From NCBI GenBank assembly GCA_013180625.2, contig SNVD02000426.1, forward strand, positions 839,001-903,000: DNA of 64,000 nucleotides. Direction: 5' to 3'. The notes beneath the pieces were generated by a model. That model was not told where the DNA came from and searched no databases. It saw only the letters and a list, made by a program, of their open reading frames with translations. The translations under genes were made by a program, and so were the position numbers. Source of the stretch: Boswellia sacra (lineage: Eukaryota; Streptophyta; Magnoliopsida; Sapindales; Burseraceae). Numbering within the stretch: the stretch's first letter is position 1; each line of letters starts with the position of its first letter. Positions 1-64,000 of this stretch are shown piece by piece.

Positions 1-62
1 AGAGTAACATAATTTAGATGGTGCATGCCTGAGTCTGTACTACATTTGTATTTGAGATCAGA

Positions 63-560
63 GATGTCACAACCCTCCCATCGCATGGCATGGAAAACAA
101 TTAACAAAGGGCATATCTTTTCAGATAAGGCACATAAACCTGCAATTGAAACTTAATTAATAGTTAAAAGAATCAACGGTGACAGTAAAATCCAATCAGA
201 GATCCTCTTAGCTAGCGAGCTACTCCATACATCTTCAAGATTTCTTATATACAGTTGGACCACATATATCATGACGTATCTCTTGTGGTAGTAAAGTGGC
301 AGTGATACTGACTGAGACAGATATGTTGTAACCTAAATTATGTTGATATATAGTTATCATCATCATCAGCAGCAGCAGAGGATCTTCTCCTGTCACTGTG
401 GATTTTTATGCTTGTATAAAAGAATTAAAGGGTGCACAGAGTAGGATAGTGGAGAGCCCAAACTAGGGTTGAGTTCTGTGGGAGGCAGAGCAAAAGTTTC
501 CATAACTCAATGAATGTTAAATTCTGTATGGTCAACGAATCCTATCAAGCACCGATTGGG
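63..560. repeat. Dispersed duplication, copy A
   Basis: About 500 bases align by eye with 3154-3652. Shared blocks include a run ending in AACAATTAACAAAG, a CAGCAGCAGCAGA tract and GTGCACAGAGTAGGATAGTGG. Small indels and substitutions are spread throughout, so this is an old duplication and not an assembly echo. There is no convincing reading frame, so it is probably duplicated intergenic DNA. The function is unknown. Confidence 0.75.
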
Positions 561-1250
561 AGATGGCCTGCGGATATTGGTTTGTAATTTCCTTGAAATA
601 TTTGCAAATGGTCCCGCAAATTCATATACAAAATTAATTTATTCAAGTTAGAAGAACAAAATCCTGTTTATGTATTTAGAATAAAAGCGTAATCTTGACT
701 TAGCTCTGAGAGATAAATTGTTGTTTAATTATAAAAATATTTAATAAACTTTAATTAAAAAAATTGTTTTATAAATTTTAATCATTAAATATAATTTTTT
801 TTGGAAGAAAACGCATCAATTTCAAGGTGATGACACGTAAGATTTTATTTTTTTATTGTACGACAAAGGAGGAAAATGAGTTGCATTCAAAGAAAACCCA
901 AATATAATTGAGGGGACCAATATGCCCCTTAGAATTATTCACGAGGCGAAGCCAGCGCAGGGAAGAGTAGTATAAAGTAATACTGATAGTGGTTACACTG
1001 GGCCTACTCTTAAGTAGTGCTTTAGTTCGTTGAGTCGAGTCGACTGGAAGGTGTTCGATGAAATTTTTGCTGCAAGCACCGTCCGACTCCGACATAACCT
1101 TTTTGTGCACGCGCATGCTTTCCATACATTTTTTCACAACCTATAATAAAAAAGCTTTGCATAGATATGGATCCGCCAACCACGCCACCAATATCACCAT
1201 TCATCCAATGCCAACTCAAGAGCTATGGAAAATTTACGACTTTATTTAAG
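561..1250. other. Intergenic, nothing recognised
   Basis: This AT-rich stretch carries short overlapping frames on both strands near 853-1249. None shows a known motif, a splice context or a codon pattern that argues for coding. I see no RNA gene or transposon terminus inside it. Confidence 0.5.
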
Positions 1251-1254
1251 GTAA

Positions 1255-2575
1255 TTTCAGATCTGGCCTCCATTTGGGGGACCTTTCAAAAATAGCCTTC
1301 CTCTTAAAAATTTTTATACCTATAACCTCCAAGATGTTAAATTTTCAGATTGCCCTTAATCCCTCCCCTCATGATCCTTTACCAGACCCTCCAACTCTCT
1401 GCATCTCTACTAGGGATGGCAATATTTCCAGCATAGTCCGGGTACTCGGATTTTTCCCGATCAATTCGGGTGAAAAAAATCCAGATTTTACGGGAAGAAA
1501 ATCCGGATGCAGGGATTTTCAAGAAGAAATAGTCCGGGTGCGGCGCGGGTGTGGTATTGCTAATAAACCCCGCACTCGGCCCGCACTCGCATAATTCAAG
1601 TCATTTATCAAAAATATATATATATACCAATACTTAACTTAGAAGTTGAATTTTAACTATCAACCACCAAACCACATACTTTTTTACTATTAAAATTGGT
1701 GGACAAGTTTATTATTTTTTATATAATTTAATTAAAACTAATTAATCAAGTAATATATTGGGTTTGAACTTAGGTGTTGAAAAACACATCATACAAGTTT
1801 TTCCATAACTACAAAGCACATCTTTATAGCATATTAAACAACCTTATTTTATTTGATTCATTTCAAAGAGTCAAAAAAAAGTAAGAAAAAAAAGGGAAAA
1901 ATCCGGGGTTTTTTCCAGTTGCAGTATGTACAATCTCAAAACTCGCAAATACCCGCACCGGAAAAAACTCGAAAAAATCTGAGAATTTTACAGGGACCGG
2001 GGGGGGGAGTTTTTTTGTCCGATGCGGGTGCAAAAACGCCAAACCCGCACTCGGATTTTGTCATACCTAATCTCTACCCACTCTCTCCATCACTCTACCC
2101 CATATTTTCATTTTTATTGTAATTTTGATTGATTTTGATTGTGCTTGCTTCTTCCACCCAAATTAAACCAAAACCAAAAACCAAAAACAAAAACTGAAAC
2201 TGTGACAAAATTGATTTAATCTCTCTCTCTTTAAAAGGCCTTGTAAGTTTAATTACAATTTTAATCAATTTTGGTTGTGCTTGCGTCTTACACCCACAAC
2301 AAAAGCAAACCCAAACCCAAAAACCAAAAATGATTTTGATTATGCTTGTGTTCGGGTTTGTTATCGTCCAATAACATCGTCAAACTATGTCAAACCAATG
2401 TCGAATTTGGGTATGTTATTGTTAAACAACCTCGTTGAATTATAGTTTAGTATCGTCGAACTGTCATATCAGGTAGTATGATCATTATTTTACCAGAGCC
2501 TATTTGGAGACTATTTCATGAAAACATTTTTTGTTAGAGACTATTTTAAAAAGCCCCCCGAAATGCGGTAAATTT
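1255..2575. mobile_element. Possible MULE-like non-autonomous element hosting a hAT
   Basis: Near 1270-1315 the sequence CATTTGGGGGACC followed by TTTCAAAAATAGCC is mirrored near 2540-2570 by GACTATTTTAAAAAG then CCCCCCGAAATG. This gives an imperfect inverted pair of roughly 50 bases. The flanks ACTTTATTT (left) and ACTTTATTA (right) could be an imperfect 9-bp target duplication. The interior holds diverged direct repeats rich in AACCAAAAACC, and the hAT element at 1411-2069. There is no coding content. The ends are not sharply defined. Confidence 0.3.
1411..2069. mobile_element. Non-autonomous hAT element, 659 bp
   Basis: The ends are TAGGGATGGCAA on the left and TTGTCATACCTA on the right, an imperfect inverted repeat typical of hAT elements. 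Perfect 8-bp target duplications ATCTCTAC flank it at 1403-1410 and 2070-2077. The interior has G/C-rich CCGGGT-type blocks near both ends facing each other and no transposase, so it would depend on an enzyme made elsewhere. It resembles the other hAT element of this window (46953-48182) in its terminal TAGGG and CGGGT-rich subterminal regions. Confidence 0.85.
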
Positions 2576-2759
2576 CACTTTATTAAATTACATAATGGGC
2601 CAGCTAGCTTGGGCTTGCTTTCGATAGGCCTAACCAAGAAAAACCCAATTTGTTAACGCTCCACTAGAAAGTTTTTCTTTTGCCCGCGGTGAGTACGTTA
2701 GACTTCGCATGAGACTACGAGTTTAAGCAATAGCCTCTTCATGTTGCATTACAACCCGA

Positions 2760-3150
2760 AAGCCGAAACGAGCTGCCAAACTACAGAGAGTTATTGGTTA
2801 AAAAAAAAAAAGCTGTTAATATGTAGGATGGTGGTCTTTAAATTTTTTAAACGCATCATCATATTTTTCAACAACTTATTTTAATTTTGATAATTTATAA
2901 TTTTTTTTTAAAATTATCCTAATAATCTGCGCTGATTAAAGTACTATGCAATGCCAAAATTGTGTTATAAATGCTAGTCTCTGCCATCTTTTGTGAAAAA
3001 GGTCAGTTTCCATTGCGTTTTATATGCAAGTATTTCACTTAACAACTGCAAGTCGGTTCAGTATTAAACAGCTCATGAAGTTTTATTTGCTTTGAACCAT
3101 GTGGTCTCAATATACATATTGTGTAATAGGCCATGAATGCTACACACCTA
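2760..3150. repeat. Paralogue of the MULE target region (empty-site copy)
   Basis: Blocks such as TAGGATGGTGGTC (2824), AAGTATTTCACTTAACAACTGC, CAGTATTAAACAGCTCATG and TGCTTTGAACCATGTGGTCTC match, in the same order, the two sides of the MULE: 45841-45935 on the left and 57124-57200 on the right. This copy therefore approximates the unoccupied MULE target. It lacks the duplicated TAAATAAAT. Confidence 0.75.
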
Positions 3151-3153
3151 ACT

Positions 3154-3652
3154 GATGTTTACAGTCCCATCCCATGGCGTGCAAAACAATTAACAAAGGT
3201 TATATCTTTTCAGATGATCAGGCACATCAAACTGCGACTGAAACTTAATTAATAGTTAAAAGAATCAAAGGTGACAGTAAAATCGCATCAGAGATCCACT
3301 TAGCTAGGGAGCTCCACCATACATCTTCAAGATTTCTTGTATACAGTTGGACCATATATATCATGGCCTATCTTTTGTCGCAGTAAAGTGGTGGTAGTGG
3401 TACTGACTGATACCAATATGTTGTACCTAATTTATGATAATATATTTATCATCAGCAGCAGCAGCAGATGATCATCTCTGTAACTGTGGATTTTTCGTGC
3501 TTCTATAGATAAGTAAAGAGTGCACAGAGTAGGATAGTGGAGCGCCCAAACTAGCGGGTGAGGCATATGGGAGGCAAGGCACAAGTAATTTCCAAAACTC
3601 GATGAATCATTTTATTTTGTACGGTCCAGGAATGCTATCAAGCAGAAATTGG
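3154..3652. repeat. Dispersed duplication, copy B
   Basis: This is the partner of 63-560, in the same orientation and about 3.1 kb apart. It lies directly next to the MULE-target paralogue at 2760-3150, so the duplicated unit is a patchwork around this locus. No coding potential was seen. Confidence 0.75.
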
Positions 3653-4401
3653 CTTGGCATAAGACCATGTTTTTCATCAATTTTTTTTTTTTTTACCTCA
3701 CTTAAAAAGAAAAGAAAGGGCCTTGAGTTTTAAGTTTAAAATAAGCCACAAAAGTGGCAGCTTAAGTTTGAACTGTCTTTAACCTGTTAGCCTCACCTCA
3801 TTTCTGATTTTTTTTTTAATTTATCATTTGATAGTTTTAACCTTGAACGAAATTTTTTATAGAACTAAAAAGGAAATTATAAATTCATACCAAATAATCT
3901 GTTTCTACTCTTCCAAAAGATTTATATAGATTTTTCTGTCCTGTTCTTGAAAAAAAAAACCATATTTGATAAAACTGCCAGAGCAACCTGAGGAAGAGAA
4001 GCCATGGTGAGGTCAGTGGTTCAAACCTGCACTCTTCTCTATTGCAGAATCATCAATATTGGTGTCAACGTCTACTACATATGCATGTGCCATGCACATG
4101 ATGAATTTTGTCTAACTTGTGATAAAACAAGAATATTATTTTGTTTCTTATTTTACTGTTTTTAGAATTATATTTTAGGAAGTATTTGATTTATAATAAA
4201 TATATCTTAGATTAAGATATAGTATCTTGTATCCTAATTAGAATAAGAGAATATTTATTTGCCCTAATTCCTTTAGGAGTTTAATTATATTCTTTCCTAT
4301 TTTATTTTTCATAATCCTAATATGATTTTGATTAGAATTTTTACAGGATTTCTAGAAGATTTCGTCCAGACATATTACTATATATACAAAATTATTTTAC
4401 A
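3653..4401. other. AT-rich non-coding flank of a CACTA element
   Basis: The stretch holds long T and A runs and an LTR-like, very AT-rich segment at 4120-4400. I found no open frame or RNA gene with support. It ends at the left terminus of the CACTA element. Confidence 0.4.
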
Positions 4402-4760
4402 CACTACAAGAGAAAAGAAATTTTACGACGGACCAAAACCGTGATAAAAAGTCATTTACCGCGGGCTTACTACGGTTTTGGCCCGTCGTAGTAAATGACG
4501 ACGTAAAAAGTCATACGACTTTTTACCGTGGTTTTGGCCTGCCGTAAAATGTCTCATACTGTAGTTAAAGAGCCCGCCGTAAATAACCGTTGTCTAGTTT
4601 GACAACATTATTTTTTCTTTTACCGCGGGCTCCAAAACCGCCGTAAATAGTTATTTCTCCTTTTACCGCGGGCTGCTAAACCGTCGTAAATAGTTCATGT
4701 GGTGTGGTGTGATGTGGTGTGGTGTTATTTACCACGGTTTTAAGAACCGCCGTAAAAAGA
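4402..4760. repeat. CACTA 1 left subterminal repeat array
   Basis: Repeated motifs alternate in orientation, for example TTTACCGCGGGCT, CCGCCGTAAA and TACGGTTTTGG. They can pair into hairpins and match the arrays at 34590-34940 and 40630-40770 of CACTA element 2. In the family such arrays bind the element's own protein. Confidence 0.7.
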
Positions 4761-5243
4761 CAGCCCTCTTTTACAAATATGGGGCACAATTTTTGTATTC
4801 AATTTTTCTGTCTGTACACATTTCTAATTCCAGGAATCCAATTTTGTATCTAACTTTTTTGGTCTGTACATATTAACTTGGGAAGAAGAAGCTAAATGTC
4901 TAACATGGAACATGACATTAAATTAACAATTCATAAATTATACAAAAGTTTTAATGCATAAGAGTCTAAAAATTCATAAGTAATTAACAAGAAAACCTGC
5001 ACAAATAATTAACAAGAAACAATAGCTTTAGCCTGTACACTCTATTTAAACTAGATGTACAATAAGAAACTTGATCCTACAACAAAGGAAAGAAAACCAA
5101 AATAAACTAACAAAGAAAGATTACAAACATAAGCAGCAAGAAGAGCTCAGCCGGATTGCTGAAACTAACATTAATATGCATCAACAATATGGATTCATAT
5201 AAATTTATGTATATATTTATGTACTAGCTAGCTATTGTTTCTA

Positions 5244-5395
5244 ATCTGTAATACCTAATAACATTAATATCCTTAGATGGAAGTTCATCAACGAGAAATC
5301 CTCCTCAATTTTCATGGTAGCCCTAACTTCCAGATATTGTCCAACTACCAATTGCAAATCATTTGCTTCAACTTCCTGTGAGTCAAAGTTTGGTA
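5244..5395 (-). pseudogene. NRPE1: NRPE1 exon fragment, 3' part, cut by copia
   Basis: Read on the minus strand this continues, across the copia insertion, the NRPE1-like frame that starts at 12953. It includes the segments SQEVEANDLQ and VVGQYLEVRAT, which fit the N-terminal part of the Pol V largest subunit following the SSRSG segment. After about 5330 the sequence no longer resembles the family and no good donor site is visible, so the capture or a deletion probably ended there. Bases 5391-5395 are the copia target duplication. Identification is by motif memory only; NRPD1 is less likely because the whole fragment set fits NRPE1 better. Confidence 0.65.
5391..5395. repeat. Copia target-site duplication, left copy
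   Basis: TGGTA directly precedes the 5' LTR and is repeated exactly at 12852-12856 after the 3' LTR. Confidence 0.9.
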
Positions 5396-5639
5396 TGTTA
5401 GCCCTAAGGCTACATGATAATTTTGATGATAACAATACACATTGATTAATTGAGATTTACTAACATGTTTATTTATGTGCAAGAGTAAGATCATTGAAAT
5501 AATTTTAAAATCAAGAAGAGGCTTATTAAAATGAAGTGTTGAAGCTAAGGAGAAGACTACATGTTAAAGGCACCAAAGTTTAAGAACAAGGATTGACTCA
5601 AGGAATGTGACACATGAGCAATGTTCAATCAATTGGTCA

Positions 5640-6330
5640 TATATATCTCTACAAATATCCAAATGATGTGATTCTTGAGCCTTTTGGAAAGCTTACTCAA
5701 TTTATAACATTTCATATGTTTTAATGAAATTCAAATTTCAAGTGCAAGGTTGTCCAAATCATCATGCAAGTTGAAAGACAAATGGAAGCAGCTGACATGA
5801 GCACCGAATACTCCTTTGGACATATCTTGAGCTAGAAAAATCAAAATGACTTGATTCTTGCGGCATTGGAAAGATGACTTAATGAGGAACATTTCATATG
5901 TTTTGAAAAAATTCAAATTTCAAACAGAAGGCCGACATAATTGACATGCAATTCGGTGGACTGACACAGAGAAGAAAAATCAACTCACATGAGCACCGAA
6001 TAGTGTTTTGGCCATATCTTAAGATAGAGATATCCAAATTCTTTGAATCTTAATGTTTTGGAAAGCTTATTCAAATATGAAGATCTTTTATGTTTTGAAG
6101 AAATTCAAATTTCAAACGGAAGGCTGACAGAATTATCATTCAAGTCGGTGGACTGACACATGGAGGAAAAATCAAGTCACATGAGCACCGAATGGTGTTT
6201 TAACCATATCTTGAGCTACCGATATCCAAATGACTTGATTCTTGATGCGTTGGAAAGCTTATTCAAATGTGCAGATCTTTTATGTTTTGAAGATTTTCAA
6301 ATTTCAAACGGAACATTGATAAAAATGGCA
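5640..6330 (+). repeat. 192-bp tandem repeats inside the copia 5' LTR
   Basis: The marker ACATGAGCACCGAAT starts at 5795, 5987 and 6179, giving a period of exactly 192 bases. A further diverged unit lies upstream. Each unit holds a CAAATTTCAAAC block and a TTGGAAAGCTTATTC-type block. The same array is present in the 3' LTR (about 11330-12010). The array gives an apparent reading frame of 117 codons that is not a gene. Confidence 0.88.
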
Positions 6331-6407
6331 GACAAGATTACGATTTTTATGGTGGGCAGAAAATTTGGAGATGGTGTCTTCACTTGTTTAAGTTCATCTC
6401 ATTTGCC

Positions 6408-6416
6408 TATAAAAGG
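6408..6416 (+). promoter_or_regulatory. TATA box of the copia 5' LTR
   Basis: TATAAAAGG lies between the two repeat arrays and is kept in the 3' LTR at 12094-12102. In copia LTRs this marks the U3/R junction, with transcription starting about 30 bases downstream. Confidence 0.7.
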
Positions 6417-6636
6417 AGCCCTTCTCCCATGCATTCAGCAAGACAACAAGAGAGCAAGAGAAGTATTCTATCAAGCAAAAAACAAGAGAAATATCAAGTC
6501 TAGAGAGCTTTAATATTCTTTATCTACTCTTTGAAGAGAGTTGTACTTTTGTTGTAAAAATTACTTTGTTCTTGTATTGTGGTGAGAGTGAGATCTTCTT
6601 GTAAAGGATAAAAGTTATCCTTGAGAGAACTCTTTC

Positions 6637-6850
6637 CTTGGTGAGTTTGTTCATCAAGAAGAACTCTTGGTGTGGTGTTATCAAGAGTTGAAGGAAGTTG
6701 CCTTGGTGAGGTTGTTCATCAAGAAGAACTCTTGGTGTGGTGTTATCAAGAGTTGAAGAAGTTGCCTTGGTGAGGTTGTTCATCAAGAAGAACTCTTGGT
6801 GTGGTGTTATCAAGGGTTGAAGAAAAAGTCTTGGTGAGGTTGTTCATCAA
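6637..6850 (+). repeat. About 63-bp tandem repeats in the copia 5' LTR
   Basis: Units of the form CTTGGTGAGGTTGTTCATC, then AAGAAGAACTCTTGG, then TGTGGTGTTATCAAG recur three to four times. The same array lies in the 3' LTR at about 12320-12530. Confidence 0.85.
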
Positions 6851-7171
6851 GCAAGTTGTAAAGATTTCTACAACTTAGTGGAAAACTTAGCTCGTGGAGC
6901 TAGGAGCCCGTGGACGTAGGCAAGGTTTGCCGAACCACGTAAATTGAGTTTGCACTCTCTCTATCCCTATCTCTTTATATTTACTTGCACTTGTGATTGT
7001 TCTTTATTGTATTCTCTTGATTGCATTCTATTTTCATTTCATCTTCATCCTTTATTCTCAAAGAAAGAGTGAACTAATTTTGATCTTTCAAGAAAAGTTT
7101 TCTAAATCCATTTTGATAAATAAAAACCCAATTCACCCCCCCTCTTGGGTTGCCATACCTGGGTCAACAAG

Positions 7172-7183
7172 TGGTATCAGAGC
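7172..7183 (+). promoter_or_regulatory. Primer-binding site, initiator Met tRNA type
   Basis: TGGTATCAGAGC is complementary to the 3' end of plant initiator methionine tRNA and lies two bases after the 5' LTR. It primes minus-strand DNA synthesis in the retroelement life cycle. Confidence 0.92.
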
Positions 7184-7223
7184 AAGGTTGCTCATTTTTT
7201 TAAATCTTAAACGATTTTGAGCT

Positions 7224-8534
7224 ATGGCAACTTTTAATTCAACTTCATATGTTGAGGGACTTTCTATCTCTAGACCTCCATTTTTTAATGGAAGTGATTA
7301 CTCTTATTGGAAAACTAGAATGAGTATTTTCTTGAAATCTTTTGATTATGATTTGTGGTCTATTGTTTTGGAAGGACCTTTTGTTCCTACCAAAATTGAA
7401 AATGGGGAATGCATGCTTAAAGAACCTAAGAGTTTAGTGAAGATGATAAAAAGAAATTGAGTTTGAATGCTAAAGCTATGAATGTGTTATATTGTGCTCT
7501 AGATAGAAATGAGTTTAATAGAATATCTACTTGTTCTACGGCACAAGAAATATGGCACACACTTGAAGTAACTCATGAAGGAACTAGTCAAGTTAAAGAA
7601 TCTAAAATTAGTATGCTAGTTCATAGTTATGAGCTTTTTAAGATGAAATCGAATGAATCAATTTCTGAAATGTTTACTAGATTTACGGATATTATTAATA
7701 GTTTGAAATCTCTTGGTAAATCTTATTTTAATGTTGAAATGGTGAGAAAGATTCTTAGGTGTCTACCAAAATCTTGGGAGCCAAAGGTGACGGCAATTCA
7801 AGAAGCAAAGGACCTCACCAAACTACCATTAGAAGAACTTATGAGTTCTCTCATGACTCATGAAATCACCTTGAAGGAGAGTGAAGAAGAAGATTGCAAA
7901 GTGGCAAACATGTGCTTCATGGCTTTAAGAGAAAATGAGATAAGTATTCTAAACCATGATCCTAAACTTTCATATGATGAATTACTGGAAGCATTCCAAA
8001 ATTTACATGTGCAAGTTGATAAACAAAATTCAAAAATCAATGCTTTCAAAAAGAAGTCAAAAATCATGTTATCTCAATTAGAAGAGTTGGTGGAAATAAA
8101 TGAGCTTTAGAAAATGAAAATGAAATTTTAAAGCAAAAAGATTTTGAAAGTTTGGAAAATCAAATACATTTATTAAAAACTGAAAATGAGATTTTAAAAC
8201 AAAAGGATTTTGATAAATTAGAGAAAAAAAAATGGTATTTTGAAAAAGGAAAATAATAACTTAAGAAATATTGTTGATAGTTTTACAAAAAGCACAAAAA
8301 ATTTGAATTCTATGTTACAAAACCAAAGGTGTGTTTTTGATAAAAGGGGTTAGAGATAAAGTCATAAAAATCAAAAGTATTTTAAAAACTATTTTGTTCA
8401 TGCATCTTCTAGGAATAATCCTAATCATTCAGGAATATATTGTGGAGAAAAGGACACAAAATGCATTCTTGTTTACAATTAAGAGAAATCCTAATTTGAA
8501 AACAAATATGGGTTCCAAAAAGTACCATAACTAA
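7224..8534 (+). pseudogene. Copia gag (capsid) region, frameshifted
   Basis: The frame opens at the ATG at 7224. FFNGSDYSYWKTRM followed by LSLNAKAMNVLYCAL and CLPKSWEPKVTAI is the usual copia gag (UBN2-type) signature. A frameshift near 7440 joins the first 78 codons to the next frame at 7457. A coiled-coil-like stretch of repeated EILKQKDF segments follows (8100-8290). A degenerate zinc knuckle YCGEKGHKMHSC near 8440 lacks its first cysteine. The protein would form the particle that encloses the RNA; this copy cannot encode it intact. Confidence 0.85.
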
Positions 8535-8609
8535 ACCCCAAAGACCCAAGAACTTTTGGGTACCAAAAAGTTACTCCTTGAATGTTGATTGTAGAGACAA
8601 AGTGGCAAA

Positions 8610-9860
8610 CACAAGTGTTACTTAGATAGTGGATGCTCAAGGCATATGACCGAAGATGCCTCCAAATTTTCAAGATTAATGATGAAGAAAAGGAGGATAT
8701 GTGACCTTCGGTGATAATGCCAAAAGAAGGGTAATCGGACATAGTGATATTGGTAACCCTTCTTTACCTATTATTAAAGATATTTTGCTTGTTCATGGTT
8801 TGAAACATGATTTGATTAGCATTAGTCAATTATGTGATAAGGGATATTTTGTTGCTTTTGAGCCTAATAGATGTGTGATTAAGGATGTTAGTAACAATAA
8901 GACATTATTTGTTGGTACTAGATGTGGTAATATTTATACAATTGATATTGATGTTAATGATCATGTAGAAAATTGTTTCATTGTTAATCATGATGCTTGG
9001 TTATGGCATAGAAGGGTAGGTCATGCTAGCATGGACACAATTTCAAAAATTTCTAAAAATGATTTAGTTGATGGTCTTCCAAAAATAAATTTGAAAATGA
9101 TAAGATTTATGATGCTTGTCAATTTGGGAAACAAGTGAGAACTTCTTTTAAACAAAAGAAATTTATTTCAACAAATAAACCTCTACAATTACTTCATTTG
9201 GATTTATTTGGACCATCAAGAAATCAAAGTCTTGGTGGAAAGTATTATGTTTTTGTTATTGTGGATGATTATTCAAGATTCACTTGGGTGTTATTCTTGA
9301 AAACTAAAAATGAGACTACACAAGCTTTTTCAAAATTGCAAAAAGAGTCCAAAATCAAAGACGGTTTTCTATTATGTCCATTAGGAGTGATCATGGTGGT
9401 GAAGTAGACAATGTTGCATTTGAAAATCTTTGTGATGAAAATGGTTTTGAACATAATTTTTCTGTACCTAGAACTTCACAACAAAATCGTGTTATTGAGA
9501 GAAAAAAAATAGGACTATCCAAGAAATGGCTAGGACCATGTTACTTGAAAATTATTTGCCAAAATATTTTTGGGCCGAAGCCGTTAATACCGCATGCTTT
9601 ATAATCAATAGAGTCCATGTTAGAGCTTTAATAAAGAAAAATCCTTATGAACTTTGGAAAGGAAGAAAACCCAACATTGGATTTTTAAAGTTTTTGGATG
9701 TAAATGTTTTATTTTAAATACCAAGGATAACCTTGAAAAATTTGATGCAAAAGCCGATGTTGGAATTTTTGTTGGCTACTCCAACCATAGTAAAGCATAT
9801 AGAGTTTTAATAAAAAGACTCTTGCTATTGAAGATTCTATGCATGTTGAATTTGATGAAA
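8610..9860 (+). pseudogene. Copia protease and integrase, broken frames
   Basis: YLDSGCSRHMTED near 8620 is the aspartic protease active site. The GAG-pre-integrase region has WLWHRRVGHASMDT near 9000, a zinc-binding type segment. The integrase core shows LHLDLFGPS and VDDYSRFTW (first Asp, about 9200-9290), IRSDHGGE (second Asp, about 9380) and an IERK segment (Glu, about 9495). Frameshifts occur near 9120, 9375, 9530 and 9720, and stop codons near 8690. The parts would cut the polyprotein and insert the DNA copy. Confidence 0.85.
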
Positions 9861-10039
9861 CTAATGTGATTTCTTCAAAGAATTTAGATGATGATATTGT
9901 TGAAGTAGAAAGGCAAATCAAGGAATCAAGGCTTGATGAAAAGAGTCAAGATGATTTACAACTTCAACAAGAAAAGCTTGAGAAAGTAAATGATTCTTCC
10001 CAAGAATTACCAAAGGAATTGAGATCAAGCAATCAATAG

Positions 10040-10847
10040 ATGGGATCTTCATTAATCAAGCTAATTACACAAGAGATCTTCTCAAGAAGTTTGGCATGGA
10101 TAATTCAAGGACATATAACACACCTATGGGTACATTAACCAAGCTTGACAAAGATAAGAAAGGAAAAGATTTTGAGGTAACAAAATATCGAGGTATGATT
10201 GGCTCTCTTTTGTATTTAACTGCTAGTAGACCTGATATTATGTTTAGTGTGTATATGTGTGCTAGATTTCAGTCTTGTCCAAAGGAATCTCACCTTAAGG
10301 CTGTCAAAAGGATATTTAGATATCTTCTTGGAACCATAAATCTAGGTCTTTGGTATCCTAAGTGTGATAATTTTGATCTAATTAGTTATTCCGATGCGGA
10401 CTTTGCTGGAAGTCTTCTTGATAGAAAGAGCACTAGTGGCTCTTGCCATTTTCTAGGACATGCATTAGTATCATGGTTTAGTAGAAAACAAAAATCTGTT
10501 GCATTATCAACCGCGGAAGCGAAGTATATTGCAGTAGGAAGTTGTTGTGCACAACTCTCTTTGGATGAAACAAATTTTAAAAGATTATGGTGTGGTATTT
10601 GATCAAATTCCCATCAAATGTGACAATACAAGTGCCATTAACATTTCAAAAAAATCCAATACAACACTCCAGGACTAAGCATATAGAGATTAGACATCAT
10701 TTTATTAGAGATCATGTGCAAAAAGGTAATATTTCTTTAGAATTTGTTCCCACCGAAAAACAATTAGCCGATATATTCACTAAACCCCTTAGTCAAGATA
10801 GATTTTGCATAATTAGAAGAGAATTAGGCATATTAGATATGTCTTAA
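10040..10847 (+). pseudogene. Copia RNase H and residual RT end; RT core deleted
   Basis: After the spacer near 10010-10040 the sequence goes straight to the connection region (LLKKFGMDNSR, RPDIMFSVYMCARFQ) and RNase H (SYSDADFAGSLLDRKSTSG, ALSTAEAKYIAVGS, KQLADIFTKPLSQDRF). The catalytic reverse-transcriptase block, normally about 1 kb, is absent, so there is no YVDD motif. A frameshift near 10590 splits RNase H. The element depends on others for reverse transcription. Confidence 0.85.
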
Positions 10848-11073
10848 TTTGCTTTAATATGATAATCTTTGAATGGTAGCATATGTTAAGGGGGAGAATA
10901 TATTTAGGGGGAGTAGTTAATTTGATTACATTTTTTTGATGATAACAAAAGGGGGTGAAATAGTTGGATTGATTATATTCATAACAAGTGCCATTCTTTT
11001 TGCTTATTGTTGATTTTATTTTCATTCTTGATTTTAGATTATATTTTAAAGCAATCAATGGTTTGTCATCATC

Positions 11074-11085
11074 AAAAGGGGGAGA
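11074..11085 (+). promoter_or_regulatory. Copia polypurine tract
   Basis: AAAAGGGGGAGA lies directly before the 3' LTR and would prime plus-strand synthesis. Two further GGGGGAG-type runs occur upstream (about 10890-10915). Confidence 0.8.
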
Positions 11086-11086
11086 T

Positions 11087-12851
11087 TGTTAGCCCTAAGG
11101 CTACATGATAATTTTGATGATAACAATACACATTGATTAATTGAGATTTACTAACATGTTTATTTATGTGCAAGAGTAAGATCATTGAAATAATTTTAAA
11201 ATCAAGAAGAGGCTTATTAAAATGAAGTGTTGAAGCTAAGGAGAAGACTACATGTTAAAGGCACCAAAGTTTAAGAACAAGGATTGACTCAAGGAATGTG
11301 ACACATGAGCAATGTTCAATCAATTGGTCATATATATCTCTACAAATATCCAAATGACGTGATTCTTGAGCCTTTGGAAAGCTTACTCAATTTATAACAT
11401 TTCATATGTTTTAATGAAATTCAAATTTCAAGTGCAAGGTTGTCCAAATCATCATGCAAGTTGAAAGACAAATGGAAGCAGCTGACATGAGCACCAAATA
11501 CTCCTTTTGGACATATCTTGAGCTAGAAAAATCAAAATGACTTGATTCTTGTGGCATTAGAAAGATGACTTAATGAGGAACATTTCATATGTTTTAAAAA
11601 AATTCAAATTTCAAACAGAAGGCGACATAATTGACATGCAATTCGGTGGACTGACACAGAGAAGAAAAATCAACTCACATGAGCACCGAATGGGTTTTGG
11701 CCATATCTTAAGATAGAGATATCCAAATTCTTTGAATCTTAATGTTTTGGAAAGCTTATTCAAATATAAAGATCTTTTATGTTTTGAAGAAATTCAAATT
11801 TCAAACGGAAGGCTGACAGAATTATCATTCAAGTCGGTGGACTGACACATGGAGGAAAAATCAAGTCACATGAGCACCGAATGGTGTTTTGGCCATATCT
11901 TGAGCTACCGATATCCAAATGACTTGATTCTTGATGCGTTGGAAAGCTTATTCAAATGTTCAGATCTTTATGTTTTGAAATTTTCAAATTTCAAACGAAC
12001 ATTGACAAAAATGGCAGACAAGATTACGGTTTTTATGGTGGACAGAAAATTTGAGATGGTGTCTTCACTTGATTAAGTTCATCCTCATTTGCCTATAAAA
12101 GGAGCCCTTCTCCCATGCATTCAGCAGAAAACAAGAGAGCAAGAGAAGTATTTATCAAGCAAAAAAACAAGAGAAAATATCAAGTCTAGAGAGCTTTAAT
12201 ATTCTTTATCTACTCTTTGAAGAGAGTTGTACTTTTGTTGTAAAAATTACTTTGTTCTTGTATTGTGGTGAGAGTGAGATCTTCTTGTAAAGGATAAAAG
12301 TATCCTTGAGAGAACTCTTTCCTTGGTGAGTTGTTCATCAAGAAGAACTCTTGGTGTGGTGTTAGCAAGGGTTGAAGGAAGTTGCCTTGGTGAGGTTGTT
12401 TATCAAGAAGAACTCTTGGTGTGGTGTTATAAGAGTTGAAGGAAGTTGCCTTGGTGAGGTTGTTCATCAAGAAGAACTCTTGGTGTGGTGTTATCAAGAG
12501 TTGAAGAAAAAGTCTTGGTGAGGTTGTTCATCAAGCAAGTTGTAAAGATTTTACAACTTAGTGGAAAGCTTAGCTCGTGGAGCTAGGAGCCCGTGGACGT
12601 AGGCAAGGTTTGCCGAACCACGTAAATCGAGTTTGCACTCTCTCTATCCCTATCTCTTTATATTTACTTGCACTTGTGATTGTTCTTTATTTCTATTCTC
12701 CTGATTGCATTCTATTTTCATCTTCTTCACCTTTATTCTCAAAAGAAAGAGTAAACTAATTTTGATCTTTCAAGAAAAGTTTTACAAATCCGTTTTGATA
12801 AATAAAAACCCAATTCACCCCCCCTCTTGGGTTGCCATACCTGGGTCAACA
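11087..12851 (+). repeat. Copia 3' LTR (1765 bp)
   Basis: Same ends and internal arrays as the 5' LTR. Most differences I see between the copies are one-base indels, many in runs of one base (for example CTTTTGGAAAG against CTTTGGAAAG), and most of them shorten this copy. Its promoter points rightward into the captured exons of CACTA element 1. Confidence 0.93.
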
Positions 12852-12856
12852 TGGTA

Positions 12857-12953
12857 TACCCGATCTTGAACTTTTAATAATCTCAACTTGCTTCAGAACT
12901 TTCTTTACCATAGATAGAGAAAGATTTTGAAATCCAAGATGGCAATAAGTTAG
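12857..12953 (-). pseudogene. NRPE1: NRPE1 exon fragment, 5' part, cut by copia
   Basis: Minus-strand translation from a plausible acceptor (CACTAG) at 12954 gives LSLSMVKKVLKQVEIIKSSR and then meets the copia target site. The frame resumes at 5395. The pattern VKKVL..VE.IKSSRSG.PNF followed by EVEANDLQ is what I know of NRPE1, the largest subunit of plant RNA polymerase V. Pol V makes scaffold transcripts for RNA-directed DNA methylation in the nucleus. This is only a fragment and has lost all catalytic parts. Confidence 0.65.
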
Positions 12954-13053
12954 CTAGTGAGTTTAACAAAAAAATCACCTAAGCAGAGACACAAGAAACC
13001 TGATTTGCTCATAATTTGCTTACCGAAGACATGACGCTAACACCATCTCTTAC

Positions 13054-13225
13054 CTTCCTCATCATGAGTATCCTCCAGCATCTCTTCATGGCCTTGATGA
13101 TTATTTTCTTTTGCACCATCTTCCCCAGATTGCTTCTCGAGATTTTCTCCTATCCAACGAGATGCGACAAGGTGACCCAACTCTTCCCTTGACAACTCCT
13201 CGGTAGTTCCAGATGCATCACTCTC
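13054..13225 (-). pseudogene. Glucosidase II beta subunit exon fragment (SREELG segment)
   Basis: Exon flanked by CAG acceptor and GTAAGA donor. It reads ESDASGTTEELSREELG, then HLVASRWIGENLEKQSG and further acidic residues. The ELSREELG.LVASRW.GE block is a hallmark of the plant glucosidase II beta subunit (PRKCSH-like, called PSL4 in Arabidopsis), an ER protein that holds the catalytic alpha subunit which trims glucose from N-glycans. The frame of this exon is open. It is one of four consecutive fragments of that gene in CACTA element 1. Confidence 0.8.
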
Positions 13226-14176
13226 CTGCAGATATTATAAGAAGTGCTAGCACTTGAGCCGACCAGAAATTTCAAAGTTTTGCTAAAATTTTAGGCTTTC
13301 CATAAGTTACAATTCTAAAAACTCAGGAACTCCTAAAATGTTCCAAATTCTGAAATACATCTCTTAGCAGACACCAATATTACAAGCAATAAGAAATGAA
13401 CAAATCCAATATATCAAATTCACTTCTTAAAAGTAATAACAAGTCTCCAATATATGTGTCAAAACAAAATGAATAAACTCTTTGCTTGGCCAATATTCCA
13501 CCTCTCTTAGAAAAAAAATAACAAGATACCTTTGAAAGCATTGATTTTGTCAAACTATTACACATTCACAGATATTTCATTAAGTGATAAAACACCATAT
13601 CTTTGATTACATGAGAGCACCATAAAGTTACTCTTTTTCTATTCCTTGTATTCCTCACTTCTTTTGTGTATTTCAGAGTTTATAAAAGAAAAACAATTTG
13701 AAGTCAAACAACTTCTGCAGTATACTCTTTCGTACCAAACACCTATAAATTTCAATTATTGCAAAAAAGATTAGAAAAGCATCAACTTACTAGAGCATTA
13801 AAATGTTGAGAATATTTTAAGTCCTGAATAAAGAGGAAAACAAATGGTTTAGTTTCTATTTGGAAAATATTCACATTATGAATATAGGTTGCTACATGAC
13901 TAATCATAGCTAACTGATTCGTTTTCTTAGCTCATTATTGAATATTCAACATAATACGGATGAAAGCTACAAGTATATACCAATCTCATCATACAACTTA
14001 CCTATGGTTTTATCCCCAACAAAAATTTTGGGTGTAACAGATAAATGTTGACTGTTTTCTAGAACCAACATAACACTATCATGAGCCAAAATTTGTGAAT
14101 GTAATTTAAATTTTAAAGGAGGGTCATCTCCCTCCCACCGTTAACTAAAAGCTTTAATAAATATTAGAAAAATTAC

Positions 14177-14296
14177 CACTTTCTTCACTTCATCCAGAGA
14201 CAACTCACTTCCAGCATCATGAGCAGTTTCAGTTACAACTGCAGAACTGTCCTTGGTTTTTGGTGAGACGGTTTCCTCCATTTTTTCAGTTTCATG
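14177..14296 (-). pseudogene. Glucosidase II beta exon fragment (acidic linker)
   Basis: Exon between a TATAG acceptor and a GTAATT donor. It encodes HETEKMEETVSPKTKDSS and ELSLDEVKKV. This acidic, low-complexity linker fits the position between the coiled coil and the SREELG block in glucosidase II beta. On its own it would not be identifiable; its order between better-recognised exons supports the call. Confidence 0.55.
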
Positions 14297-14402
14297 CTAT
14301 ATTGAGAAAGAGAACATTTAATGATCTTATATTTTCACTACAAATAACAAAACTTGGGCTGAACCATATATGTGAAAGAATATACAAGTGTTCTCCATTT
14401 AC

Positions 14403-14501
14403 CTGCTCTCCTGCACTCACTAGTGTTTCCACGGTTTTGGAGGCACCATCTTCTTCATCTTTAGCTACTTGATCATCATCGGCATAGCTTTTTGCCATGT
14501 C
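14403..14501 (-). pseudogene. Glucosidase II beta exon fragment (acidic linker)
   Basis: Exon between an AATAG acceptor and a GTAAAT donor. It encodes DMAKSYADDDQVAKDEEDG and SKTVETLVSAGEQ. It is a low-complexity acidic linker placed in order between the coiled-coil exon and the next linker exon, so it most likely belongs to the same captured gene. Confidence 0.5.
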
Positions 14502-15642
14502 CTATTAGAGAGCAGGGCATGTGAGAATTTAAAGAAAGAAATTTTTGCAAGGTAGGGTGAAAGTGACCAATAAATTAGATTAATCATAAAATAAACATCC
14601 ACATATGAGCTTCCCTGCAGACATACGACCATACTGAGCTTCCTTGTATACACATGACTGTAACTGTAACTGTAAATGTACAAGAAACAACACATATTTG
14701 TGGCAAGTGCAACACTAAAGCAAAAATATGAAATTTTATTGCTGGTTGTTGAAGGAAGAAGAATCAGCACCAATGTGAGATGTGCAGAAGTGCAAATGAA
14801 ACATAGTTAATCAAAGGGGATAAGTGCATGATATATCTGAGAAGTACACCTTATAATGAGTTTCAATATACATGCAGCATGTAACTTTGCGAAAAGCTCT
14901 ACACCAGATAAGTTTGCATCAAATTAGACAAAATTTAATAAACCAAGTTCTCAACAGATCTATTAATTTCGATTAAGAACAATTTTACTATGCTTTTGCC
15001 AACTAAAACTGGCTTCAACAGAGGATAATTAGTTTATATATACATGCAATACTACATCATAAACTAAAGACTGTATCCATTGCAGTACACCAAGAGAGTA
15101 AAGTGGTACAGAACAATAGGAAAGATACAGAATTCTGGATAGGAACGCTTCAATACATTTCTCAGAGGGTACAAGATTAGAGCAATTTCAAGAGTGCTGC
15201 TCTCTCCCTAACCAACTTCTCTCTAGATCACTCTGTCCCACCCTTCTCTCACTCTTCTCTTTTAATTCCACTTTGCCTAAAAGCCAAATAACTAACTAAC
15301 TAATTCCTTTTAACAAACATTGCCACCTGGCATTTAATCTTTTCCCACTGCTTAAATCCTACCATGACTTGAGGTAATCCTATAAGAGCCTGATCCCACA
15401 TTCTTTTAGCCATCCTAGTACAGATCAACTCAACTGGAGGCCTATCATAAATAAATTACGTTTCATCCATCATTAGGTATATCAATTGATAAGTTATAAT
15501 TATGCTGATAAGTTATAATTATGCTAGTGTGTTGATAAGATATTTTAAAGGTTTACAAATAAATTAAAGAGAGACAAAATTACATGTGCTAGAAACATAT
15601 TTAGAGATTCATTTAGGCATCAGAACTAAGGAGCAGTCTAAC

Positions 15643-15875
15643 CTGATCCTTTGATGAATGCTCCGAAACACCAACTTCATCATCATGCGTAGTATCCTTG
15701 GGCTACTCTTCACTGCAAGCATTCTCCAGGACTTCATTATTTTCATGCTTAGCTTCATTCAAATATTCACTTTTCTCTCTCTGAGCTTTTTCCTCAGCTT
15801 CTTTCTTTTCCTTCTCTTCCTTTTCTTTTTAAATATGCTCTTTCTCCTCAACTTTTTCTATTTGTTCTTTACGCT
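15643..15875 (-). pseudogene. Glucosidase II beta coiled-coil exon with stops
   Basis: After a TGTAG acceptor the exon reads RKEQIEKVEEKEHI, a TAA stop, then KEKEEKEKKEAEEKAQREK, and further on a TAG before PKDTTHDDEVG. The KERKEQIEK.EEKE..QKEKEEKE pattern is the charged coiled coil of plant glucosidase II beta; the TAA replaces a Gln-like position. The donor is GTTAGA. The stops show the fragment no longer encodes protein. Confidence 0.72.
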
Positions 15876-16187
15876 CTACATGGGAGTAGAAGCAGAACAG
15901 TTAAAATATGGTGAACTTTAGGCTATGAATGAGAAAAGCTAATTGATTACTTTAAAAATCGTGATAACCAAAACCATCAAGCAGATTAAAGTACTCAAAC
16001 AAATACACGTGCACACATATATGTATGTATGTATACCATAATGCAAACAAAATAGTGAACCAAGGAATAAAAGTTCAACTAATTTAAGAATTATGAGAGA
16101 AAATATAAACCACAAAACAATCCAGCATCATAATCAATCAAAATAGCAAAGATCAAATAAAGAACATGAGAGCAAGAAATGTCAAAC

Positions 16188-16361
16188 CTCAAAAGGAAGT
16201 AGAGATCGAGTTAAGTTGTCACCATAGCGAAAACCATATCTTTCTAAGAAATTCCAGAAGCCATGGGTTAATCTAAACTTTGATTTTGATGGAAGTTTCA
16301 ATTGCAAGAAAGAAACACCATCTGTTGTTTTAACTACTACAATTGAAACTAGCGAAGCTTC
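16188..16361 (-). pseudogene. NRPE1: NRPE1 exon fragment (LKLPS...FWNFLERYGFRYG)
   Basis: Clean exon with a CTGCAG acceptor and a GTTTGA donor. It encodes EASLVSIVVVKTTDGVSF, LQLKLPSKSKF and HGFWNFLERYGFRYGDN, then LTRSLLPFEV. This block follows the zinc-binding N-terminus in NRPE1 (the DGASYLELKLPS..GFWNFLERYG pattern). The reading frame is open over the full exon. It is part of a collinear minus-strand series from 17255 to 16188. Confidence 0.8.
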
Positions 16362-16692
16362 CTGCAGGGGAAAGAGGATAACTAAATAAACCATGTAATT
16401 GAAAATACAAAGAAATACTATGATACTTTCTGTCAAATTTAAATCCTATACCATTTTCAGTTCAGTTTTCAGATTGAACCTGAAAACTAAACAAATTCCT
16501 CAATCGAAAAACCAAACCAAACCAGACTAAATTGTTTAGTCTAGTTTGGTCCAGTCAGGTCAACTTTTCTTTTGCCCAGCCATTCCTCTACTCTTTGATT
16601 AATTGTTCAAATAGCTCATCGCAAATTTATCTATTTATTTAGAAAACAATCCGCAAATAGACTAACAAACAAAAAGTCGAAAACATTCATAC

Positions 16693-16740
16693 CCTACAAC
16701 ATGGAGATAACAATCTTTGGGCATTGTCCTTAATCTGAAA
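16693..16740 (-). pseudogene. NRPE1: NRPE1 short exon fragment (RLLSPCC)
   Basis: A 48-bp exon with a TTTCAG acceptor and a GTATGA donor encodes FQIKDNAQRLLSPCCR. It matches in place the segment with a conserved Cys pair (RLL..CC) between the HFGYIELP exon and the LKLPS exon of NRPE1. The short length and in-phase junctions with both neighbours support a real captured exon. Confidence 0.7.
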
Positions 16741-16878
16741 CTGAAAGGTATAGAAAGCATTAATGTCAGGCATATGAAACTGAAGCATCCAGTAGTATGT
16801 TAACCCAGAACTGTAGTGATTTACAAAATAAACAACAAATAGAAACTCTGAGAGTCATCTTAACAGAGACAGTTATAC

Positions 16879-16994
16879 CTTGTTGGTCTTCAATTTTAAG
16901 CATTTCAAGCACAATAAGCTCAACATTCGCTTCAATTTACTGATATGACTAGGATGATATATCGGTATTGGTAGTTCAATATATCCAAAATGAC
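16879..16994 (-). pseudogene. NRPE1: NRPE1 exon fragment (HFGYIELPIPIYHP)
   Basis: Exon with a CTAAG-like TTTTAG acceptor and a GTATAA donor. It encodes GHFGYIELPIPIYHPSH then ISKLKRMLSLLCLKCLKLK. GHFGYIEL followed by YHP.H and LLCLKC are the zinc-clamp signatures of multisubunit RNA polymerase largest subunits; the exact form fits Pol V (NRPE1) better than Pol II or Pol IV (NRPD1). The frame is open. Confidence 0.85.
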
Positions 16995-17116
16995 CTAAAA
17001 CAAAGGAAAAAGATGTGCAAAGCTTCAAAAGGTAACTTTTAAAACTATGTATAATGATGCAAATTTTTGCATCATTTTTATAGCAAAAAAGATTTCAAAG
17101 ATAATCACTTACACAC

Positions 17117-17255
17117 CTTCATATTTACCAACTTCAGAAGTAGAAGCACCACAAGATTCACATTTACCAAATTCAAGTGGTAAGCCAGGGAAGGAATTTG
17201 CTAGCTGACTCGCATGACTGATTGGACAACCACTCAAAATGTCATAACTAGCTAG
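17117..17255 (-). pseudogene. NRPE1: NRPE1 N-terminal exon fragment (GLPLEFGKCESCG)
   Basis: Encodes SHASQLANSFPGLPLEFG then KCESCGASTSEVGKYEG, and its donor GTGTGT joins in phase to the GHFGYIEL exon. The GLPLEFGKCESCG segment with two cysteines is the start of the zinc-binding clamp of NRPE1. The next expected ligand, normally C in a CEGH motif, is Y here (KYEGH), so a metal ligand is lost. The upstream edge of the fragment is not defined. Confidence 0.8.
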
Positions 17256-17454
17256 TAAATGTCTCAAGCCTCAAGCAGTTACATTACACGATTTCTTAAA
17301 TTTCAAGACATGAAAATGTCAGGGAGTCCCACCTTCACGACAGGAGAAAGAAGGTCCGACGGACTGCTGCTGTTAGCCTGGTACGAGTCCAAGACGAGAC
17401 TGAGTATCCGTCGCAGCTTTGCCTTCAACAGAAAGGTTAGCCGCCGTAACTCGC

Positions 17455-17700
17455 AGCTCTGATTCGACTTCGAGAGACAGAGAGGCGTGAGAGCGATGAC
17501 TATCGAGAGACAAGCTTAGATTCGGTTTCGATTAGATGCTGCCGCCACAGAGAGACATGACTATCGAGACAGAGGTGAAGGTGAGGACGTGAGATGAGAT
17601 AGAGCTGCGTCATCGCAGCTCGCAGATCTGATTCGACTTCAAAAGACAGAAGCTTCGATTCGGTTAGATGCTGCCGCCGCAGAGAGAGAGGTGAAGGAGA
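17455..17700 (-). repeat. Internal tandem duplication near the CACTA 1 right end
   Basis: Two copies of a roughly 150-170 base unit (about 17455-17560 and 17605-17695) share CGCAG, CTGATTCGACTTC and TTAGATGCTGCCGCC. This lies between the right subterminal array and the first NRPE1 exon, where a promoter or 5' untranslated region for the minus-strand cargo transcript would be expected. Confidence 0.6.
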
Positions 17701-17919
17701 GGACTAAGGAGGACGTTAGGTGAGTTAGGCAGAACCAAAAAGGGATTAGGTTAGGGATTTGGAGTTTCAATTTTAGGGCTTTTTTTAGGATTCCATTCCA
17801 CAATTCAACGAATGAAATAAGGGAGGGAAATAGGGAGGGCAAGAAATTAGGGATTTAGATTGGGTGAGAGAGAGAGAGAGAGGGGGAAAAATTATATTGA
17901 ATGAATTTACTACGTATAT

Positions 17920-18031
17920 ATATAGTCTTTCAACTACGCTCGTTGTAGTCCGCCATAAAATTTGATTTTTTACTGCATTTCTTACAATCCGTGGTAAATT
18001 GTTACAGTAAATAGTCCTTTTTCTAGTAGTG
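17920..18031. repeat. CACTA 1 right subterminal region and terminus
   Basis: GTCCGCCATAAAATTTGA, TTTTTACTGCATTTCTTAC and the terminus CTAGTAGTG match the right end of CACTA element 2 (40660-40775: GCTCGCCACAAAATTTGA, TTTTTACCGCATTTTTGAA, CTATAGTAGTG). Confidence 0.8.
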
Positions 18032-18039
18032 AGATAACG

Positions 18040-18640
18040 ATATATGTTGATTATGTGATGTGTTGGAATACTTTTTATTTCGACATTCTAATAATTAAAG
18101 AGAAGAGCTTCAAACGTAAATAGGAATGTCTTTATTGATTTGATTCTTTAAGTCTTTGATTCATATATGAGAGGTAGAAATTGTACATGAGTTATTGATT
18201 AAGTCTGTGAAAGTTAATAGACATTTGAGATAACTTGCGAGTTAAGTATTTATGTAATTCAAGGTCATACGTCGTTTGTTATGTAACTTAACAGTGTGTT
18301 GTTAAGTTATCTGCGACAAAAAGTAGGCAGTGTCACAGAGTTTAAGATCTTGATGGGATTTTGTTTTATAAATATTAGATCAGTGTGTAAGAGTGAGTCA
18401 GCACTGTAAAAGGTCCTAAAAATTGTACAAACAAGAATTTAGTGAATTGTAGCTCTATAACTGTCAATGGATGTAGGTTTTATAACCGAACCACGTAAAA
18501 ATCCTTATGTGTCAATTTACTTTACAGTTTACTGTTATATTTCTTATAACTACATACTTCCAGAACTTACAATCAAGATTCTTTTTTTTTTTCCTTCAAA
18601 TATTCTACAGCAAATATTAATCATCTCCACAACTTGAATA
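18040..18640 (+). repeat. LTR-like remnant
   Basis: Starts TGTTGGAATACTTTTTATT near 18060. Near 18470-18500 it has ATGGATGTAGGTTT then ATAACCGAACCACGTAAAAA, a motif common in the R/U5 part of copia LTRs and similar to GCCGAACCACGTAAA in the intact copia element here. No partner LTR, internal region or target duplication was found, so a solo or truncated LTR is the most I can support. Confidence 0.4.
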
Positions 18641-19554
18641 AACAATCCTCTTGCAACCCACCATGAGCGGACCACCTACAACGTAGGTACATTTTAAAAT
18701 ATTTGCTTGGAGTTTCCATCTAGTTGTTATCAGTAATATTTATTCAAAAAATCATAATAATTGGCAATAAAAAGTTACAAGAGTCCAAATAATTTAGAAA
18801 TTAAATAAGATAGTCATTTTATTCAACATGGGATACTAAGTGAGTTTTTACTCATAAATTGCGTAACTCCAAGGTTGATATTTAGTTGGTTCTTGAGTGT
18901 TTTTGTGGTTTTTATGCGTGTTTTTATGTTTCCTTTGCAGTTGAGAAGGAATTTGGATTGTTAGATTATTGATGAAGAAAATCTGACGTTTGTGCATAAA
19001 ACGTGCAAAAGATGTGCCAAGGCAGAATGGTCAGTGCCCCAGCACTGTCAAGCAAGGGGGAGCATTGTAAAGATTCTAGGAATTCGAAGAGAGGCTTTGG
19101 GTTCCTAACTTTTACACATAAAAATAGGATAGCTTAAGACTTGCCTAGGAATGCCAAGGGTTCAAGGAGGATGGCTAGACCAAGAGTTTCTCTTCCATCT
19201 TCTAGTTTTTTTTTCTTTTTCTTTTTTCCTTTGTATTAATGTTTAGAAGAGTGTTTTTGGTTTTATTTTATTTTATTCTGAGCTAAGTTTTCTTTTCTAG
19301 GGCTAAGATGTAGTCGATTATGATATTATAATTCTTTTAATTTCAATCCATTGTTTATTCCATTATATGTTGAGTATTTCATTATATGCTTAATGCTTAT
19401 AATAGCCTGATCAAGTTTTACATGTTTTAGGATTCAAATTGAGGTTGTGAAGTGATATTTGTTTTAGCCTTATTAAAATACCATAAATTTATCATAGGAT
19501 AGAGATATATATAGAATTTGTGTAGTGATTGATAGATTTCTTATGTTTAATGCA
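18641..19554. other. Non-coding, probable old LTR remnant
   Basis: An AT-rich, stop-rich stretch with a G-rich island near 19050 (CAAGCAAGGGGGAGC). It runs into the LTR-like end found in the next repeat (GTGGGATGATAC then TTTATTAC). I see no gene or RNA. Confidence 0.4.
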
Positions 19555-22065
19555 TTTTAATATGTGTATGGGTTTGACATAGATGTAAACTTTTTTTTAC
19601 TAGAATAGATTGTTAATGCTTGACAAAAATTAATGAATAACTAAGTGAAATCTATTGACAACATAGAAATAGACATTTATTGATTGGATTAGGGAATTTG
19701 AATTAATTAATCTTGATGAAATCTGAAACCTAGAGCTTTAATAAATTAGAATTTTTTTTTACAACTTTTATTATTGTGATTGCTTTTATTGATAGTACTT
19801 AGGTTAATCATTAGTTCTTTATCCATTTTTGCAAGATTATCTCTTTTATAGTTATTCAAATAAAATTAGGATTAGATTAAGTTTGGTAACTGGTAGCAGC
19901 AATTTCCGTGGGATGATACTTTTAACTCATCACTTTATTACCTATTTGTTATTGTATACTTGTGATTTTGCACAATAGATATAATATCAAATAAAAAAGA
20001 TAATAGAAAAAAAGTGCCTCAGAGTTTTGAACAAGGCCTTCCTAATCTCAATACCCAGGAATCTTTTGGGCTACCTACAGACCGTTGAAGATGCTACACT
20101 TAAAAACCAGGAACAACTTGAAGAAACCGATATCAATGATTCCACAGATCAAGAAAGTTCACTAGATATTCTTTCTATACGATAAAGAGTTAATGGGTTC
20201 AGGAATTGAAAATTATAAGCAGATTTGATTAGATTAACTAGATAGATATTAAACGGAGGTGAAGCGCATTTCTTTGGAGTCATCTGTCAAAGGCTTGAGC
20301 TCATCTAGGCCCCCTCAGCTAACAAATATAATTCAGAAAACAACAAGATAATAGAAAATATATAAAATGGTGAGATTGTTTGAAATATCATTGAATTGTT
20401 AAAAAAATAATATTTATAAAAATAAAATAACTCAATCACTCAATTTTTTTATTACTAAAAGTCTAAAATGTTGTTAAATAAAATTAGATGAAAAAAATCA
20501 TAAAAATCCACCTTGTCCCAGACCACGAATGGCAATTTTCCCTGCTTCAAGGAAGATGAGACATACATATATAATTTTTGCAAAAGAATTTAGCTTTCAT
20601 ACTAATCTTTTATTTGTCCAAATAGGCATTAAATTGCTGTTGAATTTGTCTATGAATCAGGTTTCAAAAGGTCGGTTGTTTGCCATGTGGCGTGGCTTAT
20701 CCTTAAAATGAAAAAAGAGAATATTTCTCATTGCAAAATTCTAAACAAAATCCATATTTAAGTATTATTTACTTTCTCCATATAAAAAAACCAATTGGGT
20801 GTTAATTTTTACACGGGTCCATCCTCATATGAAACTTTGCAAAATCCACATCAAAGGGGCCGATTGTTTTTTTTTAATAAAAAATATATACAGGTCTGAA
20901 TTTAACTTAAATCTGAATAAGTCTGGGTGTAGCTCGCTTCACTCCTCGTCTGATAGGCAGGAAAGGTAACATGGTCTAATTGGATCTCGTCTACTTGAGT
21001 ATGATCGAATATAAAATTCTAAACGATATGTTTGTTTTTCATTTACTAATGTCTGATTCTAAGTCTTAAGTTGTTTGTTTTTCTAACTAAAAATGTCTTA
21101 AAACTATTGAATTAACATATATGCCTTTATTAAGTATGATATGTATATATAAATATATATACTTAATAAAATTAAAATTGAATTATGTAAGCAATTGGTA
21201 AAAAGTAATATATTTGTAATTTATAAATGATGTAAAAAATTTTGAAAATAAAAAATATATAAAAAATAACCATGTAATCTTATAATATTAATGAAATAAT
21301 TATGGCAATATATTAATAATTATTAAATTAAAGAAATATGAATACTAATGTAATAGGCTAGATGAATGATTATAATATAAAAAGTTTATACAAAATAGAC
21401 AATTATACAAATAATAAGGATAATTTAGAAATAGACATTCAGATGTTTTTACATTCAGATAAAAGCTAAAGATTTTAACTTTCTCTATTCAGATAATTTT
21501 ATCTGATTCTCAGACTTATATTAGAAAATCAATTAACTTAAAATATCTGAATGACCAATAACAAGTCATATTCAGTCATCAGACGTAAAAACAATAGCCA
21601 TTAAATAGTCATAAGAGAACAAGAAAGAAAAAAAAGCGATTCACATCATAGTCATAGTCATAAGAGAACCATGAAAGAAAAGCGAATAAAAAATCCGTAA
21701 AAAAAAACCAATCAAAATGTAAAAAAAGGACAAAAAAAGGCAATTAAAACACTAGTAAAAGCGAAACTGGTCCCTATCATTGGGATGTCAAATGAATCAT
21801 ATAATTAAAATGATATAATTTTTAATAAATTAAAAATGACAAAAATTAATGTATTGTGTAAATATAGTACATTCATATTAATTATAATTTTTTTATTACT
21901 ATATCTTGAGTCTCTGTTTAATGTGAGAAAAAAAATTTTAAAACATAGCATAAAGTTAGTTATTTTATTTTAAAATGAAATGCAAAATACGATTTTAGGG
22001 ATGAAATACTTAATGGTTCAAAACTTCCGAAGTCCAAAAACTAAGTTGATAGTGGAATAAGACAG
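19555..22065. repeat. 2.5 kb tandem duplication, copy 1
   Basis: Blocks align in order with 22152-23367 and, beyond the chromovirus, with 32042-32633. Shared segments include GTGGGATGATACT, TTGCACAA, CTATGAATCAGGTTTC then AAAAGGTC, and GATGAAATACTTAATGG. Part of it looks like the 3' end of an old Ty3-type LTR. This copy carries about 290 bases (20025-20315) missing from copy 2 and a roughly 760-base insertion (20848-21595). Confidence 0.75.
20848..21595. mobile_element. Possible non-autonomous DNA transposon in copy 1
   Basis: Relative to the paralogous sequence this is an insertion. It begins GGGGCCGATTGTTTTTTTT and ends AAAAACAATAGCC, a short imperfect inverted repeat; the flanks ACATCAAA and ATTAAATA resemble but do not match each other. 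It is AT-rich with no coding content. Class cannot be assigned safely; hAT is possible. Confidence 0.4.
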
Positions 22066-22151
22066 TCATACCTGAAACTCATGAGCACAGCAGAAAGGAT
22101 TCTGTTACTTGGGCGAACAAGATCAGGAATCATAGTCACCTCACCCTTAAG

Positions 22152-22887
22152 TTTTAATATGTCTATAGGTTTGACAGAGATGTAAACTTTGTTTATTAGA
22201 ATAGATTGTCAATACTTAAGAAAGATTAATGATTAATTGAGTGAAATATATCGGCAACATAGGAATAAATATTGGTTGATTGGATTAGGAAATTTGAATT
22301 AATTAATCTTGGTGAAATCTGCAATCCTAGAGCTTTAACAAATTGGAATTTTCGTACAACTTTTGTCACTGTGATTGCTTTCATTGATAGTAGTTAAGTT
22401 AATCATTAGCTATTTATTTAAATTTGTAAAATTATCTCTTTTATAGTTATTCAAATAAAATTAGGGTAAAATTTAGTTTACTAATTAGTGGCAACAATTT
22501 TTTGTGGGATGATACTCTTAACTCATCATTTTATTACTTTTTTGACATCGTATACTTGCAATTTTGCACAACCGACATAATTCAGAAATCAACAAGATAA
22601 TTAAAAAAAAGTGTAACAAATATAATTCAAAAAACAACAAGATCACAGAAAAAAATTTAGGTGTGAGACTGTTAGAAATATCATTGAACTGTTAAAAAAA
22701 TATTTATAAAAATAAAATCACTCAATTTTTTTATTTACTAAAAGTCTATAATGTTATTAAATGAAATTAGATTAAAAAAAATCACAAAACCGACCTCACG
22801 AATCAGAATGGCAATTTTTACATACACACGCACGCACGCACAACACATACACACACACACACATACATACATACAAACAAACAAACA

Positions 22888-22952
<65 letters not shown>

Positions 22953-23367
22953 TTTGGCAAAAGCATTTAGTTTTCATATTAATCTTTTATTTGTCAAAAC
23001 ATGCATTAAGTTGCTGTTGAATCTATCTATGAATCAGGTTTCAAAAGGTCAGTTGTTTGCCATGTAGCATACTAGCAACCCTATTGCCATGTAGCATGGC
23101 TTATCCTTAAAATGAAAAAAAAAAAAGAAAGAGAATATTTCTTATTACAAAATTCTAAGCAAAATCCATATCTAAGTATAATTTACTTTCTCCATATAAA
23201 AAAACCAATAGGGTATTAATTTTTACATAGAGTCCATTCTCATATGAAACTTATCAAAATCCATATTTATGTAGTCATTAGAGAATTGGAAAGAATAAAA
23301 AAACCAATAGGGTGCTAATTTTTACATAGGGTCCATCCTCATATGAAACTTATCAAAATCCACATCT
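22152..23367. repeat. 2.5 kb tandem duplication, copy 2, left part
   Basis: Second copy of the unit at 19555-22065, in the same orientation. It includes an extra local duplication of about 100 bases (23200-23370) around ACCAATAGGGT and CTCATATGAAACTTATC. The copy is cut at 23372 by the chromovirus and resumes at 32042. Confidence 0.75.
22823..22946. repeat. Microsatellite (ACGC, AC, ACAT, AT)
   Basis: Consecutive simple repeats: CACG, CA, then ACATACAT and AAAC, then a long AT run. It lies in copy 2 only, at a point where copy 1 has the single GACATACATATATAA. It gives false open frames on both strands. Confidence 0.95.
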
Positions 23368-23372
23368 ATGTG
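23368..23372. repeat. Chromovirus target-site duplication, left copy
   Basis: ATGTG directly before the left LTR and again at 32042-32046 after the right LTR. Confidence 0.88.
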
Positions 23373-25013
23373 TGTCACGCCTTAACATCTCTTATTTAGA
23401 GATTTTAGGGGTGATTGAATTTGAAATTAATAAAAGTACGTCATCAATATCTTATTTTTTCATATATATATCACATGAATTCATTACAACTTATGACTAT
23501 GTGTTCAAAATTAATTTTTAAGCAATACATCAGTTGCTAGTCACCTAACAACATCTCCCATAACAAGCTAAGGGAATCAAGCCCAAAACCATTGTAAGCA
23601 TGTAGACTCCAGACTCCCTAGGAAAGCTTTGGAACATCTCTAGGAGGAATATCTTTCTGTGTACCTGTGTAGGGAGGGGGTGACCATAAAGTCTAGTAGG
23701 AAAATTCTAATAGTATACTAAATCACACAGACAACCATTATTCAAGTACAGAATTATACACCCAATAATAATAATAATTGAAACAACTATATTTATTCGT
23801 GCATCAGGTTCATAATCGTGTTCCCCTTGGATTTGTATACAAAACGGTCCATCCAAGGTCCAACATTTCATGCGAATAGTATTCGTGTTCCCCTTGGATC
23901 CGTATACAAAACGGTCCATCCAAGGTCCAACACCTCATGTGAACAGTATTCGTGTTCCCCTTGGATCCGTATACAAAACGATCCATCCAAGGTCCAACAC
24001 CTCATGTGAATAGTATTCGTGTTCCCCTTGGATCCATATACAAAACGGCCCATCCAAGGTCCAACACCTCATGTGAATAGTATTCGTGTTCCCCTTGGAT
24101 CCGTATACAAAACGGCCCATCCAAGGTCCAACATATTATATTATTATATTCGTGTTCTCTTTGGATCCGTATACAAAACGGCCCATCCAAAGTCCAACAC
24201 CTCATATGAATAGTATTTGTGTTCCCCTTGGATCCCTATACAAAACGGCCCATCCAAGGTCCAACACTTCATGCGAATAGTGTTCGTGTTCCCCTTAGAT
24301 CCGTATACAAAACGGACCATCTAAGGTCCAACACATTATATTATTATATTCGTGTTCCCCTTGGATCCGTATACAAAATGACCCATCCAAGGTCCAACAC
24401 TAAAGATTTTATATCCGCATTCTCCTTGGATCCGTATACAAAACGGCCCATCCAAGGTCCAATGCATACATTTACACCCCTTTAATATAATTTCTAAAAT
24501 AAGTCCCAAGGTAGTACAATTTTTATAAAAAATCCATATCATAAGGGTACATTCGGGTGGGTTCTGTGATCGCACTCGACATTGATCACTGTTCACTCGA
24601 CACTGTTTACTATTCACTTGACGTTGTTCACTCGACATGTTCACTGTTCACTCGACACTCGACAGGAAAGTGTCGAGTGGCGTTGAGTGAAAGGTCAGAA
24701 GTTACATCTAAGGGGAACACGAATACTATTCGCATGAAGTGTTGGAAACTTCCTACTTGTTTTCCAAGCTTAGACACTTTTTTGAAATTCTTCCTCTCTT
24801 TCCTTCTTCTCTCTTTTCTTCTTCTCCTCCTTCTCTTTTTTCCCTTCCTGGAACCGTGAAAAACTTCTCTCTTTTTTTCCTTTTTCTTCTTCTTAATTCT
24901 AGAAAAACCTCTCTCTCTTATCTAATATAAGGCCTTGGTTCATGGGCCTAGATCCACCAACTTCCAACCTATTCAATCATTTATATGCAATTTCTAAATT
25001 TTGCAATTTATAA

Positions 25014-25057
<44 letters not shown>

Positions 25058-25077
25058 TTTTCTTTTGAAACTCCACA
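23373..25077 (-). repeat. Chromovirus 3' LTR (left copy, 1705 bp)
   Basis: Contains ten or so 67-bp repeats (23818-24465), a TCGACAC-rich block (24570-24690), a 39-base inverted copy of part of the 67-bp repeat (24709-24746), a CT-rich segment and a long AT run (25018-25054). It lacks about 440 bases present in the right LTR at 31292-31728. Confidence 0.9.
23818..24465. repeat. 67-bp hairpin-forming tandem array in the left LTR
   Basis: The marker TTCCCCTTGGAT begins at 23821, 23888, 23955, 24022 and 24089, a period of 67 bases, followed by units of 66-67. Each unit holds CCTTGGATCCGT, ATACAAA, then ACGGCCCATCCAAGG; the arms CCTTGGAT and ATCCAAGG plus CCGT and ACGG can fold into a stem of about 12 pairs. 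The array is mirrored in the right LTR. Confidence 0.92.
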
Positions 25078-25089
25078 ACCTACCCTCCT
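25078..25089 (-). promoter_or_regulatory. Chromovirus polypurine tract
   Basis: On the minus strand AGGAGGGTAGGT lies directly before the 3' LTR start TGTGGAG. Confidence 0.75.
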
Positions 25090-25167
25090 AAAAAAAATTT
25101 CGTCCTCGAAATTTGAAAATATGAGTCAGAAATTACATCTCGCAATCAAAAGCTCTGGATACTTTCA

Positions 25168-25802
25168 TTAAATCTCTGACTCTAACTCCCATATGGCTTC
25201 TTCAACATCATGATGCTTCCACAAGACCTTGAGTAATGGAATAGACTTGCCACGTAGGACTTGCATTCTCGAGTCCAGGATTTGAATAGAAACCTCTTCA
25301 TACGAAACATCTTGTTGGATGTCCAACTCACTCCAATCTAGTACATGTGTTGGGTGAGGCTCGTACTTCCTTAGCATCGACACATGGAATATGTTATGAA
25401 TTCCTGATAATCGTGGCGGCAATACTAGCTCATAAGCTACTTCCCAACCCGCTTTAGGACTTCAAATGGGCCAATGTAGCGTGGAGCATGTTTACCTTTC
25501 TGTCCAAAATGCATCAAGCCCTTACACAGAGACACCTTTAAAAACACATAGTCACCTACTTTGAATTCTAACAGTCATCCCCTCTTGTTTGTATAGCTTT
25601 TCTGTCGACTTTGGGTTGTAAGCAAACGTTGACGTATTAGTTTCACCTTTTCAATTGTCTCTCGTACAAGCTCAGGTCCTAATAAGGTAGCTTCTCCCAC
25701 TTCTATCCAACATAAAGAAGACCTACACGGTATACTATAGAGTGCCTCAAAAGATGTCATTCCAACACTTGACTGATAACTGTTGTTGTATGTAAATTCC
25801 AC
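25168..25802 (-). pseudogene. Chromovirus integrase C-terminus and chromodomain
   Basis: Segments MEFTYNNSYQSSVGMTSFEA (25802 downward), RLSGIHNIFHVSMLRKYEP and ILDSRMQVLRGKSIPL then LKVLWKHHDVEEAIWELE are the typical C-terminal integrase tail and chromodomain of plant chromoviruses. The chromodomain is thought to steer insertion to particular chromatin. The frame breaks around 25570 and a stop follows the GxxxF region. Confidence 0.85.
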
Positions 25803-25829
25803 AAATGGTAGATGATCCTCCCAATTACC

Positions 25830-26723
25830 TTAGAAATCCATCACACAAGCCCTCAGCATATCTTCCAAAATTTGAATGGTGCGCTCTGATTGACTATCAG
25901 TTTGAGGATGGAAGGCTATACTAAATAACAACTGAGTGCCCATAGCTCTTTGAAGGCTTTGCCAAAATTGAGCTGTAAACCTAGGATCTCTGTCTGACAC
26001 CACTGAAACTGGAACTCCATGCAGTCTCACAATTTCTTTAATGTATAATTGACTCAAAACATCCACTGAATCGGTTGTACGTATAAGAAGAAAGTGTGTT
26101 ACTTTGGTTAACCTATCCACAATCACCCATATTGCATACTTCCCTTTTACAGAAAGTGGTAATCCAGTAACAAAATTTATGGTGATGTGATCCCATTTCT
26201 ACTCCGCTACAGGCAATGGTTAGAGTAATCATGTAGGCCTTTGATGCTCAGCCTTCACTTGTTGACAAGTGAGGCATCTAGCCACATATTCAGCAACATT
26301 CCTCTTCATTCCTTTCCACCAAAACTGGCGACGTAAATCATGATACATTTTGGTACCCCCAAGATGAACAACAAATTTAGAGTGATGAAATTCCTTAAGA
26401 ATATCATCTTTACACTCTTTATTTGATGGAACAAAGATCCTGCCCTTGAATCGTAAACTCCAATCTGTACTAATTGTCCAATCCACACCTCTATCACCGC
26501 GTAACACTTGCTCAAAGGAGGCTCTAGTCTCTGAATCTTGATGTTGCAATTCAATCACTCTATGCACAAGAGACGGTTGGGCAACAAGTGTAAAAAGGCG
26601 AATTTGATCTCCACGATTCTCAACCAAGATATCATAATCATAAACAGACCGCATCATGCTCCACTCTCGTATCATCGCACTAACCATGACCCTCGACATT
26701 CTACTTAATGCATTAGCCACCAC
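25830..26723 (-). pseudogene. Chromovirus integrase, stop-interrupted
   Basis: HHCC zinc-binding region with HHSKFVVHLGGTKMYHDL and CLTCQQVKAEHQ (about 26260-26390). The core follows with [24 protein letters not shown] and [15 protein letters not shown] (25830-26126), giving the D, D and E positions. The part between the two open frames contains stops (about 26127-26228). The enzyme would insert the DNA copy; this copy cannot be made whole. Confidence 0.87.
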
Positions 26724-26786
26724 ATTTGCCTCATCTGGATGATACTAAATAGAGAAATCATAGTCTTCCCAATACTCTATCCATCT

Positions 26787-27809
26787 TCACTGTCTCAAGT
26801 TCAAGTCTTTTTGGGTGAAAATGTATTTCAAACTTTTACGATCACAAAAGACTTCAAACCTTTCTCCAAACAGATAATGTCGCCAAATTTTCAAAGCATA
26901 TACTACCGCAGCCAGTTCTAGGTCATGAGTGGGATAATTCTGCTCGTGAGGTTTCAACTGACGAGAAGCATAGGCTACAACCCTACCCTGTTGCATTAAC
27001 ACATACCCTAACCCATCCAAGGAAGCATCAGTGAAAACTACATAATCAACTCCATGTTGTAGTATCACAAGGATAGGTGTTGAAGTCAATCTTTTCTTCA
27101 ACTCTTGGAATGCTTGTTCACATGCATCATTCTACTCGAATCTGACTCCTTTCCTTATTAATCTGATCATCGGTACAGCCAATCGAGAAAAGTTCTCAAC
27201 AAAACGCCGATAATATCCTGCTAAACCCAAGAAGCTGCGTATTTCAAACACATTCTTTGGTCATTCCCATTTCATAACTGCCTCTACTTTCGATGGGTCC
27301 ACTGAGATTCCTTGTCTTGACACCACATGACTTAAAAATTTTACTTCTGATAGCCAAAATTCACATTTACTCAGCTTGGCATAAAGACGATGCTCTCTCA
27401 ATATTTGAAGTGCCACGCGTAGATGTTGCTCATGTTTAACTTCAGATGAAAAAGAAATGAGGATATCATCCACAAACATAATCACAAATTGGTATAAGTG
27501 AGGTCTGAAAACATGGTTCATCAAATCCATAAAGGCAGCAGGAGCATTAGTCAGTCCAAATGGCATGACCAGAAACTCATAATGCCCATACCGAGTACGA
27601 AAAGCTGTCTTGGATATGTCTTCTTCCTTTATTCTCAACTGGTGATAACCCGAACGAAGGTCTATTTTGAAAAAACAGCAAAATCCTCTTAGCTGATTGA
27701 ACAAATCATCGATCCTAGGTAAAGGATATTTGTTTTCTACTGTCACCCGATTTAGCTGCCTGTAATCGATGCATAAACGCAATGAACCATCTTTCTTCTT
27801 TACAAACAA
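26787..27809 (-). pseudogene. Chromovirus reverse transcriptase and RNase H
   Basis: [52 protein letters not shown] and FVDDILI, where the usual Y of the YxDD box is F. RNase [16 protein letters not shown] and [18 protein letters not shown]. Stops separate the RT (27261-27809) from RNase H (26787-27101). The product would copy RNA into DNA and remove the RNA strand. Confidence 0.88.
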
Positions 27810-28108
27810 AACTGGTGCACCCCAAGGAGAAGTATTAGGTCGGTAAATCCTTTCTCCAACAATTCTTCTATCTGCAGCTTTAGCTCCTTCAACTCTGCTG
27901 GAGCCATTTGGTAAGGAGCAACTGATATAGGTGCCACACCTGGATACACCTCAATAGCAAACTCCACCTCTTTAGCTAGAGGTTACCTGGACAATTCTTC
28001 AGGAAAAACATCAAGAAATTCACTCACCACACGAGGAAGTTTAGAAACCCCTTTATTAGTCTTTTCTACTAATATACTTGCTATCATGTTCCTGACCCTT
28101 TTCTTGTT

Positions 28109-28513
28109 TTACGACCCAAGCAAAGGGTAATGCGATAATGCATATTTGTTCCCATAAAAACTGAAAACGATGCCCTCCAGCGTGTGGATGATCACTTTCT
28201 TCTTGTGATAGTCTAATACAACTCGATAAGCAGACAACCAATCCATTCCTAATATCACATCATACTTTGTGAAATCTATAAGTATCAAATCAAATGATAA
28301 CCTATGCCCATTGATCTCTAGCATGCAGGAACGACATATCCTCCCAACCTCTAGAGTACTACCCATAGATGACTCCACATGTAATACAGAGTCGAACAAA
28401 TCAGACTCTAATCCTAATGCAGATGCAAAATAGGTAGATATAAAAGAATGAGTAGCTCTAGAATCAAATAAAACACGGGTCCATATGTTAAAAGCTAATA
28501 ATGTACCTCCCAC
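28109..28513 (-). pseudogene. Chromovirus protease, active-site Gly changed
   Basis: VLFDSRATHSFIS replaces the usual D-S-G-A-T-H-S-F-I motif with R in place of G, which should disable the aspartic protease. Downstream DVILGMDWLSAYRVVLDYH is the conserved flap-side segment. The frame is open from the start of the domain to a stop at 28109. Confidence 0.85.
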
Positions 28514-28663
28514 AACCCCGTGGTCTGTAGGCTCTGTCGGCTGAGTCAGAGCAAAAACTCATCTCTGAGTCATCTGTCCCTGAGGTCTAGTGCTCTGAGT
28601 TGTTCTTAGAGACCGAATGGATTGAGAAGAAGCTGTCTGAGACCTCTAAGACGTCTGATATGA

Positions 28664-29743
28664 CTAAGTATGACGTCCCTGAAACGGTGGTCTAGACTGT
28701 GACCCTGACCCTTGTTGAAGAGTTGGTTGGGTCTGACTTGTAGCACTCTGAGGACCTCTCATCCCAACCGGACAATCCCATTGCATATGACCGTATTGTC
28801 TGAATCTATAACATCTGGGACAATGCTGTCGTAAATGACCTGATTTCCCACACCCATAACAAACTCTTTGACTCTGAGAGGACCCACTTGACATGGAGCC
28901 TTGAGACTGCAGTTGCTGAGACTGAGAATTAAATGAAGTCCTACTAAACTAAGTTCTCTGTCTCTTAGTTGAACAATCATACTGTTGCACTCTTCTAGAA
29001 AGTGTACCAATACCCCCTACCCTGTGACTCTGAGATATCTCCTGTTTTGCAACTAAAGCGGTCTCCACCATATCAGAGTACGTTGTCAATCTACATACTG
29101 CAACTGAGGGTCTGATGTCATCTCTCAGCCCCTTTTGAAATCTCCGAGCCTTACTAGCCTCATCCGCCACCAAACCAGGTACAAAACGGGATGAGGCAGA
29201 AAATCGTGCCTCATACTGTTGTACTGTCATATTCCCCTGTGTCAAATATATAAACTCATTTTTCTTTTGGTCCCAAAAAACCGTAGGAAAATATTTATCC
29301 AGAAAAGCAGTAGAGAAGTCACTCCATGTAAGGATGTTCCCTCCTCTAATATGTTCAACAGATGTCTACCACTGTAATGCCTCTCCTGTCAACAAGTGAG
29401 TTGCTACCCGAACCCGTAAATCTTCTTCAACTTGCAAAATATTAAAGAGGCGCTCAACTCATATAAGCCAATCTTCTGCAACATTTGGATCGGGCTCCCC
29501 ATTGAAAATAGGTGGATTGTGGCGTTGGACTTCTCTAAGTGCATTCTTCATTCGGTTGTCAACACCCATCTCTAATACCGGTTGAGGTGGTGGTGGTGGG
29601 TTAGCACGAAGAGTCTCCCTAACTGTATTCGCCACTGTTTTTACTAATGTATTGGCCACATCTCTTATGGCCCTGTAAAACTCAGACCTCTCACCACCCT
29701 CGGGTGGGTTGGAACTCGAAGCACTTCGTGTAAGAGAACTCAT
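28664..29743 (-). pseudogene. Chromovirus gag with zinc knuckle, several stops
   Basis: Starts at the ATG at 29743. RHNPPIFNGEPDPNVAEDWL and YEARFSASSRFVP then ARRFQKGLRDDIRP form the retrotransposon gag domain. CYGCGKSGHLRQHC near 28840 is an intact CCHC zinc knuckle that would bind genomic RNA. Stops lie at about 29459, 29360 and 28946. This domain order and wording point to the Tekay/Del clade. Confidence 0.87.
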
Positions 29744-29904
29744 TATCTAATTTTATCAATGGCAAAAACATAGGTGACAAAATTCTATATCATATGGAAC
29801 AGAAACACAACAAACAGTTATTCAAGGCACATGCAAGCACACCAACATGACTCTACCCCTCCCAGACTATCTACATCCTTTTCACAGGTCCACAGTAAAG
29901 CCTA

Positions 29905-29917
29905 GGCTCTGATACCA
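29905..29917 (-). promoter_or_regulatory. Chromovirus primer-binding site (Met tRNA)
   Basis: On the minus strand TGGTATCAGAGCC lies three bases beyond the 5' LTR end GTGACA and is complementary to the 3' end of initiator methionine tRNA. Confidence 0.92.
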
Positions 29918-29920
29918 CTC

Positions 29921-32041
29921 TGTCACGCCCTAACATCTCTTATTTAGAGATTTTAGGGGTGATTGAAATTGAAATTAATAAAAGTACGTCATCAATATCT
30001 CTTTTTTTTTCATATATATATATCACATGAATTTATTACAACTTATGACTATATGTTCAAAATTAATTTTTACATAAACTAGTGACTAAAAGCAATACAT
30101 CAGTTGCTAGTCACCTAACAACATCTTTTATAACAAGCTAGGGGAATCAAGACAATCCCCAAAACCATTGTAAGCATGTAGACTCCAGACTCCTTAGGAA
30201 AGCTTTGGAACATCTCTATGAGGAACATCCTTCTGTGTACTTGTGGAGGGAGGGGGTGAGCATAAAGCCCAGTAGAAAAATTCTAACAGTATACTAAATC
30301 ACACATGCAACCATTATTCAAGTACAGAATTATACACCCAATAATAATAATAATTCAAACAATTATATTTATTCGTGCATCAAGTTTATAATCGTGTTCC
30401 TCTTGGATCTGTATACAAAACGGCACATCTAAGGTCCAACACTTCATGCGAATAGTATTCATGTTCCCCTTGGATCCGTATACAAAACGGCCCATCCAAG
30501 ATCCAACACCTCATGTGAATAGTATTCATGTTCTCCTTGGATTCGTATACAAAACGGCCCATCCAAGGTCCAACACCTCATATGAATAGTAATCGTGTTG
30601 CCCTTGGATCCGTATTCAAAACAGCCCATCCAAGGTCTAACACATTATATTATTATATTCGTGTTCCCCTTGGATCTATATACAAAACGGCCATCTAAGG
30701 TCCAACACTTCATGCGAATAGTATTCGTGTTCCCCTTGGATTCGTATACAAAACGGCCTATCGAAGGTCCAACACATTATTTTATCATATTCGTGTTTCC
30801 CTTGGATCCATATACAAAACGGTCCATCCAATGTCCAACACTAAGGATTTCATATCCGCATTCTCCTTGGATCCGTATACAAAACGACCATCTAAGGTCC
30901 AACACTTCATGCGAATAGTATTCGTGTTCCCCTTGGATTCGTATACAAAACGGCCTATCGAAGGTCCAACACATTATTTTATCATATTCGTGTTTCCCTT
31001 GGATCCATATACAAAACGGTCCATCCAATGTCCAACACTAAGGATTTCATATCCGCATTCTCCTTGGATCCGTATACAAAACGGCTTATCCAAGGTCTAA
31101 TGCTTACATTTACACCCTTTTAATATAATTTCTAAAATAAGTCCCAAGGCAGTACAGTTTTTATAAAAAATCCATATCAGAAGGGTATATTCGGGTGGGT
31201 TCTGTGATCGCACTCGACACTGTTCACTGTTCACTTGACACTCGACAGGAAAGTGTCGAGTGGTGTCGAGTGAAAGGTCAGAAGCTACATCCAGACATGT
31301 AAACTTGTTCCATTAAGTCGGTTACATCGACTTATTTCCAGATTTTGACTTCCAACTTAAAAAATTCACCAAAAATTCATTTTAACACCAAATTTAACGA
31401 AATCAGTGGCTAATTAAAGCTTCATATGTTTACTTTTCTACACAAATGAGAAATCATACAATTCTCAATTCAGAAAAATGCATCAGCTCAAACAACACAA
31501 GATAGTCACATGACTACAACTCCCTTCAAAACCATCTCTACTTCACTTCATCAACACTTAGTTTCCACACATAATTCCTCATTCAAACCACAAACAATCA
31601 ACTTACAACAAGTATTTTCACTCATAATTCATCTTCCAAGCATCAAAACAGTCAATTTAACATAAGTCACATGCATCACAAACCAATATCAATTAAACAA
31701 CAAAATATATATAACATGAGGTAAGTATAGTGTTAGAAACTTCCTACTTGTTTTCCAAGCTTAGACACTTCTTTGAAATTCTTCCTCTCTTTCCTTCTTC
31801 TCTCTTTTCTTCTTTTCCTCCTTCTCTTTTTTCCCTTCCTAGAACCGTGAAAAACTTCTCTCTTTTTTTCCTTTTTCTTCTTCTTAATTCTAGAAAAACC
31901 TCTCTCTCTTATCTAATATAAGGCCTTGGTTCATGGGCCTAGATCCACCAACTTCCAACCCACTCAATCCTTTATATACAATTCTAAATTTTGCAATATA
32001 TAAATGCATATATATATTAAATTTTCTTTTGAAACTCCACA
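29921..32041 (-). repeat. Chromovirus 5' LTR (right copy, 2121 bp)
   Basis: Longer than the left LTR because it keeps 31292-31728 and has a higher-order duplication in its 67-bp array. The TCGACAC block here is shorter (31210-31275) than in the left copy (24570-24690). Confidence 0.9.
30390..31105. repeat. 67-bp array in the right LTR with a 197-bp higher-order copy
   Basis: Same unit as at 23818-24465. A three-unit block is repeated almost without change: CTAAGGATTTCATATCC begins at 30841 and again at 31038, a step of 197 bases, and the preceding units match too. This points to a recent local duplication in this LTR only. Confidence 0.88.
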
Positions 32042-32633
32042 ATGTGGTCATAAGAGTATTGCAAAGAATAAAAAAAAAACCAACAGGTGGGTTCATTCTC
32101 ATATGAAACTTTGCGAAATCCACGTGTAAGTAGTCATAAGAGAATTGGAAAGAAACAAAAAGCGATCCAAATCATAGTTATAGTCATAAGAGAACCCAAA
32201 AAAAAAACCAATAAAAAAATCTGTAAAAAAAACCAATCAAAACATAAAAAAATTAAAAACTAAAAAACAATAGTAAAAGCTAAACTGGTCCATCTCATTG
32301 GGATATCAAATAAATCATATAATTAAAATGACATAATTTTTAATACATTAAATATCATAAAAATGTATTGTATAAATACAGTACAAAATAATCACTATAA
32401 TAGCATGATAAATATAAAACATAATTTTACATTCATATTAACTATAATATTTTATAATGGTATTTGTGTGATGAGTCTCTATTTAATCTGAGAAAAATAT
32501 GTTAAAACATAACATTAAGTTAGTTATTTTATTTCAAAATGAAATGTAAAATACAATTTTCGGGATGAAATACTTAATGGCTCGAAACTCATGAAGTCTA
32601 GAAAACTACGCTGATGGTGGAATAAGACAATCC
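32042..32633. repeat. 2.5 kb tandem duplication, copy 2, right part
   Basis: Resumes after the chromovirus and aligns with 21600-22065 of copy 1: GTCATAAGAGAA, AAACTGGTCC, CATTGGGAT and GATGAAATACTTAATGG. This confirms that the chromovirus split a pre-existing unit. Confidence 0.75.
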
Positions 32634-32899
32634 AGAAAATTTGCTTTCCTTGATTGTGGGAGTTAATAGTTGCTATTGTCTTTTTTTGTAGTGTTGCTTT
32701 TGTGATAGAAGGGTGAGGTGATTCCTGATGCTACTCGCCCGTTTCATGGGATGTATTTTGGGGTGCTTATGGGTTTCTGCTTAGTTTTTTAGGATGTGGG
32801 AGTTTGTCATTGTTAAATATTCCATCTCTAAATTGTATCTTACATTTCATTTATTCCAACTTACTTGTCACCATTTTTTCGTTGGTAGCGTGGATAGCG

Positions 32900-33089
32900 T
32901 GGACAAAGATAGATGTAAATAGATGTGATTATGAGATGTGGATCACTTCACACTATATTGTGATGTTATAAGATGTGAGATGTGGATAATGACTTCATAC
33001 TATATTGATATTGATTGTAAGATATGGATGACTTCAAACTATATATAGTCATGTGATGTGGTTGAATTCATACTATATTGATATTGGTT
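32900..33089. repeat. Degenerate tandem repeats with CTATATTGAT motif
   Basis: Units of roughly 55-65 bases share GATGTGGAT, ACTTCA and ACTATATTGATATTG. They end at the left border of the outer CACTA-like element. Confidence 0.55.
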
Positions 33090-34112
33090 CAGTACAAGAA
33101 TTTTTCACATATTTGTCACTTTGCAATTTTTTTATTTGGCGGTTTTTTAAAAAAGTGAAAAATAAAACACTAGTCTGAAAGTCAAACGTACCTATTCATT
33201 TTATTTATTACTTTTTGTCTTTATTCAATTACATATTTATCACATTTTTAAAAGTATGATAAGTATGTAAATATGTAATATTTCCCGTTTCTCTCTCACA
33301 TTTCCCTCCATCTTTTCATCTTCTATTTTAAATATGTTAATATAATATTTTAAATTGCAATAAAATAAAGAAGTTAAAAATATCAAAATAATAATTAAAG
33401 AATATAATTATATGTTTCAATATAAAATTGAAAAAATAATTTTTAAAAATCATTAAGTAAAAGATAATATTATTATCTATATGAAAATAATAAATTATTT
33501 AATATTAAATTATAGAAAAGTAAAATTTTAAACGTGGAATTGTATGAAGGAAATAAAATTACTTTGTAATTTCAAAATGATGAAAATAACATTATTTATT
33601 TTTTTGATAAAAATCAAGGAATTAAAAATCTCAAATAATATTTTATTTTGAAATAATATAACATTTGTGCTTAAGTAAAAAATATTATAATTTATTTTAA
33701 ACATTAAATTAAAACAATTGGTGCTCCAAAAAACACATAACACCTTAACATACGTACGTAGGTACATACGTACATACATAAATATATATATTAAAAAAAT
33801 ATCTTACATGTCACATTTTTATTGGTTTATAAAATTTCAAACATATATATGTTTTACAGCTCAAGAAACCCATTTGCCCTAAGCTTAAAATCTTTCAACC
33901 CTAAAATAATTTTCTCTTCTCTTAAGTCTTAACCCTTTCACTGTCGCCACTTTGATCCTCCACGCCTCCACCTCATGGTCTTACTTAACCCTTTCACGGT
34001 GCACCACCAGTCAACACCTCCACCACCGTTATAGTTAGTTCCCTCTTTTTTCTTTTATTTGTTTCTCCCTTCTTTTTGTTTATTGTTAGTTCTTTTAATT
34101 TGGTTGGAATTA

Positions 34113-34328
34113 ATGGCTCGAGAGGAAGTGGACAATTGTGCCTATAACAAGAGCATCACTGCCATGAAGTTTGACTGGATTGAGGATGGCCTTGCCTAGT
34201 GCAATAATCCATTGTGTAATAATGGTGAGTTGGGCTTCGACTTCTATTTGAACTCCAAGATCGTGCTTTTAACCAGCCTTGAAGTCTTGATCCACCGTTG
34301 CATCGTTTGTGGGGAAGTAGGATCTTAA
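34113..34328 (+). pseudogene. Unidentified coding-like fragment
   Basis: From the ATG at 34113 the frame reads MAREEVDNCAYNKSITAMK, one TAG at 34197, then CNNPLCNNGELGFDFYLNSK and RCIVCGE. The higher GC content and the open frame on both sides of a single stop look like a decayed gene piece. I do not recognise the protein. It lies in the left arm of the outer CACTA-like element, so it may be captured. Confidence 0.35.
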
Positions 34329-34599
34329 AATCTTTTGGACAAATGTTCAGGATCCTCTATTGTTTCTTCTCAACCACTAGTGATGCTTGCTTACGTGGTA
34401 GGCCCATTTTATCTACTCCTTTTCATCTTGTATTTTGACTTTTCATGATCAAAATGTGAAAATGACTTGTGTGGTTAATTAAATAATAAATTATTATGTT
34501 GTTAGAGCTATCAATGCTTTGTTAATGTTTATCTACTTTCTAGGAGAGATCAAATTAATTCATGTAGCATGATATCACTACAAGAAAATAGGCCTTTTA

Positions 34600-34940
34600 C
34601 GGCGGGCTGAAATCGCGGTAAAAAGCCTTCTACGGCGGGTATACGACGATTTAAGTCTGTCATATAAAATAGCACTGTAAAAACTCATTTTACTTTTTAC
34701 CGCGGTTTAGGCCAGCTGTAAAAGTCATTTTACCGCGGGCGCTCGGCCCGCCGTAAAAACTTGTGGTCTGGTGTATTATGCTTGGCCCACCGTAAAAATT
34801 CCACTACAGGCTACCCTACTCGCCGTAAATAATTATAAAAATCGTGGTCTGACTTTTACCGCAAGTGTGTGTCCGCCGTAAAAAGTGCTTGTTGTTGTCC
34901 CAGTTCATTAACCGCAGTCATTAGGCCCGCAGTAAAAAAA
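34600..34940. repeat. CACTA 2 left subterminal repeat array
   Basis: Alternating copies of TTTTACGGCGGG, TTTTTACCGCGG and CCGCCGTAAAAA, able to pair with each other. Same family as 4402-4760. Confidence 0.75.
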
Positions 34941-35712
34941 AGCTCAACTCCCAGAACCCTTTTTGCAATTTTTCTGAAATCCGGGCCTGTAACCATTTTT
35001 TCAATCTATTTTTTTCTAATTAATTCAAATAATTCATCATATGAAAACATGAACCAATAAAATGATATTCCAATAAAAAATAAGAGTACAACATAAGAGT
35101 ATATTATCACAAACACATAAATTAATAAGTTATACATTCACATACAACATAATAGTACCAAGTTTATTTGCAATCATATTCAAGTCGAGAAGTCTAGAAG
35201 TATAAAATATGTCTAGAAGTCTTATTCCCATTCAAGTTTTCATGCAAAAAAAACTTGCACAAATAAAATGTAATAATTAGATGTCTTACTATTACTAAGT
35301 TTATTAGAGAAGTTCAAATAAATGTTATATGCCAAAATTTATTTATTACTGAGTAATGATAAATAACTTCGCATATACCTAATTCTCCTCATTCTCCTCC
35401 TCATTTGTTGTTACGGCGTCCATATTAACGCGATTTTGGTGTGCACTTGAAGCATCCAGAACTAAAACCTAAGACATTTTAAAAAGTTTAGAAAAACTTG
35501 TAGTCCTAAATAGTTCCAAACAACACAAAATGCATCCATCTTTAGACTCTGACCAATCCTATTTAAAATAACCATCATCAAGGTACACCAGGAATATAAG
35601 CAATACAGTCCAAGAGCAGTGTAAAACTTTAAAAGTACATCTCCACCACCACCAACTAATATAATAATAATTCCAATAATCTTAAATAACTTTTAATGCT
35701 TAGATTTGGAAT

Positions 35713-35795
35713 CTTCAAGAAAGTTGAGAGGATCATAAAGCATACCAGATGCCTGATGGAGTGTATCCAATGCCAATGAGTCCCAAAGATCCTAA
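35713..35795 (-). pseudogene. Exon-like fragment, product not recognised
   Basis: The minus strand reads DLWDSLALDTLHQASG and MLYDPLNFLED with no stop. The upstream side has a possible acceptor. It could be another captured exon of CACTA element 2, but I cannot name the gene. Confidence 0.3.
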
Positions 35796-36046
35796 AATAA
35801 AATAAAATGGCAACAAGCCAGCAGATAGACTAACTTCATTATATGACCACAAAAAATAAAAAAAATATTGCAATCTTACATAATAGATATGATATTATTA
35901 ATTTTCACTTAGTGACATAACAGATGATGTTAACAAGCAACAAAGAGAAAAGAAATATAAAAATTTTGGAGTGTGCACATCATAAAAAATAAAATAAAAT
36001 AAATCCCTGAAACTGCATATTGTAACAAATAAGAAGCACTAAAATT

Positions 36047-36166
36047 TACAAATAATTCATAATCTCCTCTATGTTGCGGTAATCAGGTTTGGCCCAAAAA
36101 GATCCATAAGTTGGATAGTAAAGTGGATACGTATCCCCTGTACAGGTCAAAGGATCTGTTCCCTGT
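36047..36166 (-). pseudogene. Exon-like fragment ending in a stop, not recognised
   Basis: After a TTTGACAG acceptor the minus strand reads GTDPLTCTGDTYPLYYPTYG then SFWAKPDYRNIEEIMNYL and a TAA. It looks like a terminal exon. It lies downstream of the villin exons in the same orientation but does not look like villin. Confidence 0.35.
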
Positions 36167-36424
36167 CAAACTTTAGGCTGAAATGTCTTGTTTTATGAAT
36201 TTTAAAATTCTTCAATGTTAGTTTGAAATGTCATAGGTTCAGCCACATTATGGTATTTGGATTCAGTCTTAGTCTAACCTGTTGGAAATTAGGTTTAGCA
36301 GGGTTGGAAGTCATATATCCATTGGCATATTACTTATAAAACTTTCTTTGGAAGGTTCAGCTTTCACTATATGGGGCTCCGGGAAGCAGATGCTTACTTT
36401 GCCTCTTTTACACATCACCCCTGT

Positions 36425-36456
<32 letters not shown>

Positions 36457-36994
36457 CCCATCTCCCTCTTGATACCAGATCTCTCACTCCATGATAAATA
36501 TACCAGTGCCAGGGAAAAATTAAGAACCACACAATCATCTCCGTACACAGATTCCAAGCCAATCAAACAAAACCCAATCATAATCTACTTTAAAACATTA
36601 TAAGCCAGACAAGAACTATGACCAGATCATCATAAACAAAATTTTGAATAGAACCCAAGGACCACATGCAAGTGCTCATAGGTACATTGCATGTCAGTCA
36701 ACAGATATTAAATCTTTCCAATTTCTTCGGTGAAATTCTAAGGTCAGTAATAGGAATCCCTTCAAACAATCTATGTTAGATAGGAAAGAAAATAATAAAT
36801 AAATGTTACATTCTAGAGAATTTGGGATATGTGTTTCTCTCTCACCCTCTCTTCGAAAATATCTTTTGTTTGACTATCTTCCAGCAAAGATGTTTCACAT
36901 ATTTGCAACAGCAGGCACGTATAACCATCTTCTATGTTATGCCATAACCAAGAAGAGTAGAGAAGTATTATTGAGCATGAAATGACCCACTTAC

Positions 36995-37120
36995 TTTTGC
37001 CTTTGAGGGATCCCATGTGAAGAAGCGAGCGAAATGAGGTGGCTCATGCCCCTCTGTGACAACATATATAGGAGTCTCTAGAGATAGTCCTTCCACCAGT
37101 ATGTCTTTCTCTATAAATTT
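36995..37120 (-). pseudogene. Villin exon fragment (last gelsolin-type domain)
   Basis: Acceptor GGGCAG, donor GTAAGT. Reads KFIEKDILVEGLSLETPIY, VVTEGHEPPHF and ARFFTWDPSKAK. The LVEGLSLETPIYVVTEG.EPPFFTRFF.WD pattern is the end of the sixth gelsolin-like domain of plant villins, which bundle and sever actin filaments in the cytoplasm. The usual T of FFTRFF is A here (ARFF, preceded by H). The exon is open. Confidence 0.85.
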
Positions 37121-37638
37121 CTGCCCGTTACAAAAGTATAAGCAAAAGAAAGCATAGGCAAATGTGACATCAAATATGCACATTGATAAGCCATTCATGA
37201 ATTCTGCATCTCAAAATTGATGTTTTCAATTATGTATTGTTTCCTATATATTTGGATACAAAAGCATCATCAAACAGAGGTGTTTAGGCACAATAATAGG
37301 CCATTCATGAATTTTGCATCTCAAGATATTGGCTTTTTCAATTATGTATTAGTTCTTGTATATTTGGATACAAAAGCATCACCAAATCAATTAGCTATGA
37401 AACTATATACATCATAAATGTCTTATCAATGTCTTATAGACCTTCAAAACTTGCGGACCATATAAATCAACCAAGTACCGCAGCAAGCATACCCATGATA
37501 TAATTCCACTAAAGGGATGAGATATACATACAAACACATTGAAGCAAAGTCAAAGCTCCAATAAGCCATCAAATAAATCAATCAAAAGAATTTCACCTTG
37601 AAGATGATGAACTTAATTGAGTTGAAAGATATAATTAC

Positions 37639-37779
37639 CATGCCAATACCAAGAGCCTGTTGTTTTGATATAACATTGGAATGGCACCCAATCCAAACAT
37701 ATATTTCTTTCTGGCAATCTAGCACTACGACATCTTCAGTTGTTAAATCATCCTGTATGAAGTTGTATATCTCTTTCAT
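37639..37779 (-). pseudogene. Villin exon fragment (IYNFxQDDLTTED)
   Basis: Acceptor CAG, donor GTAATT. Reads KEIYNFIQDDLTTEDVVV, LDCQKEIYVWIGCHSN and ISKQQALGIGM. This is the sixth gelsolin-like domain of plant villin; the DDLTTEDV.VLDC..EIYVW.GC motif is close to invariant. No stop in the exon. Confidence 0.88.
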
Positions 37780-38444
37780 CTGAAAGTTTGGCCATGCTAA
37801 AGATCAGTCCACTTTATTTTTTAAACAAGGAGGCCTTCAGAATCTGGATTGCTTAGTCAAAAAAAGTTGCAAAAATTCAAGTCTAGAAACATATCATACA
37901 AGAAACTGAATGAATTGATAAACAGAGAAAAAAAAAAGTTCTAATTGAATATTTTTCTTCTTTCCTTGGATTTGATAATTAAAATAAGTAGTAAATTCAA
38001 TAGAGTGAAAGCTTATAAAGAATGTTGATGGAAACAAGTAGGCATTTCCTTAGTTTTCACTTTCATACATAACTTTAAATTCCTTGTCTATCTACCAAAA
38101 TTTTAGATCACGAGTCTGTGGTGTACTCTTCGATAGGGATGAATTGACAATTTGATTGATTATGGCCAGATTCATAAAAATATAATTTCCAAATCAATGT
38201 ATACAAAAATTGTAATAAACACTAGAGGTGAAACAACTTTCAAACTGCACATGTGTATAAAACTTGTACATGAAATGTACCTTGAGATCGCCTGAAAAAG
38301 GAGAACGATCCAAGATGCAAAATAACCATAATCTAGAATTAGACATGATTTGCAGCCACATTTATAGCTGGGATATTTTTTATCAAGGCAGAACCACATA
38401 ACCTCAGAGACAAGCAATCAAGAAGGAAAGGATGTTTTGCTTAC

Positions 38445-38592
38445 CTTCAGTAAAGGTACATGTAAACCAATGTGGGTCTTCTGTACATCCTCTTATCTTC
38501 TTTTCTCTTGGGTACTCTCCCTTTCCACCAAGTGCATTCCAGAAACTATCCGATTCACTTCCTTCCCTCACTGATATGGTTTGCCATGTTGG
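38445..38592 (-). pseudogene. Villin exon fragment (SVREGSES.FWNALGGK)
   Basis: Acceptor TTGCAG, donor GTAAGC. Reads PTWQTISVREGSESDSFW, NALGGKGEYPREKKIRG and EDPHWFTCTFTE. This links the fifth and sixth gelsolin-like domains of plant villin. Open frame. Confidence 0.87.
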
Positions 38593-39681
38593 CTGCAAAA
38601 AGCACCAAGAGACACAAATATTGATTAGCATTTTCATTTAGTCCCCTTTCGAAGTTTTAGTATGGATCCATTGATTAAGTGGTTCGATACACTGAATAAA
38701 GTTTGACTTTATTAGGATTGTACTATCATGTTCAAATTTAGAGTGTACTGTTGCATACATTAATTAATTCAACAATTCTATCAAGTAGATCAAGGTCTCG
38801 AGTAGATGATAGATTCCCAATCCAAGTGAAGATAGATGCTCCAGTTTGTAGGATATAATAATAAGATGAATTCAACGAGCTTAAAGCCTATAACATAACA
38901 TTGTTTTCAAAAGTAATCAGCTGAATACTAGAGAGTTATATGTCATCTTGGTACTGAATGAACAGGAAAAAAAAAGAAGGCATCTCCTTGGAGACAGTAA
39001 GTCATCAAGTTTTAACAAAAAAAAAATGGGATGTCCCATTCACCCAACTTTTTATAAAAGAGCACTTAGCATCACTAAGTGCTTATTACTCAACTAACTC
39101 AAAATCCTCTAAAAAAATGATGACAAGACCAATGTCAAGAGCTCATGAAACTTATACTTCAGCTATAGTACTTTATTGATCTGATTTTTTGCTCTTACGG
39201 TAGCATGGGCAACAAAATCATGTTAACAAACAAGGAAAAACGAACAGAAGCAAATCACGTTTCAATTATGCATCAGCTATACGGACCAAAAGCAGACATA
39301 GGATAAACAATTTATACGAGATTTGACATATCATAGACTCTACTGATACACTCTACATAACAATGTACAAGAAGCCAACTTAGTTTATGTTTCGGCCAAA
39401 TCCAAAGCTGATACTTTGGAAGATTTTAATCATAGGACTCAATTGTCCTGATAGCAAAACAAACTTCTCTTACCGTCCTTAGCTATTGTGAACTTTGAAA
39501 CTTTTGTCAAGACTAGCATTGGTTTGACAACAAATAAACATGAGACAACAAATTAATTAATCTCTTAATTATGCTAAAAGTGTCATAGCCCAAAAGAATG
39601 TCACAAGGCACACCACACGTGCATTGCATATGAGTGAGAGAAAGAGCTATCATTTCAGATGGTGCCCTGACTTAAACTTAC

Positions 39682-39819
39682 TAGATCCACTTGGATGGCT
39701 TGCATGCTATTTGGGCTCATGCCTTGTACTCGAAAAAGAGCTATCTGTTTTTCATTGTAGGTTTCATCTACAATACCTTGTGCTGCAATAGACTGCTTGT
39801 ACCATGTACTTAAACCTCC
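39682..39819 (-). pseudogene. Villin exon fragment (GIVDETYNE...LFRVQG)
   Basis: Acceptor TTGTAG, donor GTAAGT. Reads GGLSTWYKQSIAAQGIVDE, TYNEKQIALFRVQGMSPN and SMQAIQVDL. This is the fifth gelsolin-like domain region of plant villin. It directly follows, in the coding direction, the exon at 39960-40027, as in a genuine villin gene. Confidence 0.87.
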
Positions 39820-39959
39820 CTACAAGAAAAGGCAAAAGATTAAAGCATGAATTATGTTTCTTAGTATTTTTACTTGCAAAAAAGGAAAAAGAAAAAAAAA
39901 ATCTCATGATTGACTGAATTTTAAAAAAAAAATACAAAAACAACTTGTAGTGTACAAAC

Positions 39960-40027
39960 CTTAAAAACAATTAATGTTCGAAAGATGAAGAAAAATTGAA
40001 CTGGCTCCATATCTGAATTACTTGAGC
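39960..40027 (-). pseudogene. Villin exon fragment (EPVQFF.IF...VFKGG)
   Basis: Acceptor TTTCAG, donor GTTTGT. One frame reads SDMEPVQFFFIFRTLIVFK, matching the EP.QFF.IFQ..IV.KGG segment that precedes GGLS in villins. The exon's first codons are diverged. It is the most upstream villin piece and follows the CDC48 exon. Confidence 0.75.
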
Positions 40028-40245
40028 CTGAAATCAAAGGTACATGAGTTACATTTGTCATGCGAATTGCAGTCATTAAATTCATCCATTTGAGCAATGC
40101 AGCAAGTGCAAGTCTATAATATAAGTGCCATCATCGACTTGATTATTTTGAAGGGTCTCAATAAACTATGTAAATGATAATAACTATGACCAGATCATCA
40201 TAAACAAAATTTCGAATAGAACCCAACGAACAGAAAAAATCAAAC

Positions 40246-40368
40246 CTTTATGAGGATCATGTCACGACGGGAGAGCTGGAGCTTCTCCATGGCATCGGGA
40301 TGGAGCGAAATGATAGAGCTGTTGTCGTTTACAGCTTCATCAACAATGAGAGGATTGGAAGCCTCACA
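40246..40368 (-). pseudogene. CDC48: CDC48 first-exon fragment
   Basis: Reads [39 protein letters not shown] and IK, then a GTTTGA donor. The pattern NRL.VDEA.NDDNSVVSLHP..MEKLQLFRGDTILIK is the start of the N domain of CDC48, the AAA ATPase that unfolds ubiquitylated proteins in nucleus and cytoplasm. Here the conserved RGD turn is RRD. No start codon was found for it. It is upstream of, and on the same strand as, the villin exons, so a chimeric transcript is possible. Confidence 0.85.
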
Positions 40369-40539
40369 CTAAAATCCCTCTTAGTCCCCTTCCTGTTAAT
40401 TAAATTCTTATTTAGGTAATTCCCACGAACAAAGAAAATCTGTCTTCTCAACGATTTTCAAAGATCAATATTATAATTTGAGAAATAAAAGTAAAAAGAG
40501 AGAGGAAGCAAAGTATACGATGGGCTCTTGAGGGAATTT

Positions 40540-40775
40540 GAGAGGAATAAATTAGGGATTTGAGAGGGAAGCAAGTAGGAGAATGGCGTAAAGAGAGGAT
40601 ACCAAATATAATAATTAGATTATATAAAAGCATTTTACTGTGGGCCTCCAAAACCGCAGTAAAGTTCATACCTTTGACTGCGGGTGTGATAGCTCGCCAC
40701 AAAATTTGAATTTTTACCGCATTTTTGAATGCCCGCGGTAAATAGATGCAGTAAAAGCCTCATTCTATAGTAGTG
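40540..40775. repeat. CACTA 2 right subterminal region and terminus
   Basis: Contains AATTAGGGATTTGAGAGG, CCAAAACCGCAGTAAAG, GCTCGCCACAAAATTTGA and CCCGCGGTAAA, then the terminus CTATAGTAGTG. It is homologous to 17820-18031 of CACTA element 1. Confidence 0.82.
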
Positions 40776-41910
40776 TATCTTTCTTTTTTTCTCTTTTATT
40801 GATATAATTGGATTATTTCTTTGTAGGATTATTTTAATACTTTTACTAACTTTTCAGTTTGTTTGATAAAGCAAGTGCTCTGTTGGTGCTATATTCGATT
40901 CCATGGTTTACATGTCCTTTAAATATTTGGGTTTGCTTGCATTACGAATTGCAAATTTGGCTAGGGAAACAAATTTGAAAATCATGAAGGCATTAGAAAG
41001 GACATGGGATTATTTTACTCCTGTAAAAGCATCTGAATTTAAAGGTTGAACTTATTATTACGGTTATTATTTTAATTGATTCCAGTTATCAATTTTGAAT
41101 GCCAAGAGACCAAATAAAAGCATATGATGGGTATAGTGGCTGGTGGGAGCTATAAGCCTAGTGTGTTCATATGTAGTGCTTATTAATTTTGTTTTGGTTA
41201 TGTATCTACATTATTCTTTTATATGGGAATTATTTAAATGATATTTTAATCATAATTTTGTTTGCTTACATAAAATTATTGTCTCTTTTTTTAATTTACT
41301 TTGTAAATGTGACCTTTTGCAATTCCTTCTTGAGATATCTTAAGGTTTGTAAAGTCTAATATAAACCATCTCTTTCTAGGATTTTATGAACTACAATAAT
41401 AAAGTAATGACAGAGAGAGTAAGATCAATAACACTTGATTCCGTATTAATAAAAAAAATCTTTTTTTTCTTTGTAGTAATTTATTTAGAGTCCTAAGCTG
41501 AAATAAGTCTAATGCAAACACACTCTAATATATTACTCAAGCTCTTGTCTTTGACTCTTTACAACTATCACAATAAAAAGTAATTCATTAATAATTAATA
41601 TGGAACTTTAGATTGTAAATTTGAAATAAATGGTAATATTTTTGCACAACTCATGCTGTAATAATTTTTGTTATATTTCTTATTTTTTTCATTTTCACTT
41701 TTCATTTGTGATTATAGCATTTCATATACTAACTAAATTAATTAGTTGACATGGTTCCTTTTTTTTCATTTTTATTAGTTAAAATGTTGTTTATAGAAAT
41801 TGGATTAATTATTGAAAAACTGTATTTTAGAAACTAGATTTCTTGTATGCATGAGAAATATTTTTCCATCGATATATTGTATTGATTTTTTTTTTTGTTT
41901 TGTTCTACAG

Positions 41911-42045
41911 GAAATCCTGCCATTAAACCACAATCTTGGGATATACGGCTTAAACTAGCCATTAGAGCAGCTCGAGGTCTAGTTCTTCCACATAATTTAG
42001 GGGAGCAAGTCATTTACAGATTTTAAGACACCCAGTATACTACGA
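41911..42045 (+). pseudogene. Receptor-like cytoplasmic kinase exon fragment
   Basis: Acceptor TTCTACAG. Reads NPAIKPQSWDIRLKLAIRAA, RGLVLPHNLGEQVIYR, then TTTTAA. One missing base turns the expected YRDFK into a stop; the next frame continues DFKTPSIL. The LSWD.RLKIAIGAARGLAFLH....VIYRDFK block is the catalytic-loop region of RLCK VII (PBS1/APK-type) protein kinases. The invariant catalytic Asp is only reached after the frameshift, so the piece is dead. Confidence 0.75.
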
Positions 42046-42342
42046 TAGGGTTGGTTTTGTTTGATTCCAACATTTCTATCTATATCAATTTAGCGGTAGG
42101 CTCTATTCGTGTGCTAAATTTAGAATAAATATCAATGGAATAAAATATCAAATCTGGTGGCTACTCAAATTAGCATTGTAATTATGCAAATGTAAATGGC
42201 TTATCTTGTTTTCTTGATTCCAAATGGCATTGTAATGAATGGGTTGCTTTCAAGATATGTGCCTATTAGATACCTTATCTTGCATAAATCTTCCAATAGT
42301 ATTTCATTTTTTTCTTCTTTTGTTATTTTCTTTTATAGTCCT

Positions 42343-42522
42343 GCAAGGCATCCAATATCTGATTTTTGCTTGGCAAAAATAGGGCCTTTTAGTGGAGAGT
42401 TTCATGTCATAGCCAAAGGTTATGGGCAAATATGGATACATATGGAGCTCCATAATACACATCTGGTAATGTGGAAATCTTTAGTTAATTTGAGAATATT
42501 ACATAGGTCTTGCTTTGCAGCT
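42343..42522 (+). pseudogene. Kinase activation-segment fragment
   Basis: Reads ISDFCLAKIGPFSGEFHV, close to the kinase SDFGLAK.GP.....HV segment with the Gly of DFG changed to Cys; then AKGYGQIWIHMEL, and in another frame VMGKYGY, which recalls VMGTYGYAAPE. It follows the catalytic-loop exon in the right order and on the same strand. It is a decayed second exon of the same captured kinase. Confidence 0.65.
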
Positions 42523-42919
42523 TAAGAAGTTGTTTTATAGGAGGTCATGGTTATTAAAGGCTTGAGACAGTTTTAATATTTAAGTCATGTTTTGAAATGT
42601 TATTGTCTTGTGAGTATCTTAGCAATATAGTTTTCTCTTTTTTCTTATTCCTTTTTTTTTCCCATCAATTGTATCCTGGCTAAAAAGATGTGACATTAAG
42701 CATTTTGTAATATTGGTTACAGATTGTCGAACAACTGCCTATTTGGTTCTATTCTAAACGATGGCTCATTTTTACTTATCACATACATAAGGTTCTGTCT
42801 TGATAAATTATTCACTTCTTAAATTTTTTAAAAACCCTATTTTAAATTTTATATATATATATATATATATTACTTGGTAGTTAATACACAATCGAGTATT
42901 ATATTTTTTTTTTGTTTAA

Positions 42920-43149
42920 AAATATACTTGGCAGCTAAAAACTGTCAAGTATGATTTTTTTTAATTTTTTAGACTAATCATACTTGGCGGCCAAAAGCTG
43001 TCAAATATAGTAAGTTTTATATTTGGCGGTTTGACCAACCGTCAAATAGACTATATTTGGTCATTCCATTGGTGTCGGTCGAAAGGCCGCCAAAGATGTA
43101 TATATTTGACGGCTAAAAACCGTCGACTATGAGCATTTTTCTTGTAATG
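42920..43149. repeat. Right subterminal repeats of CACTA-like element 3
   Basis: Repeats TACTTGGCGGCCAAAAGC, ATATTTGGCGGTTTGACC, CCGCCAAAG and GACGGCTAAAAACCGTCG in both orientations, ending TTTTTCTTGTAATG. Motif wording differs from the CCGCGG type of elements 1 and 2, so this is a separate subfamily. Confidence 0.6.
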
Positions 43150-45824
43150 GTATGTGAGACATCTGCTACCATATGTGACTATTTAGATATGAATTTTGCT
43201 TAGATTTTTTTTTAACGTCATTTGCCTTTGAATCATCAGAAACTCCATCCCTCTTAGCTTGAAATGACAAAACATGGAAAATTTTCGACTGAGTTGGATA
43301 AGAACCATAAGGAGGCATAAAGGTTGGTGCAGGACTTGAAAATCCCAAACCATAGTCACCTTGATGTTTCTAATGCTTATGCTTTTTTTGTTCTAACACT
43401 TTCATGCCTCAACTGATGCTATAGAAAATGTAACGAAGATAATAAATAGGAAAACAAGAACAAAAACAACAAAAGGTTGTGTTTCTTTTGAACTCAACAC
43501 CCAAGTTGTAAAAGAATTCTAATTAATGGTATAAACTTTGTGGTTTGTATTAGAAGTGAAATTCTAATTAATAGTATAAACTTTCAGGTGGTGGTTTGTA
43601 TTAGAAGTGAAGTAGTTATAGATAGTTATATATGCAGATATTACTAGAATACCTTCATTTTGTTTCTAATTACAAGGGCATCCCTTAGTTTTAGTGGGCA
43701 GACAAATAAAATAGGTTGCTTTTTCTATTTGTGGTTTGAGTAAGCAAGGTAATGCTGTGCAGCAACCACAATGGCTATTCTCTTTTAGAAAGTGGCAGTG
43801 AGATATAATTATGGGTAAATATTCGACTTTTTTGGAGTGAGTAGATGATCACCCCTTCAATTCAATATGCTTCATTTATACTCATGCATTATGCAAAACA
43901 ATGTCGATCGACAACATTAATATTGTACCTAAAATTACCCCAATCTCTGCCTATGTATAGCCAAACTAAGACTTGATGCAAGTGAGCCAAAATCTTCTGT
44001 TAATTGAAGTGAAGAAATGAAAGGCATGAGAGAGTTGATTGACGATCGAGTGGAGCCATTTGCTATTCATTTCACCACAACTCTAGTCACCTTATCTTAT
44101 TTCCTGAAGCATGATTAAAATAACATTTGACAATCAATCTCATTGACTAGGAAGAGCAATTTGTCGGTGGATAATGCCTATATAAAGGCATGTTGTACAA
44201 TGACAAATGCATTCGGGTGTTTTGCTTCTCCAAGCTTAATAATGCATAAGTTCTTAATTGTTATTCTATTGCTTTGCATTCACACCCTTTATATTATTTC
44301 ATTATTTACACAAAACTTATCAACACGAATAGCTCTAGTGTTTTAAAGTATGCTCTTTATCGATCTTCTACATTAAAAAGTAAAAATAGTCTATTTTCTT
44401 CTTGTTATTTTGTTGTTGTTATTTCGCTGTTATATAGTTCAACAAATTGAAGAAATATTTAAAAAAAAAAAGAAAAGAAAAAAGAAGATGGAGAACGTGT
44501 GAAAATTTTTTTGGAAGGTTTCCAATTTTGCAGGTCTCCAATTTGTTGCTTTTCATGGGTAAGCAGAAAAGAAGACATCTACTTTAGATGTGAAACAAAA
44601 GAATACTAGACAAAAAATTGTCGCACATCCCACCATTTAGTGAATCTTTATCAAGCAAATAGAAAAAATAAAAAAACAATGTTGAAACAAATATTCTTGA
44701 AGATTTTGATCAATAGAAGACTGCTCTTCTTGACGTTGTTGATTTTTCTTGAGATGATGACTAAAGCATTATTATTAGGAGGTTTTTATCACTTTGTTTA
44801 TATCTATAATTTTACTTTAATTACAGTTTTGTATTTATTGTTCATATTATTATAGTATTATCTTTTATTAAACTCGTATTAATGCATCAACTAAAAATTT
44901 ACCGGTTCCACTAGTCAATATATAAAATAGATATTGATATTACCCATTTGACCAACTAGTAAAGTAGCATATTTTTTTCTTACAGAGAGAATTCAGGTTT
45001 CATAGTCTTTGAAAGTTGATTCAAGCCCTCGAGTTGTGCCTTTTGTTACCTTGAAGAGATGGCATAATCTTTTATCCTAGTAGAGAGAAAACCTAGCCCT
45101 TATAGAGGCTTAATATTTGAGTCTAACAAGTCCCTCAAGTGAAATGTGGATTCATTATTTTAAGGTATAAGAGATCACACGAAAGTGAATTCGATACTTT
45201 AAGGTATAATGAATTCGTGAGACAATTGAGAATAAGGGAATTCAAATTTGAAACTTTAGATTTGATTTCGTGTTAAATAACTATTTGAACCAAGAGCTTA
45301 AGTTGTTAGGCAAGGGTCAAACATTGATATTTGAGTCCAACAAGTATCGCTATGTGAAACGTGTAACCAATTTTAAGGATTAATAGATCAATAAGATTGA
45401 ACCAAGAAAATAAAATAACTGTTTTGACCTAAAAACTTGAGCTATTAAGTATGGGTTTTACATTGATACTTGAGTCTAACTTATTGCTGGGTCATTCTCT
45501 TTGAAAATTTTATCAAAATTTGCTATTTCACACCCAGAAAGTTTTCTTTTATTCACAGTAAGCACGTCTGAGTTCTTATGTGTTTACAGATCAATGGTGT
45601 TTTCATACTGTATTGAAAATAATCTAGAAAAATTCTAAAAATGATCAAGGAGATTATTTTGAAAATGACCAAGCTTTTAAAAGAATTTAGTTGTTATGCT
45701 TACAATTTGATAGGTTTTTCATATGGATTAGTGTTCAAGATGGACAACTTGATAATTTAAGAGCTTAAATACGGACAACTGGAGAGCTAAAAAAGAGCTA
45801 TTAGATTGTAAAGTATTAGAGACC
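43150..45824. other. Non-coding region with possible LTR remnant
   Basis: No supported gene. A short minus-strand frame at 43166-43348 (SSPAPTFMPPYGSYPTQSK) could be a captured piece but is not recognised. At 44175-44345 a CCTATATAAAGGC box is followed by CACAAAACTTATCAACACGA, which resembles the LTR end plus internal-type tRNA primer site of some copia elements. No partner LTR was found. A near-repeat pair is seen at 43515 and 43565 (AATTCTAATTAAT, GTATAAACTTT). Confidence 0.4.
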
Positions 45825-45935
45825 GAAAGCCAAAAAAAAAAATGTCGATACGTAGGATGGTGGTCGATTCCATTGCCTTCTGTAAGTATTTCACCTAAGA
45901 ATTGCAACTAAGTTCAAGTTTAGTATTAAATAAAT
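45825..45935. repeat. MULE target region, left side
   Basis: TACGTAGGATGGTGGTC, AAGTATTTCACCTAAGAATTG and TTTAGTATTAAATAAAT match 2820-3055. The last nine bases TAAATAAAT (45927-45935) are the MULE target duplication. Confidence 0.8.
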
Positions 45936-46952
45936 GGAAAAATTGAGAAAATAGACACAATTAGGGGTCCTTGTTGAAATTTAGACACATCTTGAAAAAT
46001 TTTCATGCCATAGACACTTTCTTGACAAAAAGACTCAAATACCCTTATAAAATCAATTTTTTTTCAAAACCTTATGAATTCCCTTTTCCGACAAAAATAA
46101 AGAAAGTAAGTAAACAAATAAAGAACAAAGAAACCAGTCACTTCTCCATACACTTCACTGTCCGAAACAACTTCAACAGCTGAAGCTGAGCAAATAAGGT
46201 AAGAACAACTTTCCTTAATCTTTCTCTAAATGGCATGAAAATTTCATTAGGTTATAATGTTTTCGTTATTTATCATTTTGGTAACTATCAACCGCATTAT
46301 GTAGCTTAAATATGGGATATGTATGTGAACTAAGGTTAGAGATAGTGCCGTTTTTGTGAAAATTTGCTGAAAATTGACAATCGTTGTGAGAAAATCTGGT
46401 ATTGTTGTCGATGGATAAAGAAGATGAGATTTGTCGAGCATCGTCAAGTGTCGATCGGTTTTTTCGGATTGAATCTCGACATGTCGAATGGTAGTGTCGA
46501 GTGTTTAGGCATTGTGTCGATTCTAGGTTCGAGTGTCATGTTAGTGCATCAAGTTGAGTGCCGAACGTGACGAGTGTCGGATGCAAATTTCGTCGGGTTC
46601 GTGTGTTGAGTATATATGTCATGTTAGTCGAGCATCGGTCGTTGTGCATCGCGTGTCGAGTTATTTGTCGAGTGTCGAGTGTCGAGGGTTTTGTGTCAAG
46701 TGTCGTCGAGTGTTTAGGCAGAACAATCATTTTTGTGACTTTTGTAAACAATTTCGTAATGATTTTTTGTCCACGGACCTTATATGATATGTCTCTATTA
46801 TGCAGAAAATGAAAACTTTACGCATACATATTATATATAATGGTTCTTGGACTGTGCAAGAGAATGGTGGTTATTTGTACACCGGTGGGATGGGGAAGCC
46901 ATTGATAATTCGTAGGTGTGCTAACTATAATGAGTTGGTTGACTGTATTAGT
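45936..46952 (+). repeat. MULE left terminal inverted repeat (first part)
   Basis: Matches the reverse complement of 55863-57114 nearly base for base over long blocks, for example CATAGACACTTTCTTGACAA and TCAACAGCTGAAGCTGAGC. It continues past the hAT insertion, from 48191 to about 48327. It includes TCGAGTGTCG-rich DNA (46430-46720) that is shorter than in the right repeat. Confidence 0.92.
46430..46720 (+). repeat. TCGAGTGTCG-rich block, MULE left side
   Basis: Many overlapping copies of GTGTCGAG and TCGAGTGTCG with irregular spacing, ending in GTTTAGGCAGAAC. It lies just upstream of the transposase start, so it is a candidate promoter or transposase-binding array. Confidence 0.8.
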
Positions 46953-48182
46953 TAGGGGTGCACACGGGTCGGTCGGGTTTTAACCGATCCGATTCAACCC
47001 GGTTATGCATCGGGTTCTGAAAACAAGACCCGTGATCGGGTTTTCTGATGGAGACACCCGATATGTAGCCCGCCATCTAGGGTTGATCGGGTTACACGGG
47101 TTACTCGGGTTCAACGTTTCTTTCTAAGAAACACTCGAAGGCTTGAAGCAAAACTCATACCAACATACAAAAAATGCGAAATTGGGGATGAAGGAAATTC
47201 GAAAATACAAAATTGGGGACGAAGGGAATTGATGAACAGACAAAACAGAGCATTCCTAAATCCTGATCATGAAATATATACAAATAAAAATAAAAAATGA
47301 ATCTACAGAGGGTGCTATGAACATTAATACACATTAATAAAACATAAATTAACAAAATAGAAATTATAATTTACAAAAAATTAATGCACAAAGTAAAGAA
47401 ATTAAAGAAATTTAACTAACGAAAGTCAAAAGCTAGATAGATGGAAAAGGCTGCCTACGGGTGTGGAGTGAACAGTCGTGAAGGCGTGGAGGGCTTGGCC
47501 TTGGTAAGGCAAGATGATCGTGGAACGGTGGAAGTGTGGAGGGCAGTGCTTGGCAAGGCGAGGCTAGACTTGTGGAGTGCTCGGTGAGGCGAGACGGTTA
47601 TGAAGGTGGACGACCTGGTGAGGCGAGGCGAGGCGAGACGACTCTGGAGGTGGAGGGCTTGGCGAGGCGAGACAGCTATGGAGGTCGAAGGCCTGGCGAA
47701 GCGAGACGGTTGTGGAGGTAAAGTGCCTAGTGAGGTAAGACAACCACCTTGGAGAGCTTGACGAGGCAGGACGATGGCCAAGCAGGGGTGGGTAACAGAT
47801 GTGAGAGAGGAGAAGTAGGACGCGTCGGTTCACAGAGATAGATGGGGTTGAAAAGAGGAGAGGATTAGAGATTTTTTCCAATTAGGGTTCCAAAAGGTAG
47901 AATTTATATGAGTGATCCAGTGTGGAAACATCCATGATAAAACAATACATTTATCCAATAATATATTGAAACGTGTCAAAATTTTTATTTGTTAAATATA
48001 TTGTGTTCGGGTCGGGTTTTTTCAGGTTGGATAAGTTGAACCCGAATACAACCCGAAAACAGTAAAACCCGAAGAATTGCACCCGATTTCGAGTTATTCC
48101 ATGAAGAAATCTGGTTCCGACCCGACCAACCCGATATAACCCGATCGGGTCGGATCGGGCCGGATATTTTTGCACACCCCTA
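46953..48182. mobile_element. Non-autonomous hAT element inside the MULE transposase
   Basis: Ends TAGGGGTGCACACGGGTC and GCACACCCCTA; perfect 8-bp duplication GTATTAGT at 46945-46952 and 48183-48190. The subterminal zones are rich in CGGGT and ACCCG. The reverse copy of the target in the right MULE repeat (about 55905-55915) holds GTATTAGT once with no insertion, which proves the insertion and its exact borders. No hAT transposase is present. The interior holds a GC-rich minisatellite (47480-47780). Confidence 0.95.
47480..47780. repeat. GC-rich minisatellite in the hAT element
   Basis: Imperfect units of about 38-45 bases share GGCGAGGCGAGAC, GGTTATGGAGGT and a CTTGG or CCTGG block. The array yields long but meaningless frames on both strands. 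Confidence 0.8.
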
Positions 48183-50989
48183 GTATTAGTACTAAAATGG
48201 GTTGGAATCTTCGCAAGCATAACATGAGTTTAGAGGTTCAATTTGCTTGTAAGGGTGTTCTGCCAATGCCGATTCGTATTGAGACTGACGAAGATGTTTT
48301 TTTTATACAACATTGTTTGGAGCACCAACAATCATATACGCCATTAATTGTCAAACTTGAAGATAGGGAGAAGCAAAGACAGAGGTCAGGATCCGATGCA
48401 GTACGTATGCGACAAAGATCTTCTCATCCTTCTTTGTTTCGTTCAGCAAGTGGAAGTAACCAATTAAGTGAGTTTACTCCTGTTTGTGCACAACCACAAT
48501 TGAATGATGACGTTGACATTGAGTTTGAGCAGTATTCAGGGCATGAGTCAATTGGGGTTGCAGTGTTATTTGAAAATGAAGAAGGGGTGCCTCTGTCGAT
48601 GCCATCAAGATTGGTACATCATCTTGACAGCATTAGAGAGTTTGAAAGTCTAAGTAATAGTGATGATGTTAATGATGACGATGGTGGTGATGAATATTAC
48701 GAAGATAATGATGATGGTAGTGATGATGTTAGTGCGCATGTTGACGATGACAATGATGATTGCACTATTCCTATTGAGAATGATGTTGAGGGTTTGGATG
48801 ATTTTGTTGTCGATGGCCAGGATGTAGACGGTTCCTATTTTGATAATGATGAACAGAGGGAGATCTTGAATGATGTGAACCAGGATGTGCCGTTTACCGT
48901 TCCTTCTCCAATTCACTCCACACCTACTCCTCCAGTATATGGACATCAGCAAGATCCAGTGTCGAATAATGAGCCGAGAGTGGATGCAAATCGTAGGCAT
49001 GAAGAAGGTAATTTGGGCTCTGAGAATGACAGCCGCCGGGCTAACATATTCAGGTGGATGCTGCCTATTATGCATTTATCATCCACAGATGGCGATGATG
49101 CCTCATCGTTTGTAGTTGATGGGATTGAGATTGGGATTGAGCAGATGTTTAACAGCAAAACGGAGCTTCATGAGAAGTTATCGATTTTGGCATTAAGACG
49201 GAACTTTCAATTCAAGGTGAGGAACTCCAATGCAACAAGGTTTGAGGTTGTCTGTCGTGCTGAATCTTATAAATGGCGTTTACGTGCCATAAAGGTAGCC
49301 GACTCACATTTCTTCCAAGTGAAAAAGTATAAGAACCACCACACATGCTCCGGAGCTGGACTTCACCCAATTCATAAACAGGCAACTGCACATGTCATTG
49401 GCAAACATATTAAGAGCAAATTCGTTGAGGCATTGAGAATATATCGTCCAAAGGATATTATATCTGATGTTCAGGAGTCTTTGGGTGTTAATATCATATA
49501 CAACAAGGTATGAGGGCAAAAGAGGCAGCTTTGCGAGAACTTTACGGATCTCATGAGGAATCATTCACACTACTCCCCCAGTACATGTATATGATTGAGA
49601 AAGCAAACCCAGGGACTAAAAAGTCGTTGAAAACTGATGACGACAACCATTTTAGATACTTTTTCATAAGTACGGGGCCCTCTATTACTAGATTTGCATC
49701 ATCAATTAGGCTAGTTATCGCAGTTGATGGTTCTTTTTTGAAAGGGAAATATAGAGGTACAATGTTTTTGGCTTCTTATATAGACGAAAATAAACAAATA
49801 TACCCGTTGGCATTTGGAATTGGGCATTCTGAAAATGATGACTCGTGAAACTGGTTCATGAGACAGTTGCGTGATCATGTTGTACAAAATGTCCAAGATC
49901 TTGTCTTCATTTCTGACCATCATCGTAGTATTGAATGCGCTGTTCTAGCAGTTTTTCCTCATGCACTGCATGGATTGTGCACTCATCATCTGAGGGGTAA
50001 CTTGAAGGCAACGTTCAAGGACAAGACTTTGTTGGAATTATACTACCGAGCTGCAAGGACATATCACTGTGCTGATTTCAACTATCATATACGACAAATT
50101 GAATCGCATATGCCAACAGCAGCAACTTATCTTCGAGAGATTGGAGTCGAGAAATGGGCGCGTTCACAGTTTCATGGTCGACGGTATAACATAATGATAA
50201 TAAATATAGCTGAGTCGATGAACAGCTGCTTGCGAAACCATCGATTCCTCCCGGTGACATTGTTAGCTGATTATTTCTGGGCCCACTTGCAGAAATGGTT
50301 CTATGAGTGTTGACAGCTATTTGCTAACTCAGAATCACATCTCTCGCCCTGGGCTAACAAGTTGATGGAGGAGCGTTTAAAGGAGGGAGAACGTATAAGG
50401 GTTAGTGATATATCTCTTACTATGTATGAGGTTAGAGGCAACGATCGTGTTAGCATCATTGACATGCACGCTCGTACATGCACGTGTCGGGTGTTTGATC
50501 TTGACCAGCTTTCATGTGCACATGTATTAGCTGTATGCAAACGTATGAATCTATTGACGTGCCATGATTATTGTGCCTATTGGTATACGACTGAAACATT
50601 ACTACATACATATGCTCTCCTAATTGTTCTTGTTGGAGTTACTGAGGATTGGGTGGTTCCTGAGGAGGTTCACAGCTGAGTGTTTCTACCACCAGTCATG
50701 AGGAGACCAGCCGATCGTCCTCAGAGGAATCAAATCCCTTCTGTCGGTGAGTCTAGCTCGTCTCAAAATTACGGGCACTGTGGAAGTTCCTGACATAATC
50801 GTCAAACTTGCCGAAACCCAATTCCACTTCATGATAGGGGATGATGTATACCAAATAAAGGGAAGGAGTTATTTTGTTCTTGTAATATTATTTGTTTGAT
50901 GTAAGCGACGTAGTCTATTTTTTTTATTAGAATTTGTGTCTTGTTCAAATTAATGTATTAAACACGACTTAATGTACGTTGTCATTAAA

Positions 50990-51400
50990 CTAAATATTCG
51001 TGCCTGACGTTCAATCAAATGACTAATTATATACAATAAGCATGCGTAACGTTCCCATTTCCTGCATGATGGAGACATATCATATAAGGTCCGTGGACAA
51101 AAAATCATTACGAATTTGCTTACAAAAGTCACAAAAAACGAATGTTCTGCCCAAACGCTCGACGGCCCTCGACACTCGACACCGGACAAATAACTTGACA
51201 CGCGACGCACAATGATCGACGCCCGACTATCACGACACATATACTCGACACACGATTTCGATGAAATTTGCATCCCACACTCGTCACGTTTGGCACTCAA
51301 CTCGATGCACTAACACGACACTCGAACCTAGAATCGACACAACGTCTAGACACTCGACATTACCATCCGACATGTCGTGAATGGATCCTACACCCTTGAC
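50990..51400 (-). repeat. Internal inverted copy of the MULE subterminal region
   Basis: Reverse complement of 46480-46840: ATGCGTAACGTTCCCATTTC, CATATCATATAAGGTCCGTG, GTTCTGCCCAAACGCTCGAC, then CTCGACAC-type repeats and CGAACCTAGAATCGACACAA. It sits between the transposase and the Ulp1 gene, so the element holds a third copy of its own end region. The copy does not reach the terminal GGAAAATTGAG. Confidence 0.88.
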
Positions 51401-51829
51401 ACTCGACTAACGCGACACATATACCCGACACACGAACTCGACCCTTATTTTTCACATATCGGACACGCGACCCTCATTTCTCGCTTCACAAAAATATTTT
51501 TGAAACCCCTAGACAACTCTCGAAACGCAAACTGACACGAGCATCGGCTGAGGATAGAAGCAAGAAGACGCAGAGAGAAGCCCCCATCGACACTGAGGTA
51601 CGTTTATTGTCAGATTTTTCGTTGTTTTAGTCATTTATTTGGTTGTTTTCTATTTCGTCAGATTTGATTTAGTTTTTAGGGAATCTTAATTAGGGATTTG
51701 AGTTTCCGTCGGATTTGTGGATTTTTTCTATGTTTTTAGGGATAAATCTAGTGTCATTATGTGTTTTTTGTGGTTTGATATGTATGAAAACTGTGAAAAC
51801 CGACTGGTTTCATCACGAGGTAGACGATG

Positions 51830-52000
51830 ACGAGTGACGAATTTTTCTCGACACAACTCGACACTCGACACAAGAAATGTGTCAAGTGTCGAGTCTTGTG
51901 GAGTTGTGTCAAGTTGTGTCGAGCGTTTAGGCAGTTTGCTTATTTTAGCCTTTTTTTGCCTTTTTGCATCATATTTAACTATAACGGCCTTGTATTTGCA
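51830..52000 (+). promoter_or_regulatory. Probable promoter and first-intron region of the Ulp1 gene
   Basis: A block of ACTCGACACTCGACAC repeats with inverted AAGTGTCGAGTC, then CGTTTAGGCAGTTTGC and a TTTGCAG acceptor just before the ATG at 52012. The GTTTAGGCAG plus TCGACAC arrangement mirrors the region upstream of the transposase, so both MULE genes may share a control module. Confidence 0.55.
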
Positions 52001-52011
52001 GGTTGAAACCA

Positions 52012-55000
52012 ATGGCAAGTGAATTTGGACTGTCCTTCACCCTAAAGACACTATATGATGAGCACTACCATGCGGTGATCACAAACTTGACAAGTTTGGA
52101 CTGTATACAATGGATTCGGGTGACGTTAACTGCGAGGCAAAAAGACATGTTTCATGATACATGTTTTGGATTTATCCTAGACATCCGTCACCTATTCTTT
52201 CCATCTCAGTTGGTGCATAATGTGCTTCAGTGGGAGCTGTGGGGTGCGATCAAGAGATGTGGTTCCTTATTCAAGGTAAAAATATGGTTTTGAGCTACAA
52301 TGTAGTTATAAAATCTTAGTTTTGAGCATCTGGTATTTATAGTTATTTTTTTGTTATCATTATTATCATCTTATGTTTATTTTTTTCCTTCTTTCTAGGA
52401 AGACTAATTCGTTTTTTTTGCCCACGAGTTCGGTTTGGTTACCGGATTAAGATTTGCTTCCACGGTGCCACCAATACCGACTGTGTTAAATCCGTGCCCT
52501 TTGTTGGATACGTTCTTCGATGGCCAGGACATGGAGCTTACAGATTTCTATGAGAGACTTGAGCATTTGAATGTGTCTCGCGTGCCAGACCAGGATGTTG
52601 TGAAGCTAGCATTGTACTACGTGCTGGAGTGTTTTTTCATGGTACGGGATCGACGCCGACTAGTCTCCCGTGTGTGGTTAAATTTTGTCAACACATTGGA
52701 TAATTTTAATAATTATCCATGAGGTTCGGTGTCTTTTGATAAGACACTTAGCGGAATGAAGAAGGCTTTGGCTGGGAGGTTAGAAAAATACAAGAAGCGA
52801 GCCCAAGCGAAGACGAAGCAGGTAGAGAGATATAACTTAGAAGGGTACCCGTACGCCATTCAGGTACATACTGCAAAACATGTGTGTTAACGTGTTTATT
52901 TCTTTCTTTGGCGTACAAATTTCAGTATATAGTGTCACTAAATAACGCTTATGTTATTAAGGTTTGATTGTACGAGGCCGTGTCGTACATTGGCGCAACT
53001 TTTGGGCGAGTGTCCAAGGACTGTGAGGGGAGGATACCACGGTTGCTGAAGTGGGAGACAATTAAGACCCCATTCCAGCACATAGTTAAACATGATGTCC
53101 TGCGGGTCAGGAGGCTGGTACGTACGGTTCCCCTGTCTTATGAAATTATCTTGTTTTTGTTCACACTGAATCACTGTTTAACATGATGGATTATTTGTTG
53201 ACGCAGGCTTGTCCGCTCGTCCTTCTAGAGCTGTCTGAGGAGGAGCAACAGACAGAGTGGTGTATAAGGCTTACTGATGTAGTTGGCATCCGGAGAGGTG
53301 CACATACGGCTTGGACAACAGCTGTGGATGCTCCATTATTGCCCATTGAGCGCATTGAGTCACTTTCGACAGAGGGTCCATCAGCTCCACCTCCTGAGGG
53401 TCCATCAGCTCCACCTCCTGCTGGTCATAGTTTTCTTGTTAGACCTGATGTGGAGCCAGCAAGAGACACAGCCAGTCCTGACGTGGGGGCAAACGTGGAC
53501 AGAGGCAGTACACCCTTCAGTCCTGCGCCAGAGCCGTTCTATAGCTATGGACATCCAGGAGATTTGATTCCGACGTCGAGTGGTCGTGCGACCACCCACC
53601 ATGACAATTCCCCTCCTGTACACGATGTTCCTCCAAGCTCGCAGGTATGTAATATGAATTTACAGTCATATTCTTATCTTATTACATTTGCTACTTTGTT
53701 GGTTTATGAGGGCTCTTGTTAATAATGACATATAGGCGCAGCCGGTCCATGATGAGTTCCAGAGCACAGTTCTGCGTGAGCTTGCATTATTACAGGCGAA
53801 GAACAAGAAAATGCGGGAGGAGATAGTTCTTCTGCATAAAGCTGTTGTGCACTTGGGTGGCCACTTCAGATACGCTGACACGGTACGTTACAATATTTAC
53901 AAAATGGATTATGTGATTTCCACGCTTAAGCTGACGTTGAGGTTTGCTATATTTCAGGATTCAGATAGAGATTCCGACGGAGGTTCGGCTGATGACGGTG
54001 AAGGTCAGCAGCCAACGAAACCTGATTCGGTGGACACGAGTGTTTGTGTAGCCGATGCTCCTCCGACGGGCTTAGTTTCGTGCCGAGGTTGCCGCCTACT
54101 TCTGACAAAGCATAAGCGAAGCCCCTTTGTCAGTCCACCGGGTAGGAAAAGGGCGAGGGTTCAGCCTCAAGAGAAGGCCGCAAATGACCAGCATGTATAG
54201 TCCGAGGCCTCGGTTGCTCAGCCAACAAAGAGACCATATTAGCAGCCATCAGCGGTGTAGGCAGTGGTGTCATCTTGTGGACTGGGGTTCCACTTTTTGA
54301 CCCACGTGCCCCCTTAGCAACTGTTGATGTCGATGCATTTGATACATGGCTGGGGGGCATCGACGGTGATATTGAGTTGGGCATCTACAGCGCTGATCTT
54401 CAGTTTCAAGACGCTGCTAAGGCCGTTAGAGTGGCTTGCATCTGAGGTAGTTTAAGTCCATCTCCTGCTGTCCAATTTTGCGATATACATTTGGAATTAA
54501 TATTGATAGCTATTACTGTATTCAGCACATGGATAGCTACCTGTGGATACTACGCTGCAGAGCTCGTGCTATGGCCGAACCTGGTGTCAAGAGGTCTGCT
54601 TTCCTGGACACCACTTTTTGGGTACGTATTTCATAAACATCTAAATTTAAAGGTAATTTCTGATTCCTTCAATGCGCTAACCGAACTCGTGAACTTGCAG
54701 TTGAAAGTGAAATCGTTGTGGAAACAATACTCGGATAGACTGGATGACATTAACTGGGTGAACGAGGATGATATGGTCCAGTATGTCCTGGGAGAGTTGC
54801 CCCTCATTGGAAGACCATGGGTCGAAGTGGACAGGATGAGAATATTTATATTTGCAGAGTTAGAATATGCCATTTTATTTGAAATGTTGTGATTGACTTC
54901 CATGTTGTCAATTTCCTTTTCAGCTCTATCTCCCTGTTAACATCGGCGACAATCATTGGGTTGTAGCTGAGGTGGATTTGAATCGCCGTGACGTTGCCAT

Positions 55001-55508
55001 ATACGACTCAGCTGTTGGGCATACTTTCACAGACACAGTCAGAGAGACAGTCCAGTGCCTGGCTGAGTTGATACCCCGTATGGTGTCAATGGATGTTTAC
55101 GGTATTCCTAACTATCCCGCAACCCCATATGACATTATGCGCATCGAGGACGAGACCCAGATGCCACAGCAGGAGCCTAGAGGAGGAGCATGCAGCGTGT
55201 ACTGTTTGAAGTACATCGAGTTCCTAGCGGGGGGCATTCCATTGACAGCCATTAAGGCATTCACGGACGAATGCCTGCAGGAGAGAATGGCGGTACAACT
55301 TTGGGTCAATCGCCTTCGTCCACAGACACAGGAGGCCGCCACGACCGTCACGGCGCCCTCCGAGGTTGGGGCCTTCACAGTACCTGCTGATGTTGCGGCC
55401 ACTATCGGGACTACTGATGTTGTGTCAGCAGATGTTACGACCACCATTGGGCATGTCGACGTTGATTCGGCGGAGGTTGAGCAGCAGCCTAACACAATTG
55501 TACCATGA
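52012..55508 (+). pseudogene. MULE-borne Ulp1-like (C48) protease gene, multi-exon, decayed
   Basis: Likely exons: 52012-52275, 52399-52863, 52962-53117, 53207-53644, 53736-53882, 53958-54460 (approximate), 54525-54620, 54701-54835 and 54925-55508, most with GT/AG borders. The N-terminal part resembles the DUF1985 region (GLVTGLRF; YPYAIQV.LYEAVSYIG). A coiled-coil-like exon follows (FQSTVLRELALLQAKNKKMR). The C-terminus is a Ulp1 domain with NHWVVAEVDL (His), AIYDS (Asp), a Gln before the Cys region, and GGACSVYCLKY (Cys). This family cleaves SUMO-like conjugates, but the transposon copies have no proven substrate. Stops TAA near 52405, TGA near 52722, TGA at 52965, and three TAG at 54198-54260 make this copy unlikely to work, though the catalytic exon is clean. 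Confidence 0.85.
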
Positions 55509-55769
55509 TATCACCTTGCATTGTATATATTATGGTTATATTATGTTTAGTTACACATTTTTTTTGGTAGATAGTTTGTGGATTTTTACACATTATTGTA
55601 TAGTGACATTTTTTTGTATAGTCGCACATGGTTTCCATGTATAGTGGTACAAATACTTGTAAATACATATTTTTTTGCTTGCATTTATACATACATGTTT
55701 CTCATGTTTTCTGGTTGTATACATTTTTACAGTATAGTGGAGGCGAGTGCGCTCCATGTATATGATTGT

Positions 55770-57114
55770 TGGTCCTCCAAACAATGTTGTATAAAGAAAC
55801 AAACATCTTTGTCAGTCTCAATAACAGTCCGCATTGGCGGAACACCTTTATAAGCAAATTGAACCCCTAAATTCATTTTATGCTTACGAAGATCTCAACC
55901 CATTTCAGTACTAATACAGTCAACCAACTCATTATAGGTAGCACACTTACAAATTATCAATGGCTTCACCCTCCCACCGGTGTACAAATAATCACCATTC
56001 TCTTGCATAGTCCAAGAACCATTGTATAGAATAAGTATGCGTAAAGTTTCCATTTCCTGCATGATAGAGACATATCATATAAGGTCCGTGGACAATAAGT
56101 CATTACAAAATTGCTTACAAAAGGCACAAAAACGACATTTCTGCCTAAACGCTCGACGACACTCGATGGTAAACACTCGACGCTCGACACATGCGAACAA
56201 CGACCGACGCTCGACCAACACGACACACATACGCGACACACGAATTCGACTAAATTTACATCCGACAACTGACACATTCGACACTCCACTCGACGCACAA
56301 ACTCAAACGCTCGACACACGAGTCTCGACGCTCCACGATACTCGACATACATGGTTCGAGACATCTGTAAGTCAGTTTCCACGTATCTGACACTCGAGAT
56401 GTCGGATGGAAGCTCGCCTCTCGACACTCGGCACACGAACTCGACGAAATTTGCATCCGACTTTTGTCAAGTTCGTCACTCCACTAGACGCTCGACGAAA
56501 CTCGAACGCTCGACACTCGAACCTAGAATCGACACAACGCCTAGACACTCGACACTACTATCCGACATGTCGAGATTCGATCCGACAAAACCGCTCGACA
56601 CTCGACGACGCTCGACAAATCTTGTCTTCTTCATCCGTCGACAGCGATACCAGATTTTCTCACAATGATTGCCAATTTCCAGCAAATTTTCACAAAAATG
56701 GCACTATCTTTAACCTTAGTTCACATACATATCCCATATTTAAGCTACATAATGCGGTTGACAGTTACCAAAACGATAAATAACGAAAACATTATACCCT
56801 AATGAAATTTTCATGCCATTTAGAGAGAGATTAAGGAAAGTTGTTTTTATCAGATTTGCTCAGCTTCAGCTGTTGAAGTTGTTTCCGACAGTGAAGTGTA
56901 TGGAGGAGTGACTGGTTTCTTTGTTCTTTGTTTCGTTTACTTACTTTCTTTATTTTTGTCGGAAGAGGGAATTAATAAGGTTTTGGAAAAAAATTGATTT
57001 TATAAGGGTATTTGAGTCTTTTTGTCAAGAAAGTGTCTATGACATGAAAATTTTTTAGGATGTGTCTAAATTTTAACAAAGACCTCTAATTGTATCTATT
57101 TTCTCAATTTTCCC
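55770..57114 (-). repeat. MULE right terminal inverted repeat
   Basis: About 1345 bp. Read on the minus strand it begins with the terminus, passes the TCGACAC-rich block (56140-56620, longer than on the left) and ends with a copy of the first roughly 95 transposase codons, up to TTTATACAACATTGTTTGG. Since this copy has no hAT it shows the pre-insertion sequence. A TGA replaces the Trp codon of the KMGWN segment here. Confidence 0.92.
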
Positions 57115-57123
57115 TAAATAAAT

Positions 57124-57760
57124 CATGAATTTTCGTGTGCTTTGAACCATAAGGTCTCAATACATATATTGGTAATAGACCGTGAATGCCTTTCATGGCT
57201 GTACAGCAATTACTGTAATATGTTGGTACTTCAGATAATTATTTCATTTCAGTTAGCTTGTAATGGAATGATATAGGTAATAATTATTATATTATATATT
57301 GTCTTACAAGTTTAACAGGCTAGGATTGGAGAACTTTTTTATATCTTTAGCAATCATTTAAGGTTCTTGAGCTGCAAGAGATGTGGAATTTCTTAATGTT
57401 CTGTCAAGCCTCATGACAATTTGCTTGATTCAGTCGCATCTTATAATTTCAATCATGAGTGTATATTTATTCAGTCTCTATTAGATCAAGTCACTATCTC
57501 TACAAGAAATGTTCTTGAATTATAAGAAACGCTTTCACATTTATGCATTATGAACTCCGTAGAAATGACCACAGGGAAAGTGTACAAGGAGATAAAACAG
57601 GAAAATTATACAAAAAAGGAAGCTCCCACATAAACATTACACAGAACTCTCATGTTGTTAAGAAGTGTCTTCGCGCCTCCAAGAGCATTTTTAAGCACTA
57701 ATTATACAGCTATGAAAGGACGTTACTTATTGTCTTATTTTGTCCCAGCTGATCGCAAAA
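57124..57760. other. 3' flank of the NRT2 gene; right side of the MULE target
   Basis: 57124-57200 is the paralogue of 3085-3150 (GTGCTTTGAACC, GGTCTCAATA, CCGTGAATGC). The remainder up to the NRT2 stop codon is AT-rich and should hold the 3' untranslated region. I see no other gene. Confidence 0.6.
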
Positions 57761-59822
57761 CTAGACATGTGTAGGTGTATTCTCACTATGGGGCATAGTC
57801 GTGGAGTCCACTTTTGATCTACCCCTTTCACTTCTGCTGTTATCAGCAAATTTCAAGCTTGCCTGATGCAAACCCTTCTGCTGCTCTTTTGCATCCCATT
57901 CAGACAAATAGTAGTCTTCCTCTGTAGCAATCTTTTTAGACGGACCACAGAACATCCCACCCCACTGTGGGAAGTGTATTAACAGTATTGGGAGAGTGCA
58001 GCATATTATCATCACGCCCATTAGAGTTATTCCTGCTTCTTTTGAGTACTTAGATCCTTTGAAGAAAATCAGTTGTGTCAGAACTGCGCCAACATTCCCA
58101 CCTCCTCCTGTCATACCGGATATTACCCCCAATGACCTGAAAAAATGAAATCCAATACTGGTGCAGATTAATATAGTTTAAATATATGCAGTCTTAGATG
58201 GGAAATGGATGCACATGATAATCATATAACATGAATATAATTATAAAATCTCAAGTGTTGCGCACATAAATATCATGCGGTAATTTTCTATCTGTAAAGT
58301 CAATTTGTTGAGTGTCTCCTCCTCCTATTTGGTTGGTGATCCATCAATTCACTGATTGTCAAGTCCAGCTAAAAAGACAAACTAATCCAAGAAAGGGCCC
58401 TTTAAGGGGTAACGTTTTCTACTTCTAGTTAAAATCATGATGGCTGCATTCATCTGAACCGTTGTTAATGTAATACTAGATCGTAATCGGTAAAACACTG
58501 GATCATTCATTGATGGAAAAACATTTTTTCAATGCAACACTTTGTCGTTAGTCAATTACCTAACTGTTAATTAAAGTGCCCTCTACTGGGCCTATTGATA
58601 CTCTTTGGACCGTTGAGTATGTCTATGTTTACTAATCGAAAACTTTTTGACATGACGGTGCATGTAGAATTTCTTACCTCCGGGAGACGAAAGGAACTAC
58701 CCCAAATGTCAGGCCACAAGCGGCTTGGACAAACACAGAGAAAATGATCATAACTACGATGGAAGTAGTCAAAGATCCCACACGCCCAAGAATGACACAA
58801 AACACACCTCCAAGGGTCTGCACCACCCACAGAGCCCAAAGACGACCCCTCATCCCAAACCTCTTTGCCATTACATCGGAAATCAAGCCTCCTGCAGGTC
58901 GAGAAACGATGTTTGCCAATCCGAAACTTGCTGCAATAATCCCTGCTGTATGGAGTTTCAGATTGAATCTGTCATAAAAATATTCTGCAATAATGTTGTC
59001 CACCGTTAGCTCTACCCCAAAACAGTACCCGTAAGTCAATGCCAAAATCCACCCTCTGTAATTTGTAATTCCATGATAGAAGACCCGCGAGAATTTATCT
59101 TTCTGTTTATCACCAGATTTCTGCAGCCCTGAGAAGTTTCCATCTGGTAAATCCTGTCCAAAGATCAAAATGGAAAAGGCTGATAAAGTCTGAATTAAGG
59201 CAGGAATGAAGAATGCAATTCGCCAAGCTGTAAACTTGACTGCACCAATGTCACGGATGACCGCAAACACAAGGGGCATGATGAGTTGTGTTGCACCACC
59301 GCCCAGGTTGCCCCAGCCGGCTGCAACACCATTAGCTGTGCCAACTACTGGGGCGGAGAACATGGAGCTCATCCAGAATTGATTGGAGACGAAAGTGGCA
59401 AGAGAGAAGCCAGTGAAGAAGCGAACTAGGAGGAAGGAGACAGGCGAATTGGCAATGGAAGTGAAGTAGACGGCAGGAGCAGTGAGGAGAATGAGTGAAG
59501 CGGAGGCAAGGCGGGGTCCAAAAAGGTCACAAGCGCTTCCCATAGCAATACGGGCAAAGACTGCACCAGAAACTGATGCAATCCCCGCATTTCCAACGTC
59601 AGTTGCTGTGAGGTTGAGGTTGTCACGAATGATGGGAAGGAGTGGAGGGGCTGCAAAGGAGGACACAAAACAAGCAAAAAAGGAGAACCAAGAGAGATGA
59701 AAGGCCCTCATGTGGGGTGCCGCCATTGAGAATAATCTGAACTCAGTGGCCTTGTGTTCTGAGTCTACGGGAAGAGCAAATTTTGAAGGTTCAAATTCTC
59801 TCATGGTACCTTGTACTTCCAT
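57761..59822 (-). CDS. NRT2: High-affinity nitrate transporter NRT2-type (intact)
   Basis: Two exons: 59822-58678 and 58136-57761, joined by GTAAGA and TTTCAG borders, a 541-bp intron and an AG|G phase that restores Arg-Ser-Leu-Gly. The product is 506 residues, against about 530 for NRT2.1 proteins. It is an MFS proton-nitrate symporter of the root-cell plasma membrane with 12 expected helices. Seen here: the MFS loop [13 protein letters not shown] (about 95-106), the nitrate-signature [10 protein letters not shown] (168-176) and the second signature [12 protein letters not shown] (about 389-400), followed by the conserved [14 protein letters not shown] and EEDYYLSEW near the C-terminus. NRT2 proteins usually need the partner NAR2/NRT3. 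A TATA-like box is about 75 bases upstream of the ATG. Confidence 0.95.
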
Positions 59823-59896
59823 ATTTCTGTTGTTGGATGAGAATGGACTGAACAGAACTCCCTCTCTGTGTATGCCAAAGAATGCTGATAGATGAA

Positions 59897-59904
59897 CTTA
59901 TATA
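59897..59904 (-). promoter_or_regulatory. TATA box of the intact NRT2 gene
   Basis: On the minus strand TATATAAG lies 75 bases before the start codon, a usual distance for a short 5' leader in plants. Confidence 0.55.
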
Positions 59905-61498
59905 ATCCTAAAATCTATTAAGGCGATGACTTATGGTGATAATTTTTTTGATTGGAGTAAAGTGGGCAGATGAATGATGTAATCTACAAAATAGCTGTTA
60001 TTGTCTGCTGATGGCTGGTTGATTTGAAACTTGTTGGATTATTGGTTTCAAAATCTGCGACTTGGAGGATTGTGTTGGTGACTGATGGCTTTTTGTTCAG
60101 TAAAAAAGGCAAGTCAGGGATCAAAAAAAACCCCTCACTCCGCCGAGTCTCATTGTTTAGCTGTATCTTAATATGAAAACAAGTGAAAAGAATAGAATTC
60201 AAAGCCTTGTGAAAAGGAGTGGTTGGCAGGAGTGTGCTTCCAATTTTGATTTTTATTGGCCAGAGGCATGAACTTGAAAGCTTTCTATGTCAAGAAGAGA
60301 AGTTAATATTGGACATGTTGTACGATGCATTGACTTTGGAATTCGGAAAGCAAGCCCAGCACACAAGTGGCATTGCTGTTCCTCGTCCTTGACTTTGCCA
60401 AGAGATTCTTTTCATTTCTTTGAAGTTTCTTCTTAGTGCATAAGGACGACTGTGCCCCAATGATCTTTATGTAAAGAACAACTGATATTATTTGTTAGGA
60501 CATCATAAACTTAATTACCCGTGGAGACTTCAGGTTGTTCTTGATGCCAAATTTCAATATCTCGACATATAAAGTAAACAAGCAAAAATTTTAGAAGAGA
60601 AGAGAAATTATTTGATCTTCCAAGGGCCTGTTAATATCCCATTAGAGACGGGAAATCAAATGGGTTATGATTCCGATTTCCGCGAATATCAAAGAAGGGT
60701 ACTTTGGTCATTTAATAACATGATACTTGCCGAATTAAATGATTGGCCTGGGAGAATATTCAACGACGTTTACAGAATCATATAGAATATTCAATGCAAC
60801 TTTATAATCAATATTGAGAATATTATTAAATGCCAATTTAATAATTATGTTAACTGCGATCGGGCCTCTTTATTTGTTATTGCTCAGTGCGTTGGTGCCA
60901 CATGACATGCGCCATACTCGTTACAGCAAGGCGCTCAATCGAATTTCTGAGTGACACGTGTAATAAAAGTTGTTAAATTTAAACCTTTAATATTATTCTC
61001 ACTATTCTCGATGTTACACGACGAGTCTATTATATTTATAAAGTTTATATATAAAATTTATATACATAATTTATAAATAAAGTTAAAATCTATGTATAAA
61101 CTTGACATATTATTAAGTAAATAAAAAAAATTAATATAAATTATTAATATAATAAATATTAATTAGTCATATAACATTGTATGAGTAATATCACCTCAAC
61201 TTGATGTGCAACTTTATGTGCAAGTGAATCACCAATCTTTACCCTCTACACACCGCACATTTGAAGCATAAAATCCAGCAAAAGGGGATCCAATAGGCCG
61301 AAAATCCACAGAAAAGAAAAAGTAAACAATAGTTAAACTGCAAAAGATTTCTCAATCAGAGCTTTTACTGCTTTAAATTGAATCCTTGTTCATGACGTTA
61401 AAACTAGAATATAACAAATTTATGCTTAACTCGCATTTCAGCTGAATGGGCAACTTTTGGCGTATGCAAGTTAGACATTGGTGGGCGGTGGGGCCTTA
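59905..61498. other. Intergenic promoter region between the NRT2 genes
   Basis: Contains no supported frame. A G-box-type CACGTG lies at 60955-60960 (within GACACGTGTAA). The stretch 61010-61190 is very AT-rich. It should include the promoter of the gene at its left and the 3' end of the gene at its right. Confidence 0.5.
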
Positions 61499-63286
61499 TC
61501 AGTGTTTGTATGTAGCTGCAGAGTTCATTTTTTTTCCTCTTTCACTTCTGCTATTATCAGCAAATTTCAAGCTTGCCTCATGCAGACCCTTCTCCTTCTC
61601 TTCTGAAGTCCATTCGGATAAGTAATAGTCTTCTTCGGTGGCAATCTTTTTAGACGGACCACAGAACATGCCACCCCATTGCGGGAAGTACATTAACATA
61701 ATTGGGAGAGTGCAGCATATTATCATCACACCCATCAGAGTAATCCCTGTTTCTTTTGAGTATTTGGACCCTTTGAAGAAAATTAATTGCGTCAGAACGG
61801 CACCCACATTTCCACCTCCCCCCGTCATACCGGAGATCACACCTAGCGACCTGAGTATTGACGAGAAGGAATATATAAGATTTAAAACATTATCATGTTG
61901 ATATAGTTCATTATTAACATTTTTCATAATATTTATCCGATAATTTTACAAAAAGATATTATTTTCTAAATCCGAAGCACAACATTGATTAAGAACAAGA
62001 AGCGCTATATATTTTGATGTAAAATCTACGTGTTAATTTATAAAAACTTAAAATTTATATGTTAATCTATGGTTAGATATATTATGTAAGCATGATAACG
62101 TAGTATGGCTGATCACTTATCATCAATTCAATTGGTCATACCTTCGGGAAACGAAGGGAACTACCCCAAAAGTGAGGCCACATGCAGTTTGGACGAACAC
62201 AGAGAACACGATTAACACTATGATGGATACACTTAAAGATCCCACTTGCCCGAGAACGATGCAGAAAACTCCTCCCAAAGTCTGAAAAACCTACAAAGCC
62301 CACAGCCGACCTCTCATCCCAAACCGCTTTGCCACTAAATCGGAGATGATTCCTCCTCCCGGTCGAGCAAATATATTTGCCAATCCAGAACTCGCTGCAA
62401 TGATACCTGCTGTGTGTAGTTTCAGGTTGAATCTATCATAAAAGTACTCAGCAATTATGTTGTCCACCGTTAGCTCTACCCCAAAACAGTATCCATAAGT
62501 CAACGCCAATATCCAACCTCTATAATTTGTAATCCCGTGGTAGAAAACCTGGGAGAGTTTATCTTTCTCTTTGTCTCCGGATTTTTGGAGCTTCTTGAAG
62601 TTCCCATCTGGCAAATCCTGGCCAAACATCAAAACTGCAATTGCGGATAACGTTTGAAACAGGGCAGGGATGAAAAACGCAATTCTCCAAGCTGTAAATT
62701 TGACCGCACCAATTTCCAATATAAGAGCAAACACGAAGGGCATGATAAGTTGTGTCGCACCACCTCCAAGGTTGCCCCAGCCACCTGCAACGCCGTTTGC
62801 ATTGCCGACTACCGGAGCTGAAAACATGGAGCTCATCCAGAATTGAGTTGACACGAAGGTTGCAAGAGAGAATACCGTGAAGAAACGCACCAGGAGGAAG
62901 GAGATAGGCGAAGATGCAATGGAAGTGAAGTAAACAGCTGGAGCAGTTAGGAGAATTAATGTAGCGGAGGCAAGACGGGGTCCAAAGAGGTCGCAAGCAG
63001 TTCCCATGGCAACACGCGCGAAGACTGCACCAGAGACGGATGCAATTCCCGCGTTGCCAATGTCAGTGGCCGTAAGGTTGAGGTTGTCACGTATGATTGG
63101 AAGGAGTGGCGGAGCAGCAAAAGATGAAACGAAACAACAAAAGAAAGAGATCCATGACAAATGAAATGCCCGCATGTGAGGTGCCGCCACAGAGAATAAG
63201 CGGAACTCAGTGGCCTTGTGTTCGGAGTCCACTGGAAGAGTAAATTTCTGAGGCCCAGATTCAATTGCAGGGTCTTGCACATCCAT
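61499..63286 (-). pseudogene. NRT2: Second NRT2-type nitrate transporter with one nonsense codon
   Basis: Exons 63286-62142 and 61850-61499 with GTATGA and CTCAG borders and a 291-bp intron at the same place and phase as in its neighbour. It would give 498 residues. All NRT2 signatures are kept ([33 protein letters not shown]). At codon 332 (62291-62293) TAG stands where the neighbour has TGG (Trp in RLWALW). The frame then continues uninterrupted ([27 protein letters not shown]) to the normal C-terminus. A product ending at residue 331 would lose several helices and the second nitrate signature. It is either a young pseudogene, a null allele or a base error. Confidence 0.9.
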
Positions 63287-63333
63287 ATTTCTGTATATCC
63301 TTGCCGATAGAAGCCGACAAAATTAGAAGTTCC

Positions 63334-63341
63334 CTTATATC
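63334..63341 (-). promoter_or_regulatory. TATA-like box of the second NRT2 gene
   Basis: On the minus strand GATATAAG, followed by GGA, lies about 50 bases before the ATG at 63286. It is weaker than the box of the neighbouring gene. Confidence 0.4.
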
Positions 63342-64000
63342 AAACTAAGAAAACTACTTGAGTTCGTATATATCTCGAGTAACGCTTAGGACTTACGAAA
63401 GTCTGAGTCAGAGTAATGGCTGGATTGATCATTAATGATGAAAACTTTTTGTGGGTGGAAACTCAACAAACAATCAAGTCAGCTAGGTCGAAAGGACATG
63501 GGTAGCTTGGGATTTCGGAACTCTTCTCTATTGTCAAGTTTCACTCTTCACTGTCGCTTTGCTTGAAGAGTCAAGAAAGCTCGGAGTTGAAAGCTTTGTG
63601 TGAAGGGAGTACGCGGCAAGTTGCTTGAACCTGAAAGTCTTCTTTGGCCTAAGCTAAAAGAGTGAGCAAATTTAACGAACGAATAGGTTTCATTGCATTA
63701 AATGTCGACTTTGAAGTTGGAACACGCATTCCAAAACTGTGGGAACTGCGTTTAATGAATAATTGCGTAAGCGATAGCTCTGTGCTTGGCTAAGCTAAAA
63801 CTCCGATTTTTCCACTCATCGAAGGCAAGAATCTTAAGAGCACAGCATAGTGCTCAAGTGGAGAAAGCAAATTACACACGTGCACGTTTGTGCGGCTCCT
63901 TAAATTTCGTTGGACGTGTGAGGTGGTGCCGTCCATGACAGTAATATTAATATCATGTGTTAGCGACCCTTTGGAAGTTTAAATAAAACGAAGACGAGGG
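63342..64000. other. Upstream region of the second NRT2 gene
   Basis: No coding frame supported. A CACGTG core lies at 63877-63882 within ACACACGTGCACG, a possible bZIP or bHLH site. Confidence 0.4.

Follow-up and report, generated by a model that had tools for sequence, protein, structure and literature searches.

The DNA stretch examined here (64,000 nucleotides in full, referred to as the window) raises the question of whether a transposon has taken up part of the machinery that silences transposons, and, if so, what that part does. NRPE1 is a subunit of Pol V, the polymerase that silences transposons. A preliminary description had proposed that a CACTA element in the window carries N-terminal NRPE1 exons, and that these might yield small RNAs or a decoy clamp domain. 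The element described below (E1, Table 1) is very probably a Pack-CACTA that holds NRPE1 and glucosidase II beta DNA as decaying passengers, that was later hit by a Copia-like insertion and that probably gives no working NRPE1 product.

Table 1. Features of the two CACTA elements, E1 and E2, and their contents (window positions)
Feature	Position	Strand	Basis or remark
Non-autonomous CACTA element E1	4402..18031		~6.2 kb without the Copia-like insertion
Left CACTA end, subterminal TTTACCGCGG / CCGCCGTAAA repeats	4402..4760	+	Motif matches
NRPE1 second piece, second part	5310..5395	-	To about Citrus residue 287
Copia-like LTR retrotransposon inside second NRPE1 piece	5396..12851	+	Sequence, flanks, LTRs
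NRPE1 second piece, first part	12857..12926	-	From about Citrus residue 236
Glucosidase II beta exon, residues 346-401	13055..13222	-	tblastn E 8e-17
Glucosidase II beta exon, residues 308-344	14177..14287	-	tblastn E 5e-10
Glucosidase II beta exon, from residue 272 of P0170	14405..14501	-	E 0.68, collinear
Glucosidase II beta exon, residues 194-271 of P0170	15643..15875	-	tblastn E 3e-24
NRPE1 exon ...FWNFLERYGFRYG...	16188..16361	-	Splice sites and tblastn
NRPE1 short exon FQIKDNAQRLLSPCCR	16693..16740	-	Frame, splice sites, alignment
NRPE1 exon HFGYIELPIPIYHP...	16879..16994	-	90% identity to Citrus NRPE1 over 39 aa
NRPE1 exon with CESCG motif	17117..17255	-	True 5' edge uncertain
Right CACTA end	17920..18031	-	Alignment with left end; homology to E2
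Second CACTA element E2, same family as E1	34576..40775		TSD TAT/TAT

The four minus-strand exons of the preliminary description (17255-16188) lie where it had placed them, collinear and in one frame, and when spliced they give 159 codons with 0 stops. Its splice sites stood at all three internal junctions, where the donors are GT and the acceptors AG, and where a split codon, G|GT, supplies the Gly expected in EGHFGY. They did not stand at the 17255 edge of the first exon, which reads TTTA|CTAG and is no splice site; the homology of the initial ~6 residues of this exon is doubtful. The 48-base exon (16740-16693) is too short to give a tblastn match alone. In phmmer comparisons with the PDB, the fragment scores 193.8 bits against Pol V NRPE1, but at best 37.4 bits against Pol II and 29.6-29.7 bits against Pol IV. 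These scores exclude Pol II and Pol IV as its origin and uphold the proposed identity; a best match to Pol II, named in advance as the outcome that would tell against NRPE1, was looked for, and the best match is Pol V NRPE1. The Pfam family RNA_pol_Rpb1_1 is found on the exons with an E value of 3.8e-07, under the family cut-off. Within a comparison set of 120 proteins listed of 290 found among 712 candidates, the closest NRPE1 is that of Citrus (79% protein identity, 163/207 aligned positions, BLAST). Ilex, to which the top match (P0050) belongs, was rejected as the host, the score of that protein being inflated by an N terminus present twice.

The four exons are not all of the captured NRPE1. 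A second piece of ~52 further codons, corresponding to Citrus residues 236-287, is split by the Copia-like element, and joining the flanks of the latter gives a frame without stops between 12953 and about 5297. The extent first proposed was thus correct for the four exons and too short overall, omitting the piece at ~12926-12857 and 5395-5310; a Pfam scan of this piece found no domain. Altogether, NRPE1 coverage in the window is limited to about Citrus residues 32-183 and 236-287. tblastn with the 120 listed NRPE1-type proteins (E 1e-3) gave matches on the minus strand only, at ~17.2, 16.9, 16.3, 13.0-12.9 and 5.4 kb, and none elsewhere in the window. This rules out a full-length host NRPE1 within the window and confirms that what is present are pieces. 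The residues between them (~184-235, ~50 codons) gave no significant match, either in tblastn with Citrus NRPE1 or with a further query stretch.

The region between the two NRPE1 pieces holds something that the preliminary description had missed: four glucosidase II beta exons at 15875-13055, collinear and in the same orientation as the NRPE1 pieces. The exon at 15643..15875, which would start after an AG at 15877-15876, contains two in-frame stops. The exon at 14405..14501 has the acceptor TAG|GAC, with GGTAAA downstream, and that at 13055..13222 is preceded by GCAG and followed by GGTAAG. The best glucosidase match is Pistacia vera glucosidase 2 subunit beta (E 1.3e-33), obtained with a mixed query that also contained a nitrate transporter peptide. 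This query gave 23 matches among 1202 candidates: 4/23 are glucosidase/MRH proteins, 18/23 are transporters matching the nitrate transporter part and 1/23 is without a domain. A Pfam scan of the glucosidase peptide found nothing exceeding chance. The cargo thus runs NRPE1 - glucosidase II beta - NRPE1, with glucosidase exons in place of the absent NRPE1 codons. In the simplest reading, the glucosidase piece would have replaced part of an NRPE1 piece captured earlier.

The CACTA setting rests on both ends of E1. Its termini are CACTACAAGAGAA (4402, plus strand) and CACTACTAGAAAA (18031, minus strand). The left terminus has 2 mismatches to the pattern, and 8 such matches occur in the window against 2.51 expected; taken alone, it could be chance. 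The ends are nonetheless homologous to those of the second element, as the first 148 bp of E1 align with the left end of E2 (73% identity, E 3e-19) and its last 81 bp with the right end (77% identity, E 1.8e-9), in agreement with the setting first claimed. A local alignment of the left and right ends of E1 scores 39, a value reached by 0/500 shuffles (best 29). The subterminal motif, which was defined after inspecting the left E1 end, has 11/23 of its window matches at 4422-4756, in that end, and 1/23 in the right end. The triplets flanking E1, ACA and AGA, are equal at 2/3 positions and hence not identical. Outside the retrotransposon, the longest stop-to-stop frame of E1 is 113 aa; judged from frame lengths, a measure that allows for transposase remnants, E1 appears to lack an intact transposase. 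The sequence at 17256-17900, which separates the first NRPE1 exon from the right CACTA end, is partly repeated and C/T-rich on the minus strand, and looks like a 5' leader.

The sister element E2 also carries host gene pieces, so that two cargo-bearing CACTA elements lie within 40 kb. Its cargo includes a CDC48 N-terminal exon (40368-40246, minus strand, E 4.5e-12 against plant CDC48) and five gelsolin/villin-type segments (40025-36995, minus strand), whose best solved-structure matches are gelsolins, with villins next, and which are here termed villin-type. Open frames in E2 are of 113 aa or less. Since E2 carries CDC48 and villin-type exons, the cargo of the family extends beyond silencing genes, and there is no sign that it chooses them.

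Other elements and genes share the window. A Mutator-like element with ~1 kb inverted arms occupies 45936-57114 and encodes MuDR DNA-binding, MULE transposase, SWIM and Ulp1 protease domains, like Ulp1-bearing MULEs. It is followed at 57764-63286 by two tandem NRT2.5-type nitrate transporter genes, with 92% and 85% identity to Pistacia vera NRT2.5 in the long exon and 88-89% in the short exon. At 23582-31992 lies an LTR retrotransposon, presumably gypsy-like, that has an RVT_1 reverse transcriptase and 67-bp tandem repeats inside its LTRs. A direct repeat of 176 bp (124-299 / 3216-3391, 89% identity) has its copies 3.1 kb apart.

The Copia-like element within E1 is ~7.5 kb long and is flanked by the target site duplication TGGTA (5391-5395 and 12852-12856); its RVT_2 match, 20.0 bits, is under the cut-off of 31.6. 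Its LTRs have diverged by a K2P distance of 0.031, which at assumed rates corresponds to an insertion age of ~1.2-2.2 My; the capture is accordingly older.

The origin of the captured NRPE1 DNA was addressed in a tree that combined the fragment with 24 NRPE1 proteins drawn from the 120 listed. The fragment falls within Sapindales (90/94), beside Pistacia (92/78), both forks being under the tool's mark for strong support. The branches of the fragment (0.25) and of Pistacia (0.23) are both long, and identity is higher to Citrus than to Pistacia despite the tree position. Because of its placement in Sapindales beside Pistacia, the donor was most likely the host lineage's own NRPE1 gene. The host itself has the look of a Sapindales plant close to Pistacia.

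Whether the captured exons could still act as a protein depends on their state of preservation. At near-invariant NRPE1 columns (at least 97% of the 120 listed), the fragment is altered at 7/65 sites (4/48 in the first piece and 3/17 in the second), whereas no single protein among the 120 has more than 3 such changes in the first piece or 2 in the second; the columns were picked from these same proteins, which tilts the comparison in their favour. Two of the seven altered sites are close to the edges of the fragment and less certainly homologous; without them the count is 5. One change puts a Tyr in the place of a Cys shared by 120/120 listed NRPE1; this Cys is presumed to be a zinc ligand, as in Rpb1 structures. 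No ATG occurs in frame between the first NRPE1 exon and the next upstream stop, and a spliced-on upstream exon could be the source of a start codon. At the other side, exon 4 runs into an immediate stop if unspliced; joined to the following acceptor in the captured DNA, it reads SVKNK and then a stop. Three indels of two codons each distinguish the fragment from the 120 listed NRPE1 (common to 0, 1 and 0 of the 120); the chance of the frame being kept by all three is roughly 1 in 27, a hint of earlier translation or of indels that the donor gene already had. Under neutral simulation, the probability of no stop in the NRPE1 frame is 0.22-0.39. With 22-39% of neutral simulations free of stops, the open frame does not prove selection and says little either way. 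The coding region is partial and near-invariant residues are altered, and the fragment is not a functional NRPE1 gene.

E1 can thus be viewed as a non-autonomous Pack-CACTA whose interior would be a patchwork of NRPE1 and glucosidase II beta introns and exons. The introns are kept, the exons are collinear and CACTA ends are present, as would follow if genes of the host lineage had been copied as DNA; we infer both the donor and the route of capture. A transposase from elsewhere would have moved E1, which would then have been struck by the Copia-like element. The captured pieces would be decaying passengers, and a working NRPE1 product from E1 would probably not be expected.

The exons might instead belong to a local NRPE1 pseudogene, or to a broken host gene invaded by transposons, and not be CACTA cargo. 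The Copia-like insertion did occur at this locus, and flanking triplets equal at only 2/3 positions would suit such a history, but it is improbable: the NRPE1 sequence stops on both sides short of the CACTA ends, which have homologous counterparts in E2, a foreign gene in the same orientation lies between the two NRPE1 pieces and tblastn found no NRPE1 sequence outside E1 in the window. A clamp-domain decoy translated from the fragment and rivalling NRPE1 during the assembly of Pol V would be in keeping with the frame open across 159 codons and the second piece, and with three indels that are all in frame. It is nevertheless extremely unlikely given the lost invariant Cys, the other near-invariant sites altered, an open stretch that lacks an ATG and a stop right after exon 4. 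On this point the preliminary description is disfavoured, while its NRPE1 identity, fragment status and CACTA context held.

Transcribed NRPE1 pieces could give rise to siRNAs with a trans effect on the NRPE1 gene of the host, so that Pol V would fall and the silencing of E1 would be relaxed. The pieces have retained exon and intron order, and an siRNA conflict in maize is described in the accessible text of a 2026 review (PMC13317346). Against this, the fragment has 79% protein identity to the closest of the 120 listed NRPE1, each piece occurs once only in the window (tblastn), with no inverted second copy, and the cargo of E2 consists of CDC48 and villin-type exons and no silencing genes; the siRNA route is accordingly judged very unlikely. 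The broader idea that siRNAs or a truncated protein from the NRPE1 pieces damp host Pol V and so favour the CACTA family, as counter-silencing cargo, is likewise given little credence. Decaying passengers within a Pack-CACTA remain the preferred account.

Several described systems resemble E1 in part, as far as the accessible text of each source goes. Pack-CACTA elements that combine pieces of several genes are known from Arabidopsis and maize (PMC8903248). Like these, E1 has CACTA-type ends, fragments of more than one gene and no intact transposase that could be found; unlike those described there, it has the Pol V gene NRPE1 in its cargo. Tgm-Express1 of soybean is a 5.7-kb CACTA element with five gene fragments (PMC1947982), and E1 similarly holds several unrelated host gene fragments as exons and introns. 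However, Tgm-Express1 resides in the intron of a gene, and splicing brings its fragments into transcripts (PMC1947982), whereas E1 is described from its DNA sequence. The VANC and KIU proteins encoded by VANDAL MULEs are reported to cause hypomethylation of related elements (PMC13317346). E1 is comparable as a transposon with sequence bearing on silencing but, in contrast to these proteins, has only a decayed, partial exon set. The same review describes captured fragments as usually non-functional pseudogenes, many of which are nonetheless expressed (PMC13317346); NRPE1 is absent from its main text. Among the matches listed in a literature search, no title or start of an abstract mentions a transposon-captured NRPE1, subscription literature being mostly outside that search.

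Gene capture by plant transposons is already known, and what is new here is the unusual NRPE1 cargo in a Pack-CACTA. The evidence to date makes the capture of NRPE1 look incidental. E1 and E2 together offer a readable case of a CACTA family collecting unrelated gene pieces, and, if the NRPE1 cargo were shown to affect its donor gene, the locus would provide a direct test of the conflict between transposons and the silencing machinery.
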